Source: a virus. From it: DNA of 36,149 nt. The DNA is taken from the IMG/VR virus record IMGVR_UViG_3300031963_000464, positions 1-36,149 of that record, one strand, 5' to 3'. The translations under genes and the position numbers were made by a program. Shown here piece after piece: positions 1 through 36,149 of this stretch. Each line of letters starts with the position of its first letter. Position 1 is the first letter of the stretch. The notes beneath the pieces were generated by a model. It was not told the DNA's origin. It ran no database searches and was given only the letters and a program-made list of their open reading frames with translations.

Positions 1-193
1 GTTGAGCAACAGTATCTGGTCTTGCACCTTCAGGTATTTGAAATTTATCAAACAGAGTTGCCTTATCTTGCAACCAATCTAAAAGTTTGACTCTACGAAA
101 TAAATTTTTAATTCTTACATAATCTCGTGAAGAATTTTTATGTGAAAGAGGTGATGGTATTTCTACGTCTGGTAGTTCTCTAAAATAACTCAT
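1..193 (-). CDS. 53: Baseplate wedge subunit gp53 (partial)
   Basis: Only the first 64 codons are present; the gene runs off the left edge. The N-terminus reads MSYFRELPDVEIPSPLSHKN and continues with NLFRRVKLLDWLQDKATLFDKF, a pattern I recognise from T4-type gp53 in marine phages. gp53 is a baseplate wedge component that links neighbouring wedges around the hub. Its ATG lies one base beyond the stop codon of the upstream gp48 gene, so the two are co-transcribed leftward. The order gp48-gp53 next to gp4 fits T4-like cyanophages. Identification rests on family recognition of a short fragment plus context. Confidence 0.8.
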   Translation of the reverse strand, partial: MSYFRELPDVEIPSPLSHKNSSRDYVRIKNLFRRVKLLDWLQDKATLFDKFQIPEGARPDTVAQ

Positions 194-194
194 T

Positions 195-1205
195 TTAGTA
201 ACCTACTCCTTCTTGTGCTTCTGGTTCGAGATAATCTTCTGCGTAAATCGGGTTGATTTCTTTAAATGCCAAAGCCATTTGCATATGAACTGGTGCTCCA
301 TCTTCATATGTTGAATAAGTTCCAGATGCAGTATAGTTTACAGAAACATCAGTTAATGCACAGGGTTTAAATGTATTTAAAAACTGATGTTTTCTAGGAC
401 CAGTTTTATATGTTAATTGATATACACTGGGAGCACTTATAAACAATCCAGCATTAGTGTTACTTCCAGATCCAGCTCCACCATTTTTGGCAGACATTGT
501 TTGTTTAAGGGTTCTGATAATTTGTTTAACTTCTTCTGCTTCTACTCTTGATCTTGGTGCAAGGTCAAATGTAAATTGGAACGAACGTAGGTTTACACCT
601 TGAAAGAGAAGTTCAAGATTTGAATTAAGAACTTGTCCAGTTGCTCTCGATATAAGACTTGTTACACTTACATTACCACCAAGAGCACTTAATGCTTTAC
701 CTGAAATTGCAGTTTGTATTGCTTTTTGTAGTTGTGGATCGTTAAATGCATCTGAACTTTTTTTAAAAAATTCAATAATTTTATCTCCAGTATCAAGTGG
801 ATTTTCTTGAACTGCATTCCCAAGACCAAGACCAGCAGCTTCAAATGGATTTAATGTATCTTCACCCCAAGATACTGAAGACGTATCACTAATATTTTGT
901 GGTATTGGTAGAATTATGTAATGTGTTGGACTAACTTTATTTGCTTTTTGCCTTTGTTGTGCTGTTGGTATTTGAACTGGTGGTCCAAAATTAAGTCCAC
1001 CAGCAATATAATCAAATATTTTTATCTCCAAATAATCTGCTGTATTGTCTAAACTTTTCAGTGGATATCTAAAACTCTTTTTTCCACCACCAGAATTTAA
1101 AGAACTAGACGCTGTTGCTCCCGCATAGGCATTTGCATATGCATTTTGTGTTGCAGCAGTGGTGTATGCATTGCTCCCAATAGGAGCACCAACATTAAGG
1201 GGCAT
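195..1205 (-). CDS. 48: Baseplate tail-tube cap gp48
   Basis: This 336-aa protein resembles T4 gp48, which sits on the hub and starts tail-tube polymerisation. The best-matching part is the C-terminal half: LELLFQGVNLRSFQFTFDLAPRS at about 195-217, then a helix, then KPCALTDVSVNYTASGTYST and a closing beta region. This is the order of the tube-like fold in T4 gp48 (364 aa). The N-terminal 40 residues are Ala/Asn/Gly-rich and probably flexible. A late-promoter octamer lies 19 bases upstream on the minus strand (1231-1224). Assignment as gp48 rather than gp54 follows from resemblance and from adjacency to gp53. Confidence 0.75.
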   Translation of the reverse strand: MPLNVGAPIGSNAYTTAATQNAYANAYAGATASSSLNSGGGKKSFRYPLKSLDNTADYLEIKIFDYIAGGLNFGPPVQIPTAQQRQKANKVSPTHYIILPIPQNISDTSSVSWGEDTLNPFEAAGLGLGNAVQENPLDTGDKIIEFFKKSSDAFNDPQLQKAIQTAISGKALSALGGNVSVTSLISRATGQVLNSNLELLFQGVNLRSFQFTFDLAPRSRVEAEEVKQIIRTLKQTMSAKNGGAGSGSNTNAGLFISAPSVYQLTYKTGPRKHQFLNTFKPCALTDVSVNYTASGTYSTYEDGAPVHMQMALAFKEINPIYAEDYLEPEAQEGVGY

Positions 1206-1218
1206 TTATACTACTTTT

Positions 1219-1659
1219 TTAAGTATTTAGACGAAAATTTGCAAAAGGTATTGCCTGCAAATCTTTGATTTCAGAAGAATAAACCTCATAAACAGAACCA
1301 ACAACTTCATTCCAAGTATATTGACGAGTTTCACCCCAATGCATATTTAAACCTCTAAATCCCCACTCAAAAACATCAGTCACTGCAACTAGTGGATTTT
1401 GGTCATATCTAATATTTGGTGTTTTGGCATTGTAAACGAAAATATAAAACTTACCCACCTGAGGAACTTTTCCACTCTCTTGTACAACTTCTAAAAGTTC
1501 AAGCATCAAGTCATCACCACTTTCTTTTCCGGTAATATTGTCTAAAACGGAACGAACTCTATTGCGATTGGTATCAGTATCCGTTGGATTTTTTGCCGAT
1601 CTCTGTTCAGCAAGTTTTCTTCTTTGTGACTGGAGTAGAGTTTCTCTCTTTTCTGCCAT
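1219..1659 (-). CDS. Conserved phage protein of unknown function between gp4 and gp48
   Basis: I do not recognise a function for this 146-aa protein. The first ~45 residues are charged, Arg/Lys/Gln-rich and likely helical or disordered. The rest is a compact domain with many aromatics, including VGKFYIFVYNAKTP, VTDVFEWGFRGLN and HWGETRQYTW. The ATG overlaps the final base of the gp4 stop codon (position 1659), so it is translated with gp4. A leftward late-promoter octamer for gp48 is embedded in its last codons. Its place among tail and head-completion genes suggests a structural or assembly role, which is inference only. Confidence 0.7.
   Translation of the reverse strand: MAEKRETLLQSQRRKLAEQRSAKNPTDTDTNRNRVRSVLDNITGKESGDDLMLELLEVVQESGKVPQVGKFYIFVYNAKTPNIRYDQNPLVAVTDVFEWGFRGLNMHWGETRQYTWNEVVGSVYEVYSSEIKDLQAIPFANFRLNT
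1224..1231 (-). promoter_or_regulatory. Leftward late promoter octamer inside the preceding gene
   Basis: TCTAAATA on the minus strand, 19 bases before the gp48 start and within the last codons of the unknown gene at 1219-1659. It would allow gp48-gp53 to be transcribed independently of gp4. Confidence 0.5.
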
Positions 1660-2096
1660 TACTTGATACCTAACTCGTTCTCTGTTAGAACTTTAAATTC
1701 ATAACCACGATCCGCACACCATTCTCTTGCCGCTGCCCACTTTGCCTGATTCTTGGCATACTCATATGCTTCATATAAGTATCCTTTTGTTTGTCTTTTC
1801 GGTTTAGGTGGTGGAACAGTTTGTCTTTTTGGTTTAATCTCGATCACATATTTTTTGATTGTTCCATTCTCCTCTTTAACTTTTATAATAAAGTCTGGAA
1901 AGTACCTGTGAGGTTTTCCATCAATAGGAGAACGATAAACAACACACTTTTCTTCCGATGCCCACTCCAAAACATTTTCATTCAAATCACAGTATACACA
2001 AAACTTTCTCTCCCACAATGATCTGTATATGATGTTTGTGGGATCTCCTTTATATTTTTCTGGATATGATGGTTTGTATTTTCCCTTATACGACAT
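1659..2096 (-). CDS. 4: Head completion protein gp4 (PD-(D/E)XK nuclease-like)
   Basis: This 145-aa protein matches the T4 gp4 (gp50/65) head-completion family in length and in its opening (NIIYRSLWERKFCVYCD at 21-37). gp4 acts on the filled head before tail joining. The sequence shows a TnsA/PD-(D/E)XK-like nuclease core: Glu29 in the first helix, Asp68 in YFPDF, and Glu86-Ile-Lys88 in VIEIKPK. A six-residue KPKRQT motif is duplicated between residues 88 and 103. The ATG lies on the edge of a divergent promoter region; a leftward late-promoter octamer is 28 bases upstream. Confidence 0.85.
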   Translation of the reverse strand: MSYKGKYKPSYPEKYKGDPTNIIYRSLWERKFCVYCDLNENVLEWASEEKCVVYRSPIDGKPHRYFPDFIIKVKEENGTIKKYVIEIKPKRQTVPPPKPKRQTKGYLYEAYEYAKNQAKWAAAREWCADRGYEFKVLTENELGIK

Positions 2097-2103
2097 CTAA
2101 ATA
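2096..2103 (+). promoter_or_regulatory. Rightward late promoter octamer TCTAAATA
   Basis: TCTAAATA differs at one position from the T4 late promoter TATAAATA, which is read by a gp55-type sigma factor without a -35 box. It lies 29 bases before the GTG start at 2132 and overlaps the first base of the divergent gp4 start codon. The same octamer precedes gp26 and gp48 at similar spacing. Confidence 0.6.
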
Positions 2104-2123
2104 ACTAAAATACTCATAATAGG

Positions 2124-2131
2124 TATTTAGA
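2124..2131 (-). promoter_or_regulatory. Leftward late promoter octamer TCTAAATA
   Basis: Read on the minus strand this is TCTAAATA, 28 bases upstream of the gp4 start at 2096. It is the mirror image of the rightward octamer at 2096-2103, and each octamer touches the start codon of the opposite gene. Expected transcription starts are near 2118 (leftward) and 2109 (rightward), so the divergent transcripts would overlap slightly. Confidence 0.6.
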
Positions 2132-3004
2132 GTGCCCGCACCAAGACCAAGAAAAATATCAGAGTTTAAACCACTTTTTACAAATCTTGCACAGACTTCA
2201 CATTATCAGGTAGTTTTTGGTGGTTTATCAGGACCTTTAAGATCATATTTAAGATTAAGAGGAATTGATTCACGATTTATTGGTGAATCAGTTGGACTTC
2301 TTTGCAATTCTGCATCTTTACCAGGAAGTTCTTTTGCGACTGCTGATATTGTTGGAAATTATACTGGTGTTGCAGAGAAAATGGCACACACTAGAACTTT
2401 TACTCAGATTGATTTAGAGTTTTATGTTGACCGATCATATAAAACTTTAAAGTTTTTAGAACACTGGATGGAGTTTATTTCCAGTGGTTCTAGGGAGCAA
2501 CCCTACCAGGATGGGTATTATTTTAGAATGAGATATCCTGATGAATATAAGTGTAGTGCTTCAAGAATCATAAAATTTGATCGAGATTATAGAAATTATA
2601 TTGAGTATACTTTCTATGGTTTATTCCCACTTACTTTAAACTCGACTGCAATATCTTACGAATCATCTGGAATTTTAAAGGCAAGTGCATCATTTAATTA
2701 TGAGAGATATGTTTGTGGAAGAACATATAGTTTTGATATTGCCAGAAGAGAAGATAATAATCAAGTTTCTGAAATATCAACTAATTTCTTAAACGAAACG
2801 AGTTCAAATCGTCCAGTGTATGTTCCAGTATCTGCTGGTGCAGCTGGCGCTGGTGGAGTTAGATTTAGACCATCTAATGTTTCGACGGGTGAAGCAATCG
2901 TTACTGGACAAATTTATGATACTATTTCTGGTGGATTCTTTGGTGGATCTTCCAACAACTCAAATTCAGCAAACTCTGTAATAGGATCTAGAAGAGTTCT
3001 CTAA
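2132..3004 (+). CDS. Baseplate/tail-tube initiator, gp54-like (tube fold)
   Basis: This 290-aa protein has features of the gp19/gp48/gp54 tail-tube fold: an opening SEFKPLFTNLAQTSHYQVVF, a loop ending in ASLPGSSFATADIVGNYTG, a beta-hairpin (TQIDLEFYVDRSYKTLKFLEHW) and a later YGLFPLTLNSTAISYESSG strand pair. In T4, gp54 sits on gp48 and nucleates the tube. The C-terminal 60 residues are Ser/Asn/Gly-rich. The start is a GTG; the reading frame and the late promoter 29 bases upstream support it. It is followed by gp26. gp54 is the best fit, but another tube-like baseplate protein is possible. Confidence 0.6.
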   Translation: MPAPRPRKISEFKPLFTNLAQTSHYQVVFGGLSGPLRSYLRLRGIDSRFIGESVGLLCNSASLPGSSFATADIVGNYTGVAEKMAHTRTFTQIDLEFYVDRSYKTLKFLEHWMEFISSGSREQPYQDGYYFRMRYPDEYKCSASRIIKFDRDYRNYIEYTFYGLFPLTLNSTAISYESSGILKASASFNYERYVCGRTYSFDIARREDNNQVSEISTNFLNETSSNRPVYVPVSAGAAGAGGVRFRPSNVSTGEAIVTGQIYDTISGGFFGGSSNNSNSANSVIGSRRVL

Positions 3005-3007
3005 ATA
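3000..3007 (+). promoter_or_regulatory. Late promoter octamer for gp26
   Basis: TCTAAATA contains the TAA stop of the preceding gene (3002-3004) and lies 27 bases upstream of the gp26 ATG. A Shine-Dalgarno-like AAGGA follows at about 3023-3027. Confidence 0.55.
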
Positions 3008-3033
3008 TCTTTATCTGATTTGTAAGGATTATT

Positions 3034-3753
3034 ATGCCTTTACCTAAAATTTCCACACCAACCTATGAGTTGGAAATTCCTTCTTCTAAAAAAACGATTA
3101 AGTTTAGACCTTTTCTAGTTAAGGAAGAAAAAGTTTTAATCATTGCAATGGAAAGTGAGGATAGTAAGCAAATTGCAAATGCGGTTAAAACTGTTATCTC
3201 TGATTGTATTCTCACAAAAGGGATAAAAGTAGAAGAACTTTCAACGTTTGACATTGAATACCTATTCCTCAATATTCGTGGAAAATCTGTTGGGGAGGAT
3301 GTAGAAGTTCTTATTACTTGTCCAGATGATAATGTTACTCAGGTTCCTACGTTGATTAATCTTGATGAAATTCAAGTTCAAGTAAGTGAAGATCATTCAA
3401 GAGATATTAAACTCGACGATACTTTAATGTTGAGAATGAAATATCCATCGATGGACGAGTTTATTAAGAGTAATTTTACCGCTGGAACTGAGATTGGAGT
3501 AAAAGAAACTTTTGATCTTATTGCATCTTGCATAGAGCAAGTTTATTCGGAAGAAGAATCTTGGGCAGCAAAAGATTGTACTAAGAAAGAACTTTTGGAG
3601 TTTGTTGAGCAGTTAAGTTCAAAACAGTTCAAAGAAATTGAAAAATTCTTTGATACAATGCCTAAACTTTCTCATACTATTACTGTTAAAAATCCAAAAA
3701 CTGGTGTCGAAAGTGAAGTTGTCTTGGAGGGTCTGACATCTTTTTTCGCGTGA
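3034..3753 (+). CDS. 26: Baseplate hub subunit gp26
   Basis: This 239-aa protein belongs to the T4 baseplate-protein family that includes gp26 (PF12322 type). Recognisable parts are the opening LPKISTPTYELEIPSSKKTI, FRPFLVKEEKVLIIAMESED at about 24-43, the FDIEYLFLNIRGKSVGE segment near 80, and the LRMKYPSMDEF segment near 133. T4 gp26 is a hub component needed for central-plug assembly. Its stop overlaps a possible GTG start of the downstream gp51-like gene, indicating translational coupling. Confidence 0.85.
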   Translation: MPLPKISTPTYELEIPSSKKTIKFRPFLVKEEKVLIIAMESEDSKQIANAVKTVISDCILTKGIKVEELSTFDIEYLFLNIRGKSVGEDVEVLITCPDDNVTQVPTLINLDEIQVQVSEDHSRDIKLDDTLMLRMKYPSMDEFIKSNFTAGTEIGVKETFDLIASCIEQVYSEEESWAAKDCTKKELLEFVEQLSSKQFKEIEKFFDTMPKLSHTITVKNPKTGVESEVVLEGLTSFFA

Positions 3754-3755
3754 GT

Positions 3756-3929
3756 ATGGCTCACGAGGATCTTGAGTCATACTATAAAGTTAACTTTGCT
3801 TTGATTCAGCACCATAAATATAGCTTGACAGAACTAGAAAATATGATACCTTGGGAAAGAGAAATTTATCTTTCTCTACTTAAACAATATATTGAAGAGG
3901 AAAATCTAAAACAAGGAATAAATGGCTGA
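3756..3929 (+). CDS. 51: Baseplate hub assembly protein, gp51-like (small)
   Basis: A 57-aa protein starting MAHEDLESYYKVNFALIQHH and containing LTELENMIPWEREIYLSLL. Short genes with this pattern directly follow gp26 in T4-like marine phages and are usually labelled gp51, although T4 gp51 is much longer (about 249 aa). In T4 gp51 is a hub-assembly factor not found in the virion. An alternative GTG start at 3750, in frame, would overlap the gp26 stop. The 3' end overlaps the next start (3922) by eight bases. Confidence 0.65.
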   Translation: MAHEDLESYYKVNFALIQHHKYSLTELENMIPWEREIYLSLLKQYIEEENLKQGING

Positions 3930-5517
3930 GATTAAATCGCCACTATCAGGAGGATTAAGAGTCGCTAGAAGAACAGTGTCTGCAGATGCTTTTGTAAGTG
4001 CGGCACCACCACCACCTCCTGCGATTTCTCAACCAGATCCAGTTACAACTTCATTAATTCAAAGAAACTCATTAGCATTAAATACAGTTTCTGAGCAATT
4101 ATCATCATTAACACAACAGGTTAATTCCCTGAACGTTGCAATGCAAAACGTTTATGGAAACGTAGTGCAAAGTTCTGCATTAGAAAGACGGAAAGACTCT
4201 CAAGAACAAGAACAGGAAAGAAGACTTGCTGAGCAACAGTTAAGAGAAGGTAAAGAAAGTATAATTGAAAGAAGAATACAAAATGCACTTGTAAGTCCAG
4301 TTCAAAAAGTTGCAGCAAAGGCATCATTTACACTTTCACGTGTAATGCAATTTTTTACCACTCTTTTGGGTGGTTGGTTAATTAACCAAGGCATAGAAAC
4401 TATCAAAGCTCTTGGTGATGATAATAAGCAAAAATTAGAAGAAATTAGAAATAATGTCTTAAAAAATCTTGGTATTATTGGTGGAATATATGGTGGAATA
4501 AGATTTGGATTGACAGCAGTATTCAATGTACTTACAAGAGTTGCTGCGCGAATCACAACTGCTGTTGCTGTTGGATTATTTTTAAGACCAGTTCAGGCAC
4601 TTCTTGATGGTGTCAAGGGTGCTGCAAATAAAATTATACCTAAGATTAAGAATATTCTTCCAGGATTTTCAAGACCTGGTAGTGGAGGAACTCCTGCTGG
4701 TGGAAAACCACAAACACCACCAAAAACAACTGGTCAAGCATCTCAGCAGGTTAGTGGGCAAGGAATTAATAGACTAGCACCAACAAGTCTCCTTCAAGGT
4801 GCTCTTGGGGGTGGATTGATTGGTGGAACGATTGATACTATACAAGGAGAAGATCCTGCAAAAGCATATACTAGTAATTTTTTTGGTGGTGGAGTATCTG
4901 CTGGTGTTGCTGGTGGGGTAATGAAATTGCCTTTACCACCAATTATAAAAGTTCCAGCATCACTTGCCGCTGGATTTTTTAGTTATGGTCCAGCGACAGA
5001 TATGTTTAAAGGTTTTTATGATAAGACCACTGAAATGTTTGGGAGTGATCCTGGCACAACAAGTTCTCAACCAATTCAGAGTAAAGTAACTGATATTGCT
5101 TTTAATTCTGAAAACTTAATGGGTGATAATAAGCAAAAATCAGATATTGTATCAGAGTCAGAAAAACAAGATTTTGCACAACCAGCACAATATGGTGAGA
5201 TTCTAGTATCTCAGTTGACTGGAACAGAAACAATCAATCTAGCGGATACATTTAGTTCTACTTCTTCGAAAACTCCCATTGCTGAAATAACCCCAATAAA
5301 ACAAGAAGTGGCAATGAAAGCGGAAAGTATTGGACCTTTACCAGAACCATCGCCAACAATTATTCCTATGCCTATGGGTGGAAAAATGGCATCAAAACCA
5401 AAATCTACAAACCAAAGTTCTGATCCGGCAACTTCCATTCCTTCTATTGATCCAGAAAATCCGAATAATTTTTATGTTGTTTATTCACATTCAGTATATA
5501 ACGTTCCGATGACATAG
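3922..5517 (+). CDS. Tape-measure/hub-like structural protein, paralogue of the next gene
   Basis: A 531-aa protein with no recognised enzyme domain. The order is: a flexible Ala/Pro-rich head (including a six-Pro run near 29-34), a Gln/Glu-rich coiled coil at about 45-115, a hydrophobic segment with LLGGWLINQG near 150, further hydrophobic Gly/Ala-rich helices at 185-225 and 290-350, then a low-complexity Ser/Thr/Pro tail. It lies between gp51 and the gp27-like hub, where T4 has 27-28-29, and gp29 is the tape measure. The N-terminal architecture recurs in the next protein. A tape-measure or hub-internal role is inferred. Confidence 0.6.
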   Translation: MAEIKSPLSGGLRVARRTVSADAFVSAAPPPPPAISQPDPVTTSLIQRNSLALNTVSEQLSSLTQQVNSLNVAMQNVYGNVVQSSALERRKDSQEQEQERRLAEQQLREGKESIIERRIQNALVSPVQKVAAKASFTLSRVMQFFTTLLGGWLINQGIETIKALGDDNKQKLEEIRNNVLKNLGIIGGIYGGIRFGLTAVFNVLTRVAARITTAVAVGLFLRPVQALLDGVKGAANKIIPKIKNILPGFSRPGSGGTPAGGKPQTPPKTTGQASQQVSGQGINRLAPTSLLQGALGGGLIGGTIDTIQGEDPAKAYTSNFFGGGVSAGVAGGVMKLPLPPIIKVPASLAAGFFSYGPATDMFKGFYDKTTEMFGSDPGTTSSQPIQSKVTDIAFNSENLMGDNKQKSDIVSESEKQDFAQPAQYGEILVSQLTGTETINLADTFSSTSSKTPIAEITPIKQEVAMKAESIGPLPEPSPTIIPMPMGGKMASKPKSTNQSSDPATSIPSIDPENPNNFYVVYSHSVYNVPMT

Positions 5518-5518
5518 T

Positions 5519-7495
5519 ATGGCAACAAAACTTCAAGGAACCTTACTAAAATCATCGATAGGTGTTGATAAGATTAAAAAGTCTGTGATGTCTTTTAATA
5601 AGAGTATTAATAGTACTCAAAAGACTGCAATGAATATCAATACTTCATTGTCAAATAGTAATAGGCAAAAGCAACAAGCAATAAGACTTTCTGTATCTAA
5701 TTTCCAAAAAAGAAGAGAAGCAGTTAGAAGAAGAGAAAGAGAAGATATTATTGAGGCTTCTGGTGTTGGTGGTGCAATCAAACGACAAGGAAAAGTAATC
5801 TCTTCAAGTACAAAAGGATTTCTTGGTAGAATATTAGATTTTATAGGCACTTTAATGGTTGGTTGGTTATTGAATAATCTACCAACAATTATCAGTCTTG
5901 GTGAACAACTTATTGATAGAATGAGAAGGTTGTATGGGGTATTGAGATCTTTTGTAGGTAATTTGACTTCTATACTATCTGGATTTGGTGGTCTTTTGAC
6001 GGGAACTTTTAGAAATTTAATCGCATTTGATTTCAGTACTCAAAAGCAATTGCTTGACAATAGTTTATCTACAATTCAATCAGGAATGTTAGGATTGGAG
6101 AACGATTTTAATAGGGCGATAGATCTTCTTTCAGAACCACTTGATCTTGGATTTGACACGATTGATATTCCAGACGATAGACCAGAACCAGGAGCACCTG
6201 AGGGAGTTCCTGGTGGTACTGGCGGTGGAACTGCTCTTCCTAGTGCTCAGTCACCGGAGATGTTCCGTATAGCGGCTGCATTATCAACCGAAGGCAGTGG
6301 AAAGCAATCTGTTGTTGATATGATGCAAGTTGTTGTCAATAGAAAAGCAATGGGAACATATGGCAATACATATACCGACATTCTTGCAGCATCAGGACAA
6401 TTTGAAGGTGTCCAGAAGAGAGGGGCAAGTGCATTTAGAAAAATACAAACTTTGGAAGATGCATCAAAATGGTCTGGACAATCTCAGGCTGCCTTGTTAG
6501 GAATCATTAAAAATATTCAGGATCAATCGCTACAAGCAAGTGCTGCAAAATTTGTAGGAGGAGCACTAGAATTTAGAGGTAGTCCTGCAACTGTCAGGGC
6601 GGTTAATAGTGATAGTAACCCAAGAAATAATATACAAGCAGACGCCAGTGGACGTATTCCTGGTAGTGTTTGGCGTGGAGGAAATGGTGATAATCAATTC
6701 ATAACATCAAACCCATCTGGTGCAATACCACTACCAATTCGTAAAGGTGGTGCAGCACCTTTCAATCTTCCTGCACCAGTATCACCATCTACACCATTAG
6801 CAAAATCACGTGTCATTGATGAAATCAATGTATCTGGACCTGCTGGCGGAACACCAACGGTTGGACTCTCTGGTGGAGGTGGAAATTATGGTGCATATAG
6901 AACTCCTACAAGAAGTCATGCAGGTATTGATATTGGAACAAGTGGACAAAGAGGATGGTTAGTTGGATTTAAATCATCTGGTACAGTCACTTATGCTGGT
7001 AATGCTGGTGGATATGGAAATCTCGTCATTATTAAATCTGGAACCACAGAATATTATTTTGCACACTTGGCAAGAATATTCGTTAAACTTGGACCATATA
7101 ACGGAGAAGTCATAGGTGAGATTGGAAATACAGGATCTGGTAGTGGAATACACTTACACTATGAAGTTCGTCCAAATGGAAAACCAATTGACCCTAAACC
7201 ATATCTAAACCTTTTAGACATTGGAAGAAAAACTGCCGCTCCTCAGACTGCGGCAAAACCAGCAGCAACATCATCGATGCAGATTGCTAGTGCAAAGCCA
7301 GCAGGGGCACAAGCAGCAACACAAATCACAACAGAAAGAAAAGGGCAGACGATAGTTGTTCCACTACCAGATCAATCACAAGTTGCCCAAGCGCCAGCAT
7401 CACATTCAAGAGGTGGTGGGATAAGTATTCCAACTGGTGATACAAGTGGATTAAATAGATATATCGAACAAAGTCAGTATTTTACACTAGCGTAA
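5519..7495 (+). CDS. Tail-associated cell-wall hydrolase: tape-measure-like N-terminus + SleB-like + peptidase M23
   Basis: A 658-aa protein. Residues 1-190 repeat the layout of the upstream protein: a basic coiled region, then FIGTLMVGWLLNNLP near 115. Residues ~248-385 resemble the SleB/Hydrolase_2 cell-wall hydrolase fold, with Glu258 in LSTEGSGK, a VVVNRK segment and GQFEGV near 293-298. Residues ~455-575 are a peptidase M23 (LytM) domain: His467 and Asp471 in SHAGIDIG, His516 in YFAHL, and His545-x-His547 in GIHLHYEV. All four expected zinc or catalytic positions are present. The tail is Ala/Pro-rich. The likely role is local peptidoglycan cleavage during DNA entry, replacing the lysozyme missing from this phage's gp5. 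It starts one base after the preceding stop. Confidence 0.85.
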   Translation: MATKLQGTLLKSSIGVDKIKKSVMSFNKSINSTQKTAMNINTSLSNSNRQKQQAIRLSVSNFQKRREAVRRREREDIIEASGVGGAIKRQGKVISSSTKGFLGRILDFIGTLMVGWLLNNLPTIISLGEQLIDRMRRLYGVLRSFVGNLTSILSGFGGLLTGTFRNLIAFDFSTQKQLLDNSLSTIQSGMLGLENDFNRAIDLLSEPLDLGFDTIDIPDDRPEPGAPEGVPGGTGGGTALPSAQSPEMFRIAAALSTEGSGKQSVVDMMQVVVNRKAMGTYGNTYTDILAASGQFEGVQKRGASAFRKIQTLEDASKWSGQSQAALLGIIKNIQDQSLQASAAKFVGGALEFRGSPATVRAVNSDSNPRNNIQADASGRIPGSVWRGGNGDNQFITSNPSGAIPLPIRKGGAAPFNLPAPVSPSTPLAKSRVIDEINVSGPAGGTPTVGLSGGGGNYGAYRTPTRSHAGIDIGTSGQRGWLVGFKSSGTVTYAGNAGGYGNLVIIKSGTTEYYFAHLARIFVKLGPYNGEVIGEIGNTGSGSGIHLHYEVRPNGKPIDPKPYLNLLDIGRKTAAPQTAAKPAATSSMQIASAKPAGAQAATQITTERKGQTIVVPLPDQSQVAQAPASHSRGGGISIPTGDTSGLNRYIEQSQYFTLA

Positions 7496-7501
7496 TCATA
7501 A

Positions 7502-8869
7502 ATGGCAGCAATCAACAGGTCAATATACGAAACTTTAACACTAGAATCTCAGGATGGTAAAAAGACTGTTGATGTTAAAATGGGGACGGTTTCGATTGAT
7601 TATTATGAGGATATATTTTCACCAACAATCAGTGCAACACTAGTAATTACAAACTCTGGAAATTCAATTCCAGGATCAGATAATCAAGGAAATCCTGATT
7701 TGGTTTGTATGACACCTGATGGAGAACTGCAATCAATATATCAGGGTCTTCCTCTGAGAGGTGGTGAAAGAGTTTTGATGAAAATTGCAGGAAACTCTCC
7801 AACAAATCCTGGATTAGATTTTGCAACAAATCAAGAAGATAATCTTTATGTTTCAAGTATTGGTAATGTTATTAGTGAAAATCAAAGAGAGACTTTTGTA
7901 TTACATCTGTCCTCAAAAGAAGCAATTATAAACGAAACACAAAACGTCACAAAAAAATACCCAACATCTTCACCAATATCCGCTTCCGCCGAAAATATTA
8001 TTAAGGAATACATCAGGACTAATAAACCAATTGAGATTGATCAAACATCAAACAAGTATGGATTTCTAGGAAATTCTAGAAAACCATTTAGTTTATTAGT
8101 AACTCTTGCATCAAAAGCAGTTCCAGAAATATCAAAAGACGGTGCAACTGCTGGTTTTGTTTTCTTTCAAACTAAAGATGGATTCTTTTTCAAGTCTCTT
8201 GATAGTTTGATCACACAAGAACCGAAGGCAAGTTACACATATACAGAAATCAATAAATCATCTAGTGAACGAAACAATGATTTTAACATTTTAACATACA
8301 ATACAAATAAAAATCAAAAATTATTAGAAAATCTGAGAATGGGTGCTTTTGCTACTGAAAGAGTTATCTTCAATCCATTAACATTCCAAACAACCATTTT
8401 AAATTATGGTAAAAATGAATATTCTGGAAAATCAAAAAATCTGGGAAAAGAACTGAATCCACCAAAGATTTCTTTTTCTGATGCAGTAGATTTAGACCTA
8501 GGTGAAACAACTTCAAGAGTAGTTGCAACCATTGCAGACATTGGAACTTTTGAACCAGAGGTATCGTTACAGCAAAATGCAGATTCTACGCAATACCAGG
8601 CACAATCATTGATGAGGTATAATACACTTTTCACACAAGTATTGACATTGACTGTACCATCAAATACAAATCTGAGGGCAGGAGATATTATTGAATGTCA
8701 ATTTCCTAAAACAACAACCTCCAAAAAGAAAGAATTTGATCAAGAACAAAGTGGTCTATATATGATTAAAGCACTATGCCATCACTTTGATTCAACGGGA
8801 TCATATACTTCTTTGAAATTAATTAGAGATACTTTTGGCAAATACGGAACTAATAATCAGGTAGATTAA
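7502..8869 (+). CDS. Baseplate hub protein, gp27-like
   Basis: This 455-aa protein directly precedes the gp5-like gene. Its opening is beta-rich (TVDVKMGTVSIDYYEDIFSPTISATLVITNSG), followed by an ERVLMKIAG strand and LHLSSKEAIINETQNVTKKY. This matches the pattern of gp27/gpD-type hub proteins that form a trimeric tube adaptor under the tube. T4 gp27 is 391 aa and binds gp5. A late segment, TLTVPSNTNLRAGDIIECQFP, is typical of the second tube-like domain of hub proteins. Assignment rests on these patterns and on gene order, not on clear T4 similarity. Confidence 0.6.
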   Translation: MAAINRSIYETLTLESQDGKKTVDVKMGTVSIDYYEDIFSPTISATLVITNSGNSIPGSDNQGNPDLVCMTPDGELQSIYQGLPLRGGERVLMKIAGNSPTNPGLDFATNQEDNLYVSSIGNVISENQRETFVLHLSSKEAIINETQNVTKKYPTSSPISASAENIIKEYIRTNKPIEIDQTSNKYGFLGNSRKPFSLLVTLASKAVPEISKDGATAGFVFFQTKDGFFFKSLDSLITQEPKASYTYTEINKSSSERNNDFNILTYNTNKNQKLLENLRMGAFATERVIFNPLTFQTTILNYGKNEYSGKSKNLGKELNPPKISFSDAVDLDLGETTSRVVATIADIGTFEPEVSLQQNADSTQYQAQSLMRYNTLFTQVLTLTVPSNTNLRAGDIIECQFPKTTTSKKKEFDQEQSGLYMIKALCHHFDSTGSYTSLKLIRDTFGKYGTNNQVD

Positions 8870-8872
8870 AGA

Positions 8873-10990
8873 ATGTTAGAGCAATCTCTGATAAAAAGTA
8901 ATTTTATAGGAAAAGATGGTTTCATATGGTGGATTGGTCAAATTCCACCAGAAGAAAATCATCATGGACAAGTTAACGGTGCTGGATGGGGAAACAGGTA
9001 TAAGGTTCGTATTCTTGGATATGACTCTCCAAAATTGTCAGAACTATCTGATGATGAATTGAGATGGGCACAAGTAATGTTGCCAACAACTGCTGGTTCT
9101 GGTGCAGCAAACCAAGCAACGAGTGTTTCTATTTCTCCAGGAGACACTGTATTTGGGTTTTTCTTAGATGGAGCACCAGATTACAGTCTCCCAGTTATTC
9201 TTGGAGTATTTGGTAGAACTTCATTAGTTCCTACTAATGAATATACTGGTCCATTCCAACCCTATACTGGTTATACTAGTAAAGTTGATAATGATGGTGC
9301 AAATGTTGTCAAGAATGAATCGAATGAAAATAATGCTAACTCACAAAAGTCTCCAAGACACGTATCGCCTAGTCAAGCGAAGAAAATAGGTGAAGATGAA
9401 AGATCTTATTACAGTGGTATTGGAGATACTATAAAAGCGGCGACTGGATCAACTTCAAGTACTCTCAATAAGATGACAACGGAGATTGATAATTTTATTA
9501 ACAGAGTACAGTCTATTTCGGATAATGTTTCGGGTGCAGTAGGTAGAACAAAGGAATTAATTAATGCAGAAATTGGAAAAATAACAGCAAAAATTCAAAA
9601 AATTGCTAGTGGATTGATTGGTAATGTGTTAAGCAGCGTATACAAAAGTTTAGAACCGATCTTAAATGCTGGTCTAAAACTTCTTTATAGAACAGTGTAT
9701 GCAATAGTTTTTGCAGCAACTAAAAGTGATACTATTGCACATAAGGCAGGAGTTGCCGCACAAGAAGCGATGATTGAACCAGTTAAAGCAATTGAAAAAG
9801 CACTTCCTTGTGTCGCAAATTCAGTATTAAGTTCAATCGGAAATATAATTAAAGGTCTTTTAAGATCTGTTGCGGATAATGTTGAGAATTTTGTAAGTTG
9901 TATTTCTGAGCAATTTATTGGTGGTTTACTCAATCATGTTATTGGTGGCATAGACTCAATACTAACGCCAATCCTAGGTGGTGTAGAAAAGATTTTAATG
10001 GGATTCAATCTAATTTCATTCCTAAGATCAAGTGTAGAAGGTTTACTGAGTGGAAACTTCCGTCTTTCTTGTAATGAAGTTGCACCAGATTATAATTCTC
10101 CAACAAATCAGTGGGTAATCGGAAAAGGTGCAAAAGAAGAACCAGGAATTGAATTATCAACTATTTTAGAATCTGCAAACCTAGCAGCTTCTATCGCAGA
10201 ATCATTTATCAATACGGGAGAGGCAGTGGATGATCTCGTTAAAGATGTAGGTGCTCTCGATTTCTTTGGAACTGGATTCTCAAACCCAGGATTCAAAGGT
10301 CTCATTTCTGATTGTTATGGAGGTCCACCTTTAAATTGTGGTGGTGTTAAAGTTAAAATATTTGGAAGCACTGGATCTGGTGCAGTGGCGAATGCAGTCA
10401 TTGGATCCATTGTTGGTGATGGTGAAAGTGCAACCGGAAGTATTGTTGGATTTGATATCCTTGATGGCGGATCTAATTATGATTTCCCACCATTTGTAGA
10501 AATTGTTGATGAATGTAATCAAGGATATGGTGCAGTAGCAAGGGCGATTATTGATTATGATGAAGAGTCACCGACTTATGGACAAGTAGTTGAAATTTAT
10601 GTCGTTTCCGAAGGTGAAAATTATCCAGTTAGCGATAGAGTAGAAGATACAAGTCCAAATCCACCTTATGTCATTGACAGTATTACTATTATTGATCCAG
10701 GAGTTGGATACAAGAATACAGATAGAGTAATTGATATTTCTACAAGTGGATTTGTTCCAGGGACAACTGAAACAAGAGTTGAATATCAAATTCAAGTTGG
10801 TGATAATGGTGAAATTATAAAAGTATCGCCAATAAATAGTCAATTGAATGACGTCAAAGAAGTTCAAGAGTTACCAGTTTTTAAAGTGATCAGTGAGACT
10901 GGATATGGAGCAAAGTTAAAAGCAAGATTGAAGCAAAGACAACAATATCAAGGTCCTGTTAAACAGCAAATAGATTGTATCACTAAGTAG
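8873..10990 (+). CDS. 5: Baseplate hub protein gp5-like, OB-fold without lysozyme domain
   Basis: A 705-aa protein. The first ~125 residues match the OB-fold of T4 gp5: FIWWIGQIPPEE, NRYKVRILGYDS, LRWAQVMLPTTAGSG, then SISPGDTVFGFFLDG and PVILGVFGRTS. T4 gp5 continues with a T4-type lysozyme; none is visible here. Instead residues ~180-400 form a long, mostly helical amphipathic stretch. Residues ~495-690 carry three related beta segments with a G-G/E-x-x-Y turn (LDGGSNYDF, SEGENYPV, DPGVGYKN). The beta-helical spike is encoded by the next gene. It ends in KQQIDCITK one base before that gene's ATG. Confidence 0.75.
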   Translation: MLEQSLIKSNFIGKDGFIWWIGQIPPEENHHGQVNGAGWGNRYKVRILGYDSPKLSELSDDELRWAQVMLPTTAGSGAANQATSVSISPGDTVFGFFLDGAPDYSLPVILGVFGRTSLVPTNEYTGPFQPYTGYTSKVDNDGANVVKNESNENNANSQKSPRHVSPSQAKKIGEDERSYYSGIGDTIKAATGSTSSTLNKMTTEIDNFINRVQSISDNVSGAVGRTKELINAEIGKITAKIQKIASGLIGNVLSSVYKSLEPILNAGLKLLYRTVYAIVFAATKSDTIAHKAGVAAQEAMIEPVKAIEKALPCVANSVLSSIGNIIKGLLRSVADNVENFVSCISEQFIGGLLNHVIGGIDSILTPILGGVEKILMGFNLISFLRSSVEGLLSGNFRLSCNEVAPDYNSPTNQWVIGKGAKEEPGIELSTILESANLAASIAESFINTGEAVDDLVKDVGALDFFGTGFSNPGFKGLISDCYGGPPLNCGGVKVKIFGSTGSGAVANAVIGSIVGDGESATGSIVGFDILDGGSNYDFPPFVEIVDECNQGYGAVARAIIDYDEESPTYGQVVEIYVVSEGENYPVSDRVEDTSPNPPYVIDSITIIDPGVGYKNTDRVIDISTSGFVPGTTETRVEYQIQVGDNGEIIKVSPINSQLNDVKEVQELPVFKVISETGYGAKLKARLKQRQQYQGPVKQQIDCITK

Positions 10991-10991
10991 T

Positions 10992-11534
10992 ATGGCACAA
11001 AGACCTTTCGATAAACAAAATTGGCAGAGAAGAAAATATACGTCTTTTAGTCCACATTTTAGAATTGATACTGGCAATCCCCAGATGGGATTGAATGGTA
11101 CTGATGTTTACAATTTATACGGTGTAACTGATGAGAGAGATGTTTCTCTTGTAGGAATGTCTTTTGGTGGAATATTCCACATCTACAATGATCAGTCTAT
11201 TGAAATTATTGGGGGGCAAAAGAGCACTTCAACTGGTGTTGACATCGTAATCACAGGAAAAAATGGTGATGTTTGGATTACTGCCGAAAAGAATGGGCAG
11301 GTAAGAATTCGTGGTGCAAATGTTGTTGTTGATGCTGATGAAAATCTAACGCTAAAAGCAGGAAATAATGTAAGAATAGAAGCAGGAAATAAAATAGATC
11401 TAAAATCAAATATTTCAAACTGCGATGCTCTTGCAGGTAATCTTGCCCCAGAACAAGCAACTTTCATTAACGGAGTCTTTAAAGGTACATACGTTCTAGA
11501 TAAGGCGCTTGGAACTCTTGGTGGTTTCTTATAA
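10992..11534 (+). CDS. Central spike protein, gp5 C-terminal-like beta-helix
   Basis: A 180-aa protein. Residues ~75-140 show the octad-like strand repeat of gp5/VgrG needles: SIEIIGG, VDIVITGKNGDVWITAEKNG, VRIRGANVVVDADENLTLK and NVRIEAGNKIDLKS. Hydrophobic residues alternate and Gly/Asn/Asp occupy the turns. T4 has this beta-helix fused to gp5 after the lysozyme; here it is a separate polypeptide immediately downstream of the OB-fold gene. It should form the trimeric membrane-puncturing needle under the hub. The C-terminal 35 residues are non-repetitive. Confidence 0.7.
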   Translation: MAQRPFDKQNWQRRKYTSFSPHFRIDTGNPQMGLNGTDVYNLYGVTDERDVSLVGMSFGGIFHIYNDQSIEIIGGQKSTSTGVDIVITGKNGDVWITAEKNGQVRIRGANVVVDADENLTLKAGNNVRIEAGNKIDLKSNISNCDALAGNLAPEQATFINGVFKGTYVLDKALGTLGGFL

Positions 11535-11545
11535 GAGGATTACTT

Positions 11546-12100
11546 ATGTCATTTGAAGATAGAGAAAATCTCACAGATTTAAAGACTTTTACCGATGCGG
11601 TTTACTTTAATAATGATGTAAATTCTTACGGAACTCTAAAATCTCTTGGTAATGCTGAGGTTATAGGATCCCTTGATTTACAATCTAGTGCATCGGTAAA
11701 AGAAATTTTTGAAAAAAATGTAGTAAGTGAAGTTTCTGTAACTGGAGAAATTAATATTAATGTTTTAGATGGGTCTCTGCATAATTTTACATCAAACGCC
11801 TCTGGTAATTTCACCTTTAATATAAGAGCAAACGAAAGTGCTTCTTTAAATTCTGTAATGTTAGAGAAAAGGAGTATTGTAGTTACAACTTTGATACCTA
11901 TGGGATCCTCTGCTTATGTAATATTAAATCCAAGCACAACTGGATTCAAAATTGATGGCGACGCTGTTACCGTCAAATGGATTGGTTCATCTCCACCATC
12001 ATCTGGATTCTCAAACTCAATAAATTCATATACTTTTGCGATAATTAAAAACAGTAATCAAAACTTTACAGTTTTAGGAACTCTTACTAGATTTGGATAA
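11546..12100 (+). CDS. Small fibre or baseplate-associated structural protein
   Basis: This 184-aa protein opens SFEDRENLTDLKTFTDAVYFNNDV and continues with short strands (YGTLKSLGNAEVIGSLDLQSS), as in tail-fibre shafts and in the longer fibre genes of this window. The second half (NFTFNIRA, SIVVTTLIPMGSSAYVILNP, VTVKWIG) resembles a small beta-sandwich tip seen in marine-phage fibres. An AGAGGA ribosome-binding sequence lies 8 bases before the ATG. The stop codon TAATG overlaps the start of the next adhesin gene. A short fibre or fibre connector is plausible; the exact role is unknown. Confidence 0.6.
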   Translation: MSFEDRENLTDLKTFTDAVYFNNDVNSYGTLKSLGNAEVIGSLDLQSSASVKEIFEKNVVSEVSVTGEININVLDGSLHNFTSNASGNFTFNIRANESASLNSVMLEKRSIVVTTLIPMGSSAYVILNPSTTGFKIDGDAVTVKWIGSSPPSSGFSNSINSYTFAIIKNSNQNFTVLGTLTRFG

Positions 12101-14523
12101 TGCCAATACTTGGAACTCAATCTTCATTAAACGCTAGTGCATATGGTTTTGGTGGACAAAGTGTTACTGCCAATGCAAGTGTAACTCCAACTAATTTAAC
12201 AGAAGGAACCCAAATTACAGTTACAGTAACCACAGATGGTATACCTGATGGAACCACTCTTTATTACACCATAAGTGGAACATTAGGAACTATTACTGCA
12301 TCAGATTTTACAGATAATTCATTATCAGGATCTTTTGTTATCAATAGTAATACTGGATCTTTTACAAAAACTGTTGCTGCTGATGGTGTTGTAGAAGATG
12401 GAGAAGCATTTGTAGTTCAAATACGACAAAATTCCATTACTGGTCCAATTTTAAATACTACATCTTCTGTCTATATTCAAGGTTCACAATCAACTGGTGT
12501 TGGTCAGATCCTCCCAACAGTTAATGGTATAGAATATTGGGATTTTGCCACTAATGGAAATCTAATTTTAGATGGTCAAACTGAATATACTTACACTGCT
12601 GCAACAAATGTAAAACTTAAAGCTTTTATTTGGGGTCAAGGAGGAAAAGGTCCACAAGGTGGATTAGGTGGATATTCATATGGCACTTTTAATTTAAGTC
12701 AGGGTAGTAGTCTCTATATGAGATTAAATTATGGAAGTGGTTCAGCAGGTCCTGGAAGTGGTACAGGGGCAAATACCGCAGAGGGAGGTGGTGGACTTGC
12801 TGGAATTTTTTCATCATCAACAATCAATCAAACAAATGCAAGATTGATAGCAGGTGGTGGAGGAGGGGGAGCATCATCGATTGGTAATTGCACTGGTGGA
12901 GCTGGTGGTGGACCATCAGGATCTGCCGGTCAAAATTCACCAGATAGTCAAATTTCATCCACTGGTGGTGGAGGAGGAACGCAAAGTTCTGGTGGTGCTG
13001 GTGGAACCGCTTCGAGTAGTTATACAAAGACAACAACACAAACAGTCAGTAATTCACCAACAGAAGCTGGTGTGTACCACGAAAGATCCGGAGGTGTTAA
13101 TACTGTCCTTAATTCCACTGGAGAAGCTACTATATCTCACACAAATACTTTCGATTATAATTGGTCCTTTAATACTCCATATAATAATAGTAGTTACTCA
13201 GTATCTACTAGCAATGTTAGTGCTTATCAAAATATATCCGCAAATGGAACACTTGTACCAGCAGGATTTTATTCTGTTGTTGATAACAAAACTTCAAATG
13301 GATTTAGAGTAAGGTGGTTTAGAAATGATGATAACAGCGCGATTAATGTTCGATATCATACAATAACTTGCTCTGGCGAGAGAAATGTTACTAGTAGTCA
13401 AACTATACCTGTTAGTGCTAATGGATCTTCTGGAAGTGCTCTTCAAGGTGGTGCTGGTGGATCTGGATCAACAGGTTTTGGATATTCAAACGCTAGCGGC
13501 GGTGGTGGAGGCGGTGCTGGATACTACGGTGGTGGAGGCGGTGCAGGTGGTAATGACTATGGAGATGGATCTCGTGCTTCTTCTGGTGGAGGTGGTGGTT
13601 CTGGATATGTCCATCCATCAGTTATTAATGGATTTACAGGTGGATATCCTAATGGATCTTCTCATCCAAACAGAGGAACTGCTGGTAATGCTGGCACCGA
13701 TTCAAGAATTGTTCTACAAGGAATTTTTGCCTTTGAATATAAAGGACTTGGAGGTAATGAAGTATACTCTGTAAATGTTCCAAGCACTGCAATATCAATG
13801 ACCGCCAAAGTATGGGGTGCAGGTGGGCAAGGTGTAGGAGAATGCCCATCTGGTGCTTTTAGTGGAGGTAGTGGAGGATATGTTACAGGAACAATACCAG
13901 TTACTGGGGGATCAACTGTTGGTGTCTATGTTGGAGGATCAGGAGTAGGATCAAAAACTTCTCCATATTCTCAGGCAGGTTCTGGTGCTGGAAATGGTGG
14001 TGGATTATCTGCTGTTTCTTATGGTGCAAATATATTAGTTGCAGGTGGAGGTGGAGGTGCTGGGCAAAATGGACAGGGTGGATATGGTGGTGGAAATGGT
14101 TCTGGTGGAAGCGGTTCTGGTCCAAACAATGGTGGCGCAGGAACTCAAAGTGGTGGTGGAGGAGGTGGATCTTCTGATGATAGGAATGGTGGCAGTGGAG
14201 ATTTTTGGAGCAGTGGATTTAATCTAGCCAACGGTGGAAATTCTGGTGGTTCTGGTATAAATCAAGGAAATCGTGGTGGTGGCGGTGGTGCTGGATATTA
14301 TGGTGGAGGTGGAGGTGGAGGATATTCCAATAGTAACTGCTCTGGTGGTGGTGGAGGAGGAGGATCTGGAATTATTTCTGGTTCCTGGACAAATACATCA
14401 TCACAAAATGGTTTGACTGGAACTGGCGGTGGAAGACCAGCGGTGAACACTAGTGATGAAAATTATGTTCCTGGATACGGGGGCAGCTCCCAGAATGGAT
14501 TAGTTGTCCTTATCTTTGAATGA
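12100..14523 (+). CDS. Glycine-rich tail adhesin with Calx-beta-like domain
   Basis: An 807-aa protein. Residues ~28-127 form a Calx-beta-like repeat (NLTEGTQITVTVTTDGIPDGTTLYYTI ... VEDGEAFVVQIR), common in surface adhesins. Two Gly-rich modules follow, each starting with a hydrophobic strand pair and a W-G-x-G-G motif (FIWGQGGKG near 172; VWGAGGQG near 570), continuing as long Gly runs and containing YYGGGGG. Such sequences resemble the polyglycine-sandwich tips of T-even gp38-type adhesins. A ~130-residue segment without Gly runs (about 307-445) interrupts the first module and may be a receptor-binding insert. It starts by TAATG overlap with the preceding structural gene and ends the rightward late operon. 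Confidence 0.7.
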   Translation: MPILGTQSSLNASAYGFGGQSVTANASVTPTNLTEGTQITVTVTTDGIPDGTTLYYTISGTLGTITASDFTDNSLSGSFVINSNTGSFTKTVAADGVVEDGEAFVVQIRQNSITGPILNTTSSVYIQGSQSTGVGQILPTVNGIEYWDFATNGNLILDGQTEYTYTAATNVKLKAFIWGQGGKGPQGGLGGYSYGTFNLSQGSSLYMRLNYGSGSAGPGSGTGANTAEGGGGLAGIFSSSTINQTNARLIAGGGGGGASSIGNCTGGAGGGPSGSAGQNSPDSQISSTGGGGGTQSSGGAGGTASSSYTKTTTQTVSNSPTEAGVYHERSGGVNTVLNSTGEATISHTNTFDYNWSFNTPYNNSSYSVSTSNVSAYQNISANGTLVPAGFYSVVDNKTSNGFRVRWFRNDDNSAINVRYHTITCSGERNVTSSQTIPVSANGSSGSALQGGAGGSGSTGFGYSNASGGGGGGAGYYGGGGGAGGNDYGDGSRASSGGGGGSGYVHPSVINGFTGGYPNGSSHPNRGTAGNAGTDSRIVLQGIFAFEYKGLGGNEVYSVNVPSTAISMTAKVWGAGGQGVGECPSGAFSGGSGGYVTGTIPVTGGSTVGVYVGGSGVGSKTSPYSQAGSGAGNGGGLSAVSYGANILVAGGGGGAGQNGQGGYGGGNGSGGSGSGPNNGGAGTQSGGGGGGSSDDRNGGSGDFWSSGFNLANGGNSGGSGINQGNRGGGGGAGYYGGGGGGGYSNSNCSGGGGGGGSGIISGSWTNTSSQNGLTGTGGGRPAVNTSDENYVPGYGGSSQNGLVVLIFE

Positions 14524-14524
14524 C

Positions 14525-14553
14525 TTGACGCCAGACCCAAGACCCCCTATAAT
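14525..14553 (+). promoter_or_regulatory. Sigma-70-type promoter
   Basis: TTGACG (14525-14530), a 17-base spacer and TATAAT (14548-14553). It starts two bases after the adhesin stop codon and would initiate near 14560, giving a ~20-base leader to the ATG at 14580. Confidence 0.8.
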
Positions 14554-14579
14554 ATGTGGGTAATCAAGAAAACCACCCG

Positions 14580-14780
14580 ATGAGCACCGCACAAGAATCT
14601 GTTCTGGGCATTGTGATTGATGTCTGCACTCGCACCTTCCTTCTGATCAGCAATGAAGGTAATGAAAAACTGGTTGAGTGCGAAACAGTTCAAGAGTTTA
14701 TGAATGTTCTTGAAGTTGTAACTGCAAATCTTGAACCTGATCAAATTGAGTATGCGGATCTTGCAATTTATGGTGAGTGA
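14580..14780 (+). CDS. Small protein of unknown function
   Basis: A 66-aa acidic protein, MSTAQESVLGIVIDVCTRTF and onward, with an alternating-strand start and a helix (TVQEFMNVLEVVTANL). I chose ATG 14580 over an in-frame GTG at 14556 because the promoter at 14525-14553 puts the transcription start downstream of that GTG. Codons in the first half are GC-leaning (agc acc, cgc acc ttc), unlike the AT-rich late genes. It is probably an early gene transcribed by host polymerase. No family is recognised. Confidence 0.65.
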   Translation: MSTAQESVLGIVIDVCTRTFLLISNEGNEKLVECETVQEFMNVLEVVTANLEPDQIEYADLAIYGE

Positions 14781-14789
14781 TGCTATAAT
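14761..14789 (+). promoter_or_regulatory. Sigma-70-type promoter for the antitoxin-like gene
   Basis: TTGCAA (14761-14766), a 17-base spacer and TATAAT (14784-14789). The -35 box is inside the last codons of the preceding gene. The start would be near 14796, with an ATG at 14812. Confidence 0.6.
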
Positions 14790-14811
14790 ATAAATATCCG
14801 AAACAACTGAG

Positions 14812-14985
14812 ATGGAAGTTTTCACAGTGGATGAGTTTCAAGAACGTTTTGATGAACTCGTAGAGAGAGTTGAAAACGGAGAGCACATAGGTATTGTTGA
14901 TGAAAACGGGAAAGCAGCAGTTATGATTCCCGCCGATGAAGATCTGATACGAATACACACAGAGTTAAACAACGAGGCACCCTGA
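14812..14985 (+). CDS. Phd/YefM-type antitoxin-like small protein
   Basis: A 57-aa protein: MEVFTVDEFQERFDELVERV, then ENGEHIGIVDENGKAAVMIPADE. The pattern (strand, helix FQERFDELVERV, strand with IGIVDENGK, then AVMIP) matches the N-terminal DNA-binding fold of Phd/YefM antitoxins. It is shorter than usual (about 75-90 aa), so the toxin-binding tail is brief. No toxin gene lies next to it: tRNA genes follow directly. It may counter a host toxin, act as an autorepressor, or be a remnant; none of these is shown by the sequence. Confidence 0.65.
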   Translation: MEVFTVDEFQERFDELVERVENGEHIGIVDENGKAAVMIPADEDLIRIHTELNNEAP

Positions 14986-14999
14986 TCTAAGGGTTTTTT
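14980..14999 (+). terminator. Short rho-independent terminator
   Basis: CCCT (14980-14983), a six-base loop, AGGG (14990-14993) and six T residues. The stem is only 4 bp and overlaps the antitoxin stop, so termination may be partial, letting some transcripts into the tRNA region. Confidence 0.45.
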
Positions 15000-15087
15000 G
15001 CGAGTGAGACTTGGTAGTCAGAGGAGTCTTATAAACTCTTTCCGCCAGATTAGCGGCTTTGACCTGGTTCGAATCCAGGCACTCGTA
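15000..15087 (+). tRNA. Class II tRNA-like gene, anticodon loop CTTATAA (apparent UAU), unusual D-arm
   Basis: The acceptor stem GCGAGTG pairs with CACTCGT, with discriminator A (15087). The T-arm CCTGG-TTCGAAT-CCAGG is perfect. The anticodon arm GGAGT/ACTCT closes loop CTTATAA, putting TAT at 15030-15032. A long variable arm (CCGC/GCGG hairpin) follows, as in Leu, Ser or Tyr tRNAs, none of which reads AUA. The D-arm is about four bases short: GAC or GACT pairs around TTGGTA. It may be an odd functional tRNA, a tRNA-Leu relative with altered anticodon arm, or a decaying gene. Confidence 0.55.
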
Positions 15088-15091
15088 TCGT

Positions 15092-15165
15092 GCTCGTTTA
15101 CCTATCTGGTTGAAAGGAGCGTCCTCATAAGACGACATAGACTGGTTCAATTCCAGTAACGAGCA
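15092..15165 (+). tRNA. tRNA with CAU anticodon (Met, or Ile2 if modified)
   Basis: A normal cloverleaf: acceptor GCTCGTT/AACGAGC with discriminator A, D-stem CCT/AGG, anticodon arm GCGTC-CTCATAA-GACGA with CAT at 15126-15128 (one G-A mismatch at the base of the stem), a five-base variable loop, and T-arm ACTGG-TTCAATT-CCAGT. The outer GT/AC bases could extend the acceptor to nine pairs. CAU can mean Met or, with lysidine, Ile (AUA). The sequence does not decide, but AUA is common in AT-rich phage genes. No 3' CCA is encoded. Confidence 0.8.
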
Positions 15166-15166
15166 C

Positions 15167-15195
15167 TTGACCACTATGACTTTATGAGTTATAAT
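15167..15195 (+). promoter_or_regulatory. Sigma-70-type promoter for tRNA-Leu
   Basis: TTGACC (15167-15172), a 17-base spacer and TATAAT (15190-15195). The start near 15202 falls seven bases before the tRNA. Confidence 0.8.
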
Positions 15196-15208
15196 GGTCT
15201 CACATCAC

Positions 15209-15290
15209 GGGGCGGTGATGAAATCGGTAAACATTCCGGTCTTAAAAACCGGTGGCGCAAGCCTTGCGGGTTCAAGTCCCGCTCGCCCTA
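15209..15290 (+). tRNA. tRNA-Leu (UAA)
   Basis: A complete class II tRNA: acceptor GGGGCGG/TCGCCCT (G-T wobbles at both ends) with discriminator A, a three-pair D-stem ATG/CAT with GG in the loop, anticodon arm CCGGT-CTTAAAA-ACCGG with TAA at 15243-15245, variable arm GGC-GCAA-GCC, and T-arm GCGGG-TTCAAGT-CCCGC. It reads UUA, a codon favoured in AT-rich phage genes. It has its own promoter. Confidence 0.92.
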
Positions 15291-15297
15291 CTTAAAG

Positions 15298-15331
15298 TAG
15301 TAAACTCTATAAATAGTAGTAGCGTTTACTA
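15298..15331 (+). promoter_or_regulatory. Late promoter TATAAATA inside a perfect 8-bp inverted repeat, before the HNH gene
   Basis: TAGTAAAC (15298-15305) and GTTTACTA (15324-15331) are exact inverted repeats with an 18-base loop holding TATAAATA (15308-15315), the exact T4 late promoter. The second arm ends five bases before the ATG at 15337. RNA read through from the tRNA promoter could fold and hide the ribosome site. RNA started at the late promoter (near 15321) would lack the first arm and stay open. Confidence 0.6.
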
Positions 15332-15336
15332 TTTAA

Positions 15337-15798
15337 ATGAATAGCAGATATACTTATAGCGAACAAGAACTTTATGAAGCGGTGAAAAGTTCTACCAGCA
15401 TTCGTCAAGTTTTAGATAAGTTAAATATTGTTCCTGCGGGTGGAAACTATCAAACTACGAATAGAAGAATACAAAAGTTAGGTATTGACACCTCACATTT
15501 TACTGGACAAGCGTGGAACAAAGGGAAAATTATTGGTCCAAAAAGACATATTAAAGAATACTTAAAGGAAAATTCGATAGTTCAGTCGTTTAAATTAAAA
15601 GGTCGCCTATTAGCAGAAGGTCTCAAACAACACAAGTGCGAGTGCTGTGGTATAACCGAATGGAATGGGCAACCAGCACCAATTGAACTTGACCACATAA
15701 ACGGCAACCATCACGATAATCGTTTAGAAAACCTTCGTATCCTGTGCCCCAACTGTCACGCACAAACGGATACTTATAGGGGTAAGAACAAAAAATAA
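15337..15798 (+). CDS. HNH homing endonuclease
   Basis: A 153-aa protein. The N-terminal ~50 residues contain a helix-turn-helix-like element (SIRQVLDKLNI) and an AWNKGK motif typical of phage homing enzymes. The C-terminal domain is a zinc-finger HNH nuclease: Cys101-x-x-Cys104, IELDHINGN with Asp119-His120, Asn128 in DNRLENLRILCPNCH, Cys137-x-x-Cys140 and His141. Such freestanding enzymes cut alleles lacking the gene and copy themselves in. It sits beside a tRNA cluster, a frequent insertion site. Expression is probably late only, through the structured leader. Confidence 0.85.
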   Translation: MNSRYTYSEQELYEAVKSSTSIRQVLDKLNIVPAGGNYQTTNRRIQKLGIDTSHFTGQAWNKGKIIGPKRHIKEYLKENSIVQSFKLKGRLLAEGLKQHKCECCGITEWNGQPAPIELDHINGNHHDNRLENLRILCPNCHAQTDTYRGKNKK

Positions 15799-15801
15799 AT
15801 A
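15794..15801 (+). promoter_or_regulatory. Possible late promoter AATAAATA
   Basis: It overlaps the HNH stop codon, 21 bases before the ATG at 15822. The match is 7 of 8, and such strings also arise by chance around TAA stops. Confidence 0.35.
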
Positions 15802-15821
15802 AGAGATATGGGAAAATCCCT

Positions 15822-16127
15822 ATGTCTTATCGTATTGATCACGCATATTGCTGGTACAATGACGGCAGTATGATCGTGAAAATGTACTTTATCAATCACG
15901 TTCCTTTTACGTTTGATGAACTACCAGACGGACACTTATACGATCAGGACTTGTGTAGAGCAGCAGACAAGAATCGTACATTTGAACCAGAAGATTTATA
16001 TAAAAATTCTTTCTATCTCATCGATGAAGAAGCACATCCTTGCCTCTTTCCAGTTGAGTTAGAAAATCCAGAAGATATGCCAGAAGAGATAGAATTTGAC
16101 TATGATGGGGAGGATTTAATGGGATAA
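15822..16127 (+). CDS. Small acidic protein of unknown function
   Basis: A 101-aa protein, MSYRIDHAYCWYNDGSMIVK and onward, ending in a strongly acidic tail (about 75-98). The N-terminal half looks like a small beta-rich domain (MIVKMYFINHVPFTFDEL). No family is recognised. The start codon lies in the second arm of a small stem (ATA-bulge-GGGA, AAA loop, TCCCTAT; 15806-15823), which could lower translation. It precedes the giant fibre gene and may share late transcription with it. Confidence 0.65.
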   Translation: MSYRIDHAYCWYNDGSMIVKMYFINHVPFTFDELPDGHLYDQDLCRAADKNRTFEPEDLYKNSFYLIDEEAHPCLFPVELENPEDMPEEIEFDYDGEDLMG

Positions 16128-16130
16128 ATA
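16123..16130 (+). promoter_or_regulatory. Late promoter GATAAATA for the giant fibre gene
   Basis: It matches TATAAATA at 7 of 8 positions, lies 33 bases before the ATG at 16163 and overlaps the preceding stop codon. Confidence 0.5.
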
Positions 16131-16162
16131 AAAGATAATGAGATCTCAAAGAAAATAGAAAA

Positions 16163-19100
16163 ATGCCTTTAAACAAGCTTGAGAATTTTATCAAGAATAC
16201 AGAAGGTCGTATTCTTTATGTCAACCCCAATGATCTTGATGCTACTGATGGTGTTGAGAATCAAGGCAACTCATTAACAAAGCCTTTCAAAACAATTCAA
16301 AGAGCACTGATTGAGTCTGCTAGATTCTCATATTTGAGAGGAAATGATAATGATATTACAGAAAAAACTACAATTCTTCTGTTCCCTGGCGAACACTTAG
16401 TTGATAATAGACCTGGTTATGCTATTAAGGATAGTGGTGGTGTTGCAACAGCGGTAACTCCTGCTGGAACAGAAATGTTCGCTGGTGCAGAACTATCGTT
16501 AACATTGAATAGTAATTTTGATTTAACGCAAGAAGATAATATTCTTTATAAATTCAACAGTATCAATGGTGGTGTTGTTGTACCAAGAGGAACATCAATT
16601 GTTGGTCTTGATCTAAGAAAGACTAAGATTCGTCCAAAATACGTTCCAAACCCAACTGATTCAGATGCACCAACGAGTGCTATTTTTAGAATTACTGGTG
16701 CCTGTTATTTCTGGCAATTCTCTGTTTTTGATGGAAATGAACTAGGTCTTGTTTATACTGATCCAAGAGATTTTTCTGTAAATAATCAATCAAGACCTAC
16801 TTTCTCTCACCATAAACTTACAGTATTCGAATATGCTGATGGTGTAAATCTACCAAGTGGTTATGGTATCACTGACCTTGATATGTATTATAGTAAGGTC
16901 AGTAATGCATTTAATAGAGCATCTGGTAGAGAAATTGATCAAAAATATCCAGCAGAAGCAAATTCTTTTGCAAAGCAAAGACCTGAATGGGAAATTGTTG
17001 GTGCGTTTGCTGCGGATCCGATTAGAATCTCATCAATTATTTCTGGTGATGGAGCATCTCCTGGTACGATTGTAACTGTTACAACACAAGTTCCTCATGG
17101 ATTGACTGCGGGAACTCCTGTTAAAATTCGTGGAATTAATGTAAATGATTACAATATTTCAACGAAAGTTGCACAAGTTATCAGTGAAAACATTTTCACG
17201 TATGCACTTTTAAATGTAAGAGCAAACCTCCCTGCTGGTCCTGCCGCTGGTCTTGCACCAGGAGCAACAGCAGCAGTTATTATTGAAACTGATACTGTTT
17301 CTGGCGCATCACCATACATCTTTAACTGCTCACTCAGATCTGTCTGGGGTATGCAGGGTATGCACGCAGATGGCAGTAAAGCGGCTGGTTTCCGTTCGAT
17401 GGTTGTTGCCCAGTACACTGCAATCTCCCTACAAAAGGATGACCGTGCATTTGTAAAATATAATCCGTCAAATAGAACTTTTGATAGTATTGGTCTATCA
17501 AAAGTAACTGGTGAAGCATTATCATCAGGTTCATCGTCAATTAACCAGGCATCAGTTTATCACTTAGACCCAAATGCCATTTATAGAAATGGATGGGAAA
17601 CAACGCACATTAAATTCACTAACGATTCGTTCATTCAAATCGTTTCGGTGTTTGCGATTGGATTTACCCGCCACTTCGAAGCGCAAAGTGGTGGTGATGG
17701 ATCGATTACAAACTCTAACTCCAACTTTGGACAGATTTCTCTGTCAGCAGATGGATTCAAAGCAACAGCGTTTGATAAAGATAATAAAGGATACATAACA
17801 TCAATTGTTGCCCCAAGAGCTATTGTCAGTGCAGATTCAAATATTGAATGGGTCCAATTTGATGTCGAAAAAACTAAATCCGTTGGCATCAACAATCATT
17901 TGTATTTGTTAGGTTATACAAATCAAGACATTGCACCGCCAGTTATTTCGCAGGGATATAGAATTGGTTCAAAGATAAATGATAAAGTTTATGTTGATGG
18001 ATATAGTGCAGATATCTTGATGACCAATGGTCCAATCTTACCACCAGCAACAACTGCATCAGGATCTGCAAGTTCATCCAAGATTTATAGTAATGTATCA
18101 TTAGAAAATAATAATAACGGCACAGTTTACAACATTCCATTAGGTCACACTCTAAAAAATGGAGAATCAATACAAATTTTTAGTGAAACTGGTGATCTTC
18201 CAGAGGGTCTAGAAGCAAACGTTTTATATTATGCAATAACATCTGAGAAAAAGACTTCCCTAGGTGCTACTCAGATTCAAATTGCATCTTCCAGGACTAA
18301 TGCATCTGCTCAAACTCCACTAGCAATTACAAGTTTTGGTGGTTCTCAACTTAGAATTGAAAGTAGAGTTTGTGATAAAGAAGCTGGTGAACTAGGTCAT
18401 CCAATTCAGTGGGATCCAAATCAAAATCAATGGTTTGTTCACACTAACGCAAATAGTGAACTTTATCAATACATTCAATCACAAATTTCTAGTAGCACTA
18501 TAACTAGTACTCAGGTAGTGATTGCACCATCTGATGGTGAAACATTTACAGTAGATTCAATATCTTATCCTGTGATGGGTACATTGTATGTACCAACCAG
18601 TATACCTAGTTCTAGCATCGATGTTATAGTTGTATATCATGGTACAATTTCTGAAGCAGGAACGCAAACTATTGCTGAGGCAGCTCAGCAATCATTAGAA
18701 GTCTTTATTGATGAAAATGAATTAAACATAAGAGATAAGATTATTTTCTCTGTCGCATATCCACAGGATCATATTTCCAATACAAGACAATATAATCTTC
18801 CAGGTGTAGGTACAGAAGAACCTACATTCCTCTTTGGCGATAACTTACCTTATGCAAGAGCTGCATTAAAGTGGGTTCAAAATTCATTAGATACTTTTAT
18901 GTCATCTAATGGAATTAGTAAGACAATTGGAAATGTTTATATATTTGGACATTCACAAGGTGGTTCTCTTGTTTGCAAGTTGAACACCCTGGAAACAGGT
19001 ATAACTGGCGTTATTGCAAATGCACCTGGTCCAATTCAATTTGACCAAACATGTAATGTACAACCAGGAAGTACTTCATGTACAAAAATTGCAGCAATTC

Positions 19101-22100
19101 ATGGTCCTTCTGCTGGTGATGGATCTGAACCTTATCAATCAATAGGTATTGAGTCTTACACTAGCACACATAATGCTCAAATGCTGTTCACTCAGGCATT
19201 GGACGATACTGCTGGTGGTGGAAGTCAAGCAACATGGTTGCAAGCTTACATTAATGCTATTGATGCAATTCCAGCAAATGCGAATACATCTTATGTAACA
19301 GTTCCAACTGGAGGACATGCAGCATTCGTAACTGATGATACTCTCCAAGCAGCAATCAGAAATTTCGTTAACTCTGATTTTACAGTAAGTGATGAGATTA
19401 ATATCTCATATGTATTAAGAAAAGAAGATGATAGAAGTTTAGATGAAAAGATTTACAAACTTCGTTATGTAGTTCCAAAAGAATTAGTAAATGGTAGAGA
19501 TCCAAGTGAAGGATTTATTCTTCAGGATTCAAGTTCTACAAGTGTTAGAGAGAATTCTGATTTTGGACTAACTCAAATTACAACTTCGGATTATGACTAT
19601 AATCGTAATCCAAGATTTATTACAACATGCACCTTTGATTCTGGCAGCGCAATTGTTACTGTAAGATCTGATTCAACTCATAATTTAAAAGTTGGTGATA
19701 AAATTATTGTTAATAATGTTATCAGTACAACTAATGTTGAAGCAACTAATAATATTGGATATAATGGAGTATTTACAGTAAATTCCATTGTAAACGACAA
19801 AACCTTTACATATAGTTCTACTGATGTATTTGGAATTGTTCACAACCCAGGAACATTTACAGGTAATATTACTACAAGGACAAAAGATCTTCCTAGATTT
19901 ACTAGAAACGATCTTCTCGACAATTTCTATGTTTACCGAGCAGAAGTTGTTACTCCATATATTTACAATGTTCAAGATGGTGTCTATTACCTATATGTAC
20001 TTAACTCTGGTAATGCTGTCCCTTCGGAATTCACAGATTCAAAATATTCTCAGAAGGTAACAGATCTCTATCCACAACAAGATCGAGATAATTATAATGA
20101 TAATCCACCAGCAGCGAAAACTTTTGCCAAGAGATTCCCACTTGGAGATGTTGTCACTAATGATTTAAAGAGAAGTTTGACAAGAGAAAGTGTTGATAAA
20201 TTCTTTAACGCATTTTCTCATGGTAAGAAAATTACCACAGTTTCTAGTAGTCCAACATCGGCAACTCTGACATTTGACAGTGAACACCAGTTAGGTGGAC
20301 TAAGACAATACACAACTCTTAATGGTGGATCTGGACATAGTAATGGAACTTACTATAATGTAAGACTTTTCAACAGCAATGCAGCACCTTCATCTGCCGT
20401 TTGGGATGGAGCAACCGCAAATGTTACTGTAAGTGGTGGTGCCGTAACATCAGCAACGATCGTTGAAGGTGGATCTGGATATACTAATGGGGAACAACTT
20501 TATTTTGATAGTAGTGTAATTGGAGGTACTCCTCAGGCAAATGTTGTTGTAAACACTGCTGGTATTTCAACAGCAACTGGAAATTATGTTCAAGTTACTG
20601 GTATTGGTACAACTGCTGGTGGATATTTTAGAATTACTGATACTTCGAATAAGAGTGCCATTTCCATTGCAAAAACTGCAGGAGATCCATTAATTGTAGC
20701 AAATCAATATGCAATTAATATTGGACCAGCAGTAACAATTTCACAAACTGACTATAATTCAACAACTAAAATTGCAACATACCAATCATTAAACTTACCT
20801 CACGGATTACTTGCTGGAAATTCATTCAGAATTTTAGATAGCAGCAACAACAATCTTGGTGATTATATTGTTAATAATGTTAATACTCCAAATGAGTTTA
20901 CTGTTAAAGTTTCCAGTTCGCTTTCAACAGCAAGATGGGCTCTAAAACATGGTATGTCTGCAAACAGTGCAAGTGCAGACAATCTTGGAGAAAATCTTGG
21001 TGTAAGATCTATTGGTATCTTTGAAAATGAACTTTTAATTCTGGGTCAAAATGTTACCACAGAAGAACAATTTATTGTTGATCTCCCTGGTGCTGGAATC
21101 GGAACAATGTCGAGATTCCCACTTGGTTCTTATATTCAGATTGACAACGAAATTATGAGAGTTAGATCTAGCACTTTAACAGGTGCGGGATCCAATCAAA
21201 TTCAAGTTATTCGTGGTTCAATGGGAACCATCATTGAACCACATCCTAATGGTTCTTTAATTAAAAAAATCAAACTGACTCCTGTTGAATTCCGTAGACC
21301 TTCAATTATTCGTGCATCTGGTCATACCTTCGAATATCTTGGTTATGGTCCTGGTAACTACTCAACTGGTTTACCACAAGTCCAAGTTAAGACTTTGAGT
21401 GAGAAAGAAGATTATCTAGCATCTGCACAAGAAACTTCTTGCGGATCTGTTCTATACACTGGTATGAATAGTGATGGAGATTTCTATATTGGAAACGTTA
21501 AATATTCTGCACAATCTGGTGAGCAAACAACATTTGATGTACCAACACCAACAATCACTGGCGAAGATCCAAACAGATTGAGTGTTGTATTTGATGAAGT
21601 TATCGTTAAGGAAAGAATACTGATTGAAGGTGGAAACTCTGGTCAAATTCTTTCACAATTTGACGGTCCTGTGACCTTCAACGGTGAAGTTAGAATGACG
21701 AGAGCGTTAATTCTGAATAATAATCTCAGAGTTTCTGGTGCAGTTGAAGTTAAAGATGATTCAGAATCTACAAGTTGTGCAACAGGAGCACTAATTGTTG
21801 CAGGTGGACTTGGAGTTGCAAAGAGACTCAATGTTTGTGGAGACGTTAAGTTCTTCTCTACAACAGATTCCTCATCAGTAACAACAGGATCACTTGTTGC
21901 ATATGGTGGAGTTGGAATCAGAAAAACACTAGCAGTTGGTGGAGATGTTTATCTGAGAACAAGTAAGAAACTTGTAATTGGTGATTCCCAAGAGTTGAGA
22001 ATTTTCACTGATGGAACATCAAGTTACATTTCTGAACGTGGAACTGGAACTTTACAAATCTTGTCTAATGGTTTACAAATTAAGAATGCTCTAGGAAATG

Positions 22101-22600
22101 AAAATCTAATAACTGCGGCAGCAGATGGTGCAGTTAGTTTGTACCATGATAATAACATAAGACTTCAAACAACAACTGCTGGTATAGCAGTTGCTGGTGG
22201 AATAACTGGAAGTTCTTTGTCAATTTCCGGATCCGCAACAGTCGGTTCTCTAAGAGTTAATGGAAGCATTGAAGCAACTGGCGATATCAGCGCGTTTGTT
22301 TCTGATGATAGATTGAAGACTGATAAAGTTATTATCAGTAATGCTCTTGAAAAAGTTTGTTCGTTGAATGGATTTACTTATAAATTCAATGAAACTGCTG
22401 GAAAACTTGGATTTGATATGAATGAAACGCATGTTGGTGTTTCTGCACAAGAAGTTCAAGCAGTTCTTCCAGAAGTAACTGCACCTGCCCCAATTAGTAA
22501 TGAATACATTACAGTTAAGTATGACAAGTTAGTTCCACTACTAATTGAAGCAATTAAAGACTTGAAAAAAGAAATTGAAGAATTGAAATCTAACAAATAA
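16163..22600 (+). CDS. Giant tail-fibre/receptor-binding protein with internal alpha/beta-hydrolase and S74 chaperone
   Basis: A 2145-aa protein. Residues ~15-95 (ILYVNPNDLDATDG, SLTKPFKTIQRAL, TTILLFPGEHL) begin a pectate-lyase-like beta-helix as in marine-phage fibres. Residues ~775-1085 look like an alpha/beta hydrolase: IDVIVVYHG strand, nucleophile elbow GHSQGG with Ser931, acid candidates Asp1014/1015 in QALDDTAG, and His1052 in TGGHAAF. The fibre resumes at SLDEKIYKLRYVVPKELVNG. Later come beta-repeat and collar-like motifs (RALILNNNLRVSGAVEVKDD). The end is an S74 intramolecular chaperone with SDDRLK (Ser2047, Lys2052), which normally cuts itself off after trimer folding, and a terminal coiled coil. 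The hydrolase may remove acyl groups from host surface glycans. Confidence 0.85.
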   Translation: MPLNKLENFIKNTEGRILYVNPNDLDATDGVENQGNSLTKPFKTIQRALIESARFSYLRGNDNDITEKTTILLFPGEHLVDNRPGYAIKDSGGVATAVTPAGTEMFAGAELSLTLNSNFDLTQEDNILYKFNSINGGVVVPRGTSIVGLDLRKTKIRPKYVPNPTDSDAPTSAIFRITGACYFWQFSVFDGNELGLVYTDPRDFSVNNQSRPTFSHHKLTVFEYADGVNLPSGYGITDLDMYYSKVSNAFNRASGREIDQKYPAEANSFAKQRPEWEIVGAFAADPIRISSIISGDGASPGTIVTVTTQVPHGLTAGTPVKIRGINVNDYNISTKVAQVISENIFTYALLNVRANLPAGPAAGLAPGATAAVIIETDTVSGASPYIFNCSLRSVWGMQGMHADGSKAAGFRSMVVAQYTAISLQKDDRAFVKYNPSNRTFDSIGLSKVTGEALSSGSSSINQASVYHLDPNAIYRNGWETTHIKFTNDSFIQIVSVFAIGFTRHFEAQSGGDGSITNSNSNFGQISLSADGFKATAFDKDNKGYITSIVAPRAIVSADSNIEWVQFDVEKTKSVGINNHLYLLGYTNQDIAPPVISQGYRIGSKINDKVYVDGYSADILMTNGPILPPATTASGSASSSKIYSNVSLENNNNGTVYNIPLGHTLKNGESIQIFSETGDLPEGLEANVLYYAITSEKKTSLGATQIQIASSRTNASAQTPLAITSFGGSQLRIESRVCDKEAGELGHPIQWDPNQNQWFVHTNANSELYQYIQSQISSSTITSTQVVIAPSDGETFTVDSISYPVMGTLYVPTSIPSSSIDVIVVYHGTISEAGTQTIAEAAQQSLEVFIDENELNIRDKIIFSVAYPQDHISNTRQYNLPGVGTEEPTFLFGDNLPYARAALKWVQNSLDTFMSSNGISKTIGNVYIFGHSQGGSLVCKLNTLETGITGVIANAPGPIQFDQTCNVQPGSTSCTKIAAIHGPSAGDGSEPYQSIGIESYTSTHNAQMLFTQALDDTAGGGSQATWLQAYINAIDAIPANANTSYVTVPTGGHAAFVTDDTLQAAIRNFVNSDFTVSDEINISYVLRKEDDRSLDEKIYKLRYVVPKELVNGRDPSEGFILQDSSSTSVRENSDFGLTQITTSDYDYNRNPRFITTCTFDSGSAIVTVRSDSTHNLKVGDKIIVNNVISTTNVEATNNIGYNGVFTVNSIVNDKTFTYSSTDVFGIVHNPGTFTGNITTRTKDLPRFTRNDLLDNFYVYRAEVVTPYIYNVQDGVYYLYVLNSGNAVPSEFTDSKYSQKVTDLYPQQDRDNYNDNPPAAKTFAKRFPLGDVVTNDLKRSLTRESVDKFFNAFSHGKKITTVSSSPTSATLTFDSEHQLGGLRQYTTLNGGSGHSNGTYYNVRLFNSNAAPSSAVWDGATANVTVSGGAVTSATIVEGGSGYTNGEQLYFDSSVIGGTPQANVVVNTAGISTATGNYVQVTGIGTTAGGYFRITDTSNKSAISIAKTAGDPLIVANQYAINIGPAVTISQTDYNSTTKIATYQSLNLPHGLLAGNSFRILDSSNNNLGDYIVNNVNTPNEFTVKVSSSLSTARWALKHGMSANSASADNLGENLGVRSIGIFENELLILGQNVTTEEQFIVDLPGAGIGTMSRFPLGSYIQIDNEIMRVRSSTLTGAGSNQIQVIRGSMGTIIEPHPNGSLIKKIKLTPVEFRRPSIIRASGHTFEYLGYGPGNYSTGLPQVQVKTLSEKEDYLASAQETSCGSVLYTGMNSDGDFYIGNVKYSAQSGEQTTFDVPTPTITGEDPNRLSVVFDEVIVKERILIEGGNSGQILSQFDGPVTFNGEVRMTRALILNNNLRVSGAVEVKDDSESTSCATGALIVAGGLGVAKRLNVCGDVKFFSTTDSSSVTTGSLVAYGGVGIRKTLAVGGDVYLRTSKKLVIGDSQELRIFTDGTSSYISERGTGTLQILSNGLQIKNALGNENLITAAADGAVSLYHDNNIRLQTTTAGIAVAGGITGSSLSISGSATVGSLRVNGSIEATGDISAFVSDDRLKTDKVIISNALEKVCSLNGFTYKFNETAGKLGFDMNETHVGVSAQEVQAVLPEVTAPAPISNEYITVKYDKLVPLLIEAIKDLKKEIEELKSNK

Positions 22601-22603
22601 ATA
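22596..22603 (+). promoter_or_regulatory. Possible late promoter AATAAATA
   Basis: It overlaps the giant-fibre stop codon, 17 bases before the next ATG. The match is 7 of 8 in an A/T-only context, so a chance occurrence is likely. Confidence 0.35.
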
Positions 22604-22619
22604 AAAATAAAAGTATAAA

Positions 22620-24647
22620 ATGGCTTTACAGGGTTCTGGAACCATAAGTTTCTCTCAAATAGCCGGTGAATTCGGTTTACCTCCTAGGAGAAATTTGGGA
22701 GCATACCGAGTTAGTGAAAGTTTTAGTGGACTAGTGAATATGCCACTAGATACTGGTATTCCACAATCTGGTAGAATTAATTTTAGTGATTTTTATAATA
22801 AAAAACTCAATATGGTTATTGACTGTTACAGTCAAAGTGGATCTATTCCAGAATCATTTCATTTTGATACTTATGAAGCTTTAAATACTGGTTTACGAGA
22901 ATGTTGGTTTAGAGTTGATAATCCATCGGTCAGTTCGGCAGATGTATACTTAACCTCTTTTGGTTCTGGTGTTGCGTTAGTTCCAATAAGAATTGTAGTA
23001 AATGATAACCCACAAATTTCATCAACCTCATTTGATACAATAATAATTCAACAAGGTGCAGATTCTGGTGTTCCATCAGCAAGTGATATTGTTATTAATT
23101 TTAGAGATCCTTTGGATATAACTGTTAGTGCATATATTAGTAGTACACCATTAAAAATTACATTTACTGGATTGAAAAGAGATATAAGATATCTCGACAT
23201 GGCAAATCAAACTGTAACACTACCAGTTTCTGATGCTTTTGGATCTGTTCAGGGATATCCAAGTCTTGGAAAGGGGTTAGCTTTAAGAGATAGTGCTGGC
23301 GATGATTTAAATACTGGAATTACAATTGGAACAGCAACACCAATAAGTGGTAATAATACAAGAGTGTCTAATGGTCCCTTATATCCATTTAAGGCAGATC
23401 CCTTATCATGGTCCGGACAATTTAATTCTGGTGGATGGATAGGAAGATATGGAGTTACTCCAATTAATGTATGGGACACTTCAAATAATTATGGTGTAAT
23501 TAAGGCAAATAATGGTAGTGGAGGACAGTTTATTTGGGTCTACACAATTTCCATACCTACTGATGGAAATTACACTATTAGAAGTATTGCTGATGACACA
23601 GCTACTGTACAATTTTTACCAACTAGTTTCCAATTTAATGTTGGATTTTCTGGACTTGTTTATGAAAAAACTGTTGCTTTAAAAGCTGGAACTTATCAAG
23701 TAAGAGTTACTTATAATCAGTGTACTACTTGTGGACCTATAAAAACAACGGATCCTATTGGAAACCCAAGTTATTTTGCATTGACAATAGATGCATCAAC
23801 ACAAGTTATCGACGTATCTAGTGCGATTAACAAATGTGGAATGAAATCGAGATACAACAACCTTCCAAGATCTACAAGAGTGATTGGTGGATTTAGAGGA
23901 AAACCATCATCTACATCAGGTACAAAAGTTTGGGCAGATGCAAATAACACAATTTACAATGGAACACAAAGGAACGGAACTAGCACAGCAGCATTTAGAA
24001 CAGGAATTTGGGATCCTGGAACAGAACTTATAGTTAATGTTGGTCCAAATGGAAAAATATATGGTTATGGTGGAAATGGAGGATCTGGTGGTGGATCGTC
24101 AAGAGCATCAACTAACGGAGAAAATGGTGGTGCAGCATTCTCGGCACAAACTAGTTGTACTCTCAGAAATTATGGATTGATTTATCAGGGATATGGTGGA
24201 GGTGGAGGTGGAGATGGTACAACATTTACTACACAAGTTTGTACAACTAGCACTACTGGTTCTGGAAGACGTAAGAGAACGGTGACAACCTGTGTAAACT
24301 ACGCTAACTTCTCCGGAGGTGGGGGAGGTGGTGGTGGAACTGGTTTACCATTTGGTGAAGGTGGTGGCGGTGGTCAAGGCGCATATGGTCCATCAGGAGG
24401 TAATGGATCAGCAGGATCACCAGGATCTAATTTATCTTCTGGTGGTGCTGGGGGCGCTGGTGGAAGCAGAGCAGGATCGGGTGGTAAGGGTGGCATACTT
24501 AACAAATCATCTGGAAATCCTGGAAAAGACTCTGGTGCAAATGGAGCTGCTATTACTTCTGCACCAGGTGTAACAGTAACTGTTCAAAATTTTGGAACTA
24601 TTACTGGAAGAACTTTGACAGACATCAATACAGATTTATTTGATTAA
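22620..24647 (+). CDS. Modular tail adhesin with Gly-rich C-terminus
   Basis: A 675-aa protein. Residues 1-62 (LQGSGTISFSQIAGEFGLPP ... SGRINFSDFYNKK) form an attachment-like module that I recognise from several structural proteins of T4-like marine phages. Residues ~265-400 (GGQFIWVYTISIPTDGNYTI, SIADDTATVQF, KAGTYQVRVTYNQC) resemble a PA14/GLEYA-type carbohydrate-binding beta-sandwich. From ~455 the chain is Gly-rich with runs of up to eight Gly, interrupted by a Cys-containing loop with GRRKR (about 535-562). The layout resembles gp38-type adhesins and the 807-aa protein upstream, so it probably contributes a receptor-contact tip. Confidence 0.7.
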   Translation: MALQGSGTISFSQIAGEFGLPPRRNLGAYRVSESFSGLVNMPLDTGIPQSGRINFSDFYNKKLNMVIDCYSQSGSIPESFHFDTYEALNTGLRECWFRVDNPSVSSADVYLTSFGSGVALVPIRIVVNDNPQISSTSFDTIIIQQGADSGVPSASDIVINFRDPLDITVSAYISSTPLKITFTGLKRDIRYLDMANQTVTLPVSDAFGSVQGYPSLGKGLALRDSAGDDLNTGITIGTATPISGNNTRVSNGPLYPFKADPLSWSGQFNSGGWIGRYGVTPINVWDTSNNYGVIKANNGSGGQFIWVYTISIPTDGNYTIRSIADDTATVQFLPTSFQFNVGFSGLVYEKTVALKAGTYQVRVTYNQCTTCGPIKTTDPIGNPSYFALTIDASTQVIDVSSAINKCGMKSRYNNLPRSTRVIGGFRGKPSSTSGTKVWADANNTIYNGTQRNGTSTAAFRTGIWDPGTELIVNVGPNGKIYGYGGNGGSGGGSSRASTNGENGGAAFSAQTSCTLRNYGLIYQGYGGGGGGDGTTFTTQVCTTSTTGSGRRKRTVTTCVNYANFSGGGGGGGGTGLPFGEGGGGGQGAYGPSGGNGSAGSPGSNLSSGGAGGAGGSRAGSGGKGGILNKSSGNPGKDSGANGAAITSAPGVTVTVQNFGTITGRTLTDINTDLFD

Positions 24648-24668
24648 TAATTAGACATCTATCAGAAA

Positions 24669-24676
24669 GATAAATA
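24669..24676 (+). promoter_or_regulatory. Late promoter GATAAATA
   Basis: It lies 20 bases before the ATG at 24696, in a 48-base intergenic gap. The match to TATAAATA is 7 of 8. Confidence 0.5.
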
Positions 24677-24695
24677 ACTAGAAAATCCACATAAG

Positions 24696-26753
24696 ATGGC
24701 GAATATTAGAAAAGCGTTTAATTTTCGTAATGGTGTTCAAATTGATGATGATAATCTAATTGTAAGTCCCACAGGATTGGTTGGAATTGGAACAACCGTT
24801 CCAACAGAACTTCTAGATGTTAGAGGAACTACCAAAGTAGTTGGATTGGTAACAGCATCTCAAATATATACGCCATCATTAACCGCAGTTAATGCCACTA
24901 TCAACAATCTTACTCTAAGCAGTTCTCTGGTTGGTGGTGGAGTTTCAATTGGAAGTGGAATAATTACAGCATCTTCTTTGAGTGGAGTAGTTACTTATTA
25001 TGGTGATGGTGGAAGATTATCAAACCTTCCAACTTCTCAGTGGTTAGATGTTGATGTTGGATTAGGATTTACAAGCATATATGCTCAGGGGTTTGTTGGG
25101 GTATCGACCAACGATCCAAGATATGCTTTTCAAGTTGGTGGGTCTTTGGCACCTGCTGGCGGATATGACGTAGTAGTCGGAATTGATTCCTTAGGAAATA
25201 TTTACGCAACAGGTATCATTACAGCATCACAATTTTCTGGAATTGGAAGTAATTTAACTCTATTAAACGCCGACAATATTTCTTCTGGCACAATCAGCAC
25301 AGATAGAATTCCACAATTACCAAATTCTAAACTACCCCCTAATATTAATGTAAGTGGAGTTATTACAGCATCTAGTGGGTTCTCTGGTAATTTAACTGGA
25401 AATGTTGTTGGAATTGCCACAACTGCGACAAATTTAACATCAAATGCAAGAATAAGTATTGAAAGTATTTCAAGTAATTACTCAAATGTAAGCATATCAA
25501 CAGTAACATCATTATTAAATGTAATTGGGTCTGTTGGAATTGCAACGACAACAACTGCATCAGCACAAAGTGATCTGCACATATCAAAACCTGGAATATC
25601 TTCTGCTCAAATTTCATCAAATAATTCCGAATCTTATCTGACTTTAAGTAGAGGACTTAATCAGTCTCTGAATGCTGGTTCGATCAAATATGGAAATCAA
25701 TCAGGTGTTTATCCATATAGTACTATAAATTCATTTGATATTATAAACTATGATTTAGGAAATGTAAACAGTTATATCCATCTTGGAGTATCGACTGGAA
25801 TCGGAACTGGATCATTTAATTGGATTTATGGAAAAGATCCTGTAAGTCCACTAATGTCCCTCACATACCAAGGAAATCTTGGATTGGGAAATACTGCACC
25901 AACAGTTAAACTTGATGTTGTTGGAAATGCATCAATATCTGGAAATCTGAACGTTCTCAGTGATATTTCAGTAGGATCGAGTATTACGGTTGCAAATCTA
26001 TATGTAACAGGATCCGCTTCAATCCCTGGAATTACAGCAGGAGGTACAGGTATTGCCACTGGCATTAATGTAACCAGTGGTGTTTCGACAGTTTATGATT
26101 TAGAAGTTACTGGTCCACTGTTGTACTTACCATTGGTATCTTCAATAGGTATTGGCACAACTCAACCATCTGGAAATATTCAAGTTGGTATATTGGATGC
26201 ATCAGTCATAATTGAAGATTTTGGTATCGGTATTGGAACAACATCTATACTTCCATCTATCGGATTGGATGCAAGATCATCAATTGCACTATTTGAGTCT
26301 ATTGGAGTAGGAACGGTATTCCCTGGTTGTGCAGTTGATTTTTCACTTGCTGGTGTTGGTGTTAACACTGCTGGAAGATTTGTCAGAGTTCCAGTTGTCA
26401 CTAACGCAACAAAAACAACAATCAATGCAGAAATAGATGATGTAGATGTTCAGGGAGGAATTGTTTTCAATTCTTCAACAAATAACTTTGAAGGATTTGT
26501 TGGTGCTGGAAGTAGTTGGGTAAATCTTGGTATCCAAACATCAATAATAAATTCAAATCAGATCAATAACTCTGGAATTGTAACCACTGGACAACTTAGA
26601 GTTGGAACAGGTGTAACAGTCAATTCAGGAGTTGTGACTGCTACAAATGGATTTACAAGTGGAATTGGAACAGCAGTTCAAATTACAACTGTCGGAAATC
26701 AATTGGTATTTACAGTTCCTGGTGTAGGTACAACTTCTCTAACACTTTACTAA
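24696..26753 (+). CDS. Repetitive tail-fibre shaft-like structural protein
   Basis: A 685-aa protein built of short hydrophobic strands and turns. It opens NIRKAFNFRNGVQIDDDNLI, followed by VSPTGLVGIGTTVPTELLDV. Variants of VGIGTT-x-P and SGxITAS recur at irregular spacing through the chain (for example near 32, 98, 175, 223, 280 and 496). This is typical of beta-structured phage fibre shafts. No enzyme domain and no S74 end are visible; it ends in VPGVGTTSLTLY. It is the last late structural gene before the accessory block. Confidence 0.7.
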   Translation: MANIRKAFNFRNGVQIDDDNLIVSPTGLVGIGTTVPTELLDVRGTTKVVGLVTASQIYTPSLTAVNATINNLTLSSSLVGGGVSIGSGIITASSLSGVVTYYGDGGRLSNLPTSQWLDVDVGLGFTSIYAQGFVGVSTNDPRYAFQVGGSLAPAGGYDVVVGIDSLGNIYATGIITASQFSGIGSNLTLLNADNISSGTISTDRIPQLPNSKLPPNINVSGVITASSGFSGNLTGNVVGIATTATNLTSNARISIESISSNYSNVSISTVTSLLNVIGSVGIATTTTASAQSDLHISKPGISSAQISSNNSESYLTLSRGLNQSLNAGSIKYGNQSGVYPYSTINSFDIINYDLGNVNSYIHLGVSTGIGTGSFNWIYGKDPVSPLMSLTYQGNLGLGNTAPTVKLDVVGNASISGNLNVLSDISVGSSITVANLYVTGSASIPGITAGGTGIATGINVTSGVSTVYDLEVTGPLLYLPLVSSIGIGTTQPSGNIQVGILDASVIIEDFGIGIGTTSILPSIGLDARSSIALFESIGVGTVFPGCAVDFSLAGVGVNTAGRFVRVPVVTNATKTTINAEIDDVDVQGGIVFNSSTNNFEGFVGAGSSWVNLGIQTSIINSNQINNSGIVTTGQLRVGTGVTVNSGVVTATNGFTSGIGTAVQITTVGNQLVFTVPGVGTTSLTLY

Positions 26754-26756
26754 GAC

Positions 26757-26785
26757 TTGACAAACTACTGAAACATCGCTAGAAT
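26757..26785 (+). promoter_or_regulatory. Sigma-70-type promoter with overlapping inverted repeat
   Basis: TTGACA (26757-26762), a 17-base spacer and TAGAAT (26780-26785). CGCTA (26777-26781) and TAGCG (26794-26798) form an inverted repeat spanning the -10 box and start point, which could be an operator or an RNA hairpin. It drives the oxygenase genes. Confidence 0.75.
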
Positions 26786-26817
26786 TGCTTTGTTAGCGTT
26801 GAAGATGATAATATAAG

Positions 26818-27444
26818 ATGACTCAAGTATTAGAGAGTAAGTTATTCTCAGTAACAATCTTTAAGACTCAAGTTCCAGATAATGATTACTTAAAGAGTGA
26901 ATTGGTTCCAAAAATAACCCATAACTCTCAATATCTTGAAATACCTGAGGATTGGACTACTGATAGAGTTAAAACATCATATTTGAAAGAACCAGAAGGA
27001 TTAGAATTACTAAACAATGGTTCTGAATATCAATCTTTATTATTTGAAAAATATAATATTTGTTTTAGTAATATTTTTGATAGACAATATGAGATGATGA
27101 TTGATGAAATTTGGTATAATTTTTATAGTAATGGAGAATATCAAGAAGAACATGACCATCTAGGTGATGCGTTTTCTCCATCTCATTTTTCTTGTATTCA
27201 TTTTTTATCTTTTGATCCAGAACAACATAAATTTCCACAATTTAGAGATCCAATATCTCAACTCAGAGTTTTAAGTTTAGAGTTAGATCGAAATAATTGT
27301 GGAGAGATATATGAACCAAACATAAAAGAGGGAGATTTGTTGATGTTTCCTTCTTACTTGAAACATCGAGTTCCAGCAGGAAAACCAACAGAATACCCAA
27401 GAATTACTATATCATTCAATATAAAAATGCTTAAGTATGATTAA
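26818..27444 (+). CDS. 2-oxoglutarate/Fe(II)-dependent oxygenase-like protein
   Basis: A 208-aa protein with the double-stranded beta-helix pattern of 2OG-Fe(II) oxygenases common in marine T4-like phages: WYNFYSNGEYQEEHDHLGD with His112/His114 (and Asp117), a middle strand FSCIHFLSF, then IKEGDLLMFPSYLKHRVPAG with His183, and PRITISFNI with Arg195 as the 2OG-binding candidate. The substrate is unknown; hydroxylation of protein, nucleic acid or a small molecule is possible. It overlaps the next oxygenase gene by eight bases. Confidence 0.7.
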   Translation: MTQVLESKLFSVTIFKTQVPDNDYLKSELVPKITHNSQYLEIPEDWTTDRVKTSYLKEPEGLELLNNGSEYQSLLFEKYNICFSNIFDRQYEMMIDEIWYNFYSNGEYQEEHDHLGDAFSPSHFSCIHFLSFDPEQHKFPQFRDPISQLRVLSLELDRNNCGEIYEPNIKEGDLLMFPSYLKHRVPAGKPTEYPRITISFNIKMLKYD

Positions 27445-27907
27445 CATAATTGATAGATTTTTGTCAAAAGAAGAATTTGATTATATTCTTAATTATTCTG
27501 AACAAGCTCCATATCATTACGGAGAAATAGATAAGAAAGATGCTTTACCAACTGGTATGGTTCATCTTGTCCCTAAAAGAGAAATGGTGTATCAGTTATT
27601 TGAATCAAAAACTAAATCTTTATTTCCAGATCTCGTTTTAAATGAAATTTATATAAACTGTTTTGCTCCATCAGAAAAACCATATTTTCATACAGATTGG
27701 ATTAATGGTGTAACATGTCTCTATTATCCAAATCAAAAATGGGAATTAGATGATGGTGGAGAAACTCAATTTTTTATTGATGGTGAAATTCGTGGGGTAT
27801 GCCCAATTCCGAATCGTTTAGTTTATTTTGATGCTAATATATTACATAAAGCAACAACATTTCGTAACAGGCATAGATTCACTGTGGCAATTAAGTATGG
27901 AGTTTAA
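27437..27907 (+). CDS. 2-oxoglutarate/Fe(II)-dependent oxygenase (prolyl-4-hydroxylase-like)
   Basis: A 156-aa protein with all expected active-site positions: His85-x-Asp87 in YFHTDWING, a GGET turn at about 107-110, His137 in ANILHKAT, and Arg147 in RHRFTVAIKY for the 2OG carboxylate. The fold LVYFDAN-x-x-H-x-x-x is typical of the prolyl-4-hydroxylase branch. It is short, catalytic core only. It overlaps the preceding oxygenase and lies three bases before the split methyltransferase, so it probably shares their promoter. Confidence 0.85.
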   Translation: MINIIDRFLSKEEFDYILNYSEQAPYHYGEIDKKDALPTGMVHLVPKREMVYQLFESKTKSLFPDLVLNEIYINCFAPSEKPYFHTDWINGVTCLYYPNQKWELDDGGETQFFIDGEIRGVCPIPNRLVYFDANILHKATTFRNRHRFTVAIKYGV

Positions 27908-27910
27908 TTC

Positions 27911-28480
27911 ATGAAATTTACAATGGCGATTGGTAATCCTCCATATGGTGTTGGTGGCAATCTTGCAATCAAGTTTCTAAACAAAACATCAGAGATTACT
28001 GATGATATTCGGTTTGTGTTGCCAACATCTGTACGTAAACCATCATCATTGAATAAAATTTCTCCTAATCTTCATTGTACTTTTGATGTGGATTGTGATT
28101 CGAAATCATTTCCTGGTGGTATTAGTACTGTTTATCAGAGATGGGAACTTAAAAATAATAAGAGAGAAAAAATTGAATTATTAAAAACTCATCCAGATTT
28201 TGAATTTTTATCTTACGATAAGAGGTTTGATGCTGATGTATTTGTTGGTGAGTATGGTTGTGGACCCAGTGGTAGAGTAAAAACTGAAAACTTCACACAT
28301 TATGCAAAAGGACATCATTTCTTGAAAGTTCGTTCACCAGAGGTGATACAAAATCTCGTCGAGTTTGCGCCCGTGTTCAGAGAGGTTGCAAATCAGTGCA
28401 ATGGGAGGTATCATTTTGGCAAGAATGATCTGATCTCGACGTATATTAAGTGTCTAAAAGAAAAAAATGGCAAAGAATAA
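27911..28480 (+). CDS. Adenine methyltransferase part A: catalytic NPPY motif and putative target-recognition region
   Basis: A 189-aa protein opening MKFTMAIGNPPYGVGGNLAI. NPPYG at 9-13 is motif IV of N6-adenine DNA methyltransferases and is followed by the expected helix. The remaining ~150 residues have no other methyltransferase motif and may include the target-recognition region (for example KTENFTHYAKGHHFLKV). The S-adenosylmethionine-binding motif I is absent here but present in the next gene, which overlaps by 14 bases. The two probably assemble into one enzyme. It could instead be a degenerate remnant. Confidence 0.7.
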   Translation: MKFTMAIGNPPYGVGGNLAIKFLNKTSEITDDIRFVLPTSVRKPSSLNKISPNLHCTFDVDCDSKSFPGGISTVYQRWELKNNKREKIELLKTHPDFEFLSYDKRFDADVFVGEYGCGPSGRVKTENFTHYAKGHHFLKVRSPEVIQNLVEFAPVFREVANQCNGRYHFGKNDLISTYIKCLKEKNGKE

Positions 28481-28868
28481 ACATAATCAAGATGTTGGAT
28501 CAAGTATTGAAAGATCTGACGAGAGAATCAAGGAAACACAAGAAGTTTTTACACCAATGGAACTTGTTGAAAGTATGATTGATGATATTCCAGAACATCT
28601 TCTTCGAGATCCAAAAAGTACATTTATTGATAACTCAGCAGGATCTGGAAATTTTTTAGTAGGATTAAAAAATCGTTTATTAAAATATCACAGTGAAGAT
28701 CATATTCTTGATTATATGCTTTACGCTGTTGAGATGATGGAAGATAATCATAAAGAGTTGTGTCAACGTATCGGTGTTTCCGTTACACATCCCCATTACG
28801 TCTGTGCGAATGCGTTAGAATACGATTACTCATTTGGAGATCCAGTGGGGGTAGAACAGTTCTTCTAG
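28467..28868 (+). CDS. Adenine methyltransferase part B: AdoMet-binding domain
   Basis: A 133-aa protein with the front half of an Eco57I/HsdM-like N6-adenine methyltransferase: motif X-like QEVFTP at 25-30, motif I FIDNSAGSGNFLVGL at 53-67, acidic motif II YAVEMMEDN with Glu89, and a motif III-like ANALEYDYSF at 114-123. In ordinary enzymes NPPY follows within a few residues; here the chain stops at GVEQFF. NPPY lies at the start of the preceding overlapping gene, so the order is permuted and split. A terminator hairpin follows directly. Confidence 0.75.
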   Translation: MAKNKHNQDVGSSIERSDERIKETQEVFTPMELVESMIDDIPEHLLRDPKSTFIDNSAGSGNFLVGLKNRLLKYHSEDHILDYMLYAVEMMEDNHKELCQRIGVSVTHPHYVCANALEYDYSFGDPVGVEQFF

Positions 28869-28875
28869 TGGCACA

Positions 28876-28900
28876 AGGGGTTCCGTTGGACCCCTCTTTC
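28876..28900 (+). terminator. Terminator-like hairpin after the split methyltransferase
   Basis: AGGGG-T-(T)-CC (28877-28885), loop GTT and GGACCCCT (28889-28896) form an 8-bp stem with one bulged T, followed by the pyrimidine tract CTTTCT. It sits directly upstream of, and shares bases with, the next promoter. Confidence 0.55.
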
Positions 28901-28901
28901 T

Positions 28902-28910
28902 GCTATAATA
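28902..28910 (+). promoter_or_regulatory. Extended -10 promoter TGcTATAAT
   Basis: A TG dinucleotide one base before a perfect TATAAT, with no clear -35 box at 17 bases. The expected start near 28917 leaves only about six bases before the helicase ATG at 28923, so the transcript would be almost leaderless. Confidence 0.6.
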
Positions 28911-28922
28911 GTCCCATACGCG

Positions 28923-30158
28923 ATGAGACCTGTGATTCAACTCCGACCTCACCAACAACGTGCTCTGGATGCCCTTGCCAAGTACCTGAAAGGGCAAGTG
29001 ATTATCCCCACTGGCGGCGGCAAGACTAATGTTGCTATCTTTGATGCTATTCGTGAGTTTCTTAAGAATATTCCCCAGACTATCGTGGTCGTGGCACCGC
29101 GCATCCTCCTGGCAGAGCAATTGTCCAGTGAGTTCTTGGAGTTCATCACCAATGCTTCTGTGCTGCACGTTCACAGTGGTGAAACTCATCACCAGAGCAC
29201 CACTCGCCCGAATGAGATTCGTAACTGGGTGGATCAGACTCGTGGTAACAAACTGATCTTCACCACCTACAACTCTCTGCAACGCCTGCAACAGGCAGAC
29301 GTTCACGTCAATACCATTTACTTCGATGAAGCACACAACTCTGTCCAGCGCCATTTCTTCCCTGCCACCGAGCATTTCGCTTCTACTGCTGACCGCTGCT
29401 ATTTCTTCACTGCTACTCCTAAGCATTCTGCTACTATTTCCAAACCTGGGATGAACGACGCTGCCGTTTATGGCAACGTGATCTGCAACGTACCTGCTCC
29501 TGAACTGGTAGAAGGTGGTTTCATTGTTCCTCCTAAGGTTGTTGTGCAGCAGTTTGAGATGCTCTCTAAGGGTCAGATTGTTGCTGATGTTGACTGTGAG
29601 AACCTGATTGCTACCATCGATGCTCAGGAAGTGGAGAAGGTTCTGATTTGTGCAAAAGCAACCAAACAGATTCAGAATCTGGTTTCTCAAACTGATTTCT
29701 GCACTCAACTGGAAGATCGTGGTTTCTCTTGGATGTATATCACCAGCAAGACTGGCGCTATCATCGATGGGCAGAAGGTCAACCGTGAGGTGTTTTTTGA
29801 TACTCTCAGTGCTTGGGGTAAGGATGACTCTAAGAAGTTTGTGGTTCTTCATCACAGCATTCTTTCTGAGGGAATCAATGTTTCTGGTCTGGAAGCAGTT
29901 CTCTTTATGCGTTCGATGGATTACATTGGCGTCTCCCAAACCATCGGTCGTGTGATTCGCCTCCACCAGAGCGACGCAGCGGCACTCAGGAGCGGCGCTA
30001 TTGCCCCTGGAAACCTTTCCGAGTATACTAAGTCCTTTGGGTTGGTTTGCATCCCTGTCTACTCTTCTGTGGGCATCAGCACCGCTAAGAAGGTGCAAGC
30101 GGTGGTGGACACCGTGTTCAACCAAGGTCAACCTGCCATTTCTATTGTAAAGCGATGA
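28923..30158 (+). CDS. SF2 DNA helicase (DEAH), restriction-type
   Basis: A 411-aa protein. Motifs in order: LRPHQQRAL at 7-15, Walker A PTGGGKT at 29-35, VVAPRILLAEQ at 56-66, DEAH at 135-138, TATP at 163-166, and QTIGRVIRLH from 339. This is a complete SF2 ATPase resembling Type I/III restriction or RecQ-UvsW-like translocases, without extra nuclease domains. Codons are GC-leaning (ctg, cgt, acc): 29041-29100 has 28 G+C of 60, against 21 of 60 at 27121-27180 (hand count). The stop shares ATGA with the next start. It could be a processing helicase or the motor of the nuclease/methylase cassette. Confidence 0.85.
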   Translation: MRPVIQLRPHQQRALDALAKYLKGQVIIPTGGGKTNVAIFDAIREFLKNIPQTIVVVAPRILLAEQLSSEFLEFITNASVLHVHSGETHHQSTTRPNEIRNWVDQTRGNKLIFTTYNSLQRLQQADVHVNTIYFDEAHNSVQRHFFPATEHFASTADRCYFFTATPKHSATISKPGMNDAAVYGNVICNVPAPELVEGGFIVPPKVVVQQFEMLSKGQIVADVDCENLIATIDAQEVEKVLICAKATKQIQNLVSQTDFCTQLEDRGFSWMYITSKTGAIIDGQKVNREVFFDTLSAWGKDDSKKFVVLHHSILSEGINVSGLEAVLFMRSMDYIGVSQTIGRVIRLHQSDAAALRSGAIAPGNLSEYTKSFGLVCIPVYSSVGISTAKKVQAVVDTVFNQGQPAISIVKR

Positions 30159-30670
30159 TTGATTTCAACACCTTTGAATTGGATCGATTTTCCAAACTTC
30201 TCAGCACAATTAAAGACTACACGAAGGATAATCTTCGGTTTCCAAAAGCAGGTGAACTTGTGGAAAAAGCACTTGCAGAATACAGCAATGGATTACTTAC
30301 ACGAGTTAATCTTCCTGGTATTGATTTGATTGGTCCTGACAAAAAGACTTATGAATCAAAGGTGACTCAGTTTCAAAATAAATCTGAGATGGCAGTGAGA
30401 AAGGTAATTCTAAAAAATCGCCGTAAGTCAGGAAACTATACAGACAAACTTGCCGATTATTTCATTATTACCGATGTAAAAAAAGGTAAAATGTGCTGTA
30501 TTCCATCATCAAGATTTTATAAAATCAAAGACAATGGTTCTACTGTAACAGCACACGCCGATCCAGAACTTTCCGATTTCTTTTTGACAGGGTATAATGA
30601 TAACAAAGAGACTCGGAATTATTTTGATGAGTCTGATGATTTTGATTTGAGGTTTATTAGGTCAATATGA
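30155..30670 (+). CDS. Putative PD-(D/E)XK nuclease, restriction-endonuclease-like
   Basis: A 171-aa protein with a possible nuclease core: Glu34/Glu37 in GELVEKAL, Asp57 in PGIDLIG, and Glu67-Ser-Lys69 in YESKVTQ, spaced as in PD-(D/E)XK enzymes such as type II restriction endonucleases. The following helix is basic (RKVILKNRRKS) and could contact DNA. Strands ADYFIITDV and MCCIPSSRFYKI complete an alpha/beta core. It overlaps the helicase stop and the next methyltransferase start by four bases each (ATGA). No specific family is recognised; the nuclease call rests on the motif and context. Confidence 0.5.
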   Translation: MIDFNTFELDRFSKLLSTIKDYTKDNLRFPKAGELVEKALAEYSNGLLTRVNLPGIDLIGPDKKTYESKVTQFQNKSEMAVRKVILKNRRKSGNYTDKLADYFIITDVKKGKMCCIPSSRFYKIKDNGSTVTAHADPELSDFFLTGYNDNKETRNYFDESDDFDLRFIRSI

Positions 30671-31485
30671 ATCAACTGTTTCAAGGCGATTGTTTAGAGA
30701 TTATGTCCACACTTCCTGATGGTTGTGTCGATATGGTTTTTGCAGACCTTCCTTATGGAACCACCCAGAATGAATGGGATTGTTTGATTCCATTTGATCA
30801 ACTGTGGGAACAGTATCATCGTGTGGTGAAGGAAAATGGTGCAATTGTACTCACTGCTCAACCACCCTTTGATAAAGTGCTTGCCTGTTCTAATCTGAAA
30901 TACTTCAAGTATGAATGGATTTGGGAAAAGAACAAGGCAACTGGACATCTTAATGCAAAGAAGATGCCTATGAAAGCGCACGAAAATGTGCTGGTGTTTT
31001 ATCGTAAGTTGCCAACATACAACCCCCAAATGACACAAGGGCATAAACCGATGAACGCGGTGCTGCCCAAGGACCAGTTGCCCCCTCCCGACAGAAAACG
31101 CAATTATAACCATGTTGAGAAGCGTCTGGGCAATCCTGGTGGTTCAACTACAAGATATCCCCGTGATGTACTGCAATTTCCTGTCATCAACAACGATGAT
31201 CCCTTGAAGTTCCATCCAACACAGAAACCTGTGCCTCTAATTGAGTATTTTATCAAGACATACAGCAATGAAGGTGATGTTATCCTAGATAACTGTATGG
31301 GTTCAGGATCAACAATCATTGCCTGCAAGAATATTAACCGTCAATACATTGGAATTGAGAACGATCCAGAGTATTTTGAAAAGGCACGGGAGTGGGTGGG
31401 ATCCTACGATAAAATTGACCCCTTTGTGACAGATGAGGAAGTGGCACAGTCCGCTCTGAATCCGTTGCTCTCTGCATTAAAATAA
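30667..31485 (+). CDS. DNA N6-adenine (or N4-cytosine) methyltransferase, beta class
   Basis: A 272-aa protein with beta-class motif order. It opens LFQGDCLEIMSTLPDGCVDM with catalytic motif IV DLPYG at 27-31, then a recognition region (about 70-170), HPTQKPVPLIEYFI (motif X) near 180, motif I DNCMGSGST at 208-216, and YIGIEND at about 226. DLPYG fits adenine targets better than cytosine. The domain is complete for this class, which includes HinfI- and CcrM-like enzymes; T4 Dam is alpha class. It is co-translated with the nuclease-like gene, so it may protect phage DNA from that nuclease. Confidence 0.88.
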   Translation: MNQLFQGDCLEIMSTLPDGCVDMVFADLPYGTTQNEWDCLIPFDQLWEQYHRVVKENGAIVLTAQPPFDKVLACSNLKYFKYEWIWEKNKATGHLNAKKMPMKAHENVLVFYRKLPTYNPQMTQGHKPMNAVLPKDQLPPPDRKRNYNHVEKRLGNPGGSTTRYPRDVLQFPVINNDDPLKFHPTQKPVPLIEYFIKTYSNEGDVILDNCMGSGSTIIACKNINRQYIGIENDPEYFEKAREWVGSYDKIDPFVTDEEVAQSALNPLLSALK

Positions 31486-31507
31486 CTAGGTAATCAGGAG
31501 AAATCCA

Positions 31508-31651
31508 ATGCGCTGCAAAGTTCAACTCTATGTTGCTGGTAAGGTCTTTGATGAGATCGTTGAAGCAAAAGATTATAATGATGCCAAGCGTACTGCAATT
31601 GCTCGCAATCCAACTGCAAAAGTGATTGGTGTAACTGCGGTATTCGGATGA
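31508..31651 (+). CDS. Small conserved phage protein
   Basis: A 47-aa protein, MRCKVQLYVAGKVFDEIVEA, then KDYNDAKRTAIARNPTAKVI. The strand-helix-strand pattern resembles small single-domain proteins often found in T4-like marine phages; function unknown. The start is supported by AGGAG at about 31496-31500. The end overlaps the next start by ATGA. Confidence 0.7.
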   Translation: MRCKVQLYVAGKVFDEIVEAKDYNDAKRTAIARNPTAKVIGVTAVFG

Positions 31652-31896
31652 CTGAGAAGTTTTTAAAACCTTTCATTCCCCGTCCTGGTGTCTTAGATCC
31701 TAAACCAGGAGATCCACAAGGATATGTAACAAAGGATGGAATGTGGGCAGCAGTTCCTTTCGGAAAAAAGTTTGTCATTATACATAAAGGGCAGCAAGTT
31801 CACGTTGCTAACAACTACAAAGCAGCAAGAACTTATATTTCGAAAGAAATCAAAGCAGCAAAAAATGCAACCACAACACTAGAAAAGTTTCTATGA
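31648..31896 (+). CDS. Small basic protein of unknown function
   Basis: An 82-aa Lys-rich protein, MTEKFLKPFIPRPGVLDPKP, with a compact beta segment (MWAAVPFGKKFVIIHKGQQV) and a C-terminal Ala/Lys helix. It overlaps both neighbours by ATGA and is probably translated by stop-restart. No family is recognised. Confidence 0.65.
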   Translation: MTEKFLKPFIPRPGVLDPKPGDPQGYVTKDGMWAAVPFGKKFVIIHKGQQVHVANNYKAARTYISKEIKAAKNATTTLEKFL

Positions 31897-32123
31897 AACT
31901 CATACCAATTTTTCTACTTGCTCTACTTCCAATACCAGCACAAGCAATCACTTGGAAAGAGTTTTGGGAACCATTTACCTATGAAAGACCGTATTATAGA
32001 GAATATATTTTAATGTGTAGGGAACGCATTGTTCATGAAGAATATGTTCCTGGTAATCGGTGGAGATCTGGTTATGTTAGGAGGTGGACAGAAGTTGTAA
32101 GAGTGCCTTGTGACCCTTATTAA
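31893..32123 (+). CDS. Small secreted or periplasmic protein
   Basis: A 76-aa protein with a clear signal peptide: Lys2, hydrophobic IPIFLLALLPIP, and a cleavage site after AQA (about residue 18). The mature part is rich in Tyr, Arg and Trp (EPFTYERPYYREYILMCRER), with two Cys (about 43 and 73) that could form a disulphide. Export of an early phage protein is unusual and suggests action at the host envelope, for example superinfection exclusion; this is inference. Confidence 0.65.
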   Translation: MKLIPIFLLALLPIPAQAITWKEFWEPFTYERPYYREYILMCRERIVHEEYVPGNRWRSGYVRRWTEVVRVPCDPY

Positions 32124-32146
32124 ATAGTACAACTACAACAAAAATT

Positions 32147-32326
32147 ATGGACAAAGCAGAAAAACGACACCGTGCTCTGGGACTTTTTGTAGAGAGTGTT
32201 TTAAAACCAGATCACGAACTTAGACAGTGTGCCCATAATCAAGAATGTTACAATGAACTCCTTGAATGGAGGGAAGAAGTGTTAGAGTATTTAAACTCCC
32301 GCAGATCTCAGGAGTTTGGGCAATGA
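32147..32326 (+). CDS. Small charged protein of unknown function
   Basis: A 59-aa protein, MDKAEKRHRALGLFVESVLK, mostly helical (CYNELLEWREEVLEYLNSRR). It overlaps the next gene by ATGA. TTAAATAG at about 32120 resembles a weak late promoter but is not convincing. Confidence 0.6.
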   Translation: MDKAEKRHRALGLFVESVLKPDHELRQCAHNQECYNELLEWREEVLEYLNSRRSQEFGQ

Positions 32327-32556
32327 CTTCTTATTACATATGGATATTACTCTTTGCAGTGGTCGCTTATCTGATTGTAACAGATAATAGCGTTGCCGCT
32401 GCTTTTTATTATATTTCAAAGTTAGCAAAATCTAACTTTGAAAAGCAAAAATGGTGGTTAATGAACAATCCACGCAATCCTGTGGTAAAATATATGATGT
32501 GGCGTCGTTCTATGAAACTTGCACAAGAGTTAATGAACGAATACGAAAATAAATAA
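32323..32556 (+). CDS. Small membrane protein
   Basis: A 77-aa protein, MTSYYIWILLFAVVAYLIVT, with one transmembrane helix at about 4-20 and a basic cytoplasmic tail (KLAKSNFEKQKWW). I chose ATG 32323, which overlaps the preceding stop as ATGA, rather than an upstream in-frame ATG at 32266 that would run through that gene. Function unknown. Confidence 0.6.
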   Translation: MTSYYIWILLFAVVAYLIVTDNSVAAAFYYISKLAKSNFEKQKWWLMNNPRNPVVKYMMWRRSMKLAQELMNEYENK

Positions 32557-32575
32557 CACATACTTGGAGTAGGTT

Positions 32576-32896
32576 ATGCTATCAACCCAGTATCGTCTTC
32601 GTTTAGAAGCAATCTGTGAAAAGATCGTGCTTCACGAGGAGGTCAGTTTAGAAGATATGATCTGGGCAGAGAAACTTGCGAAATCAAATCGCTCTGCTGC
32701 AACTATTCTTCGTCAGGCAAGGAGAAAAGCGGAGAATCCTGATATGCAGGAGGGTGATCTTGATGATTTTATGAATCAACTTGATCTTGGTGGATTAGGT
32801 CACGAACGCTTTGGTAAGCGTGGATTTGATAGTGTTGACGATATGATCGACTGGTGGACGGAAGATAAACCAGAAGATTGGAGACAGCGTGACTGA
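32576..32896 (+). CDS. Small helical protein of unknown function
   Basis: A 106-aa protein with helices VSLEDMIWAEKLAKSNRSAA and ATILRQARRKAE and an acidic, Trp-containing end (DMIDWWTEDKPEDW). Similar proteins occur in T4-like marine phages without known role. It ends in TGATG, restarting the next gene. A weak AATAAATA lies 21 bases upstream. Confidence 0.65.
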   Translation: MLSTQYRLRLEAICEKIVLHEEVSLEDMIWAEKLAKSNRSAATILRQARRKAENPDMQEGDLDDFMNQLDLGGLGHERFGKRGFDSVDDMIDWWTEDKPEDWRQRD

Positions 32897-33099
32897 TGAC
32901 ATACGAAGAGTTCATCCACAAAGGCACCGAGTTCTATATGGAAATGGTGCGTCTTGTTGACGTTAAACTCAAATATCGTATGGAATTCACAGATCAAGAG
33001 ACGGAAATAAAAGATCATATTATGGAGTTTCAGCATCAGGTCAAGTTGAATGAGTTGAGAGACAAGTTTGAGAAGTGCCTGGACATTGACAATGCTTGA
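32896..33099 (+). CDS. Small helical protein of unknown function
   Basis: A 67-aa protein, MTYEEFIHKGTEFYMEMVRL, probably all helical with a long amphipathic segment (KDHIMEFQHQVKLNELRDKF). It overlaps the preceding stop (TGATG). A consensus promoter is embedded in its last codons (from 33086). Confidence 0.6.
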   Translation: MTYEEFIHKGTEFYMEMVRLVDVKLKYRMEFTDQETEIKDHIMEFQHQVKLNELRDKFEKCLDIDNA

Positions 33100-33114
33100 C
33101 AAATCACCTATAAT
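33086..33114 (+). promoter_or_regulatory. Perfect consensus sigma-70 promoter
   Basis: TTGACA (33086-33091), a 17-base spacer and TATAAT (33109-33114), with no mismatch to the bacterial consensus. It straddles the end of one gene and starts near 33121, 16 bases before the ATG at 33137. It should be strongly active with host polymerase early in infection. Confidence 0.85.
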
Positions 33115-33136
33115 ACCCCTACATAAATCTTTCATC

Positions 33137-33340
33137 ATGAACTACAAACCATACTCAATGGAATGGAGTAGACGGCGGTATCTTGCCGAAGCAATTCAAC
33201 AGTATTTTGATACTGATGCATCTTTGGATGTGGTGTTGGATGATATTGCGAGTGTATTGGAAGAAAATGTAGAGCACCATAAGACTCGTGCAGAACGTTT
33301 TCAGAAAGTTTTAGATGGGTTAAAATCATTACCTTACTGA
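33137..33340 (+). CDS. Small helical protein, first gene after the consensus promoter
   Basis: A 67-aa protein, MNYKPYSMEWSRRRYLAEAI, with two helices (DVVLDDIASVLEENV and FQKVLDGLKSL). I chose ATG 33137 because the promoter start (near 33121) excludes an upstream in-frame ATG at 33068. It is probably early and strongly transcribed. Function unknown. Confidence 0.6.
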   Translation: MNYKPYSMEWSRRRYLAEAIQQYFDTDASLDVVLDDIASVLEENVEHHKTRAERFQKVLDGLKSLPY

Positions 33341-33341
33341 T

Positions 33342-33536
33342 ATGAGTGAAAGATCGCAACAGTTTATGAATTCCGTTTGGGATGCCAGGAATTCGGGTGC
33401 AGACACGGAAGAAAAGTTAGTTTCTGAGATTCTTAAATCGGTAGCAGAAAAAGTGCAGGCATACAGTGCTCAAGACGGCAGAGTTGTGTTGGATAGAAAT
33501 GATTTACTACAACTTGCGGAGGAATTGGTACAATGA
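33342..33536 (+). CDS. Small helical protein of unknown function
   Basis: A 64-aa protein, MSERSQQFMNSVWDARNSGA, with a helix pair (EKLVSEILKSVAEKV and NDLLQLAEELVQ). It starts one base after the preceding stop and overlaps the next gene by ATGA. Confidence 0.6.
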   Translation: MSERSQQFMNSVWDARNSGADTEEKLVSEILKSVAEKVQAYSAQDGRVVLDRNDLLQLAEELVQ

Positions 33537-33832
33537 GTTTGATTGATTTTAAGTACCGTAAATTTTTGATCAAATACAATTATCGTGAAGACTTTGGACA
33601 TGAATGGTATGTTCAAATTCTAAACATTAAGCGTTGGAGTTTACTGCAATCATCTGTAAGTTGGAATGATTATCCATCTTGGCCATATTTGCAAATCAAG
33701 TCTGGATCTGGTGATGTTTTGAGTATTCTTTTCTGGGCATATAAGTTTGGATTTGATATTGATTTTATTTCCAGAACTTGGAGTTGGGACCATTTGGGGG
33801 GGTTAGATGAAGACGAAACTGAACTGGTTTGA
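33533..33832 (+). CDS. Small aromatic-rich protein of unknown function
   Basis: A 99-aa protein with many Trp, Tyr and Phe residues (EWYVQILNIKRWSLLQ, SWPYLQIKSGSG, ILFWAYKFGFDI). It looks like a compact beta-rich domain. It overlaps the preceding gene by four bases and the next by 26 bases. Confidence 0.6.
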   Translation: MSLIDFKYRKFLIKYNYREDFGHEWYVQILNIKRWSLLQSSVSWNDYPSWPYLQIKSGSGDVLSILFWAYKFGFDIDFISRTWSWDHLGGLDEDETELV

Positions 33833-34154
33833 GTATTACTTTGGACACTGCCTTCAAACTGGTTGGAGAGAGATCTGGAACAACTTCAAGATGTGGCGTG
33901 ATCTTATCAGTGGAAACTATGGTGATTATGCTCTACTGAAAAACGACGACCCATATGAAGAATGTTATCATTGGTTCTGGTGTAGCATCAATATGGATGA
34001 AACTTATCCAAAAGAGTTTCTTGAATATTTGATGGAAATGTGTGATAGGATTGATAGGGGTGAAGAAAAGGTATATCCACTTGATGAAGATTTTTTTGAT
34101 AGAATAAAAGACCTTGTTGGAGATATGGAGTTAAATGATGAAGACTTTACCTGA
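33807..34154 (+). CDS. Small acidic, aromatic-rich protein of unknown function
   Basis: A 115-aa protein, KLNWFEYYFGHCLQTGWREI, with HWFWCSINMD and an acidic helical end (EDFFDRIKDLVGDMELNDED). The N-terminal aromatic style resembles the upstream neighbour. No family is recognised. It overlaps both neighbours. Confidence 0.6.
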   Translation: MKTKLNWFEYYFGHCLQTGWREIWNNFKMWRDLISGNYGDYALLKNDDPYEECYHWFWCSINMDETYPKEFLEYLMEMCDRIDRGEEKVYPLDEDFFDRIKDLVGDMELNDEDFT

Positions 34155-34326
34155 TGATGAAGAACTAGAATTGATGTGGCGGGTGGCGGTCACGTCCAGT
34201 ATATCAACTGGCATAGGGGTCCACAAGCATTACGCCTGGGCGTTGTATAATTACCTTACAGACAAGAAATTTCCTGGACTTTACAATGAACCTCAAGGAG
34301 AAGAAGGCACTACTCAAGAAACTTGA
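34135..34326 (+). CDS. Small protein of unknown function
   Basis: A 63-aa protein, MMKTLPDDEELELMWRVAVT, with a helix containing HKHYAWALYNYLTD. The second Met (34138) is an equal start choice. It overlaps the next gene by 41 bases, more than usual for this cluster. Confidence 0.5.
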   Translation: MMKTLPDDEELELMWRVAVTSSISTGIGVHKHYAWALYNYLTDKKFPGLYNEPQGEEGTTQET

Positions 34327-34558
34327 AAATGCCTACAATACTTGCTTTGATTGTGGACAAAAGTATGGAGTTTATTCCGTAGGTTGCTCCTCTGTTTATG
34401 AAGCAAAGTGTGGTGTATGTGGTGAGATCAAACGTATCACCGAAACACGTGATTTTGCTTACTTTGTAACTGGTATTCGTAAACTCAAACTAGAAATTCA
34501 AAATGAGAAAAATCAAAGTAAAACCAATAAGCAGCAAGGCAAAGAACCGTCTTGCTAA
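34286..34558 (+). CDS. Small zinc-ribbon-like protein
   Basis: A 90-aa protein with two Cys-x-x-Cys pairs, Cys20/Cys23 (CFDCG) and Cys42/Cys45 (CGVCG), spaced for one zinc, flanked by Lys-rich helices. It is likely a nucleic-acid- or protein-binding adaptor, possibly modulating transcription. The C-terminal ~18 residues overlap the next gene by 56 bases. Confidence 0.6.
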   Translation: MNLKEKKALLKKLENAYNTCFDCGQKYGVYSVGCSSVYEAKCGVCGEIKRITETRDFAYFVTGIRKLKLEIQNEKNQSKTNKQQGKEPSC

Positions 34559-34730
34559 CCTTATGGACAACAATCCTATTTGTATTGTAGAGCAGGATAC
34601 TGGCGGTGAGTTATTCTTGGCATCAGAAAACCGCAAATACTTTTTCTGGATGAGTACTCGCACTGGTAGCAATCGCTTCGGAGACAAATGCGACAAAAAC
34701 TGGGAAATTGATGTAGGTTTTGCGGAGTAA
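34503..34730 (+). CDS. Small basic protein of unknown function
   Basis: A 75-aa protein, MRKIKVKPISSKAKNRLANL, with a beta-rich core (CIVEQDTGGELFLAS, KYFFWMSTRTGSNRF) and an acidic end. The basic N-terminus may bind nucleic acid. No family is recognised. Confidence 0.55.
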   Translation: MRKIKVKPISSKAKNRLANLMDNNPICIVEQDTGGELFLASENRKYFFWMSTRTGSNRFGDKCDKNWEIDVGFAE

Positions 34731-34732
34731 AA

Positions 34733-34915
34733 ATGAAACCAAATTTTCGTAAAGTTCTTGAAATGGCACTTGAAGAAGGTGTTCGTTATGGTTATAATCG
34801 TGCTCACAAACATGTTGAGAATCCTCATGAGGATGCTGTTGTTGATTGTGTAGTTGAAGGTGCAATGAATTCCATCTATGAATGGTTTGAATTTGAGGAA
34901 GAAAAATGTCTCTAA
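34733..34915 (+). CDS. Small helical protein of unknown function
   Basis: A 60-aa protein of two helices (FRKVLEMALEEGVRYGYNRA and AVVDCVVEGAMNSIYEWFEF) with an acidic end. It overlaps the next start by ten bases. Confidence 0.55.
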   Translation: MKPNFRKVLEMALEEGVRYGYNRAHKHVENPHEDAVVDCVVEGAMNSIYEWFEFEEEKCL

Positions 34916-35121
34916 TTGATACTTTAGAATACTTCATTGATGATACCAGAGCACGTCTATCTGATATTGAATGGGAAATCCGTGAAGAAACTAACTATGA
35001 TGATGAAGGACATCAAGAACGAATGGATCAATTCTGTGAAGAATATGATGAGATTGAAGTAAGATTAGAAGATCTACAAAAGATCAAATCTATTATTGAA
35101 ATCATGGAGATTGATGAATGA
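34906..35121 (+). CDS. Small acidic coiled-coil protein
   Basis: A 71-aa, strongly acidic protein predicted to form a helical hairpin (EYFIDDTRARLSDIEWEIRE and YDEIEVRLEDLQKIKSIIEI). It overlaps the next gene by ATGA. Function unknown. Confidence 0.6.
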   Translation: MSLIDTLEYFIDDTRARLSDIEWEIREETNYDDEGHQERMDQFCEEYDEIEVRLEDLQKIKSIIEIMEIDE

Positions 35122-35330
35122 CTTACGACGAACTCTACGGTTACATCATCAAGTATGTTGCAGATCCACATACTACCATCACAGAGCACGATCATCGTCG
35201 CACTTGTTTGATCCTTGGTGCATTTATGGAGTTTATTCTTGACTGCCAAGATGAAGGTGTGGATGTGAATAAGATTGATATTACTGACTATGTGAATGAG
35301 AAACTTGATGAGTTGGAGGAAACCAAATGA
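35118..35330 (+). CDS. Small acidic helical protein
   Basis: A 70-aa protein, MTYDELYGYIIKYVADPHTT, with a helix RRTCLILGAFMEFILDCQDE and an acidic end. It overlaps both neighbours by ATGA, consistent with one translationally coupled operon. Confidence 0.6.
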   Translation: MTYDELYGYIIKYVADPHTTITEHDHRRTCLILGAFMEFILDCQDEGVDVNKIDITDYVNEKLDELEETK

Positions 35331-35581
35331 GATTTCGTAACATAGAGTTCCGTTGGAGTAAATGTAACAGCAAGTATGAACTTGTCAAGTGGCATCAAAA
35401 CACAAATAGTGAAACTTGTTATGTGATTGCTTTCTTTGATAAGGACAAAGAGGGTTATGATATGAGAACTATATCTTCAAGATTTTTTGAAGATAAAGAC
35501 GCATTCGTAGTAGGAAAATACGCAATTGAGTTTCTCAACGAAACTTTTGAAATTGAAAGACACGAAGAGGAACTTAAATAA
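35327..35581 (+). CDS. Last small gene of the early cluster
   Basis: An 84-aa protein, MRFRNIEFRWSKCNSKYELV, with alternating strands (SETCYVIAFFDKDKEGYDM) and a helical end (KYAIEFLNETFEIERHEEEL). Function unknown. The operon ends here: a terminator follows within 60 bases. Confidence 0.6.
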   Translation: MRFRNIEFRWSKCNSKYELVKWHQNTNSETCYVIAFFDKDKEGYDMRTISSRFFEDKDAFVVGKYAIEFLNETFEIERHEEELK

Positions 35582-35621
35582 ATAAAGATGCTTATGTGTG
35601 TCGCAACCAGAAGCAAAAATT

Positions 35622-35645
35622 AGGTGCTTTCGGGCACCTTTTCTT
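35622..35645 (+). terminator. Rho-independent terminator of the early gene cluster
   Basis: AGGTGC (35622-35627), loop TTTCGG, GCACCT (35634-35639), followed by a T-rich tail (TTTTCTT). It is the strongest terminator hairpin in this part of the window. Confidence 0.75.
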
Positions 35646-35646
35646 A

Positions 35647-35654
35647 TATAAATA
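35647..35654 (+). promoter_or_regulatory. Late promoter TATAAATA for the right-edge gene
   Basis: An exact T4 late-promoter octamer, 29 bases before the ATG at 35683. The expected start is near 35660, inside the second arm of the surrounding inverted repeat. Confidence 0.7.
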
Positions 35655-35682
35655 GTATTGCGACACAACATAAAGCAGAACT

Positions 35683-36149
35683 ATGGAAACTCCAAAAGAG
35701 TATTACTATACCTATTATTCTTATGAAGAATGGGGTAGAGGATATTTTGGTAGCAGAGGTTGTAAATGCTTACCAGAAGAAGATATAAACTATTTTGGTT
35801 CTTTCTACGATAAAACATTCAAACCAACTCAAAAAATAATACTCAAAAGTGATTATGCTACAAGAGAAGAAGCATATGCTGATGAGATTATTTTACAACA
35901 ATACTACAAAGTAGCAGAAAATCCACATTTTGCTAATAGAGCATATCAAACTTCTACAAAGTTTTATGTTTCAAAAGAACAAGCAAAAAAAGGAGATAAA
36001 ACAAGAAAAAAACTTGGATTGGGATTATATGCTCTTACAGAAGAACAACTAAATCAAAGATGTAAGAAAAGTTTGGAAACAAGAAAAAAACTTGGTTTAG
36101 GTATTTTTGGATTTACACCAGAACAACGACACGAAAATGCTAAAAATGC
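35683..36149 (+). CDS. Homing-endonuclease-like protein (partial), GIY-YIG-type
   Basis: The 155 codons present run off the right edge. The N-terminus, EYYYTYYSYEEWGRGYFGSR, then NYFGSFYDKTFKPTQKIIL and ATREEAYADEIILQQYYKV, follows the pattern of GIY-YIG-related homing enzymes (YFGSR, a second FGS turn, Glu in the REEAYADE helix). Two repeats of TRKKLGLG-x-x-x-x-T-x-EQ (residues ~107-123 and ~133-149) look like nuclease-associated DNA-binding modules. Freestanding homing enzymes are common in T4-like phages. The GIY-YIG assignment is tentative; the homing-enzyme reading is firmer. Confidence 0.6.
   Translation, partial: METPKEYYYTYYSYEEWGRGYFGSRGCKCLPEEDINYFGSFYDKTFKPTQKIILKSDYATREEAYADEIILQQYYKVAENPHFANRAYQTSTKFYVSKEQAKKGDKTRKKLGLGLYALTEEQLNQRCKKSLETRKKLGLGIFGFTPEQRHENAKN

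Follow-up and report, generated by a model that had tools for sequence, protein, structure and literature searches.

Why would a giant viral tail fibre contain what looks like a complete enzyme, and what could such an enzyme do there? The question is raised by a stretch of viral DNA of 36,149 nucleotides (IMGVR_UViG_3300031963_000464; hereafter the window) that encodes a fibre of 2145 residues, of the PHROG_529 (cyanomyovirus tail fibre) type, at positions 16163–22600 on the plus strand, as are all features below. An HNH endonuclease gene precedes the fibre gene. An earlier note had recognised serine hydrolase motifs between two stretches of ordinary fibre. We found these motifs where it had placed them: GHSQGG at residues 929–934 (Ser931), an Asp pair at 1014–1015 and GGHAAF at 1050–1055 (His1052), bounded by the fibre segments GHPIQWDPN (745–753) and SLDEKIYKLRYVVPKE (1092–1107).

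The hydrolase segment interrupts an otherwise continuous fibre

The same note had held that related fibres pass directly between the two flanking segments, so that the hydrolase would be a domain insertion. Seven cyanophage fibres (S-SRM01, P-SSM2, ACG-2014f, S-SKS1, S-T4, S-CAM7 and virus AG-345-L05) cross the site in exactly this way: they match the window fibre on both flanks with 47–55% identity, without the ~300 intervening residues, and have just a short loop of variable length at the insertion site. These homologues have no copy of the segment at all, rather than one with a degenerate triad. The PHROG_529 profile matches the fibre in two stretches (E = 0, 1422.8 bits), with profile positions 1–695 corresponding to fibre residues 1–777 and positions 682–742 matching again beyond the insert. 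When we searched phage records with the fibre region using tblastn, 453 records matched but, with the insert absent from the matched phages, none spanned 80% of the query; among the phage records searched, we detected the domain in S-SCSM1 only. We conclude from these alignments that the segment was inserted in frame into a tail fibre of the cyanomyovirus type, at a variable loop. The N-terminal fibre part (residues 1–766, 16163–18460) and the C-terminal part (residues 1086–2145, 19418–22600) are continuous with the insert-free homologues, and the latter includes a Peptidase_S74 intramolecular chaperone (residues 2047–2105, 22301–22477; Pfam PF13884, E = 1.3e-14). The inserted domain occupies residues ~775–1072 (18485–19378), with its Ser, Asp and His in canonical order.

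The inserted domain is predicted to adopt an intact alpha/beta-hydrolase fold

We modelled residues 771–1080 with AlphaFold2, using an input alignment of the window and locus sequences only. The model (pLDDT 87.4, pTM 0.88) has a mixed beta sheet flanked by helices, the canonical strand order and the Ser-Asp-His order of the alpha/beta-hydrolase superfamily. Foldseek matched it to 871 PDB chains at E <= 0.001, and the matches listed are alpha/beta hydrolases. Comparison with VIA gave Z of ~22 to the lipase Lip_vut4 (6nkf; the best single Z), the carbohydrate esterase 6xyc and acylaminoacyl peptidases, with 248–252 residues aligned. Thus, the predicted fold is the one that the motifs had suggested, and the enzymes nearest to it in fold are carbohydrate esterases, feruloyl esterases, lipases and S9 acyl-peptidases. 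Solved structures from the esterase, lipase and acyl-peptidase classes (6nkf, 6xyc and 3o4g) have the fold, the nucleophile elbow and the triad order in common with the window domain; however, they are only ~12% identical to it and are free enzymes, whereas the window domain is embedded in the fibre protein of a phage. Among viral models, the sole near match is a protein of S-SCSM1.

Ser931 (18953–18955; model residue 161) lies in a GxSxG elbow between model strand 151–160 and helix 162–173, Asp1015 (19205–19207) just after model strand 236–242, and His1052 (19316–19318) just after the last strand, 272–277. His826-Gly827 (18638–18643), an HG motif directly after model strand 48–55, is a candidate for the oxyanion hole. 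Cys964 and Cys973 (19052–19081), in the loop after the strand that follows the elbow, may form a disulfide. All of these residues are unchanged in 30 of 30 close homologues. Asp1014 is replaced by Gly, Asn or Ser in eight of the 30, and we therefore assign Asp1015 as the triad acid; of the two acid candidates originally offered alongside Ser931 and His1052, Asp1014 drops out.

Sequence profiles gave little sign of this fold. On the domain, all curated Pfam cut-offs were missed, including those of Abhydrolase_6 (E = 0.011, 16.9 versus 26.3 bits) and Hydrolase_4 (E = 0.013, 15.3 versus 27 bits), and Peptidase_S9 (PF00326) was not among the Pfam matches listed for the window. A single-sequence search of solved structures returned no relative of the domain. 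We attribute a match to the beta-lactamase ADC (E 0.08) to chance, since the alignment lies off the motif and the fold search led to alpha/beta hydrolases; a Peripla_BP_5 match in S-SCSM1, below cut-off, was dismissed on the same grounds. The domain does not belong with the SGNH/GDSL phage esterases, since its serine lies in a GHSQGG elbow rather than in an N-terminal GDSL-type block and its predicted fold is alpha/beta hydrolase rather than flavodoxin-like.

Most relatives of the domain are circularly permuted

Alignment scans of IMG/VR gave 29 loci at first and later more, including a distant group, so that the domain is known from 44 different IMG/VR contigs and the isolate S-SCSM1. Profile searches found one domain per record, also in the complete S-SCSM1 genome and in a contig of 250 kb. 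In the close clade, four copies have the canonical order (the window, L011, L022 and L025; L numbers denote contig loci). In most copies, Asp and His precede Ser; these are 53–73% identical to the canonical sequence, and a profile built with the window as its leading sequence independently matches every permuted record as two pieces in reversed order. Two cut points are found. Type A (24 copies) is cut in the loop that leads into the lid/alpha-D region, corresponding to window residues ~982–991 (19106–19135), and type B (S-SCSM1, L010, L012 and L013) just before the last strand, in the loop at residues 1036–1041 (19268–19285). A short conserved linker, GSTNPxGxIxN, bridges the old chain ends. 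The boundaries are identical, the linker conserved and the frames open across 24 permuted contigs. Judged from these sequences and from predicted structure, the relatives are circularly permuted: the halves are swapped, the old ends joined and the fold kept. According to a published survey of the superfamily (PMC11878206), no element varies more than alpha-D, and lids are inserted directly ahead of it; the position of the type A cut fits this pattern.

A permuted domain, that of L014, was modelled by AlphaFold2 with pLDDT 89.5 and pTM 0.91. In the PDB, it most closely matches engineered circularly permuted HaloTags (8b6n, 8b6o and 8b6p; Z 13.5, nearly the full chain), whereas ordinary hydrolases reach Z of ~9–11 with mostly just the N-terminal part aligned. 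The HaloTags, like the permuted relative, are alpha/beta hydrolases permuted in the cap region, but they were made in the laboratory, whereas the phage permutation is natural. Natural permutation of this fold has a precedent in a fungal PHB depolymerase.

The type B protein of S-SCSM1, SSCSM1_235 (QFG06499.1), is annotated as a tail fiber protein. It is 59–63% identical to the window domain (59% over the body) and has the same triad, but it is permuted before the last strand, with its His block (VPGTSHAAFTSNATLQAAIRNF) N-terminal, ahead of the body, and it is housed in a protein of the ~80-residue MADYS...GQMYPR type rather than in the PHROG_529-type fibre. The S-SCSM1 fibre of the window's type (SSCSM1_225) has no match to the domain. 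Overlapping BLAST pieces suggested tandem duplication in L015, L024, L026 and L028; this appearance arose because BLAST extended into host sequence, and each of these sequences has a single C-part and a single N-part, after which the host protein continues.

The domain occupies many sites in unrelated virion proteins

The close clade uses ~15 sites, mostly in non-homologous virion proteins. The PHROG_529 fibre has one site near residue 770 (canonical in the window, L011 and L025; type A in L015) and a second near residue 1663 (L017–L019). Further fibre sites are two in PHROG_9729 fibres (L021; L035 and L036), the short tail fibre PHROG_4924 (L024, L026 and L028) and a PHROG_15006 fibre (L054 and L057). 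Outside fibres, the domain lies in baseplate wedge gp7 (L020 and L037), other giant virion or baseplate proteins (L016 and L033), a PHROG_30655 virion protein (canonical in L022; type A in L029–L031 and L034), a phage subtilisin (L032), a podovirus tail (tail tube) protein (L014) and, for type B, the small MADYS protein; L023 represents a separate carrier site and L027 an unplaced protein among tail genes. In two carriers, the PHROG_529 fibre near residue 770 and the PHROG_30655 protein, canonical and permuted forms share one site, indicating that topology is not tied to the site.

Empty sites in other phages show how precisely the domain is placed. Compared with these, no residue is lost at the site in S-WAM2, one in S-H9-1 and 11 in S-CAM3; for gp7 of P-SSM2 there is a slight overlap. 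In the empty tail tube protein of S-RIP1, the sequence TGA|TFTF is split exactly by the domain in L014. For L017 and L016, a clean downstream partner was not found in P-SSM2. The same domain thus occurs in several unrelated virion proteins whose homologues are empty, as expected of a promiscuous virion domain. Phage Ig-like domains likewise occur in many unrelated virion proteins and are absent from close relatives. However, Ig-like domains are non-enzymatic, have another fold and are often added by frameshift, whereas the hydrolase domain is inserted in frame, is permuted and has an intact triad. These distributions suggest that a single surface-active enzyme is being relocated again and again among the virion parts of marine phages.

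Permutation arose more than once, and both topologies are under purifying selection

The distant viral group, which likewise occurs in fused or inserted settings, is canonical, as is the sole cellular relative, the exported Parcubacteria protein P0009; the canonical order is therefore ancestral. In trees built on rotated alignments, canonical order lies at the base, the window is a near-basal branch of the close clade, type B forms a single clade (100/100), and type A is a near-star radiation with L027 standing apart. AU tests rejected a single clade of all permuted forms (p 0.004–0.009) and of type A (p 0.0009–0.04), and the rejections hold with the linker and cut loops omitted from the alignment. 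Two distinct cut points imply at least two permutation events, and about three is the best count from these trees; the event at L027 is less secure, because the AU tests were framed after the data had been seen. dN/dS is 0.14–0.51 in canonical and permuted forms, indicating purifying selection in both topologies.

We found no close cellular or plasmid source: there was none in plasmids, and GTDB contig scans gave the one Parcubacteria protein, present in one of 380 genomes of that phylum (cyanobacterial genomes were covered by GTDB pattern scans only). At 14 insert ends we saw no obvious target-site duplication and no shared terminal sequence, and no difference in GC content (0.372 versus 0.364). 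We tentatively consider a mobile cassette, a possibility that we would not put first: hydrolase DNA would be inserted repeatedly and in frame in loops of unrelated virion genes, its ends being reset by permutation, for example via tandem-copy or circular intermediates. Phages would thereby retain one display-independent surface enzyme and swap the carrier protein.

The domain is most likely a virion-displayed hydrolase

A virion-displayed hydrolase is the most likely reading given the fold neighbours, the intact triad, the invariant Cys pair, the cell-contact carriers and the record of S-SCSM1, which tags SSCSM1_235 as a virion protein together with others (~48 genes so tagged). The S-SCSM1 paper counts 45 virion proteins identified by mass spectrometry (PMC9602691). 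The enzyme would probably work as an esterase or deacylase on a host surface glycan or lipopolysaccharide; the ester cleaved would be an O-acyl group of either, or a lipid, at adsorption or penetration. We judge the reading in full to be rather probable: a predicted competent serine hydrolase inserted in the fibre, belonging to a roving family permuted at least twice, displayed on the virion and cleaving an ester. Each genome would carry the domain once, on whichever exposed protein accepts it. A single copy on any exposed protein would be enough, so the site can drift between proteins, and permutation in a surface loop would set the chain ends side by side, so that the domain fits a host loop without strain. 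Tailspike esterases and deacetylases, some of the SGNH type, offer the nearest functional parallel, as enzymes on the receptor-binding apparatus that act on surface O-acyl groups, the role proposed here. They are usually fixed in one tailspike, whereas the cyanophage domain has an alpha/beta-hydrolase fold, roves and is permuted. The Vi-capsule acetyl esterase of Salmonella phages is one example (cited in PMC7029224).

The fold neighbours span esterases, lipases and S9 acyl-peptidases, so both ester and amide hydrolysis are possible, and the equal nearness of S9 peptidases counts against the esterase reading. An S9-type peptidase, cleaving acyl-peptides or prolyl bonds and either trimming host surface proteins or processing virion proteins, is the strongest competitor, although we think it unlikely. 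Acylaminoacyl and S9 peptidases rank near the top of the fold comparison and Parcubacteria P0009 passes the PF00326 cut-off (24.8 versus 22.6 bits), but stand-alone esterases and lipases score just as high, and the domain has no beta-propeller, by which S9 enzymes select oligopeptides. Less likely again is a role as phospholipase or lipase in breaching the outer membrane after adsorption. The copies carried by tail-tube and baseplate wedge proteins, close to where penetration takes place, would suit this role, as would the top rank of Lip_vut4; however, equally many copies are in fibres, and the fold cannot tell a lipase from an esterase.

Catalysis could also have become irrelevant, leaving a binding or spacer domain that decorates virions as Ig-like domains do. 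The promiscuous distribution is compatible with this, and a distant member, L068, has lost both Ser and His (GHTQGG, GGQ), which indicates that the domain can persist without catalysis. Nevertheless, the triad is complete in 30 of 30 close members, in every topology, and is accompanied by purifying selection, making this explanation improbable. Finally, although the loci are mostly on metagenomic contigs, we regard it as very improbable that the permuted order reflects chimeric assembly or half-domains complementing each other between subunits, given the permuted copy in the isolated, complete genome of S-SCSM1, the exact boundaries, linker and open frames common to 24 permuted contigs, and the predicted folding of a single chain (pTM 0.91).

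Taken singly, the alpha/beta-hydrolase fold, circular permutation and promiscuous domains in virions all have precedents. In the open-access literature, we found no description of permuted phage hydrolases, of hydrolases or esterases in cyanophage fibres, or of a roving virion enzyme whose canonical and permuted forms are so similar in sequence. Natural circular permutation is as a rule deduced from comparisons of remote homologues; here, both forms coexist in the same environment at 53–73% identity, even at the same host site, so that the route of permutation and the mobility of the domain can be tested. For enzyme engineering, the family offers sites for permutation and for insertion in the alpha/beta-hydrolase fold that nature has already tried. 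The virion-displayed hydrolase that we favour would equip cyanophage virions, whose attachment chemistry on Synechococcus and Prochlorococcus is little known, with an enzyme acting at the surface. Annotation pipelines overlook the domain, and its copies are labelled as tail fibre, baseplate or virion structural protein.

Relatives of the fibre hydrolase

At two loci (L087, positions 5641-8763, and L032, positions 4078-7035), the hydrolase domain sits in what is apparently one kind of protease-related phage protein, inserted at different places. The two domains differ in lineage, that in L087 being a distant canonical member and that in L032 a close relative of type A, with the permutation in the loop before the lid. 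Apparently, this type of carrier protein was entered by two separate hydrolase lineages, at different sites.

Another distant relative, housed within a giant protein (L068, positions 3-11159), has GHTQGG in place of GHSQGG and GGQ in place of GGH; judged from these motifs, the domain, with its degenerate active site, is a predicted natural pseudoenzyme. The only cellular relative that we found is a Parcubacteria protein (L039, positions 7737-8699) with a membrane anchor or signal at its N-terminus. It is rare, occurring in one of 380 sampled genomes of that phylum.

Genes around the fibre and the split methyltransferase

Directly upstream of the fibre region are three tRNA genes (Ile-TAT, Met-CAT and Leu-TAA) and an HNH endonuclease gene (window 14999-15798); S-RM-type relatives such as S-SRM01 likewise have an HNH gene at the equivalent place. 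On either side of the fibre lies a glycine-rich protein that contains long GGxGG stretches (window 12100-14523 and 22620-24647); both are probably structural or adhesin-like.

Further downstream, an N6-adenine methyltransferase (window 27911-28868) is split in two, with the order of its halves reversed: the NPPY catalytic half comes first (27911-28480; PADLOC MTase_II, E = 2e-11; 73% identity to its P-SSM2 counterpart), followed by the SAM-binding half (28467-28868; N6_Mtase, E = 5e-4). Adjoining it (28923-31485) are a ResIII/DEAD helicase, a 171-aa protein to which no family was assigned, and a second DNA methylase (N6_N4_Mtase). These neighbouring genes have the appearance of a modification or restriction-type cluster carried by the phage.

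Follow-up and report, generated by a model that had tools for sequence, protein, structure and literature searches.

Leader RNAs of homing genes and other mobile elements

Homing nucleases must cut rival genomes and spare the phage that hosts them, and their control is understood for a few T4-type genes. In IS10, the antisense RNA-OUT, encoded on the strand opposite to its target, base-pairs with the 5'-terminal part of the transposase mRNA (RNA-IN), a case of multicopy inhibition. In the accessible parts of two reports, a hairpin containing a late promoter silences I-TevI, I-TevII, I-TevIII and SegB of T4, and MobE of phage Aeh1 (PMC2988022, PMC3014915). The cyanophage S-PM2 encodes CfrI, which the available portion of its description presents as an RNA of about 225 nt, antisense to a homing-endonuclease gene and to psbA (PMC2984593).

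We analysed a window of 36,149 nucleotides, i.e., the whole stretch taken from the IMG/VR virus record IMGVR_UViG_3300031963_000464. Most of its closest named relatives are T4-like Synechococcus phages. The leader that precedes the last gene of this window is a real, conserved and mobile regulatory module of homing-type genes. Judging from its sequence, half of the RNA of this cassette probably pairs with and silences the other half.

Anatomy of the leader at the end of the window

A first-pass annotation of the window had reported a perfect 10-bp inverted repeat around a terminator and a late box, 15 nt from the start codon of a homing-like gene. We verified these coordinates. The arms TGTGTCGCAA (35597-35606) and TTGCGACACA (35658-35667) are perfectly complementary, they enclose a terminator-like hairpin (35622-35639, followed by a T-run) and the late box TATAAATA (35647-35654), and 15 nt separate the second arm from the nuclease ATG (35683). 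Taken alone, a perfect 10-bp repeat at this spacing is common by chance: there are four in the window and 0 to 9 in each of ten mononucleotide shuffles. The 10-bp arms are part of a full stem of 18 pairs interrupted by two 1-nt bulges (35589-35606 with 35658-35677), and it is this stem that is rare, its score being matched in only two of 20,000 shuffles of the 3' segment. The folded stretch was also compared with dinucleotide shuffles (z = -4.7), none of 200 being equally stable. The long stem stops 5 nt short of the nuclease ATG.

Two parts of the leader were absent from the first-pass annotation. One is a second late-promoter box, ATAAATA (35578-35584, hereafter promoter A), 4 nt upstream of the 5' arm, whose TAA (35579-35581) terminates the preceding ORF (35327-35581). 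The other is P1, a local hairpin (35589-35615) between 35589-35596 and 35608-35615, which shares the 5' arm with the long stem, so that the two structures exclude each other. All elements lie on the forward (+) strand. Promoter A is followed by the 5' arm (35589-35606), the predicted 5' end of a small RNA that we call RNA-A, at a box-to-start spacing like that of T4. The intrinsic-terminator-like hairpin and its T-run (35622-35645) are the predicted 3' end of RNA-A. Then come promoter B, i.e., the late box at 35647-35654, and the 3' arm (35658-35677), which is complementary to 35589-35606 and is the predicted 5' end of the nuclease mRNA. The ORF of the GIY-YIG-type nuclease (35683-36149) is interrupted by the end of the window; its full form, found in the relative L002, has 257 aa.

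Conservation and covariation of the cassette

We collected 49 loci from viral contigs by protein similarity alone, without selection on the layout of the leader. The layout was found in all 49: promoter A, local hairpin, terminator, promoter B, complementary arm and nuclease gene. The sole exception for box A was L017, whose contig begins within the cassette. A DNA pattern search (terminator tail, box B and start of the 3' arm) gave at least 124 matches, of which at least 87 were distinct, some loci being shared with the previous 49. The 49 loci and the matches listed together gave 109 distinct leaders, excluding duplicates and short or ORF-less cases, and counts on these 109 include pattern-found leaders that were preselected for part of the layout (the promoter-B pattern). 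Terminator and stem were parsed in all of them (12-21 pairs, median 17), and each leader's own stem scored at least 28, a value reached by 0.2% of the shuffled arms. Promoter A was present in 107 of the 109; one of the two exceptions is a contig that starts inside the cassette and the other a sequence cut by the length limit. In a larger set of 112 cassettes, the stem ended 3-5 nt before the ATG in 78.

Some phage contigs encode up to nine cassettes, and the cyanophage isolate S-SRM01 encodes six. Among seven fetched regions of named isolate records encoding relatives, the cassette was present only in S-SRM01 and absent from the other six. A search of Rfam 15 with the window and nine loci gave no RNA family at the gathering score, tRNA alone being matched. 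We found no description of the cassette in the titles and abstract openings of a mostly open-access literature. Three candidate nuclease-free ("solo") cassettes were rejected as mis-called starts, long nuclease ORFs being present on re-reading. In L449 the nuclease ORF is truncated and box A is degenerate. L447 (G014) is a recombinant cassette that lacks box A and has mismatched 5' and 3' arms of different types, with a nuclease ORF of 231 aa.

The arm sequences diverge widely and their complementarity is kept. Among the 112 cassettes, 1,899 of the 1,931 stem cells are in standard pairs (including 84 G-U), a count that leans towards structure because the stems were chosen for pairing; most stem positions show three to six pair types. 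Using a MAFFT alignment of 62 representatives and no supplied structure, RNAalifold picked the same long stem, with double changes at all of its 12 stem pairs. This covariation shows that selection acts on the pairing of the arms. The score of P1 is modest, with a median of 15 (11 when shuffled, with 10% of the shuffles reaching the median), and its 3' strand covaries with its 5' strand, e.g., TGTCT/AGACA, TACCT/AGGTA and TGCTT/AAGCA. MAFFT misaligns the 3' strands of P1, and these pairs were counted by script. Since the 3' strand of P1 changes along with the 5' strand, the latter is held by two partners.

Nuclease families downstream of the cassette

GIY-YIG nucleases are recognised by a conserved Tyr/Gly motif, an Arg and a Glu. 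This signature is present in the ORF downstream of the leader, where Y9, Y21, G23, R25 and E68 are invariant in 23 sequences and have a putative catalytic role. The model predicted from 23 relatives has the GIY-YIG fold: residues 6-89 align to the catalytic domain of I-TevI (Z 6.0, rmsd 2.9, 78 aligned), and the next six structural rows (Z 5.0-5.4) include five matches to the GIY-YIG domain of UvrC (Z 5.0-5.2). Searches of Pfam and NCBIfam with the protein gave no match, nor did a profile search against solved structures, and Foldseek with the model returned GIY-YIG chains only at non-significant E-values of 3-8. One relative (L025) matches the homing endonuclease family phrog_314 and NUMOD3.

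According to motif-based classes, whose assignments we largely presume and which have profile support in some cases, 96 of the 109 leaders listed precede GIY-YIG-like genes (four motif classes, of which class c includes five "other" rows with the class-c motif), 12 belong to HNH genes and the last one to an unassigned ORF of 155 aa. One identical 5' arm sequence was found before four nuclease classes, and identical arms sit before both GIY-YIG and HNH nucleases at different sites. Hence, the leader has been exchanged between nuclease genes, a single control cassette serving GIY-YIG and HNH nucleases alike.

Some of these loci have further peculiarities. The cassette-led ORF of L451 (G014, from about 131) had no match in NCBIfam. 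It carries what we take to be a PD-(D/E)XK-like motif, in which case it would represent a third nuclease superfamily with the cassette. The HNH type with the motif HHIVPKHMGG (L097, L171 and L172) shows a weak match, for the L097 protein, to the HNH part of the IscB profile. A recurrent sequence resembling GACACTT..AACTGG.AC..GG, with a GC-rich hairpin and TATAAT, lies 3' of the nuclease stop codons of L002, L003, L005, L006, L008, L011, L013, L020 and L039. It may be a terminator followed by an early promoter, or the 3' end of the element.

Promoter A belongs to the insertion

Late-type boxes are enriched before the ORFs of S-SRM01, both as ATAAATA (60 vs 2.6 expected) and as CTAAATA (9 vs 0.7 expected). 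The latter is described as a late box of phage Aeh1 in the accessible part of a report that places T4 late boxes at -13 to -6 (PMC1524935). The 5' arm starts 4 nt past box A in 82 of the 112 cassettes, and the 3' arm 4 nt past box B in 72. With boxes positioned as in T4, both transcripts should therefore begin at their arms.

The cassette lies at the 3' end of gene 32 in seven of 80 loci, which allows a comparison with 73 cassette-free gp32 3' ends. Among the latter there was one late box near the stop codon, and it belongs to a truncated cassette remnant (L205, about 1371-1420). The gene next to gp32 is convergent in S-SRM01 and related records, so that no late promoter is expected there. Promoter A thus lies within the insertion, and the comparison ruled it out as a feature of the insertion site. 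We also rejected the idea that the arms are copies of the insertion site, as the same arms occur with different flanks (compared by eye) and before different nucleases. Another gp32 3' end (L217, about 2085-2200) carries a complete cassette without a nuclease gene.

Nuclease genes, ordinary late genes and the 15298 element

The association with homing genes would be spurious if long repeats were equally common at ordinary late promoters. They are not. We surveyed the 59 genes of S-SRM01 with a late box 16-50 nt before the ATG, and stems scoring at least 28 were found at eight of the 15 nuclease-type genes, as assigned from annotation and motif, vs one of the 44 other genes (Fisher P 2e-5); 0.3% of the shuffles reached this score. 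The eight comprise six full cassettes and two simple repeats, and the remaining seven nuclease-type genes have no stem scoring at least 28. The lone ordinary gene with a long late-promoter stem encodes AdoMet decarboxylase (L339 about 45300-45446; about 95202 of the record). Eight late boxes of the window are followed by an ORF: the two that precede homing-type genes score 36 and 24, and the remaining six 10-16.

One of these homing-type genes encodes an HNH protein, whose leader (15292-15337 of the window, P0002-type, relatives L258-L337) has a covarying repeat around a late promoter. Its relatives (80 loci) are mostly found directly behind a tRNA, which is tRNA-Leu in 56 of the 79 checked. 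Leaders of this type exceeded the 95% shuffle level in 41 of 50 distinct cases, and the late box was missing in eight of 80, a count that includes the window and leaves out one relative. Conserved, covarying leader structures are found at both elements, which are of unrelated types. The first-pass annotation had given them the same design. This holds for the principle, in which a homing-type gene is preceded by a hairpin that encloses a late promoter, but the 35597 cassette adds promoter A, the terminator and the alternative hairpin, whereas no terminator and no promoter A were seen by eye at 15298. The latter is a separate, simpler, T4-like design. Elsewhere in the window, two long ORFs of 433 and 411 aa overlap on opposite strands (28830-30131, minus, and 28923-30158, plus).

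A candidate antisense brake

The annotation had attributed these leaders to the silencing of selfish genes early in infection. The principle is known, from the accessible parts of the reports, for T4 I-TevI, I-TevII, I-TevIII and SegB and for MobE of Aeh1, but this reading is incomplete for the 35597 cassette, whose extra parts are unneeded for read-through silencing. Promoter A, the terminator and the alternative hairpin point to an antisense RNA made late, and not only to early silencing. We rather favour the view, with modest confidence, that the leader of this mobile homing-nuclease element is an RNA brake of modular design, moving together with the nuclease gene, in which RNA-A would act in trans and pairing in read-through transcripts would act in cis.

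In such a brake, transcription from late promoter A would begin at the 5' arm and stop some 57 nt later at the terminator, yielding RNA-A. When RNA-A is folded up to box B (about 57 nt), a 5' hairpin is predicted in all 112 cassettes, and its loop would leave part of the arm exposed. Late promoter B would give a nuclease mRNA that starts at the 3' arm and has an otherwise unstructured leader; the promoter-B leader alone has a median predicted energy of -0.3 kcal/mol. RNA-A would be complementary to this mRNA from the very 5' end of the leader up to some 5 nt short of the ATG. It should therefore bind there, first by the loop and then by strand exchange, and we infer that the pairing would block ribosome loading. 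The predicted duplex between RNA-A and the leader has a median of -22.5 kcal/mol, vs -12.4 with the leaders of other cassettes and -9.9 with shuffled leaders. Read-through transcripts, early or late, would carry both arms and form the same duplex in cis, and should for this reason be silent too. Production of the nuclease would then depend solely on promoter-B mRNA molecules left unbound by RNA-A, and these would become rarer as copies of the element rise, given pairing in trans.

One observation does not fit this brake easily: both promoters look late, so that antisense RNA and target would be synthesised at the same time. Another prediction, if RNA-A acts in trans, is that co-resident cassettes should have orthogonal arms, and this was rejected by a permutation on 90 cassettes from 24 records, after removal of four near-duplicate records. 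Co-resident cassettes did not avoid shared arms beyond chance (two same-arm pairs vs 4.0 expected, P 0.23; one vs 1.5 expected in the non-seed subset), and in one genome identical arms are found in two cassettes. The input comprised 100 matches from records with at least two matches (single-match records were excluded), three of which were not parsed by the program and were read by eye, and six from S-SRM01.

The leader could also be purely cis-acting, as in T4. The arms would then pair only in read-through RNA and hide the ribosome-binding region, promoter-B RNA would be translated, and promoter A would be incidental, either the context of a stop codon or a spare late promoter. We consider this possible, if somewhat doubtful. 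It relies on the same principle as I-TevI and SegB of T4 and MobE of Aeh1, as given in the accessible parts of the reports (PMC2988022, PMC3014915), and it agrees with the lack of a trans-incompatibility signal in the co-residence permutation. In 22 of the 112 cassettes the pairing passes the start of promoter-B transcripts and reaches back to box B; the bases near box B are missing from promoter-B mRNA, and thus these cases favour some cis pairing. In 41 of the 104 assessed cassettes the upstream ORF ends with the TAA of box A; this was not found in the other 63. An incidental promoter A also has against it that all 62 representative cassettes have an unchanged TAAATA, that the promoter arrives with the insertion, and that the arm keeps its 4-nt spacing in 82 of the 112 cassettes. 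Finally, the terminator, promoter A and P1 are superfluous for silencing in cis and needed by an RNA acting in trans, which is our argument, an indirect one, for trans action.

The remaining explanations account for fewer of these features. P1 and the long stem share a 5' strand and both covary, as would the ON and OFF folds of a single leader RNA toggled by a protein, an ion or temperature. We find such a switch very unlikely: in every parsed case among the leaders listed, a terminator and a promoter lie between the P1 partner and the 3' arm, so that most RNAs would hold only one half, and there is no conserved ligand-like core and no Rfam match. The repeat might act at the DNA level, as an operator or a homing-site copy bound by the nuclease, and I-TevI does repress itself at an operator over its late promoter, according to the accessible part of the report (PMC2988022). 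Yet the arms differ almost entirely from one cassette to another and keep their complementarity, unlike a sequence-specific operator, and identical arms precede unrelated nucleases, which makes this highly improbable. We give even less credence to RNA-A as a guide RNA that steers the nuclease to DNA. A variable segment within a structured small RNA adjoining a nuclease gene is reminiscent of such guides, as is the IscB-profile match of one HNH type, but this match has 25.8 bits, far under the cutoff of 175 bits. Moreover, GIY-YIG and HNH nucleases located at different sites can have identical arms in front of them, and a partner for the variable part is invariably present in the leader of the nuclease.

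Going further with the RNA brake, we tentatively suggest an exchangeable cassette, shared across homing-nuclease families of cyanophages, in which a late antisense RNA and its target leader in tandem on the same strand would cause multicopy inhibition. With up to nine cassettes per genome, this might amount to a trans-silencing network that also targets incoming elements whose arms match. Should RNA-A act in trans, this would be an unusual same-strand antisense system of a phage mobile element, and the cassettes would offer natural RNA pairs ready for use and a direct way to test control by copy number in homing. The six cassettes of the isolate S-SRM01 make the antisense question testable.

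Comparison with known systems

In the cassette sequence the stem extends up to the ribosome-binding region and a promoter lies between the arms, as in a T4-type leader. The comparison with T4 I-TevI, I-TevII, I-TevIII and SegB and with Aeh1 MobE, based on the accessible parts of their descriptions, gives three likenesses: a homing gene with a stem over its ribosome-binding region, a late promoter inside the hairpin, and late transcripts without the 5' arm, the last being predicted from sequence for the cassette. The cis half of our model would thus resemble what the same sources give as established for T4 homing genes (I-TevI, SegB), and also MobE. In contrast with these leaders as described there, the cassette has an internal terminator, a second late promoter at the 5' arm and an alternative hairpin sharing this arm, and one type of cassette serves both GIY-YIG and HNH genes.

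The trans half, which we infer, has its parallels among antisense RNAs. Like CfrI in the available portion of its description, RNA-A would be an antisense RNA of a T4-like cyanophage touching a homing-endonuclease gene (PMC2984593); unlike CfrI, the predicted RNA-A has about 57 nt and lies on the same strand, upstream of the nuclease. The IS10 pair RNA-OUT/RNA-IN, as far as the descriptions at hand go, resembles the proposed cassette in that a mobile element encodes an antisense RNA directed at the start of its own mRNA. The cassette has sequence signals for the promoter (box A) and the terminator that an IS10-like antisense RNA requires, and the predicted RNA-A is complementary to the 5' end of the nuclease mRNA. 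The arms of the cassette are in tandem on one strand and not on opposite strands as in IS10. Hence, we would say that the cassette, with its predicted RNA-A, may work like the RNA-OUT system, and we do not class it as a member. The cassette appears to be a novel variant on the known leader-hairpin principle, of which the antisense RNA would be the most novel part and a plausible one.
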